Translations under genes and position numbers: made by a program
The notes under the pieces: generated by a model
What the model was told of the DNA's origin: nothing
Databases searched by the model: none
Seen by the model: the letters and a program-made list of their open reading frames with translations, nothing else
Virus record (IMG/VR): IMGVR_UViG_3300010354_000511
Coordinates: 1 to 27,048 of that record
Reading direction: 5' to 3' (one strand)
Length of the DNA stretch: 27,048 nucleotides
Source: a virus
Shown here: piece by piece, positions 1 to 27,048 of the stretch
How the letters are laid out: each line of letters begins with the position of its first letter
Numbering within the stretch: position 1 is the stretch's first letter

Positions 1-2309
1 AGGCTGTCGGTTGCGGCAGGGAGCGAGTTGCCGACGGTCAGGCCAGCTGTTGCGCCAGCCTCGGTCACCACCGTCACCTGATCGGTGGTTGCGTCGATGA
101 TCCCGCCCCAGCGCAGGTTCTCGGTCGTCAGCCTCCCGAAACCGACCGGATACCAGCTGTTGCCGTTCCACATGCGGAGCTGACCCGTGCTCTCCTGGAG
201 CCACAGGCAGCCGCTGTGGTCGTTGACGATGCCTGGGTTCTCCTCCTGGATGTAGGCGATTGCGTAATCCGCCAGCGCCTCGCGGGTGACCGATCCGCTG
301 GCCATCCGATCAGCGCTCAGGAACCCGCTCGTGATCTTGCTCGCGTCGAGGTTGGGGATGTCCGAAGCCGACAGGGTCGTGGCCGAAACGACGTGGCCCT
401 TTGCATCGGTGCTGACCTTCGTATAGGTTCCAGCCGCGAGCGGACTGGCGACGTGGGTCAGACGACCCGAAACGTCCACGCTCAGAGAGGCATCGTCAAC
501 GCTGACGCCGCCCAGGACCGTTGCCTCGGCTGGTGCCAGATGAAGACGGCCGTCAGGCTCGACAACGGTGCCCTCGCCCGAATAGATCCCGCCCTTGTTG
601 GTGCCGTTGGGCACTGGCAGGTCGGCACCCACGAGCAGGCGGAAGGTTGGCGCATTCGACGAGGAACCCGTTGCAGGGCCAGCCCAGACCTGATTCGGCG
701 CCTGCTGCTCCAGCGTGATGTTGACCTGAGGCGCGTTTCGACCGGACGGGAAGCTGACGGTATGGATGAATGGCGTGCTCTCGTTGAACGTCAGCGCCGT
801 GAACCCAGCCAGCTGCTGCCAAGTGGTGCCGCTGTAGTAGTAGCCGATCCCGTCGTTGTCGTTGACGTGGAGCTGCCCGATGAAGTTGCCAGATGCCGAC
901 GGCGTTGTCACCGACACCACCGCGCTGCTGTTGTCGGCGAGCTTCTGGGCCGTGATCGAGTCGTCGGCGAACTTCGCTCCCGTCACAGCCCCGTCGACGA
1001 TGGCCGACGTGTCCACCGAGTTCGAGCTCAGCGCCGTCGAGAACGTGCCAGTGCCAGAGCCCACGACCGCGCCAATCAGCGAGATCGTCTGGTCACCAGT
1101 GTTCGTCCCGCTGCTTGTACCCGAGAAGCTGCTGCCTGGGGCCCATGTGCCACTGGCGACCGCCAGGCTCCCCAGCCCCAGCGCCGTTCGCTGAGCGGAC
1201 GCATCGGCTCCCGCGATCAGCGCACGACCAGCTGCCGTGCAAGGCACCTCCTGCACGGGACCAGCGGCGCCATCGTTTCGACCCAGCACCACGTCGCCCT
1301 GCGTGGTGTCCTGCATCTTGTCGATCGTGATGATCCCGCCAGCCAGCTCGTTTGAGGTGACGGATCCAGGCGCCAGTACCTGGCTGCCTGGGAGGCTGTT
1401 CGGGACGATCTTGGTTGCGTCGATCGAGGCGTCGGCCAGCTTCGGCGTGGTGATCGCCTGATCGACCACGCGGGTCGTGGTCACGGATCCGACCCCGAGC
1501 TTGTTGACCGTCACGCTTCCGTCGATGAGCTTCGTCCCGCTCACCGACCCGTCAGCGAGGCTCAGCTTGTCGGCGGTCACCGATCCGTCAGCCAGCGCTG
1601 CGGTGCCCACTGCGCCGACTGACAGCTTGTCGGCAGTCACCTGGCTCGCGCCGATGGCGTCAGCTGTCACCGAGCCAGTGGCCAGCACTCGCGCCGACAC
1701 CGCATCGTCGCCGAGCACCTGCTCGGTCACCGCGCCAATGGCCAGCGCCGACGTGCCCACCGCGCCAGCCGCCAAGGCCGCTGGGCCCACTGCCCCAGTA
1801 GCCAGCTTCTCGCTCGTGACGCTCTGGTTCGCGTAGGCCGTGGTCCCCAGCGGGCTGACCTTGTCGGTGGTCACCGCGAGGTCCGCCAGCTTGGAAGTAA
1901 CCACCGCACCGTCGAGCAGGCCTTGCTCACCGACTCGAACCAGGACGTAGCTGCCGTTGTCGTAGATCCACAGCTCCCCAGTCCCGTTGTCCAGCCAGCC
2001 ACGGCCCTCGTAGTTCCCGCTGGTCGGCGCTGCGCCCTGTACCGCGATCGTTGAGCTATGCGCGAGCTTGACCGAGGTGATCGAAGCGTCCAGCAGAACG
2101 TCAGCGTTCAGCTTCGTCGCGCTGTTCTGGTCGAGCTTCTCCAGGTCGATCGACCCAGCTGCAGCAGCGTCAGCGCCTGCTTCCCACAGCGCCTTTGACG
2201 TGACCTTCTTTGTCTCGCTCGCAGAGACATCGACGATCGGCAGAACGTCAGAAACCGCCACCTCAGCCTGCAACAGCGCAGGTAGCTGCGTGATCCTCTG
2301 GTCGCTCAT
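1..2309 (-). CDS. Long repetitive tail fibre protein (partial, C-terminus off the left edge)
   Basis: The minus-strand frame from the ATG at 2309 stays open to base 1, giving at least 769 residues with no stop. The N-terminus (MSDQRITQLPAL, then DVLPIVDVSASETKK) resembles the virion-attachment end of phage tail fibres. Residues about 130 to 330 are built from short repeats such as DGSVTADKL, GAVGTAAL and ATGSVTADAI, a pattern typical of elongated beta-rich fibre shafts. Two stretches (around GRGWLDNGTGELWIYDNGSY and SGCLWLQESTGQLRMWNGNS) look like related small modules that recur near each end. It is the last gene of the tail module, after the gpJ-like tip and two tube-fold proteins, which fits a receptor-binding or side-fibre role. 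A CCTAGACT motif lies 26 bases before the start. The receptor-binding tip is probably beyond the window. The fibre call is firm; the receptor is unknown. Confidence 0.85.
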   Translation of the reverse strand, partial: MSDQRITQLPALLQAEVAVSDVLPIVDVSASETKKVTSKALWEAGADAAAAGSIDLEKLDQNSATKLNADVLLDASITSVKLAHSSTIAVQGAAPTSGNYEGRGWLDNGTGELWIYDNGSYVLVRVGEQGLLDGAVVTSKLADLAVTTDKVSPLGTTAYANQSVTSEKLATGAVGPAALAAGAVGTSALAIGAVTEQVLGDDAVSARVLATGSVTADAIGASQVTADKLSVGAVGTAALADGSVTADKLSLADGSVSGTKLIDGSVTVNKLGVGSVTTTRVVDQAITTPKLADASIDATKIVPNSLPGSQVLAPGSVTSNELAGGIITIDKMQDTTQGDVVLGRNDGAAGPVQEVPCTAAGRALIAGADASAQRTALGLGSLAVASGTWAPGSSFSGTSSGTNTGDQTISLIGAVVGSGTGTFSTALSSNSVDTSAIVDGAVTGAKFADDSITAQKLADNSSAVVSVTTPSASGNFIGQLHVNDNDGIGYYYSGTTWQQLAGFTALTFNESTPFIHTVSFPSGRNAPQVNITLEQQAPNQVWAGPATGSSSNAPTFRLLVGADLPVPNGTNKGGIYSGEGTVVEPDGRLHLAPAEATVLGGVSVDDASLSVDVSGRLTHVASPLAAGTYTKVSTDAKGHVVSATTLSASDIPNLDASKITSGFLSADRMASGSVTREALADYAIAYIQEENPGIVNDHSGCLWLQESTGQLRMWNGNSWYPVGFGRLTTENLRWGGIIDATTDQVTVVTEAGATAGLTVGNSLPAATDS
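1440..1900 (-). repeat. Degenerate short-period repeats in the fibre shaft
   Basis: This part of the fibre gene encodes many imperfect copies of roughly 9- to 16-residue units ending in KL or AL (SVTADKL, AVTTDKV, SVTSEKL, AVGPAAL, AVGTSAL). At DNA level short phrases such as caccgatccgtcagccag recur. The period is set by protein structure rather than by exact DNA copies, so I read it as a beta-structural shaft, not as a mobile or CRISPR repeat. Confidence 0.7.
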
Positions 2310-2335
2310 AGCCCCGACGCCGCCGTGTCAGGCGC

Positions 2336-2343
2336 AGTCTAGG
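2336..2343 (-). promoter_or_regulatory. CCTAGACT motif before the tail fibre gene
   Basis: The minus-strand octamer CCTAGACT lies in the 35-base gap between the 2345 gene and the fibre start, 26 bases before the ATG. The same octamer is found at a similar distance before three other genes. TAGACT fits a loose -10 hexamer (TAnnnT). No good -35 is visible here, so the promoter reading is only a suggestion. Confidence 0.4.
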
Positions 2344-2344
2344 T

Positions 2345-3232
2345 TCAGTCGTCTGTCGACTTCAGCAGGAACCCTAGCTCACGCTCCTGCTCAATCCTGA
2401 AGTCCGTCTCTTGCAGGATGTACTCAGCGGGCGAGCCAAGGCGCAAGCGGAACTCACCTGTCGTCACGAAGTCGATTGAGCAGTTGATGAGTTCGTCAGG
2501 CGCAACCTCGACACCTGTCTTCGTCGCGACGGCGTGCAGCTCGTAGAAGACGCCATACGAAGCCCCCGAGCCTGGATCCACCAGCGACAGGTAGAGGTCA
2601 AACTGAGCGCCTACGTCAACACGCTGGATCACCTGGAGCAGCAGCAGCGACAGCTCTCGCCCGGTGTCCGCACTGCAATCCGAACAGGGATCCGCCTCGG
2701 GCTGGAACAGGCAGTCGATCGTTCCAGATCCCGTCAGCAGTCCCGCGTTGTACTGGTTGCGGAACTTGTCAGACAGGGCCGTGGTGTCGATCGCCTCCCT
2801 CTCGGTGTTGAAGCTGTAGCTCGTCACGTCACCGAGCAGGTTGTAGTCCGCGTCGCGTAGCTCAATCAGCACCGGGATCGGATCGCCAGTGAAGCCCTGG
2901 AGCTGTACCTCGCTGCCAGTACGGTCGCCGGCAATCGCATCAGCAAAGGTCGTGTATGCGCGGATGCCGCCTGCCTGGTTGATGTGGGCGTAGACGATGA
3001 TGTTGTCCTCGATCTGCCCAGAAGCCCAGCTGTTAAAGGCAAAGAACGCCAGGCCCCTCGGGTCCGTTGTTGTGATCGACAGACGGTCGCCCGTGATGAT
3101 GTTGTCCTCCGCCTCTGGAAAGCTGAACCGATTGAGGCTCGCGTTGACGTCAGCAGGCCGCATCTCGGTGGCAGGCAGGCGGCCCACCGATCGACGAATG
3201 CGAATGTTGCCCGAGCTGCCGAGGTGATACAT
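2345..3232 (-). CDS. Tail-tube-fold protein, third copy (tail tip associated)
   Basis: This 295-residue protein has an N-terminal part of about 130 residues that I do not recognise. The following core contains SYSFNTEREAIDTTALSD and then TGSGTIDCLF. The same layout (aromatic-Ser opening, DTT/NTSTL, then TGxGxxxxxF) is present in the major tail tube candidate at 12332 and in the neighbour at 3232. A CSDC pair lies near residue 190. The start ATG overlaps the stop of the upstream gene as TGATG, which implies translational coupling. Its place after the gpJ-like gene, not before the tape measure, argues against it being the main tube subunit. It may instead form a tip or adaptor ring. The family link rests on motif comparison by eye; the specific role is unknown. 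Confidence 0.65.
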   Translation of the reverse strand: MYHLGSSGNIRIRRSVGRLPATEMRPADVNASLNRFSFPEAEDNIITGDRLSITTTDPRGLAFFAFNSWASGQIEDNIIVYAHINQAGGIRAYTTFADAIAGDRTGSEVQLQGFTGDPIPVLIELRDADYNLLGDVTSYSFNTEREAIDTTALSDKFRNQYNAGLLTGSGTIDCLFQPEADPCSDCSADTGRELSLLLLQVIQRVDVGAQFDLYLSLVDPGSGASYGVFYELHAVATKTGVEVAPDELINCSIDFVTTGEFRLRLGSPAEYILQETDFRIEQERELGFLLKSTDD

Positions 3233-3678
3233 CAGACCGAGATGACTTCGACGAAGTCGCCGTCTACGGTGAACTGGATCGCAACAGTCGTCAGTTCGCC
3301 CGTGGTCACCGCTACGCCAGCGCTGCTGATCCAGGCGTCACAGACGACATCATCGGTGCCACTGCCGCTCACCACGCCGCCGACGTTCAGCTGAAGACGG
3401 ACGCGATCGGTCGTTTGGATCGGGCCAGTCTTCTGGACCTTGTGCAGGAGGGTCGTGAACTGATCGAACGTCGCGCTTTCTCCAGGCTCCAGCTTGTAGT
3501 ACATCAGCGTTGCCGAGCCGGTCGCGCCTTTGATGCCTGGCACGAAGGTGTCGGCGTAGCTGCCCAGCGTGCTCGTGTTCAGCAGGTTCACGGTCGTGTC
3601 CAGCGACCAGTCGCGAACCTTCGCCATCTCCTTGCCGTTCACGACCAGACGGCCGTTCCGCCCCGTAAAGAAACCCAT
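3232..3678 (-). CDS. Small tail-tube-fold protein, second copy
   Basis: This 148-residue protein opens MGFFTGRNGRLVVNGKEM and continues with VRDWSLDTTVNLLNTSTLG and GATGSATLMYY. This is the layout of phage tail tube proteins, with a beta-strand opening, an 'NTSTL' loop and a beta-sandwich. The size matches a minimal tube subunit. The main tube candidate at 12332 is larger and sits in the usual place before the chaperones, so this protein is probably an additional tip or adaptor ring protein, or an alternative tube subunit. The start is preceded by GAGGGCAGG as a ribosome binding site, and CCTAGACT lies 23 bases upstream. The next gene overlaps its stop by TGATG. Confidence 0.7.
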   Translation of the reverse strand: MGFFTGRNGRLVVNGKEMAKVRDWSLDTTVNLLNTSTLGSYADTFVPGIKGATGSATLMYYKLEPGESATFDQFTTLLHKVQKTGPIQTTDRVRLQLNVGGVVSGSGTDDVVCDAWISSAGVAVTTGELTTVAIQFTVDGDFVEVISV

Positions 3679-3701
3679 TGCCAGTGCCTGCCCTCAGGCG
3701 A

Positions 3702-3709
3702 AGTCTAGG
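3702..3709 (-). promoter_or_regulatory. CCTAGACT motif before the 3232-3678 gene
   Basis: This exact copy of the octamer lies 23 bases before the ATG at 3678. Its TAG is also the stop codon of the gpJ-like gene (TGC TCC TAG). It may be a -10-like element, but no convincing -35 is present. Confidence 0.4.
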
Positions 3710-6700
3710 AGCACGTCACACCAAGCTCGATGAAGTCGCTGTCCGTCAGCTTCGCCACGAAGCTGAGCCCAGCGGGGTTGCACGGGTGGACGGTCGCCTT
3801 GACCGTTGTCTCCCCTCCCTCTTCCATCGACACCTCGGTGACGCGGAAGACCCGCTTGTTGGTCTGCTCCACGCCAAGGGAGAACAGCGCGCCCTCCCGG
3901 TCGGACAACGTCGCGGCGACGCCGTTCACCACCGACACCACACGGGCGCTGACCTCATCCCCGCTCCGGTAGGTCAAGGCCGTGTAAGTGCCGTTCGGAA
4001 TCGGCACGCCCAGCGGAGCGTTCAGTGCTCCGCCAGCGCCGACCGATCCTGTCAGCACGCTGTCCCAGCTGTTTGTCCCGATGTCAACGAAAATGTAGTC
4101 GCCAGGGCCGATTGGCGTGTCAGTCGGCACTGTCTTGAACTCGATCGCGCTCCGCACGTACCGTCGCAGGTTGCACAGCAGGCGCCCGTAGAGCACTGCC
4201 TGACGACGCTGCGTCACCCAGTTCGACAGGTCAAAGGTCTGGCGCACCGCTGTTGAGGTGTTGGTGTCGAACCGTGTCAGCGTCACCGACTCATTGCGAG
4301 GGAACACCTCATCGGTCCTGGTGTCTCGGTAGATGACCGTCGCGATCAGATCCTTCGTGTTGTCGCCGTAGTCGAGGAACTCCTCCTTGTAGCTGCCTTC
4401 GAGGATGTTGCCCTGGTTGAACAGGGCGCTGATCGCCACCTGCCGCTGCGCGTCGCCATCGGGCGCCACCGGCAGCGCAGGGATCAACGTCTCTCGGCCG
4501 TTGATCCTGGCGAACTCAAGCAGGCTGAAGGGGGCAGCATCGACCCAGAACTGGCGCCAGCTGGTCGGCTCGGCTATGGCCCCGTCCATGAAGAACTCGC
4601 AGCCCAGGCCATTGTTCTTGCAGAACCGCTTGGCCAGCGCCAACCGCTCCCAGTCGATCCCGTTCGGGTTGGCCGTCTGCCCGATCCCGTTCTCCTTGTC
4701 CAGCACGGTGTCGGCAAAAATGTCTGGTGCGTAGCTGCTGCTCCGCCCTGGCCTCGATGTGCTGCCGCTGGTTTCGTCCACGATCCAGCAGGTCTTGCCC
4801 TCGCGGACGAAGGCGGTCACGTTCCGCAAGTCCTGAAGGCCAGCGCCGCTGTACGTGTGGATTGACAGCAGACTGAAGCCGTCGTACTTCAGCAGGGCAT
4901 CAGCGCATTTCTGCTGCTCGGTTACGTTCACCAGCTCGAACTCGGGACCCTGGTCAGCGCTGGTCTGCAGTTCGCTGTCGGATCGAGTCGAAAAGAAGTC
5001 CCACTCGTTCATGAAGATGGGTCCACGCTCGCGCTGCTTCGGCAGCCCGTCGAGGTCGATCGGCACCTTGTAGCCGATGAACGAGAACGAGTCACGGCCG
5101 ACCAGCACCCTGGTCCGTTTGCCCGCGTTCTCCAGGAACGAGTAGTCGAGGTAGCCCTGCTCCGCGATCTCCGCAGTCGGGTCGAGGATTGGCAGGAACT
5201 CGAACTCGCGTTTCTTCAGCCCCAGCGGACTCTCGAACTTGATCGTCACGAAGCTGTCGGCATCAGCTGCCCGCCGCATCGTGAAGATCGTCGGCACCCG
5301 CTGCCAGACGCCATCAGCCTCGCGGAAGCGGATTGCAAAGAACGCCATCCGACCGTGGATGCCGTTGTCGCTGAACTTGAAGCCGTCAGGGGCGTCCTTC
5401 TTGCCGTAGGTCTTCGCTCGACCCTGCACCCTGCGGAACAGCCGCCCACGGATGTTCAGCTTCACGTAGTCGCAAGCCGTCAGCGTCTGGTAGCTGGCGC
5501 TGTCCGTCTTGCACAAGCACTTCGTATAGAAGTTGTTGTCGGCATCACGTACCAGCTGCTCCCAGTTCTTGACGATGTACTGGGCGTAGTTGATCGCCTC
5601 TTCCTTCTCCTCAAGTAGGTCGTTCAGCGCCGCCTTGATTGCATAGGCGCCGATCTGGTCCGTCACGAAGTCGCCCTGCAGGCTGTTGATCTTGTCCTTC
5701 AGAACGCGGATGCCACCGAGGTATCTGTTGCCGTCGATCCCAGTGAACGCCGTGGTCGTCGTGCGGAGAAAGAGCACATAGGCTTCCTGCTTCTCACCGA
5801 CGCGACGGTCCAAGTAGTCGCTGCGCTCCTCCTGCAGGCGATCAATCTCATCATCGGCGACCTGCTTGGCACCGATGTCGTTGTTGGCTTCTGCCTGTCG
5901 CCGCAGCCTGCGCTGCTCCTTGATCGCAGCCAGCAGGTTCTGGGCCGTAGTTTCGGTCTTTGCCTCAGACCTGAAGCGGCTCTCGAAGCCGCCAGCCGCC
6001 ACCTCATCACGCAGCTGCCGCACCGCCTCCAGATCCGCGTCGTAAGCCTTGCGCACCGCATCCGTTCGCAGCTTGGGCTTGTCGTTCAGCTTCTGATCCA
6101 GCAGCCGACGTGTGTACTGCAACGAGCCGCCTGGGTAGAAGGTGAACGTCCTGCTCCGCCCCGTCAGGTCCGTCCACGTCACGTCACGGGCGCCCTTGAA
6201 GCTGTACGAAATCGAGCCGAAGCTGAACTCGACATCGTTCTCCTGTAGCTTGCGATAAATCTCGCGGTCGTCAGCCTCGTAAAGAGTCGGGCGCTCCGCC
6301 CACGGCAGGATGCTCTCACTGCCGACAACATTCGCGTTGGCCTCCACCAGCACCTTGTCGATCTCTTCCCGCGTCGCGTAGGCAGGGCTGGTCAGCACGT
6401 CCAAGGCGTTCTCGATCGACTCCAGCTTCGCTTCGCTGTAGGCGCGGGCCCGCTGCTTGATGTAGCTGGTCGTGGGTCGTCGCCCCTTCTGGATGCATTG
6501 CAGACCGGCGAAGACTGGGCCATCGTCAAGGTTGCGGTTGTCGCTCTGGTAGGTCAGCTTCCACAGCGCGCTGCCCAGTTGATACGTCGAGCCGATGTCC
6601 AGCTGATCAACCAGCTGATAACGGAGCTGCTTGGCCGCTTCGTCCGCAACCTTGTCCTTCTTTGGGTTGGCCCCTTTGAACGTGATCTGAATGACTGTCC

Positions 6701-7709
6701 CAACGTCCCAGGTACTGCCGTTGCTGGTGCCCCAGGAATCGCCGCTCAGCTGAATCCCGTTGTTGGCATAGTCGAGCTTCCCGGATTGCCGACGCTCGAT
6801 CAGCTCCACGTTGATCGGGATCGGGCTGTAGCAGCCGAAGGTCGTCTTGGCCGTAGGCGTCAGCGCCTGACTGAAGCCAGGCCGCCAGTTGTCCCCGTCC
6901 TTGATCTGGTGAACAACGTCGGAGCTGCCAAGGCCATCACGAGCGGGATCCCTGTTGTCACCGATCACTCGGTTGTTGAACCTCACCGGCCCACCCTTGC
7001 CGTTGTAGTAGACCCAGGTGTTTGCCTCGCGGATGTCGCCCAGCGGCAGCTGTCCAAAGGCGCACTTGTTGAAGCTGATCGCCTGGACGTTGGCCGCGCC
7101 CACCAGCAGCAACAGCTGCATGTACTGAGCGCTGCCCGACGACTCCACTGCAGACCAGATCAGCTGAGTCGTCAGCCGCACCGAGCCCTGGGGGTTGATG
7201 CCCCTGTTGCAGTAGACCAGCGGCACCGTGTCGCCATAGGTCGCCAGCTCCTGCGTGCTGTTGAAGCCGAACCGAGGCGTAAACCTCTGGTTGCGGCTCT
7301 GCCTGCCGCCCTTGGGATCCTCGGGCTTCGGCGCCAGCAGAGCGCTGATCACCTGGAAGATGACCCCGACAACGAACAGGATTACACCGAGCGTTCCTGG
7401 GTCCGCTCGGACGATCGCCAGCCGCTCTTCCTCGCTCTGCCGCCAGTCCCGCTGAACCGCAAGGAACTCGTGGAACTCATCCGTGCTGATGCCCAGCGCT
7501 GCGCACAACGCGTACTGATAGGGCAGCAGCGGTCGCCTTACGGCACGATGAACCAGTGCAGGGGCGCTTGCTGCGTCAGGATCACCGTCCCACCGGGGGC
7601 GATACACAGCCAGCCCCTGCCCGTCCAGCTCGCCAGTGCTCGCCAGCTCAACAACCCGATCGTCCCCGCCTGCAGGCTGCTCGTTCGGTGTCCAGTCGTC
7701 AGCAGCCAC
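3705..7709 (-). CDS. gpJ-like tail tip / host specificity protein
   Basis: This is the largest gene, up to 1334 residues, placed directly after gpM-, gpL- and gpK-like genes as in lambda-type tails. It would form the tail tip or central fibre base. A hydrophobic stretch at about 106 to 127 (GTLGVILFVVGVIFQVISAL) resembles the hydrophobic segment of lambda gpI/gpJ-type tip proteins. Around residues 550 to 645 and 695 to 725 there are charged heptad-like helices (ARN-, KE- and LE-rich), probably a coiled-coil insertion. The C-terminal third is beta-rich and Thr/Val-rich. The only standard start seen is a GTG at 7709, which makes the first 57 residues overprint the preceding gene by 172 bases. 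A CTG at 7526 preceded by TAAGG, or a TTG at 7508, are alternatives. The role is firm; the N-terminus is not. Confidence 0.85.
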   Translation of the reverse strand: MAADDWTPNEQPAGGDDRVVELASTGELDGQGLAVYRPRWDGDPDAASAPALVHRAVRRPLLPYQYALCAALGISTDEFHEFLAVQRDWRQSEEERLAIVRADPGTLGVILFVVGVIFQVISALLAPKPEDPKGGRQSRNQRFTPRFGFNSTQELATYGDTVPLVYCNRGINPQGSVRLTTQLIWSAVESSGSAQYMQLLLLVGAANVQAISFNKCAFGQLPLGDIREANTWVYYNGKGGPVRFNNRVIGDNRDPARDGLGSSDVVHQIKDGDNWRPGFSQALTPTAKTTFGCYSPIPINVELIERRQSGKLDYANNGIQLSGDSWGTSNGSTWDVGTVIQITFKGANPKKDKVADEAAKQLRYQLVDQLDIGSTYQLGSALWKLTYQSDNRNLDDGPVFAGLQCIQKGRRPTTSYIKQRARAYSEAKLESIENALDVLTSPAYATREEIDKVLVEANANVVGSESILPWAERPTLYEADDREIYRKLQENDVEFSFGSISYSFKGARDVTWTDLTGRSRTFTFYPGGSLQYTRRLLDQKLNDKPKLRTDAVRKAYDADLEAVRQLRDEVAAGGFESRFRSEAKTETTAQNLLAAIKEQRRLRRQAEANNDIGAKQVADDEIDRLQEERSDYLDRRVGEKQEAYVLFLRTTTTAFTGIDGNRYLGGIRVLKDKINSLQGDFVTDQIGAYAIKAALNDLLEEKEEAINYAQYIVKNWEQLVRDADNNFYTKCLCKTDSASYQTLTACDYVKLNIRGRLFRRVQGRAKTYGKKDAPDGFKFSDNGIHGRMAFFAIRFREADGVWQRVPTIFTMRRAADADSFVTIKFESPLGLKKREFEFLPILDPTAEIAEQGYLDYSFLENAGKRTRVLVGRDSFSFIGYKVPIDLDGLPKQRERGPIFMNEWDFFSTRSDSELQTSADQGPEFELVNVTEQQKCADALLKYDGFSLLSIHTYSGAGLQDLRNVTAFVREGKTCWIVDETSGSTSRPGRSSSYAPDIFADTVLDKENGIGQTANPNGIDWERLALAKRFCKNNGLGCEFFMDGAIAEPTSWRQFWVDAAPFSLLEFARINGRETLIPALPVAPDGDAQRQVAISALFNQGNILEGSYKEEFLDYGDNTKDLIATVIYRDTRTDEVFPRNESVTLTRFDTNTSTAVRQTFDLSNWVTQRRQAVLYGRLLCNLRRYVRSAIEFKTVPTDTPIGPGDYIFVDIGTNSWDSVLTGSVGAGGALNAPLGVPIPNGTYTALTYRSGDEVSARVVSVVNGVAATLSDREGALFSLGVEQTNKRVFRVTEVSMEEGGETTVKATVHPCNPAGLSFVAKLTDSDFIELGVTCS

Positions 7710-7891
7710 CGCGCAATCCGCCTGGGAGGAAGGTCGGCTTCAGTGTAGGTTTCGTAAACCCAGGCGAACTCCGCGCTGTAGTCCCGCAGCCCCAGTCGCC
7801 GCCTGACCTCGCACACCAGCTGAAAGCAGTCGGCTGCTCCCTCTGACGGCCTGGCGCCCCAGCGGTATGGCAGCCCGATCAAATCGTTCAC
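7538..7891 (-). CDS. NlpC/P60-like tail assembly protein (gpK-like), possibly inactive
   Basis: This protein of 117 residues opens NDLIGLPYRWGARPSEGAADC, the standard start of NlpC/P60 domains in phage tail proteins, with the nucleophile candidate Cys22 in a DCFQLV context. In active members a second motif of HVGI type supplies the catalytic histidine. Here the matching place reads GWLCIAPGG, and only His67 and His112 remain as candidates. It may therefore be a structural, non-catalytic derivative, or the histidine may be shifted. Gene position (after gpL-like, before gpJ-like) supports the gpK role in tail tip assembly. Its start overlaps the upstream stop by 4 bases (ATGA). Its 3' half is overlapped by the annotated 5' end of the gpJ-like gene. 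Confidence 0.75.
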   Translation of the reverse strand: MNDLIGLPYRWGARPSEGAADCFQLVCEVRRRLGLRDYSAEFAWVYETYTEADLPPRRIARWLLTTGHRTSSLQAGTIGLLSWRALASWTGRGWLCIAPGGTVILTQQAPLHWFIVP

Positions 7892-8355
7892 TTCAGGCGA
7901 ATCGAGGAATCGAGAGGCAGGATGCCTGAGTTCTCGCTGGTGATGATCCTGTTCGGTATCTGAGAGTTCACCGCATCCATCGCAGCACTGAAGCGAAGCT
8001 CCACGGTCGTCTCACTGAAGCTGGCACCGTTGCCGACGTAGAACTCAGGGAACGCCCCAGGCAACGGCTGCCCGCTGGCGTTGACCCATAGGTTCGTTAG
8101 CGTCAGCTCGCTGTTGCGGTTGCCGTCGCCAGCTGTCACCAGCTGCAAAACCAGCTCCTGATTCGGGAACAGGCAGGTCAACGTCTCGCTGTCGCCACCC
8201 AGCGCTGCAAGGTTGCCAGATACCTGGAAAGGACAGAACCTGTACGTCGAGCCGTTGTAGACGAAGTCCTCTCCAGCGAAGTAGTTCTGGCACCGCAAGC
8301 GAGGCTGCCCTGACGGCTGCCAATCGAACAGCTGGCAGATTCGGATGACGCTCAT
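7888..8355 (-). CDS. gpL-like minor tail tip protein
   Basis: This 155-residue protein opens MSVIRICQLFDWQPSG. Its place between the gpM-like and gpK-like genes, its size and its beta-rich composition fit the gpL/DUF1833-type minor tail proteins that join the tube end to the tip. Four cysteines (7, 22, 41 and 61) are all in the first 61 residues and none follow. Lambda gpL is known to bind an iron-sulfur cluster, though through a C-terminal set, so a metal-binding site here is only an idea. The start overlaps the upstream stop by ATGA, and the next gene overlaps in the same way. The family assignment relies mostly on synteny. Confidence 0.6.
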   Translation of the reverse strand: MSVIRICQLFDWQPSGQPRLRCQNYFAGEDFVYNGSTYRFCPFQVSGNLAALGGDSETLTCLFPNQELVLQLVTAGDGNRNSELTLTNLWVNASGQPLPGAFPEFYVGNGASFSETTVELRFSAAMDAVNSQIPNRIITSENSGILPLDSSIRLK

Positions 8356-8744
8356 GTGAAGTCGATCTCGCCAACGAGCGTCACGCTCACGGTGCTGATA
8401 CCAGGGAAGACTGATTCAACCTGGGGCGGCTCGGCGTAGGCCCATCGAACAGACGGGTCAACCGAGGCAGCCTGCCTCAGGCCGTTTGACGCGCCGCCGA
8501 ACACGAACGCGGGATTGATGTCGAAGCGGCTGAGCGTGCCCGCCTCGCTGCGGTAGTGGTTCCAGATCAAGGCAGCCTTGTCGTCGCTGATGTTCGCGAA
8601 CTGCATCTCGATCCTCATCCCCACGCGCACATTGCCGAAACTACGCTTCCAGACGGTCCCGTTGAGCGTCTGGTAGCGACGTGTTGGGTAGTCGCCAGGG
8701 TTGAACGACCGCGACGATGGGACAAGGGAAGGGAAGTCAGCCAT
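8352..8744 (-). CDS. gpM-like minor tail protein
   Basis: This 130-residue protein opens MADFPSLVPSSRSFNPGDYP and contains RIEMQFANISDDKAALIWNH, a pattern I associate with phage minor tail proteins of the gpM class that cap the distal tail after the tape measure. It sits directly downstream of the tape measure gene with a TGATG overlap and upstream of gpL-like, gpK-like and gpJ-like genes, so the order matches lambda (H, M, L, K, J). No membrane segment or catalytic motif is visible. The role is based on order and general likeness; a distal-tail (Dit-like) function is the nearest alternative. Confidence 0.65.
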   Translation of the reverse strand: MADFPSLVPSSRSFNPGDYPTRRYQTLNGTVWKRSFGNVRVGMRIEMQFANISDDKAALIWNHYRSEAGTLSRFDINPAFVFGGASNGLRQAASVDPSVRWAYAEPPQVESVFPGISTVSVTLVGEIDFT

Positions 8745-11635
8745 CAGCGGATGCCCAGGCGGGTGCGGGTGCGGGGGCTGTTCTGGAGCCTAGCCATGGC
8801 CCGCTCTTCGCCTTGCTTGCCGCCCTTGGCGGCGGCCTCGTTGATGATCCGTGGCAGATCGGCCACAGGCACGTAGTCCTCGTCCTTGAAGCGCATCACG
8901 GGCCCCGTGGTGATGTTCACCTGACGGCTGCCCCCCTGAGGTGAACCGCGCATCCCAGCGCGCAGATCCTCGTTGCTCAGCACGCCGCCGCTGCGGCTGG
9001 GCACCATCAGTTCGGGACCACGTTCCCCGACGAGATACGGCTGACCTGCGCTTACGGGCCCACCACCAGCTCGCTTCCCACCTGTGAAGTTGCCCGACAG
9101 GATCGAGAACAGACCGACGCCATCGCTGCCACCCAGCAGGTTCAGACCCGCACCCATCAGCAGCTTCCCGAACTGACTGAGCGTGTCGCTGAGGATGTCC
9201 TTCCAGCTCTCGGTCTTGTTGATGATGTTGTCGAGCGACCGTTCGATCGCGCCGTAGGCCGTAGTGCCTGCTTGATTGACGAGATCAACGATCTTCTGCT
9301 CCTGGTCCTTGAGCTTGTCCATTGCCTTCTGCCGCTCGCGGATCGCAGCATTGCCATCGCGGATTGCCTTGGCTTCAGCTTCACTCACGATCACACCGTC
9401 CGCCTTGAGCTTGGCGATCTGGAACTCGATCTGCAGGCGATCCCGCTCCTCATCGGTCATCGCACCAGCCAGTAGGTACTCCTCCTGCAGGCTGTTGAGG
9501 ATGTCGGCATAGGCTTTCTGCCGATCGTTCTCGATCTTCTCCAGGGCCTCTGCGGTGTCCTGCTGAGCAGCCAGCGCTTCAGCCTGGGCCTTTGTCTCCA
9601 GCGCACTACGCACTCGTGCATCAGCCTCGCCATCGAGTGACTTCAGCAGGTCGTATCCGATCGCCAGGATCCGCTCCTCGCCTTCGAGTCGCGTCTTGAG
9701 CTGCTCGTCGCCACGGGCCTCAGCGTCAGCGATCAAGCCGCGCAGAACTGACTGCTGCTCCAGCTGCGCCGTCTCCAAACCGATCAGTCGCAGGCGCTTC
9801 TGAATCTTCGCCTCCTCCTCAGCGGCTTTCTCGGCCGCGCTCTTGCCGCCGCTCTTGCCGCCACCGCCTGCACCACCGCCGCCACCGGCAAGGGGTGTTC
9901 CAGCCCCCGTCAGGGACGAGTAAGCCAGCTTCTCTGGCCCCTTCACCTCGCCGCTTCGCCCTGCCCCGGTAATCGCCTTGTTGGCGGCAGCCGCGACACC
10001 GCTCAGCGCTTTCGTGACCGCACTGCCAGCGGCTGACAGGGCCCCCTTCAGCCACGCAGGCAGGCCGTTGTAGAAGTTGGCCACCAGCTGACGCGCCTGA
10101 TCGAACGCCGACCTGAAGGCGTTGACGACCGGGGTGATGATGCCCGACGCGCCGCTGGCGATCCGGTCCCAGACGCCCTGGATCCAGTTGCCCAGGGCGC
10201 TGGCTGCGTCGCCCATCGCGGTGGTCACCTGCTTCCACTTGCTGGCGATCCACGCCATCGCCTCGTCCCACTTCGCGCGGACAGGCTCGAACGCCGTGCT
10301 CAGGTCGTTGACCAGCGTGTCCCGCACCGACAGCAGATCGGTCTGCAGCTCGGCGGAGCGGGCCTGGGCTTCGCTCACCTTGCCGCTGATGTCGAACGCC
10401 TTGTCGAATGCGCCAGCCAGGTCGGCGGCAGCCTTGATGGTCTGCTTGAGCGGGTCCAGCAAGACGCTCAGCGTCTGGCCGAACGCCTTGATCGCCAGCG
10501 CAGCACCCTGCAGCGTCGCCTTGATGACCGCGCCGAACTCGCTCTGGTCCGAGAACAGGTTGCTCAGCTCGGTCTGCACCGCCTTCCAGGCGCCCTGGAT
10601 CGTGTTCGCCGCCTCCGACTGCGCCCTGGCCGCTGCCCCAGCGCTGCCCTCCTGCTTCTGAATCAACTCCTCAAACCGCTCCAGGTTCTGGATGACCGGC
10701 AGCAGCGCAGGGCCTGCCTCGGTCCCCAGCGCCTTGAAGATCTGGCCGGTGTCGAGGCCCTTCAGCTTCTGGAGGGTGCCCAGCAGGCCGTCGGCCGCGA
10801 CTGATGCCGCGTCGATCTCGATGCCTGTGCCCTTCAGGGCGTCGGCAGCCTCGCCGGACGCGAGACGCGCCAGCGCACCCTTCAGGCCGGTGAAGGCGAC
10901 CTCTGACTGCACACCAGCGGCGGTGGACTGGGCAATGGCTGCGTTGACCTCCTCCAGCGGGATGCTCAAGCCTGCGGCCGCAGACGCCACCTTGCCGATG
11001 TTGCGGGCGTATTCCTCGACGACGATCTTGCCGTCGTTCTGCGTCTGGATGAACCGATCGACCAGCAGCCCCGCGTTCTCCGCCGACAGGCCGTAGGCGT
11101 TCAGGACGCTGGTGGCGGCATTGCCGACCGTGTTGATGTCCGAGAAGCCGCCCGTCGCACCCAAGCTCGCGGCCTTGAGCACCAGGGCCGCGTCGCTGGC
11201 CTTCACGAAGCCGGCAGACGCCACGTCGTAGGCGGCGGCCGTCAGCTCCGCCACGCTCGCCTGGCCCTTCAGCTCAGCGCTCACGCCCTTCAGCGCCGCC
11301 ACCAGCTCCTGGCTGTTGGTGCCGAGCGTGCGCACCTTCGCCTCGGCGAAGTCCTGCGCGGCGATCGTCTGGAAGCCTGAGGTCAGGGCGCCGATGGCGC
11401 CGGTCACGGCGGCAATCGGGCCCAGGGCCGCCTGCAGGGCCGTGCCGATCGTCCCGATCCCAGCGCTGGCACCTCGGGCCGCACGGCCCAGGCCGCCCAT
11501 CGCCGCGCCGGCCTTCGGCAGGTCGCCCTGCAGCTTCGCCACCTGACGCTCCAGCGCCAGCATCCGCTGGTCCAGCTTGTCGAGCTCGCTCTCGCCTTTC
11601 GTCCTGACGGCAACGTCGATGACAGTCGAAGCCAT
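8744..11635 (-). CDS. Tail tape measure protein
   Basis: This 963-residue protein sets tail length and is ejected with DNA. The N-terminus has a coiled segment (residues 10 to 45). A long Ala/Gly-rich region follows (KAGAAMGGLGRAARGASAGI onward) that matches the TP901-type tape measure core, with AAAYDVASAGFVKASDAALV at about 140. An Ala- and Gly-rich, partly hydrophobic stretch lies in the middle. Residues about 610 to 830 are Glu/Lys/Arg-rich helices. The C-terminus has the common tape measure tail SAGQPYLVGERGPELMVPS. By the lambda rule of about 1.5 angstrom per residue a tail near 145 nm would be expected (inference). It starts 26 bases after the end of the frameshifted chaperone frame, the usual place. 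Confidence 0.93.
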   Translation of the reverse strand: MASTVIDVAVRTKGESELDKLDQRMLALERQVAKLQGDLPKAGAAMGGLGRAARGASAGIGTIGTALQAALGPIAAVTGAIGALTSGFQTIAAQDFAEAKVRTLGTNSQELVAALKGVSAELKGQASVAELTAAAYDVASAGFVKASDAALVLKAASLGATGGFSDINTVGNAATSVLNAYGLSAENAGLLVDRFIQTQNDGKIVVEEYARNIGKVASAAAGLSIPLEEVNAAIAQSTAAGVQSEVAFTGLKGALARLASGEAADALKGTGIEIDAASVAADGLLGTLQKLKGLDTGQIFKALGTEAGPALLPVIQNLERFEELIQKQEGSAGAAARAQSEAANTIQGAWKAVQTELSNLFSDQSEFGAVIKATLQGAALAIKAFGQTLSVLLDPLKQTIKAAADLAGAFDKAFDISGKVSEAQARSAELQTDLLSVRDTLVNDLSTAFEPVRAKWDEAMAWIASKWKQVTTAMGDAASALGNWIQGVWDRIASGASGIITPVVNAFRSAFDQARQLVANFYNGLPAWLKGALSAAGSAVTKALSGVAAAANKAITGAGRSGEVKGPEKLAYSSLTGAGTPLAGGGGGAGGGGKSGGKSAAEKAAEEEAKIQKRLRLIGLETAQLEQQSVLRGLIADAEARGDEQLKTRLEGEERILAIGYDLLKSLDGEADARVRSALETKAQAEALAAQQDTAEALEKIENDRQKAYADILNSLQEEYLLAGAMTDEERDRLQIEFQIAKLKADGVIVSEAEAKAIRDGNAAIRERQKAMDKLKDQEQKIVDLVNQAGTTAYGAIERSLDNIINKTESWKDILSDTLSQFGKLLMGAGLNLLGGSDGVGLFSILSGNFTGGKRAGGGPVSAGQPYLVGERGPELMVPSRSGGVLSNEDLRAGMRGSPQGGSRQVNITTGPVMRFKDEDYVPVADLPRIINEAAAKGGKQGEERAMARLQNSPRTRTRLGIR

Positions 11636-11661
11636 GGCGAAGAAGCGTCAGCAGCTTGATA

Positions 11662-12182
11662 CTACCGACGCATTGTTCGACTCTTTCGTTGCTTCTCAGC
11701 TTCCTGCTGACGCCTCAGCTCGTAGAAGGCATCCCACAGCCTCAGCTCCTCCAGCGTCATCTCCTGACGCAACCGTGAGAGGGTCATGCCGAGTTTCTCG
11801 GCAACGACCATCTCAAGGATCAGCTGGCCGTCTTTCTTGAGCTGCTGGAGGACTGTTTTGGGTCCACGGCTGCTCCAGGCTCATAGGTGAGCACTTGCAT
11901 CAGCAGGGCCTCGACCACGTCTGACGGCAGCTGATTCCGCAGCGTTGCCACGTCTCCAGGGGTGAAGCACCGCTCGCCGTTCTCGTCGCAGGCCTTCTTC
12001 ACCAGCAGCTGCAGGGCGATGTCGTTGCCGTCGCTTGAGGTCGATGCCTCCTTCGCCTTCGCCCGCTCCGCCAGTGTCAGGGGCGTCATGTAAAACACGA
12101 ACTCCGAGCCATCCGGCAGGTCCACCTTGCGGCGGTGGATGCCCATGTTGACGGCCGACGTAAGCCTCTCGATGTCGCGCAT
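11662..12182 (-). CDS. Tail assembly chaperone, long frameshift product (gpGT-like)
   Basis: Reading the short chaperone gene from its ATG to the AAA at 11856-11858 and then slipping back one base gives an open frame to the TAG at 11662. This adds 64 residues to the first 109, for 173 in all. The added part contains LEMVVAEKLGMTLSRLRQEM and then EELRLWDAFYELRRQQEAEK, the W-x-AFY-L helix with a charged tail that is typical of the T domain of tailed-phage chaperones. In lambda and relatives this minor product (gpGT) bridges the tape measure and tube subunits during assembly and is absent from the virion. Nothing starts the T frame on its own, so frameshifting is the only likely way to express it. 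Confidence 0.88.
11820..12182 (-). CDS. Tail assembly chaperone, short product (gpG-like)
   Basis: This 120-residue protein opens MRDIERLTSAVNMGIHRRKV. The sequence DLPDGSEFVFYMTPLTLAERA is a clear mark of siphophage tail assembly chaperones (small N-terminal beta unit, then a helical body with LTLAER). It would coat the tape measure protein while the tail tube polymerises. The ATG is preceded by AGGAAG at good spacing. The 0-frame ends in a Ser/Lys-rich tail (SSSSSRKTAS). The C_CCA_AAA slippery heptamer lies 33 bases before its stop. It is placed between the major tube protein and tape measure genes, as expected. Confidence 0.88.
   Translation of the reverse strand: MRDIERLTSAVNMGIHRRKVDLPDGSEFVFYMTPLTLAERAKAKEASTSSDGNDIALQLLVKKACDENGERCFTPGDVATLRNQLPSDVVEALLMQVLTYEPGAAVDPKQSSSSSRKTAS
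11856..11862 (-). other. -1 ribosomal frameshift slippery site C_CCA_AAA
   Basis: On the minus strand the bases read CCCAAAA, aligned with the 0-frame as GAC CCA AAA, which fits the X_XXY_YYZ rule. The next codons are CAG TCC TCC. A weak downstream stem can be drawn between CAGCT and AGCTG about 15 bases on. The position, a few codons before the 0-frame stop and followed by a 64-codon open -1 frame with a chaperone T domain, strongly supports function. Confidence 0.88.
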
Positions 12183-12211
12183 GTCTTCCTGGTGGTTGCT
12201 CCAGAAAGTGT

Positions 12212-12260
12212 AAGGGCAGGCAGGTCAGGTGGTAGCAACCACCAAACCTGACCCGCCCTT
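12212..12260 (-). promoter_or_regulatory. Imperfect stem-loop between tube and chaperone genes
   Basis: In the 149-base gap, AAGGGC (12212-12217) pairs with GCCCTT (12255-12260) and GGTCAGG (12223-12229) pairs with CCTGACC (12247-12253). An inner TGGT/ACCA pairing is also possible. No T-run follows on the minus strand, so it is not a classic intrinsic terminator. It may attenuate or stabilise the transcript so that the tube protein is made in excess over the chaperones. The rest of the gap shows no gene I can support. Confidence 0.5.
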
Positions 12261-12331
12261 CGGATCACCACCGCCAGGTAGTTCACCATGATGCCCTCGG
12301 AAGCCTCCCCGAGAACGCAGCCAGCCTAGCG

Positions 12332-13123
12332 TCAGCTGAACGACAATCCGAAAACGGTCTTCGGGTTGATGACGTTGAAGCTGACCTCGGCACTGGTCGG
12401 ATCGTCAGGGTTCACCCCGAACGACATGCTGGTGAGCGTAATGTCCGACTCGATGAACAGCGACTTCGTGTCGTCCACGCCGCCGGAACCGTCGCTGACA
12501 GCGTTCGCGTAGAGCTTCACGCTGGCGCCTTCTTGCGACTTGAGCAGGACATTGCTCTGGATGCGCTGGGCCAGGCTGCTCTGATCGTCGGTGAAGTAGA
12601 CGGTCATCGAGCCAGTGCCGGTGGCGTATCCAGGCTGAGTGCGACGGAAGGGCGCCAGCTTGCCACCAGAGCTGCTGATGGTGCAGGGCAGCGTGGTCGT
12701 GTCCAGCTCTTCGCGGGTGATCTCGATCGAGAACTCGCGCACCTGGCAGACGATGGCGTACTCCGCCATGTCGATCCCGATGTGGTTCGCTGCACCGGGG
12801 GTGTCGGCAGTGCCGGTGCCGCCGTCACCGTTCAGAGTGATGGCAGTGCCGCCAGCGGTGGCTGACACCTGGATGGCGGTGGCCGCTACGGCGACGACGT
12901 AGTAGCTGGTGCCGGCGGTCAGCGCGGTGTCGAGGCTGGCGGTGCCCTCTTCCGTGAACTTCACCACGTCGCCGACGCGATAGTCGTGCGAAACCGGAAT
13001 GGTGATGTCAGCTCCAGCGGGAAAGTCGGTGAAGTCCAGCAGGCAGAACTGAGTCCCAGCAGGCTGGAACATGATGGCGCCTTCCTGGCCGGTCAGCGCC
13101 TGGCTTGAACATGCGACAGGCAC
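12332..13123 (-). CDS. Major tail tube protein
   Basis: This 263-residue protein starts at a GTG (MPVACSSQALTGQEG) preceded by ACGAGGTAC as a ribosome binding site. The opening ALTGQEGAIMFQPAGT and the later VREFSIEITREELDTTTL and GYATGTGSMTVYF are typical of tube subunits. Between residues about 38 and 95 lies an inserted module (YRVGDVVKFTEEGTASLDTA ... NGDGGTGT), a small beta domain often found in such proteins. The gene sits after the tail terminator and before the chaperones, the standard place. An internal ATG at MFQPAG is possible but would lose the conserved opening. Two further proteins at 3232 and 2345 share the core. Confidence 0.85.
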   Translation of the reverse strand: MPVACSSQALTGQEGAIMFQPAGTQFCLLDFTDFPAGADITIPVSHDYRVGDVVKFTEEGTASLDTALTAGTSYYVVAVAATAIQVSATAGGTAITLNGDGGTGTADTPGAANHIGIDMAEYAIVCQVREFSIEITREELDTTTLPCTISSSGGKLAPFRRTQPGYATGTGSMTVYFTDDQSSLAQRIQSNVLLKSQEGASVKLYANAVSDGSGGVDDTKSLFIESDITLTSMSFGVNPDDPTSAEVSFNVINPKTVFGLSFS

Positions 13124-13186
13124 GATGTACCTCGTAGAAACGACAGACGGGGGCGTCTACCTGCGGGGGCTCAGGCTGCTCGAAGA

Positions 13187-13615
13187 CTAGCCCTTGCCAG
13201 TGAAAGCAGCTGACACCACGGCCAGGGCGTAGGGCTGCTGACCACTGAGCACGTTGGTCGGGCCCTGGATGTTGCTCACCCGTGGCCGCACGTTGTCGGG
13301 GTCAGGGCGGAGGTAGAGCTGCGCCAGAGCAGTGGCCGCCACCTGCGCCAGCTGCTCGACCCGCTTCATGCCCTGCGCACGCGGCGCGTAGCAGCTGACC
13401 TGGATGCTGCCCCGTACGTACTCGATCAAGCCCTCGCCCAGGCCGCAAACGGTGCCCTCGGCAGTGCCAGGGAAGCTGATTGACAGGATGACGTGCTCAC
13501 CGTCGGATGGCGTCTCCTGAACGTTGTCGAAGCAGACCGGCACGGGCACGGGCAGCGCCTGGTAGGCCGCGACGATCGCCGACTCGAACATGGCACGGAT
13601 CGTGGCGTAGCTCAT
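13187..13615 (-). CDS. Tail terminator-like protein (DUF4128-like)
   Basis: This 142-residue protein opens MSYATIRAMFESAIVAAYQA, with an N-terminal helix followed by a beta-rich part (HVILSISFPGTAEGT, EYVRGSIQVSCYAP). This is the usual build of phage tail terminators of the DUF4128 type, which cap the tube and join it to the head connector. The ATG at 13615 overlaps the stop of the preceding gene by ATGA, which decides this start over upstream in-frame codons. The stop TAG lies 63 bases before the tube protein start. Order (connector, terminator, tube) agrees. Confidence 0.75.
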   Translation of the reverse strand: MSYATIRAMFESAIVAAYQALPVPVPVCFDNVQETPSDGEHVILSISFPGTAEGTVCGLGEGLIEYVRGSIQVSCYAPRAQGMKRVEQLAQVAATALAQLYLRPDPDNVRPRVSNIQGPTNVLSGQQPYALAVVSAAFTGKG

Positions 13616-14013
13616 CGCGGCAGGAAGCGCTGGATCTGCTTGTTCAGGTCGGCTGGCATCTGGCTCACGATCGTCGTGAACCAGGCTGCGCCTCCCGCTC
13701 CACCCTTCGCCCACTTCGGGTCAAGAGCCACCCGCTCGGCGTAGGGCAGGTTGTTGCTGATGTACCAAGTCCCGTCGTACTCGATCGGACCGTTGTAGTC
13801 GGGCAGGTTGACAGGGCCTGGATCGTCGCGCTCGGGTGCCACGCTGCGATCGGGGCTGTCCTTCCCGATAAACCAGCTGGAGGCCATCCGAGCCGTGTCC
13901 TTCGGGTTGGCCTTGGCCAGGCTGGACTGCGTGAGGATCAGGTGCCTCGCCAGCCCCTTGTCCAGCGCCTCCTTGATGTCAGGAACGTGCTGACTGAGCT
14001 TCTTCCTCGCCAT
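13612..14013 (-). CDS. HK97 gp10-like / tail completion (neck) protein
   Basis: This 133-residue basic protein opens MARKKLSQHVPDIKEALDKG. The later part IEYDGTWYISNNLPYAERVA followed by GGAAWFTTIV matches the 'I-x-N-x-x-x-YA' signature of HK97 gp10-like neck proteins, which complete the head-tail joint. The ATG at 14013 has GGAGG five bases upstream and overlaps the upstream stop as TGATG; a GTG one codon earlier is also possible. It lies between a connector gene and the tail terminator. Confidence 0.75.
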   Translation of the reverse strand: MARKKLSQHVPDIKEALDKGLARHLILTQSSLAKANPKDTARMASSWFIGKDSPDRSVAPERDDPGPVNLPDYNGPIEYDGTWYISNNLPYAERVALDPKWAKGGAGGAAWFTTIVSQMPADLNKQIQRFLPR

Positions 14014-14378
14014 CACGCCCTCCGAGCTTGCAGTTTGCAGGCGTATTTCACGTCACCGCTGAACTGAGGGCTGATCGCGGTGATCTGCCATCGAGCGCCG
14101 TCGTATTCAAGCTGATCGAGAGTCGTGGGCCAAATGTCGCTGATCCCGCTGGCATTGACCCATGCCTCGATGGCGTAGACCTCACCGATGCCGCCTTCCT
14201 CAGTGCGCATCGTCTTGGTTACGGCGCCAGCCGCAGGGAAGACGGTCTCCGAAAGCGAGACGTCACCCGTCGCAGGGTTGTAAGCCTGGGCGCGTCGGAT
14301 GTAGCTCAGGCTGGACACGCGAAAGGCATCGACCAGCGTGTCCGCAAGCGGTCGTGCCCAGAGATCCTGATTCGCCAT
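14013..14378 (-). CDS. Head closure / connector protein
   Basis: This 121-residue protein opens MANQDLWARPLADTLVDAFR, with beta-strand-rich content and SYIRRAQAYNPATGDVSLSE. Size, composition (ending in QITAISPQFSGDVKYACKLQ) and position between the adaptor-like gene and gp10-like gene fit a head closure (stopper) protein. It lies two bases after the stop of the upstream gene and its own stop overlaps the next start. No specific family motif is certain, so the call relies on synteny. Confidence 0.6.
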   Translation of the reverse strand: MANQDLWARPLADTLVDAFRVSSLSYIRRAQAYNPATGDVSLSETVFPAAGAVTKTMRTEEGGIGEVYAIEAWVNASGISDIWPTTLDQLEYDGARWQITAISPQFSGDVKYACKLQARRA

Positions 14379-14380
14379 GC

Positions 14381-14941
14381 TCAGGCCCTCACGCGAAGGA
14401 TGAGGCCACTGCCGCCAGTGCCACCGGCGTACCAGCAGCCGAGCAGATCGACCAGGAACGGGTATCGCTGAAGCACCAGCGGAGCGCCAGCGCTTACCTT
14501 CACCGTGGTCGCCGTGGGGGCGTAGAAGCTCTGGCTCAGCTCGCCCAGGGTCTGGCTCTGGATCGGGCCGGTGATGGCGGCAGCAGCCGTCGTCAACGGC
14601 GCCTGATGGACCGCCAGCGCCAGGTAGGCCGTGGCCGCTACGAGCTCCTTCGGCAGCATCGAGCAGCTGGCAACGCTGCCCCTACAGGTTGCGTCCGATC
14701 GCGGCCACTGGAGGGCCTGCTCCAGCGCAGGATCGTCGCTGCTGGGAGAACAGCGAGTGCCGATGAACGAGAGAGTGTCCAGCTGAAGGGTGGCCGCCAT
14801 TAGGGCCGCCTCCTTCTCCGCCTCGCTCAGGGCGCCCCAGGCGGCCGCCTGAGCGGTTCCTGCGTGCCAGGTGTCAGCCTCGGTCACGGTGATGTAGCTG
14901 GTGGCAGCTGAGCCGCCCAGATCGGCATTGAAGGCAGGCAT
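14381..14941 (-). CDS. Head-tail adaptor (DnaT-like / gp6-like family)
   Basis: This 186-residue protein contains SYITVTEADTWHAGTAQAAAW followed by LSEAEKEAALMAATLQLDTL, then PRSDATCRG. This is the layout of the phage proteins often labelled 'DnaT-like ssDNA-binding', which in structural terms are head-tail adaptors binding the portal. The N-terminal 'SY-x-T-x-xEA-x-x-W' and the helical A-x-x-x-A-T-x-x-(L/I)-D are clear. Its start overlaps the stop of the small upstream ORF as TGATG. The role as adaptor is well supported by position; DNA binding is not implied. Confidence 0.75.
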   Translation of the reverse strand: MPAFNADLGGSAATSYITVTEADTWHAGTAQAAAWGALSEAEKEAALMAATLQLDTLSFIGTRCSPSSDDPALEQALQWPRSDATCRGSVASCSMLPKELVAATAYLALAVHQAPLTTAAAAITGPIQSQTLGELSQSFYAPTATTVKVSAGAPLVLQRYPFLVDLLGCWYAGGTGGSGLILRVRA

Positions 14942-15078
14942 CAGACCGTTTCGGTGTGAGAGATGACGAACCCGTTCGCGATCAGCGTCTCGCGCAGCTT
15001 GGTGGCCTCACGCAGGGGCACGTCGAACAGCTGGAAGATGCCGGCCTTGTAGGCGTGGATGCGACAGAGCTGGATCAT
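14941..15078 (-). CDS. Small hypothetical protein between capsid and adaptor genes
   Basis: This 45-residue protein opens MIQLCRIHAYKAGIFQLFDV and ends VISHTETV. It is unrecognised. The start at 15078 lies downstream of an intrinsic terminator and has no good Shine-Dalgarno. Longer in-frame starts at 15135 and 15168 exist, but they overlap the terminator. Its stop overlaps the next start (TGATG), which suggests coupling to the adaptor. The sequence looks protein-like and not Ser/Arg-rich as antisense frames here are. It could be a minor head or joint component. Confidence 0.6.
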   Translation of the reverse strand: MIQLCRIHAYKAGIFQLFDVPLREATKLRETLIANGFVISHTETV

Positions 15079-15136
15079 CGGCCGAGGCTTCGGGGATGGT
15101 GGCCCCAGGGTAGAGCTGGCGTCACGGCTGCCCATG

Positions 15137-15160
15137 AAAAAGGCCCCCCGAGGGGAGCCC
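15137..15160 (-). terminator. Intrinsic terminator after the major capsid gene
   Basis: The minus strand reads GGCTCCC, loop CTCG, then GGGGGCC (one G-T wobble) followed by five T. This 7-base-pair GC-rich stem and T-run, 37 bases after the capsid stop, is a textbook rho-independent terminator. It would end or thin out transcripts from the scaffold/capsid genes so that capsid protein is made in excess over connector and tail proteins. Confidence 0.85.
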
Positions 15161-15197
15161 ATAACCAAAGGAGTCGCCCGACAGGCTAGGGCCTGGC

Positions 15198-16295
15198 TCA
15201 GGCCACGTTGCCGCCGAAGGGACTGTTCACGGTCAGCTCCACCAGAGGGATCAGCCGAGGCTCGCTGTAGGCGAGGGCCCAGTTACCAGGAGTCGCCAGG
15301 CCAGCATTGTTCGGGTTGTCGCCGCTGGAGGCCCAGCTGGTACCAACCACATGCATGCAGTTGCTGTAGTGAACAGCGACGGCATCCTGCAGGCTGGCGA
15401 TGTTGCGCTCAGCCTCGATCCTGATCGGGAACTGGGTGCCGGTCTGGACGACGCCGTTGCCGAACAGGTAGCAGACGAACTGCTGAGCCTGGCCGGAGGT
15501 GCCACGGATCGGCAGCTGCTCGTCCACGATGACGCGCAAGCCCATCATGTAGCCGACCTGGGTGCTGGTCAGGCCGACCCCGCCGCCACCCCAGACGATC
15601 CCGCCGCCGGTGCTGAGCGCATCGGTCGAGAAGGTCAGGGCACCGATCTGCTCCATGTACGCCGCCACGAGCGGGTGCATGGCGATAGCGGTCACGGAGC
15701 TGGCCCGCTCGCCCAGCAGGTACTTGGCGGCGGTGATGTTGGCAGCGCTGAGGTAGTTGGCCTCAGCGGGGTTGCTGGTCGCCGAAGCGTCCAGGCTGTT
15801 GGTGGCCGCCAGAGGGCCGCCAGGGCCGACCAGGCCGGTCAGCTGGGAGAGCAGCTTGCCGGTGAGCTTGCGGTCCAGGTCAGCAGCCAGCTGACTGCGG
15901 AAATGGGCCAGTGGGTCTTCGCCGGTCTGGTAGCGGCTCAGATCATCCGCCGAGAACATGAAGCCCCGGTAGGTGATCGTGGCGTACTGGGTGCTGGCCG
16001 TCACCTTCTGGGAGGTGAAGTGACCGGCGCCACTGGTGCCCCAGGTGTCGTCAGAGCGGATCTGCTCCTCGACGGCGTTGATCGGGTCAAAGAACGGCGC
16101 CTCGATGCGGGTGCCGGTGGTGCCGCTCAGCAGGGCGCTCTGGCCCAGGACACCGGAGCGCACGAAGGCCGAGCGCTGGAAGATCTCCTCAGCCAGGTAA
16201 CGGCCGAAGGGTGCCGAGGTCGCCAGCCGGGTGACGGAGGCGATGTCGGAAGTGAAGGTCGAGTCGGGGTTCAGGTTCCCCAGGTAAAGGCCCAT
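15198..16295 (-). CDS. Major capsid protein (HK97-fold)
   Basis: This 365-residue protein follows the scaffold gene and precedes the connector genes. The N-terminal arm has ASVTRLATSAPFGRYLAEEI. Beyond it come the strongly structured middle (ATITYRGFMFSADDLSRYQTG, a 'spine helix' region with LAADLDRKLTGKLLSQL) and a C-terminal part with VGYMMGLRVIVDEQLPIRG and FPIRIEAERNIASLQDAVAV. The 'G-x-x-V-(I/V)-V-D-(D/E)' strand followed by a late 'E-x-ER' segment is typical of HK97-fold capsid proteins of this group. No protease or delta domain is present, in line with the separate scaffold. A short hairpin lies just upstream and an intrinsic terminator downstream. Confidence 0.9.
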   Translation of the reverse strand: MGLYLGNLNPDSTFTSDIASVTRLATSAPFGRYLAEEIFQRSAFVRSGVLGQSALLSGTTGTRIEAPFFDPINAVEEQIRSDDTWGTSGAGHFTSQKVTASTQYATITYRGFMFSADDLSRYQTGEDPLAHFRSQLAADLDRKLTGKLLSQLTGLVGPGGPLAATNSLDASATSNPAEANYLSAANITAAKYLLGERASSVTAIAMHPLVAAYMEQIGALTFSTDALSTGGGIVWGGGGVGLTSTQVGYMMGLRVIVDEQLPIRGTSGQAQQFVCYLFGNGVVQTGTQFPIRIEAERNIASLQDAVAVHYSNCMHVVGTSWASSGDNPNNAGLATPGNWALAYSEPRLIPLVELTVNSPFGGNVA

Positions 16296-16323
16296 CGTTC
16301 AGTGGGGGTAGGGATTGACAGGG

Positions 16324-16336
16324 GCCCCACAGGGGC
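16324..16336 (-). promoter_or_regulatory. Short hairpin between scaffold and capsid genes
   Basis: Directly after the scaffold stop the minus strand reads GCCCC-TGT-GGGGC, a perfect 5-base-pair stem with a TGT loop. No T-run follows. It may stabilise or help process the mRNA ahead of the capsid gene. A second hairpin with the same loop lies upstream of the scaffold gene. Confidence 0.5.
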
Positions 16337-17020
16337 TCAGCGGGCTTCCGCCTTCAGGCGAGCAGCCAGCTCAGGGTTCTCAGCTTCCAGGCGAATGATC
16401 TCGGTGAAGTTCTTCGCCAGGTAAGGGTTCGCTACGCCGGAAGCTGAGCGGTTGGCAGTGCCGACAGCACCCATCCCACGGGCGCCAGATCCGCTGAACA
16501 TGTAGGCGAACTGGCTCTCGGGCGCCTTGAGGCTGTTGAGGAACTGGCCCAGGTCGGTCTCGACGCCCCCGTCCAGAGCGACCACGGTCCCATCCTTCAG
16601 CCTCAGCTTGTCCTTGAGCAGGGCGTACATGTGCTCCGATTGCACCACGCCAGCCTGCTGGAAGGCAGAGACGGCACGGGCCTGGATTGTCTGCTGCTGG
16701 TAGGCCGCATCCTTCTGCTCCAGCTGTTGCTGGAGTTCGGTGATCTGCTGTCGCAGGGCCTTGTTCGTTTCGGATGCTTCCTTCCAGAGCGGCTCGAACT
16801 GTCCGGCTTCCGCAAGCTGAGCCTGCTTCTGCTGGGCGTTCTGCTGTCGCAACTCAGCGATCTGTAGCTGGAAGTCGTCGAACTGCGCCTTGACCCGTTG
16901 CTTCTCGCCGATCAGCTCGGCGTTCTTCGCCTTGAGCGCCTCGATTTGAGCCGCCAGGTCAGGCTGCCCCGCAGGGGCTTGAGCGTCGGCCACGGGCTGT
17001 TGCTCGATGTTCTCGGACAT
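16337..17020 (-). CDS. Capsid assembly scaffold protein
   Basis: This 227-residue protein is rich in Gln, Glu, Lys and Ala. Residues about 22 to 110 form an almost unbroken coiled coil (LAAQIEALKAKNAELIGEKQ, then QQITELQQQLEQKDAAYQQQ). The Pro/Gln-rich N-terminus (MSENIEQQPVADAQAPAGQP) looks disordered. The C-terminus (FTEIIRLEAENPELAARLKA) is a charged helix, the part that in scaffolds usually binds the capsid protein. Its place directly before the major capsid gene confirms the role: it organises procapsid assembly and then leaves or is degraded. The leader contains a 7-base-pair hairpin. Confidence 0.88.
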   Translation of the reverse strand: MSENIEQQPVADAQAPAGQPDLAAQIEALKAKNAELIGEKQRVKAQFDDFQLQIAELRQQNAQQKQAQLAEAGQFEPLWKEASETNKALRQQITELQQQLEQKDAAYQQQTIQARAVSAFQQAGVVQSEHMYALLKDKLRLKDGTVVALDGGVETDLGQFLNSLKAPESQFAYMFSGSGARGMGAVGTANRSASGVANPYLAKNFTEIIRLEAENPELAARLKAEAR

Positions 17021-17037
17021 GGGGGATTGATGTACGG

Positions 17038-17054
17038 CAGAGCCACAGGCTCTG
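17038..17054 (-). promoter_or_regulatory. Hairpin in the scaffold gene leader
   Basis: CAGAGCC-ACA-GGCTCTG on the plus strand is a perfect 7-base-pair stem; the minus transcript has a TGT loop. It lies 17 bases before the scaffold ATG at 17020. It is too close to the start to be a terminator of the scaffold unit, so control of translation or RNA processing is more likely. No clear Shine-Dalgarno is seen between it and the ATG. Confidence 0.5.
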
Positions 17055-17076
17055 AGCTAATGCTAAACGGAAGCAG

Positions 17077-17238
17077 TCAGAGCACCTGAGCAGCAGTCAG
17101 CTGGTCCTGGTCAACCTGGCCGCTGGAGAGCAGTTCCATCATCAAGCCATAGAGCCGGTAAGCCTCACCTTCGTCTCCCCGGAGGATCGCCAGCCGGCGA
17201 GCGTCGCGGAGCTCCTGGTAGGTCTGTTGAGCGTCCAT
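17077..17238 (-). CDS. Small ORF coupled to the MuF-kinase gene
   Basis: This 53-residue protein opens MDAQQTYQELRDARRLAILR and continues with GDEGEAYRLYGLMMELLSSG. It is predicted to be mostly helical. Its ATG shares a base with the stop of the MuF-kinase gene (TGATG), so the two are very likely made together. I know no family for it. Two readings are possible: a small virion or scaffold accessory protein, or a partner/immunity protein for the kinase-like domain encoded just before it, since cognate immunity genes usually follow MuF toxins directly. The frame is open, uses codons like its neighbours and fills an otherwise empty gap, so I think it is real. Confidence 0.65.
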   Translation of the reverse strand: MDAQQTYQELRDARRLAILRGDEGEAYRLYGLMMELLSSGQVDQDQLTAAQVL

Positions 17239-19313
17239 CAGATCCCGTCGTAGAGCATCTCCACCAACTCTGCCGCCCGCTCAGGGGAGACGGCGGCAGA
17301 GAAGGCACGAGGGATCGTACGGATGTTCAGAGCCCTCGAGTCGAGGCCCTCAGCCGCCAGAAGGGCCTCCACCTTCTTGCGATTGGCCTGGAACCGCTTC
17401 CACGTCGCATTGCTGGCCAGGGCACTGCCCTTGTTCAGCACCTGGAAGGTGCTCCGCGATTGGTAGTCGCCCGGCTGCTCGATCTTCCCGAAGTGGATCC
17501 GGCCGCGACGAGTGCCGAGGCCCTCGATCAAGGCCGCCCTGGAATCGAGCCTGGCCACGCCCAGGTCGATCACCGTGAGCCGTTCGGACGCCTTGTCGTA
17601 AAGGACGTTCGCGGCGTGCATGTCCTGGTGGGCGATGCCCTGACGGTGGATGGCGGCGCGGGCCTGCATCAGCTTGTCGAAAGCGGTATTCGCCTCCTGC
17701 TTCGAGAAGTCCTGCAGGTGGACGGGGCCGCCTGGCGCCTTCTCCATCAACAGGGTGCCACGACGCACTGTCATCCCTGGGAATACGCGCCGGTTCCAGT
17801 CGCCCTCTTCGTAGACCACGCCCAGGGGCATCGGCGTGAAGCCTGTGCCCTTGAGACGTTCCAGTGCCTCCATTTCGGTCTTGCTCAGCCACCCTCGCTT
17901 CGCGATGCCGTAAGGGGTCTGGCGGGCCTCGCCGAACATCCCACGCCCGAGAGATCGGGTGGTGGACGGATCGTCGAAGATCGCCTGCAGGTCAAGCGGC
18001 TTGCTGGGCGGCGCTTTCGCCTGAGAAGCCGCTGGCTTCGGCGCAGGCGCCTTGGGTGCTACTGGCGCTGGCTTCGGCTTCACCGCCGCTGGCTTCGGCT
18101 TCACCGCCGCTGGCTTCTTCACCGTCGGCAGCTTGTCGATCGGCTTGAACCCATCCCCCACCACCAGCTTCTTCAGCGCCTCCTGGGGCGTGTGGCCGGC
18201 CTTCACCAGCGACTGAAACCGGGCAGCGCGGATGCTGCCAGCATTGCCGCCGCCAAAGAACACCTGGCGCGTCTTCTCGTTGGACTGGGCCAGGAAGTCG
18301 GCGTAGGTCGGGGGTTTCCCGCCGGTGCCCTTCACGTCCACGCCCTTCCGGTAGAGCTTCTCCCCCTGGGCATTGACCTTCGTCTTGTAGGCCCTGGGCC
18401 CGGTGAACCGCTCAGGACTGACTACCTGGCCGCCCCTGATACTGGCCGCCTCGTCCGGGTCCACTGGGACCACCTGGCAACGGCAGTTGACGTGACGCGG
18501 CCAGGTCGGCGCATCCGCCTTCCGCTTCCACCGCTGGCCGTCGATCGGCGCGCAGGTCGGACAGGTGCGGCTGTCCAGTGCTGCCACCCACTCCCACTCC
18601 AGCCCAGACAGGGCGTCAGCGTTCGCCTTGTAGACCTCCTCCTTCACCTGGCGGTTCGCGTCCTGGATTGCCGTACGGGTGATCGCCATGGCATCCCGAC
18701 GGATCGCCGCCGCTGCTCCAGCGCCCTTCAGCGACAGATACTCCCGCCCATTGCGCACCAGCAGCACCGCCATCTCGTCGGCGATGTCCTTCGTCCTGGT
18801 GCCCTTCAGGATCCCCGTCTGAACGCGCCGGTCGATCTCCCGCTGGTTGCTGCGGATGAACAGCGACAGCGGGCTGTCGTCGCTGGCGCCGAACAGCTCG
18901 CCCAGCCGGCGGCCGTTGACCTTCGTGCGAAGGACTGCCTGCACCGAATCAGCCGGAGCGACCTGCCTGAGCCCGTCCGGCGCCTGGACGGCCCCAACCT
19001 GCGGAGCGGGAGCTGCCTTCACCATCGCAGCAGCCTCCTGCTGGACATCCGGCGCCATGGCGCCCAGCTCGTCCAGCAGGGCGTCGCGGAACTGGTCGTT
19101 CAGCGGGCCCAGGGCCTCGATCACCTGAGGCTGGAGCCGCTTCCACTCCAGGCCCCTCAGCAGACCGTCATCCGGCAGGCCGGCCTCCACGATCTGCCGA
19201 ACCCGTGCCATCACCCGGAGCAGCACCGGATCCAGCCGTTTCAGCACCGCTGCCTCACGGTTCGCCATGGCGAACGCCTGGCGAATGAACAGGCGGAGCT
19301 GTGCCTCGGTCAC
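17238..19313 (-). CDS. MuF (SPP1 gp7-like) minor head protein fused to a protein-kinase-like domain
   Basis: This 691-residue protein starts at a GTG. Residues 1 to 300 are a MuF domain: a helical N-terminal part, then ITRTAIQDANRQ and the metal-site-like LDSRTCPTCAPIDGQRW ... HVNCRC (Cys251, Cys254, His274, Cys277, Cys279). A short region with TYADFLAQ follows. Residues about 398 to 440 are a Lys/Pro/Ala linker. Residues 445 to 691 carry kinase signatures in order: Gly-rich loop LGRGMFGEA (455-463), Lys472 in GIAKRG, a helix-C Glu candidate (Glu480), hinge LLMEKAPGG, catalytic loop HQDMHAANV (562-570, with Asp564 and Asn569) and metal-binding DLG (583-585). MuF proteins sit at the portal and a few copies enter the head. 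MuF proteins with C-terminal toxin domains are known. An ejected or virion-bound kinase is the inference here; the target is unknown. Confidence 0.85.
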   Translation of the reverse strand: MTEAQLRLFIRQAFAMANREAAVLKRLDPVLLRVMARVRQIVEAGLPDDGLLRGLEWKRLQPQVIEALGPLNDQFRDALLDELGAMAPDVQQEAAAMVKAAPAPQVGAVQAPDGLRQVAPADSVQAVLRTKVNGRRLGELFGASDDSPLSLFIRSNQREIDRRVQTGILKGTRTKDIADEMAVLLVRNGREYLSLKGAGAAAAIRRDAMAITRTAIQDANRQVKEEVYKANADALSGLEWEWVAALDSRTCPTCAPIDGQRWKRKADAPTWPRHVNCRCQVVPVDPDEAASIRGGQVVSPERFTGPRAYKTKVNAQGEKLYRKGVDVKGTGGKPPTYADFLAQSNEKTRQVFFGGGNAGSIRAARFQSLVKAGHTPQEALKKLVVGDGFKPIDKLPTVKKPAAVKPKPAAVKPKPAPVAPKAPAPKPAASQAKAPPSKPLDLQAIFDDPSTTRSLGRGMFGEARQTPYGIAKRGWLSKTEMEALERLKGTGFTPMPLGVVYEEGDWNRRVFPGMTVRRGTLLMEKAPGGPVHLQDFSKQEANTAFDKLMQARAAIHRQGIAHQDMHAANVLYDKASERLTVIDLGVARLDSRAALIEGLGTRRGRIHFGKIEQPGDYQSRSTFQVLNKGSALASNATWKRFQANRKKVEALLAAEGLDSRALNIRTIPRAFSAAVSPERAAELVEMLYDGI
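18068..18117 (-). repeat. 21-base tandem repeat coding for the Lys/Pro/Ala linker
   Basis: The plus-strand unit begins ctggcttcggcttcaccgcc, is 21 bases long and occurs twice in perfect tandem plus a third partial copy. It encodes AAVKPKP units. Such slippage-prone repeats let the linker length vary without changing the flanking domains. Confidence 0.8.
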
Positions 19314-19344
19314 GCCTACCCTGAACCTGAGAGCCTCACGGTAG

Positions 19345-19509
19345 ATGCCTACTCAGATCATCACGACGCGAATCGGGTCGGAAGTCTTCACGACCGAGAT
19401 AGAAGTGCCGGAGGCTGTCGCCGAGCAAGTCGCTGAACATGCTCCCGAGCAAGTAACCGAGCAGGTTGCCCCGAAGCGTCGCCGCCGGACCCAGAAGGCC
19501 GACAGCTGA
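19345..19509 (+). CDS. Small plus-strand protein with basic tail
   Basis: This 54-residue protein opens MPTQIITTRIGSEVFTTEIE, then has repeated EAVAEQVAEHAPEQVTEQV helix-like text and ends PKRRRRTQKADS. It is unrecognised. The basic C-terminus could bind nucleic acid or another acidic partner. It is the first gene of a four-gene plus-strand cassette and lies divergently 31 bases from the MuF-kinase start. No clear promoter or Shine-Dalgarno is visible in that gap. The minus-strand frame here looks like antisense noise, which supports the plus strand. Confidence 0.6.
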   Translation: MPTQIITTRIGSEVFTTEIEVPEAVAEQVAEHAPEQVTEQVAPKRRRRTQKADS

Positions 19510-19569
19510 CAGCCATGGGCCAGTGGATCGACGGTGCCTACGCTCACTAGGGCCCCCTTGATCCGTTCC

Positions 19570-20055
19570 ATGACCACCGGCGAAGAAGTCCTGCAGAAGG
19601 CCGAAGCCGCCTTCGTGAAACTGCATCCCCTGGCCGCCCAGGGCAACGATGTGGCGCCGATCACTCGCGGCGAACTGCGCACCATCCTCGATGACCTGAT
19701 CGGGCAGCTGGGCCAGGCCGCCGGGGCGCCTGACCTGCAGAAGGTGCGCGAGGACATGGCGGCCTTCGTCACCGGCATCGGCCAGGTGACTGATCGGGTG
19801 GCCAACCTGGAGAAGGCGGTGAGCGGCCTGCTCCAGGCCGGCGTGAAGGCGCCCGAGCCTGATCCTGCTGTCCAGCCTCCCGTGGATGTCTCCGGCGCTG
19901 ACAGCCTGGTGGGGCTCACCCGCGAGCAGCTGCTCCAGCTGGCCAAGGACCACAACATCGACGCCAGCGCAGCCGATGGCCAGCCTGATGAGGTGCTGGC
20001 GAACCTGATCGCCGCGACGCTGAACATGGTGAGCGGCACCGGCGATGCCACGTGA
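19570..20055 (+). CDS. Coiled-coil protein with LEM/SAP/HeH-like C-terminus
   Basis: This 161-residue protein opens MTTGEEVLQKAEAAFVKLHP. Residues about 35 to 95 (LRTILDDLIGQLGQ, DRVANLEKAVSGLLQAG) are helical with heptad spacing. A Pro-rich linker follows (PEPDPAVQPPVDV). Residues about 118 to 155 (LVGLTREQLLQLAKDHNIDA, then EVLANLIAATLN) have the helix-extended-helix pattern of LEM, SAP or Rho-N-like domains, which often bind DNA or RNA. A GTG at 19534 is an alternative start; I chose the ATG because the extra residues look unlike the rest. The stop overlaps the next start by 11 bases. The function is unknown. Confidence 0.65.
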   Translation: MTTGEEVLQKAEAAFVKLHPLAAQGNDVAPITRGELRTILDDLIGQLGQAAGAPDLQKVREDMAAFVTGIGQVTDRVANLEKAVSGLLQAGVKAPEPDPAVQPPVDVSGADSLVGLTREQLLQLAKDHNIDASAADGQPDEVLANLIAATLNMVSGTGDAT

Positions 20056-20275
20056 GCCTCGCTGGCTGACCCGGGTGCTGATCGCCACGGTCTGCACCAT
20101 CACCCTGCTCTCGGTCAGCTGGTCCGCCAGCTGCACCGGGGCAGGCTTCCTGGGCCTCAGCTACGCCTCCAGCGAGGACTGCAAGGACCACGACAACCGA
20201 GCCCTTCAGGCTCTGTTCAGCCTGCTGGCCACGCTGGTCAGCCTCCGCTCCAATCCGCCGTCAAACGGTGACTGA
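20045..20275 (+). CDS. Small membrane protein (holin-like candidate)
   Basis: This 76-residue protein has a positive N-terminus (MPREPRWLTR) and a hydrophobic helix (VLIATVCTITLLSVSW). A Cys-containing polar loop (CTGAGFLGLSYASSEDC) comes next, then a second hydrophobic stretch (LQALFSLLATLVSL). Two membrane segments in a very short protein fit a holin, but no endolysin lies next to it, so the role is not established. The N-terminal segment could also be a signal peptide. It overlaps both neighbours in the plus-strand cassette, which implies coordinated expression. Confidence 0.6.
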   Translation: MPREPRWLTRVLIATVCTITLLSVSWSASCTGAGFLGLSYASSEDCKDHDNRALQALFSLLATLVSLRSNPPSNGD

Positions 20276-20561
20276 ACCCGAGCCCCTGATCCACAAAGAG
20301 CATGCGCCGCTGGCGGCGGCCCTGCTCACGGCCCTAGGCGGCATCCTGACCTGGATGATCACCGCCGGTCTGCAGCTAGACGGCCGCCTCGATCGTCTGG
20401 AACAGGCCGCCAGGGTGCTGATCAGCCCAGACGGAGCCATCGTCCCAGCGCCCGAATCAGTGCAGGCGAAGTTTCACGCCGAGGCCCTGGAGCGTGAGGT
20501 TGTCGCCTTGCGACAGCGGCTGGAACTGCTCGAACGAGAGCTGCTTGAGAGGCGCCTGTAG
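20268..20561 (+). CDS. Membrane-anchored coiled-coil protein (spanin- or holin-like candidate)
   Basis: This 97-residue protein starts at a GTG inside the end of the preceding gene. It has one membrane helix (APLAAALLTALGGILTWMIT, residues about 13 to 36), a short charged segment (DGRLDRLEQAARVL) and a C-terminal coiled coil (ALEREVVALRQRLELLEREL). This membrane-anchor-plus-coil design resembles inner-membrane spanins and some accessory holins. It ends 7 bases from the stop of the convergent minus-strand gene, with no room for a terminator between them. Confidence 0.6.
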   Translation: MTEPEPLIHKEHAPLAAALLTALGGILTWMITAGLQLDGRLDRLEQAARVLISPDGAIVPAPESVQAKFHAEALEREVVALRQRLELLERELLERRL

Positions 20562-20568
20562 CCGCAGG

Positions 20569-20844
20569 TCACGGCCCACCGTCAGCGCTGCTCGTCACCT
20601 TGATGAGCTGCTGAACCCACGGGCCATCGAACGCCACGATTGACGCACGCTCGACGACCTCAGACGCAAGTCCGACCGTTGTCAGGTCGATGACGACTAC
20701 CAGCCCCCTCGCCTGAACCGAGTAGGCCCAGGCCCGAACGTCCGCATAGGCCACGTGTATGTCAGCTGCTGGGCAGAGCTTGATGTGCTTCGGCAGCGTG
20801 ATGAGGCTGGCCCTCGGGATCGAGAAAAAGAGGGGGGTTGCCAT
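20569..20844 (-). CDS. Hypothetical protein after the portal region
   Basis: This 91-residue protein opens MATPLFFSIPRASLITLPKH and contains SVQARGLVVVIDLTTVGLAS. It is unrecognised. It looks like a compact alpha/beta protein with two Cys-free strands and no membrane segment or signal. The ATG overlaps the stop of the preceding gene (TGATG). It is the last minus-strand gene before the antisense cassette. Its position between portal and MuF genes suggests a head-related role, but this is only context. Confidence 0.6.
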   Translation of the reverse strand: MATPLFFSIPRASLITLPKHIKLCPAADIHVAYADVRAWAYSVQARGLVVVIDLTTVGLASEVVERASIVAFDGPWVQQLIKVTSSADGGP

Positions 20845-21119
20845 CAGGCGGCGTCGAACTGAACGCGAAGAGTGCCGACGCCGCCGAACAGCTTGACCCT
20901 GTACTGGGTGTTAGGCGCCTGGCCTGGAGCAATCGCGGAATCCAGCTCCTTCAGGATGTCCTCGACGGTGGTGGTCCAGGTGGCGCCGCCGTCGGTGGAT
21001 TGCTGGAAGGCCACGTAGGCCTCCTGGGTGGGCGTGAAGGCGTAGCTGATGGAGGTGCCGGCTCCGATGTCGAACACCTCGCTGTAGCCAGCGTGGGTCA
21101 TCAGCTGGTCGACAGCCAT
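20844..21119 (-). CDS. Hypothetical small beta-rich protein, possible head component
   Basis: This 91-residue protein opens MAVDQLMTHAGYSEVFDIGA and is rich in beta-forming residues (GTSISYAFTPTQEAYVAFQQ, YRVKLFGGVGTLRVQFDAA). It is unrecognised; a virion decoration or accessory role is conceivable. I chose the ATG at 21119 because the sequence before it in frame is Arg/Leu-rich and overlaps the portal 3' end, while CCTAGACT lies 25 bases upstream of this ATG as it does for three other genes. The Shine-Dalgarno is weak. The next gene overlaps its stop. Confidence 0.65.
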   Translation of the reverse strand: MAVDQLMTHAGYSEVFDIGAGTSISYAFTPTQEAYVAFQQSTDGGATWTTTVEDILKELDSAIAPGQAPNTQYRVKLFGGVGTLRVQFDAA

Positions 21120-21144
21120 GGCGTAAAGGGCAGAGCTGAGTAAG

Positions 21145-21152
21145 AGTCTAGG
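21145..21152 (-). promoter_or_regulatory. CCTAGACT motif before the 20844-21119 gene
   Basis: This exact octamer lies in the 70-base gap after the portal stop, 25 bases before the ATG. The spacing matches the other three sites. No good -35 was found at 16 to 18 bases upstream. Confidence 0.4.
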
Positions 21153-21189
21153 AAGACCAAGGAGCACCGCCTCAGCCCGCATGCACGAG

Positions 21190-22809
21190 TCAGTTCTGCT
21201 GCTCCTCCTCGCCCTCGTCATCGTCATCTGGCTCATCGTCCTGATCCTCTTCCTCGCCGGAGGGGCCTGACTCGCCTGCTGGCTGCCCCTGTTGGCTGTT
21301 GAGCAGCTCGGACTGCAGAGCCATGGACTTTGCCTGGTCCTGCTCCGTCAGCTCGATCTCAGCGTCGATGTCGATGTCAGGCAGCACCTCGCCCTGCTTC
21401 AGCATCCGCAGCAAGGTTTCGTGGGAAATGGCGCCGTTCTGCCAGAGAGCCTGGTACTGCGTGATTTGGCCCGCATCGAGTGCCTGGAGATCGAAGTCCC
21501 GATCCAGGGTCACCCGTGGCGCCTCCTTGCCGGCAAACTCAGCCGCAAAGTCCAGGGCCTTCTGCAGGGCGTCCTGGACATCCTTGCTGACGATGGACAA
21601 CAGGGAATCACTGTCGGTCCGGCTCAGGCGCTTGGACTCCGCCGTCTCGGCGCCCATCTTCTGGGCGAACAGGGTGCTGATGCCAAGGCTCTCGATCTGC
21701 CGCTCCAGCTCGGTGATCCGGGCCTGCTGGGCGTCGAAGGCCGCGATGGTCGGCTCGACGTAGCTGGCATCGCCCTCCGGCGGCAACAGGATCGCCGTGT
21801 TGGCGCTCAGGCCGATCTTCCCGCTCTGGTCATCGAAGCCCTTGAGCACCAGCACCGGCAGGGCCGCGACGTGGAGGGCGTGCGTGAGATCCGCCGTGCG
21901 CTGGGCGTGAGCGATGTTCAAGTGCGCCACCTCCAGCAGCGGCGGCCGAGACTGCAGATCGTTGATCCGGTTGCTGTAAGCCGTTGCCAGCGGGATGCGC
22001 GACAGGCTGGTGGTGCCTTCGGCGTGGAGTGACCACCGGCGGGCGTTGTCGCTGTCGCCCACCAGGCGGAAGACGCGCCAGCGGCCGGGCTCCAGCACGC
22101 GGATCTGACGGATCTGCTCCTCGCCGAACTCGCCCTTCGGCTCGACAACCCACTCGTCGATCCGCACCTGGGCCAGGCTGCTGTTCGGCGCCGTGGAGTC
22201 GGCGCGCCAGCCGAGGATCTGCTGGATGTCAACGTGGCTGAGGTAAGGCACCAGCCCCAGCTCACGCTCAACCTGGAGGGTCGGGGCCGGCTCCTGGCTG
22301 GGATAATCCACCAGGATGCTGGAGTGGCCGTAGAGGATGGCGCGGATCGCCAGACGGCGAGCGAAGGCGTCCAGATCGCAGCCACGGCCGTCTACGTCAC
22401 CGGCCCACTCCTCCCAGAACGGATCCACGTCGCCAGAGCCGTCCTCAGATGGCGGCTCCAGCTGGATCGGCTTGCGCAGGATCAGGGCAGCGGCCTGCTC
22501 GGCAATCCGCACGAGGAACGGCGCCATGGTGGCGTGGTAGATCCGGCGGCGCCAGGCCTTCTCGTCCTCCTCCGGCTCCTGTGGCAGGTAGATCGGTGCC
22601 TGCCGACGGAAGAACTGAGTGCCAAGGACGCAGACGTCAATCTGGGCCCAGGCTTCGGACATCTCCATGACCGGGCCGGAGATGAAGGAAGGGTCATCGC
22701 CGACGGTGGGGCCCTGCTCGTAGGGCTCCGGCGCACCGGTGTAGCTGGTGTGGGCCAGCCCGGAGGGGTAGGCGCCATCCACGGGGAAGCCTGAGCCCGG
22801 TTGTGCCAC
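21190..22809 (-). CDS. Portal protein (DUF4055-like)
   Basis: This 539-residue protein begins at a GTG. The N-terminal third (ISGPVMEMSEAWAQIDVCVLG, then FVRIAEQAAALILRKPIQLE after the RRRIYHATMAP segment) and the middle (PPLLEVAHLNIAHAQRTADL) match the DUF4055 type of phage portal proteins as I know it. It follows the terminase large subunit, which is the usual place. It would form the dodecameric ring at one head vertex and the docking site for the terminase. The C-terminus is very acidic (EEEDQDDEPDDDDEGEEEQQ), a feature that could contact terminase or packaged DNA. A helix region with QARITELERQIESLGI is coiled-coil-like. A promoter-like TTGGTA-17-TAGACT lies upstream. Confidence 0.85.
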   Translation of the reverse strand: MAQPGSGFPVDGAYPSGLAHTSYTGAPEPYEQGPTVGDDPSFISGPVMEMSEAWAQIDVCVLGTQFFRRQAPIYLPQEPEEDEKAWRRRIYHATMAPFLVRIAEQAAALILRKPIQLEPPSEDGSGDVDPFWEEWAGDVDGRGCDLDAFARRLAIRAILYGHSSILVDYPSQEPAPTLQVERELGLVPYLSHVDIQQILGWRADSTAPNSSLAQVRIDEWVVEPKGEFGEEQIRQIRVLEPGRWRVFRLVGDSDNARRWSLHAEGTTSLSRIPLATAYSNRINDLQSRPPLLEVAHLNIAHAQRTADLTHALHVAALPVLVLKGFDDQSGKIGLSANTAILLPPEGDASYVEPTIAAFDAQQARITELERQIESLGISTLFAQKMGAETAESKRLSRTDSDSLLSIVSKDVQDALQKALDFAAEFAGKEAPRVTLDRDFDLQALDAGQITQYQALWQNGAISHETLLRMLKQGEVLPDIDIDAEIELTEQDQAKSMALQSELLNSQQGQPAGESGPSGEEEDQDDEPDDDDEGEEEQQN

Positions 22810-22836
22810 TATCTCGCCGCCGCAGTCCTGAGGTTG

Positions 22837-22865
22837 AGTCTAGGGATCAAGGGCTGTGCTACCAA
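22837..22865 (-). promoter_or_regulatory. Candidate promoter before the portal gene
   Basis: TTGGTA (22860-22865, minus strand) and TAGACT (22837-22842) are separated by exactly 17 bases, matching sigma-70-type spacing at 4 of 6 bases for each element. The -10 lies within CCTAGACT, 27 bases before the GTG start. The -35 overlaps the terminase stop codon. This is the best promoter-like case among the four CCTAGACT sites. Confidence 0.45.
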
Positions 22866-24187
22866 ACGCGAACCGAGCGGCTGCTGCCGGTCTGCCAGGG
22901 CTTGACCTGATTGAAGGCGCCGAGGATCAAGTAGCCCAGGCCATCGGTCCAGTGCTCGATGCCGGCGGTCTTGTCGATCACGTAGTCCTCTGAGCCTTCC
23001 TTGTAGGTGACGTTCCTGAGGGCCTTGATGGTGTGCTTACACCGGGGGTGGACGAGGAGGCGGATGGTGCCGTCAGCGGTGCGGATGAGCCAGTTGCTGG
23101 CATTGATCTTGTCCTTGACGGCCCAGGGGTGCTTTGGGGTGATGCAGGAGAAGCCGTAGCGGCGGATGATGCCATGGTCAGTCTCGCCAGCGGCGCTGGT
23201 CTTGCGGGCTGATCCGGTGGGATCTGGGTAAGCGACGATCTCGCGGCCCTTGAACCGCTCGCGAAGCATGGCGCACACCTCGTCGGTGTTCGACTGCCGA
23301 AGGCTGATCTCATCCCAGATGTGAAGGGTGTCGCCGACACGGGATCCGAGAACGCCAGCCATGACGCTGACGTTGAAGTCGGTGCCCCAGAGGATCGGGC
23401 CGCCGGTGTCCTGGGCGTCGGCGGTGATGTTGTCATCGCTGAAATCAGGGAACACCCTGCCCGTCAACGTCTCGAAGCTGGCGAGGTACTCCTGGCGGAA
23501 AGTGCGCTCGTCGAGGGTGCGCTTGGCCGCGGCGACCTCGTCAGGCGGGACGTTGCCACCCTCGACGGTGGTAAAGCTGAAGGTGGTCCAGTCGGGCTGG
23601 TCCTGGGCCTGCTCCCAGAGGTCGTGGAACCAGTTGAGGCCAGCAGGGGTGGTGATGAACCATGCAGGGCCGCCCTGATCGGAGAGGGCAGGGCGTAGGA
23701 CCATTTCCCAGGCGCTCTGCTTCACGTAGGCGGCCTCGTCCACGACCAGTGCTGAGAGGCTGACGCCGCGGAGGCTGTCCTCGTTCTCAGCGCCACGAAG
23801 GGCGATCAGGCTGCCATTGACGAGCTCAATGCTGAGGTCAGACTCGTTGCGTTTGACCACCAGCTCTGGTGGCGTCATGTTCTTGAGCTCCCGCCAGGCG
23901 ATCTGCTTTGCCATGCGGTAGTTGGCGGTCACGTACCAGCAAAGGCTGCCAGGCTTTTCAAGTGCCCAGCAGATCAGACGAGTAATGCAGAGGTAGGTTT
24001 TGCCAAAGCGACGACCTGAACAGAGGAGCTTGAAACGCTGATCCGCATCCCAGACCTTGCGCTGCGGTGTGGTGAGCTTGGAGCTGAGGTCGCTGACATA
24101 GGAATCGTAATCAGCAGTGCCAAAGGCGCTACTAGCGTCGATGTCATCAAGGCATGATCCAGGCGGGATAGCGGCAAGGATGCTCAT
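22859..24187 (-). CDS. terL: Terminase large subunit
   Basis: This 442-residue packaging motor and nuclease has an N-terminal ATPase with Walker A SGRRFGKT (57-64), Walker B LVVDE (147-151) and coupling motif TTP (179-181). The C-terminal RNase H-like nuclease has acidic residues Asp270 (WGTDFNVS), Asp322 (AYPDPTGS) and Asp415 (HWTDGLGYL). All key residues are present, so it should be active. It acts at the portal vertex. The start ATG overlaps the small subunit stop by four bases. The gene is followed by the portal gene. Confidence 0.95.
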   Translation of the reverse strand: MSILAAIPPGSCLDDIDASSAFGTADYDSYVSDLSSKLTTPQRKVWDADQRFKLLCSGRRFGKTYLCITRLICWALEKPGSLCWYVTANYRMAKQIAWRELKNMTPPELVVKRNESDLSIELVNGSLIALRGAENEDSLRGVSLSALVVDEAAYVKQSAWEMVLRPALSDQGGPAWFITTPAGLNWFHDLWEQAQDQPDWTTFSFTTVEGGNVPPDEVAAAKRTLDERTFRQEYLASFETLTGRVFPDFSDDNITADAQDTGGPILWGTDFNVSVMAGVLGSRVGDTLHIWDEISLRQSNTDEVCAMLRERFKGREIVAYPDPTGSARKTSAAGETDHGIIRRYGFSCITPKHPWAVKDKINASNWLIRTADGTIRLLVHPRCKHTIKALRNVTYKEGSEDYVIDKTAGIEHWTDGLGYLILGAFNQVKPWQTGSSRSVRVW

Positions 24188-24507
24188 TGGAACAGATGGG
24201 CAATCCTGGCTGCAGTGTTGATGCAGCCCAAGGCGACGTGCGGCTGGTTGCTCTTGCGAGCTTCCTTCTGCAGGCTCGCCAGCTGGCTTAGCAGCTCTGC
24301 AGTGTAGGTGCGACGGTCGATGTCCCAGTCTGCCTTCAGAACTTCGCGTGCAGCGGCGATGTAGGAATCAGCAGTCCTAACTGAGACACCCCATTCGGCT
24401 GCCGCGTATTGCAAGACCTCTGAGCGGACAGCGCCATTGCTCAGGAGCCTTGCCACACGGTTGGTGCGGTAGTCCTTTTCAGCAGCAGTGGACTTGCGCC
24501 CAGCCAT
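24184..24507 (-). CDS. terS: Terminase small subunit-like DNA-binding protein
   Basis: This 107-residue basic protein has a helix-turn-helix-like N-terminal part (VARLLSNGAVRSEVLQYAAA followed by EWGVSVRTADSYIAAAREVL) and a helical C-terminus (LLSQLASLQKEARKSNQPHV). It overlaps the large subunit start by ATGA and the methyltransferase stop by TGATG. Size, basic helix-turn-helix and direct placement before terL fit the small subunit, which recognises the packaging site and forms a ring on DNA. A general DNA-binding regulator is the other reading. Confidence 0.8.
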   Translation of the reverse strand: MAGRKSTAAEKDYRTNRVARLLSNGAVRSEVLQYAAAEWGVSVRTADSYIAAAREVLKADWDIDRRTYTAELLSQLASLQKEARKSNQPHVALGCINTAARIAHLFQ

Positions 24508-25784
24508 CAGAACAGCTCCTCTTGCTCCTGAGTGAAGTGTGCGTCTGAGGGGTGACAGACGGCGGTGTTGCCAGTGAAGTCTTCCCAGCGTTTGACGATG
24601 ACGTCGCAGTAGGCGGGGTCGAGTTCCATGAGGCGAGCGTGACGATGCTGACGTTCACAGGCGATGAGCGTAGTCCCAGTGCCGCCAAATGGTTCCAGCA
24701 CAATTGCGTTTGGCTTTGAATGAATTGGGATAAGAGTTTCGGGAATAAATACGGGAAAAGCGCCTGGATGTTTGTCTAAAACTTTCGACTCGCCAGAATC
24801 AGCAGAGTCTATGACGCCAAAATGCGAGCCATTGCATCGCTCATTGAACGAAGGTTTTGGCGACGCAAAAGTGTAGATGTGCTCCCAGTCTGCAGCTGCG
24901 CGATTGGAGTTGCAGGTCCAAGGCGCAGAGACTTTGGCGTGCGGCTTTTTCCAAATGCGTTGCGACCAAAGCACCCAACCAGAAGCGCGAAATGCGTCAA
25001 AGTAATTGCCGCCCATTAAATACTGGCACGGCCCATCAGTTCCGACGATTTCGGACCCAGGCACAATGTCCGCGAAATTGATGACAGCATAATCTTTGGT
25101 GTAAGCAGCAATCAACGGGATAACATCTTTAATCAGCTGAAGAGTTTGGTTAAAACTGTCTTTGTATGACTTGTAGGAGAGATTTACACCGTAAGGCGGG
25201 CTTGTGATCGTGATGTCCGCCTTCTTGCCATCCATGAGGCGTTCGACGTGCTGCGGGTTGGTGCTGTCACCACAGAGCAGGCGGTGGTTGCCAAGGATCC
25301 AAAGGTCGCCTGGTTTGGTGATGGGGTCTTCTGGGGCTTCGGGGACCTCATCGGGGTCGGTGTTGCCTTCTTCGGGTGGGAGTTCGGTAGCGGCGAGGAG
25401 TTCGTTGAGGTCTTCGTCGTCGAACCAGGGGGAGATGTCGTGTTCTTCGGAGAGACGGCGAAGCATCTCCTGATCCCACTCGGAGAGGTCGCTGGTGCGG
25501 TTGTCTGCGAGTGCGAGGCCGATCTTCTGGTCTTCGGTCAGCCCCGTGCGACGGACAGCAATGACTTCGTTGCCGTCAGTTTCGATGATGCGGACGTTCT
25601 TGATGCCAGCAGCTTTAGCGCCTTCGATGGTGCCGTTGCCCGCGAGGATGCGGTTGTCTTCGTCGATGACGATGCTGCGGGCTGCGCCATAGCGACCAAT
25701 TGACTCTTTGATGAGGGACGCAGAGCGGTCAGTGCGCCTACGAGCGTTCTTGTGATCAGGGAGGAGGTTATTGATTGAGGTCAC
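24507..25784 (-). CDS. ParB-like domain fused to a DNA methyltransferase
   Basis: This 425-residue protein starts at a GTG. Residues 1 to about 115 are a ParB/sulfiredoxin-like domain (RYGAARSIVIDEDNRILAGN and GTIEGAKAAGI, with the usual DNRTSDL end). From residue 160 there is an adenine/cytosine-N methyltransferase of the beta type: WILGNHRLLCGDS, catalytic TSPPYG (194-199), HPGAFP (339-344) and the AdoMet-binding FGGTG (366-370). TSPPY leans to N4-cytosine or N6-adenine. There is no restriction enzyme nearby, so it is probably an orphan methylase that protects phage DNA or marks packaging DNA. The order of motifs (catalytic first, AdoMet last) is beta class. The catalytic half is much poorer in GC than the flanks. 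Confidence 0.9.
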   Translation of the reverse strand: MTSINNLLPDHKNARRRTDRSASLIKESIGRYGAARSIVIDEDNRILAGNGTIEGAKAAGIKNVRIIETDGNEVIAVRRTGLTEDQKIGLALADNRTSDLSEWDQEMLRRLSEEHDISPWFDDEDLNELLAATELPPEEGNTDPDEVPEAPEDPITKPGDLWILGNHRLLCGDSTNPQHVERLMDGKKADITITSPPYGVNLSYKSYKDSFNQTLQLIKDVIPLIAAYTKDYAVINFADIVPGSEIVGTDGPCQYLMGGNYFDAFRASGWVLWSQRIWKKPHAKVSAPWTCNSNRAAADWEHIYTFASPKPSFNERCNGSHFGVIDSADSGESKVLDKHPGAFPVFIPETLIPIHSKPNAIVLEPFGGTGTTLIACERQHRHARLMELDPAYCDVIVKRWEDFTGNTAVCHPSDAHFTQEQEELF

Positions 25785-25824
25785 GGACCCAATCTGTTGT
25801 GACTGCAGGATAATGGTATGGGGT

Positions 25825-26028
25825 CTAAGGGAGGTTTGCGGGTGGCTCTTCCCACAGACCTGTGTAGAGACCGTGCATGGTGTGGTCTTTGCTGTGGCGG
25901 CCAGCGAGGTGGTAGAGGGCGTCTAGGACGAGGACGCGGTTATGCATGGCGTGCCAGTCTTCAGCGCCTGGCTTGCGGGCTTCAGTGCGTAGGCATTTCA
26001 CCTGTTGTTCGGGTGTGAGCTTGGTCAT
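25825..26028 (-). CDS. Small hypothetical protein after RusA
   Basis: This 67-residue protein opens MTKLTPEQQVKCLRTEARKP and contains EDWHAMHNRVLVLDALYHLA. It is unrecognised. Mostly helical, with several His residues (DWHAMHN, DHTMHGLY) but no clear metal motif. Its ATG overlaps the RusA stop by ATGA, so it is translated with it. It ends 40 bases before the methyltransferase start. That gap holds no gene I can see; CATACCATTAT in it could be a weak -10-like site, but I see no partner -35. Confidence 0.6.
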   Translation of the reverse strand: MTKLTPEQQVKCLRTEARKPGAEDWHAMHNRVLVLDALYHLAGRHSKDHTMHGLYTGLWEEPPANLP

Positions 26029-26456
26029 AGGGGGGTGATGGTGATGAGAGCGCCCTGGGGCTCGTCAGGGAGGCAGTAACGCTTCGAGGCGGAGACGGTG
26101 ACCACCTGGCGATCGTCGTCGAACACGACGCCTGTGAGGGCATCAAAGGTGGAACGAAGCAGCTTGTCCAGATCGCCGGCCTTGGCGGAGACGAGGGCCT
26201 GCGGGGCTGAAGGTCGAAGGCCGCCGCGCTTGCCGAGGTGGGAGGCAGGGCGCTTGAAGCGGAAGAGGGCCTCGATGGCCATGGGGCCAGCGGTGCTCCA
26301 GTCGTGGGGGAGACAGGCGAGGGCTGCGTGCTTGCAGTCAACGCGCCAGGGGGCGACGGCCTTGGATGACTCGACGAGGATGCCGCGGCCGACGTGACGT
26401 TTCGAGCCCTGCGCCGCTGGCAGACCGAAGACGACGAAGGTGAGCCGATTAGGCAC
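26025..26456 (-). CDS. rusA: RusA-type Holliday junction resolvase
   Basis: This 143-residue protein starts at a GTG (MPNRLTFVVFGLPAAQGSKR). The start GTG sits inside the stop region of the preceding gene (GTGCCTAA), and upstream in-frame residues overlap that gene and look unlike the family. The opening strand, GSKR and AGDLDKLLRSTFDALTG with the later FDDD (113-115) are the RusA signature; Asp95, Asp97 and an Asp in DDD fit the metal-binding triad, and KRY plus PDEPQG near the end also match. It would cut four-way junctions and resolve branched DNA before packaging. It is the first recombination gene upstream of the packaging module. Confidence 0.9.
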   Translation of the reverse strand: MPNRLTFVVFGLPAAQGSKRHVGRGILVESSKAVAPWRVDCKHAALACLPHDWSTAGPMAIEALFRFKRPASHLGKRGGLRPSAPQALVSAKAGDLDKLLRSTFDALTGVVFDDDRQVVTVSASKRYCLPDEPQGALITITPL

Positions 26457-26793
26457 GGGCGATCTTCGCGTCAAGGGCCAGGACGACGGCAGCGAAGGCC
26501 TCTTCGACCTGCGCACGGGGAAGGCCAGGGATGGTGCGTGCGAGGGCCTCTACGGCGCTTGTGCGTGCCTCTGGAGTGAGGGTGAGGGGATTAGGCCGTT
26601 TGGTGATGACAACGGGCGCGGAAGGCCGCACAGGTGGCTTTGGCGGCGTCATGGGCTCACCAGAGGCGGAAGAGTTGCTGGTGATGCGGTGACGGCAGAG
26701 CTGGGAGATGGAGCAGCCGTGGGCCAGGGCCGCGGTGTGGACCTCCATGGCTTCGCCAGGGGAGAGGTTGACAGTGATGCGAGAGACGGGCAT
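26449..26793 (-). CDS. Ribbon-helix-helix-like protein
   Basis: This 114-residue protein opens MPVSRITVNLSPGEAMEVHT, with AALAHGCSISQLCRHRI following, which matches a ribbon-helix-helix DNA-binding fold (short strand with RITVNL, then two helices with SISQLCR). A Pro/Thr-rich linker leads to a helical C-terminus (ALARTIPGLPRAQVEEAFAA). A longer in-frame start at 26871 exists, but the added residues are Ser/Pro-rich and overlap the upstream gene. The gene lies 4 bases after the stop of the upstream zinc-ribbon frame. It could be a small regulator of this operon; the target is unknown. Confidence 0.6.
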   Translation of the reverse strand: MPVSRITVNLSPGEAMEVHTAALAHGCSISQLCRHRITSNSSASGEPMTPPKPPVRPSAPVVITKRPNPLTLTPEARTSAVEALARTIPGLPRAQVEEAFAAVVLALDAKIARA

Positions 26794-26797
26794 GGGT

Positions 26798-27048
26798 TCA
26801 GGCGTCGAGGGAACGGTTGAGACTGCGGATGTGCTGGCGCAGATCCGTGCTGAGGACAGCGGGCATGTCATCGGGGGAGCGTGGGCACTCGCCGAGGACG
26901 GTGAGGGTGATGTGGCTGGCGCAGTCTGGGCAGACCATGGTGCGACGAACAGGGAAGGGCAGATGGACGGGCACCTCGAGCAGAAGCTGCTCAGCGCAGG
27001 TGGGGCAGACGAAGGTGGCGCCGAAGCAGCCGCAGGGGCAGAGGAAGG
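26798..27048 (-). CDS. Zinc-ribbon-like protein (partial, N-terminus off the right edge)
   Basis: The minus-strand frame from the right edge to the TGA at 26798 is open for at least 83 residues. It begins FLCPCGCFGATFVCPTCAEQ and continues FPVRRTMVCPDCASHITLTV. CPCGC, CPTC and CPDC supply six or seven cysteines arranged as one or two zinc-binding knuckles. The rest (GECPRSPDDMPAVLSTDLRQ) looks ordinary. It could be a zinc-ribbon accessory of DNA metabolism; the missing N-terminus would be needed to tell. Confidence 0.6.
   Translation of the reverse strand, partial: FLCPCGCFGATFVCPTCAEQLLLEVPVHLPFPVRRTMVCPDCASHITLTVLGECPRSPDDMPAVLSTDLRQHIRSLNRSLDA

Follow-up and report, generated by a model that had tools for sequence, protein, structure and literature searches.

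Besides TTP, the protein that would build its tail tube, the virus analysed here encodes two further proteins with the same tube core, T2 and T3, between the genes for the tail hub and the tail fibre. On balance, T2 and T3 probably make up a ring, a pair of rings or a collar at the tail tip that mounts the fibre, and are inherited with the fibre gene as one block.

Gene order and probable host of the virus

The window is the whole IMG/VR record, a linear virus fragment of 27,048 bases, and all the window genes described below are on its minus strand. The late genes follow the siphophage order, that is, terminase, portal, head genes, connectors, tail terminator (13187..13714; phrog_179 tail terminator, 4e-10), TTP (12332..13123; 263 aa), tail assembly chaperone (11820..12182; phrog_20784, 4e-22; phrog_344 tail assembly chaperone, 1e-7) and tape measure protein (8744..11635; phrog_991 tail length tape measure protein, 3e-43). 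The tape measure gene is followed by dist1, dist2, a small peptidase-type gene, J, T2, T3 and the fibre gene. The product of dist1 (8352..8744) matches phrog_15525 minor tail protein (2e-18), with no useful match in Pfam; it is probably the distal-tail ring and putatively Dit itself. The dist2 product (7888..8355) is tentatively a gpL-like minor tail protein, with a weak match to Pfam Phage_tail_L (E 0.08); the family model matches Mic1_31 of Microcystis phage Mic1, annotated as 'Phage tail L', at 1.6e-15. Between dist2 and J lies the gene of a probable peptidase-type minor tail protein (7538..7891; phrog_329 minor tail protein, 3e-4), the product of which, judged from its position and the Mic1 gene order, is probably NlpC-like. 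J (3705..7709), a large hub or central tail protein of 1334 aa, matches phrog_27845 tail protein (2e-9), phrog_31 central tail fiber J (9e-4) and, partially, a tail protein of Mic1. T2 (3232..3678) is a single-domain protein of 148 aa and T3 (2345..3232) a protein of 295 aa; the fibre gene (3..2309; phrog_892 tail fiber protein, 4e-29) runs off the end of the record.

The window TTP is 45% identical to the 'major tail protein' of S-2L and 35% identical to CPKG_00057 of KBS-S-2A. S-2L and KBS-S-2A are cyanophages and, judged by the tube protein, its closest relatives in culture, so that a cyanobacterial host is probable for this virus and likewise for the uncultured aquatic viruses of the group that carry T2 and T3.

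Several other features of these genomes were recorded. The gene at 17238-19313 encodes a minor head protein (phrog_241, 1e-27) with a C-terminal protein-kinase-like region that contains the motifs HQDMHAANVLYD and VIDLGVAR (PHROG 'kinase', E 0.002), an unusual fusion of a head protein with a kinase-like region. Just before the terminase genes, the product of 24507-25784 reads as a ParB-like N-terminus fused to a DNA methylase (TSPPYG motif). Mic1 (locus L177) encodes dist1-like proteins at 5932-7605, 8223-8612, 13011-13433 and 13433-14737, three of them strong matches and one weaker, on both sides of the hub-type tail gene, which suggests that distal-tail-type proteins have multiplied too in this phage.

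A common tube core in TTP, T2 and T3

The original prediction, made from the letters of the window, held that the open reading frames at 12332, 3232 and 2345 encode a common tail-tube-like core. All three are present on the minus strand, and the motifs quoted for them align in register when the families are compared as profiles, the relatives of each protein having been gathered and aligned beforehand. The similarity spans the whole core of about 120 residues, beyond the two motifs, and exceeds what is expected by chance. The comparison of T2 with TTP yields a probability of 96% (E 5e-9) and that of T3 with TTP a probability of 97% (E 2e-10), whereas the other tail families used as controls (dist1, dist2, chaperone) reach 0.1-1.1%. 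The direct comparison of T2 with T3 is weak (12%, E 0.002) and no better than a reversed control, T3 against reversed dist2, which reaches 15.5% (E 0.0017). The direct score was therefore set aside, and the kinship of T2 and T3 rests on TTP as the link and on cross-hits between hidden Markov models (HMMs).

These HMMs were built for TTP, T2 and T3 without the window sequences and run against the 231 open reading frames of the window. Each ranks exactly TTP, T2 and T3 at the top. The T2 model returns the other two at 6.7e-6 (TTP) and 1.3e-4 (T3), the TTP model at 1e-8 (T3) and 0.005 (T2), and the T3 model at 0.001 (TTP) and 0.015 (T2); reversed open reading frames yield zero matches. The families also converge on phrog_1407 major tail protein, which is matched by 9/25 members of the T2 family, 8/29 of the T3 family and 6/17 of the TTP family, with zero matches among decoys; TTP relatives match phrog_1407/158 major tail protein. 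Placement of T2 and T3 in unrelated families had been named at the outset as one result that would speak against a common core; profile searches instead assign T2 to phrog_10528 major tail protein (E 5e-4) and T3 to phrog_1407 (E 0.003). In each of records G020 and G005, the matches at the tube position and at the T2/T3 position are distinct proteins. The motif of the stacking loop of tube proteins is kept in T2 and T3 in the alignments. Net charge (T2 -4, T3 -22, TTP -17) is not decisive, and a sequence search of the PDB with the three profiles returned nothing relevant. The match of T3 to PF16460 (Phage_TTP_11) was not used, at 13.5 bits against a cut-off of 28.4.

Weak matches were also seen elsewhere. 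In record G005 (L182), 12745-12927, which lies within a frame of 910 aa where the tape-measure region ends, weakly matches phrog_1407 (E 0.003). The TTP model weakly matches (E 7e-8 to 1e-3) proteins encoded downstream of the fibre start in L158 (9159-9746), L161 (6228-6815), L076 (10859-11491) and L167 (7365-10388), where perhaps the TTP insertion region alone is common.

TTP consists of an inserted beta-rich region (~27-118) and the tube core (~119-256). In T3, the tube fold is likewise split by an insertion (~15-118) ahead of the core (~119-265), and a C-terminal tail (268-295) is conserved, with low confidence in the model. Homology of the two insertions, for which a GDxV motif had been noticed by eye, is not supported (probability 0.2%). 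Structure prediction, the check proposed for the shared core, was run on T2 and T3, and both models match solved tail tubes. The AF2 models are of moderate confidence (pLDDT 76 for T2 and 72 for T3), and both are predicted to adopt the tube fold, a beta-sandwich with one helix and a long stacking loop. The top Foldseek matches of the T2 model are lambda gpV tubes (E 3e-4), and in VIA-align the best Z-scores are 8.9 for T2, to a bacteriocin tube, and 10.9 for T3, to the R4C tail tube, with the inserted domain unaligned. A Z-score near 8, as for T2, is middling alone; the case is carried by the consistent list of matches together with the sequence evidence.

The T2-T3-fibre gene block

The order hub gene (sometimes with one additional small gene), T2, T3, fibre is conserved in about 140 loci. 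T2 comes directly after J in 121 loci and after dist1 in 16. T3 follows T2 in 140/142 loci with room for it, and the two T2 loci without a T3 call (L026 and L074) end within T3; the fibre gene follows T3 in 124/124 testable loci. T2 and T3 overlap by one base in 84 loci, and in the window, the T3 start codon overlaps the T2 stop (TGATG). The fibre N-terminus, DQRITQLPAL...DVLPIVDVSASETKKVT, is conserved across the block.

The positions originally assigned to the three genes are thus confirmed. TTP occupies the normal tube position, between the tail terminator and the chaperone and tape measure genes, as neither T2 nor T3 does; these two lie beyond the gpJ-like gene and adjoin the fibre gene, between J or dist1 and the fibre in all loci examined, and are therefore filed as relatives of tube proteins, not as tube. 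That a location beyond gpJ places the products at the tip is a further claim, which gene order does not prove because dist1 is also encoded there: in 61 loci, dist1 lies directly after the tape measure gene, ahead of J, and in 17/78, it comes after J. Gene position, then, does not fix the position of T2 and T3 in the virion. Loci with dist1 after J include L017, L038, L041, L085 and L109, and those compared have a divergent class of J. In the loci examined, T2 and T3 are preceded by J or dist1, never immediately by the tape measure gene; neither shows profile likeness to the distal-tail family (hhalign probability against dist1, 0.2% for T2 and 0.1% for T3).

Such an arrangement could also be that of assembly factors for the fibre or hub that stay outside the virion, with the tube fold as their scaffold. 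This role would suit small, stably kept genes that neighbour the fibre gene and have overlapping, probably coupled, reading frames, and many fibres have dedicated assembly factors. However, we know of no fibre chaperone with a tube fold, and the conservation of the stacking loop suggests ring formation; we consider assembly factors improbable.

Inheritance with the fibre

T2 and T3 each form a separate clade. The window T2 is ~60% identical to the T2s of other phages and weakly related to the TTP of its own genome. The duplication originally proposed accordingly stands as ancient common descent, whereas a recent copy of the phage's own TTP is rejected.

INDEPENDENCE from the tube gene is apparent in four records, G007, G009, G010 and G017 (loci L184, L186, L187 and L191), which bear the block with typical T2 and T3. 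The gene between terminator and chaperone or tape measure in these records, defined by flanking terminator-like and chaperone- or tape-measure-like proteins, is Pfam Phage_tube_2 (PF18906), above the cut-off, and the fetched stretches yielded no relative of the window TTP. In L184, the terminator and chaperone families are distinct as well, besides the replaced tube gene, and the tip/fibre block is kept. Identities of tube and block to the window also differ in two loci that retain TTP: L109 is 62% identical to the window in TTP, 28% in T2, 36% in T3 and 30% in J, and L004 shows the reverse, with 39% in TTP, 64% in T2, 51% in T3 and 43% in J.

Partial Mantel tests over 30 dereplicated loci associate the distances of T2 (r 0.56) and T3 (r 0.73) with those of the fibre N-terminus given J, whereas T2 with J given the fibre yields r -0.02; genome linkage remains in these tests, and p = 0.002 is the lowest value attainable with 499 permutations. 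In a smaller set of 12 records that includes TTP, the values are 0.93 for T2-fibre, 0.81 for T2-TTP and 0.70 for T2-J; the correlation of T2 with TTP counts against the preferred reading. T2 and T3 are thus co-inherited with the fibre rather than with the tube or hub, with linkage as a confounder: the co-variation can reflect genome linkage rather than contact, and the sequences also share ancestry. Because T2 and T3 are kept with Phage_tube_2 tubes and their distances follow the fibre, we assign them to the tip/fibre block, as old, diverged relatives of tube proteins.

The same observations bear on the alternative tubes that the original prediction had also allowed, with T2 and T3 as alternative or minor tube proteins that would enter the TTP polymer and alter the length or surface of the tail. 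The full tube fold with its stacking loop is compatible with such a role, as are the tandem, 50% identical tube genes at the tube position of S-H1. However, the genes of T2 and T3 lie outside the tube module, and in the wider set it is the fibre rather than the hub that the two proteins follow more closely. We disfavour alternative tubes as quite unlikely, since both proteins are retained in phages whose tube protein comes from a different Pfam family, Phage_tube_2.

Less improbable, but still rather unlikely, is that T2 and T3 are extra rings on the tail axis between tube and hub that do not hold the fibre and would serve to initiate the tube or to adapt its six-fold symmetry to the three-fold symmetry of the hub. 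Tube-fold rings do so elsewhere, namely, gp48 and gp54 of T4 (PMC8718954) and gpM and the HDI of gpL of lambda (PMC10721106), and, since dist1 can follow J too, a gene in that place could also encode a proximal ring. Against such rings, the distances of T2 show no association with those of J when the fibre is controlled for, dist1 and dist2 are already available for these layers, and retention of T2 and T3 with a different Pfam tube family is harder to explain for proteins that stack on the tube.

Cultured phages and distribution

The T2 and T3 profiles match the tube-position proteins of KBS-S-2A, MED4-184 and S-H1 (E 1e-4 to 1e-15), and the closest cultured matches of T2 (31%) are the tube-position proteins of MED4-184 and MED4-117. 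Searched with both profiles, KBS-S-2A returned its tube protein alone and S-2L returned nothing, so T2 and T3 are absent from both. The fibres of KBS-S-2A nevertheless carry a related N-terminal motif (E 8e-11). The motif therefore has no strict need for T2 and T3, and these are not present whenever the fibre N-terminus is, as would be expected of fibre adaptors; this is the main evidence against a fibre mount. Synechococcus phage S-H1 (L194) carries two tandem tube-fold genes at the tube position (32532-32948 and 32951-33373), 50% identical and annotated as hypothetical.

Relatives of T3 are common in uncultured viruses, with 423 confirmed in one IMG/VR scan, yet a search of 50,697 phage records found no T2-T3 block. 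Relatives of T2 and T3 are absent from the bacterial genomes searched (84,980 species), and there is thus no prophage or host link.

Proposed role of T2 and T3

The preferred reading, a fibre-mounting part of the tail tip, can be put as follows. TTP would build the tail tube. T2 and T3, tube-fold proteins of common ancient descent with cyanophage tube proteins, would now be parts of the tail tip, produced jointly from overlapping genes and passed on with the fibre as one block. At the hub, they may assemble into a single or double ring or collar on the tail axis, a seat to which the fibre trimers would attach, with T3 offering a larger surface through its insertion and conserved C-terminal tail. 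We infer the presence of T2 and T3 in the virion, their ring formation, their copy number and their direct contact with the fibre from this combination of fold, gene order and inheritance. Of the uses originally suggested, tip rings or fibre adaptors, a non-tube role near the tip and fibre is the best supported, and the exact role, ring or adaptor, is the conjectural part. Conceivably, although here we are more hesitant, T2 and T3 represent a collar for fibre mounting that passes from phage to phage as a T2-T3-fibre unit, works with any tube family and is widespread in aquatic siphophages.

On this reading, the tube fold is reused within one tail outside the tube and independently of the tube family. 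A fibre-linked pair of tube-fold proteins appears to be undescribed in the open-access literature searched, where we also found no comparable report of duplicated or second tube proteins.

Comparison with known tail systems

How side fibres are fixed is open for many siphophages, and a study of LSH1 states that the fibre attachment site was not found (PMC13243795); a T2-T3 pair inherited with the fibre is a specific, testable candidate for fixing side fibres to siphophage tails. In JBD30, the upper baseplate protein gp50 and the distal tail protein together form the attachment site of the tail fibre, and gp50 is described as having two beta-sandwich domains with a metal site (PMC11445458); we found no report of a tube-derived pair beside the fibre for this phage.

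The tube proteins of siphocyanophages (CPKG_00057 of KBS-S-2A, CPAG_00054 of MED4-184, AZB50577 and AZB50578 of S-H1) belong to the same sequence superfamily as T2 and T3. Their genes, however, precede the tape measure gene, whereas T2 and T3 lie between hub and fibre and are additional to a separate tube gene.

The gp48 and gp54 rings of the T4 baseplate are paired and adjoin the tube (PMC8718954), and in this they resemble the rings proposed for T2 and T3. T4 is a contractile phage, and the comparison is one of role, not of sequence. To our knowledge, gp48 and gp54 are not inherited as a block with the fibre gene as T2 and T3 are.

Tip proteins with the tube fold have precedents: the topology of lambda gpM is identical to that of the gpV N-domain, and gpL carries a gpV-like domain (PMC10721106). 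Like the proposed T2 and T3, gpM and the HDI of gpL are tube-fold rings at the tail tip, at the distal tail and hub (PMC10721106). Their genes, however, lie between the tape measure gene and J, a place filled here by dist1 and dist2, with which T2 and T3 share no profile similarity. T2 and T3 thus differ from the known tip rings in that their kinship with tube proteins is detectable in sequence, in being additional to dist1 and dist2, and in their fibre-linked inheritance.
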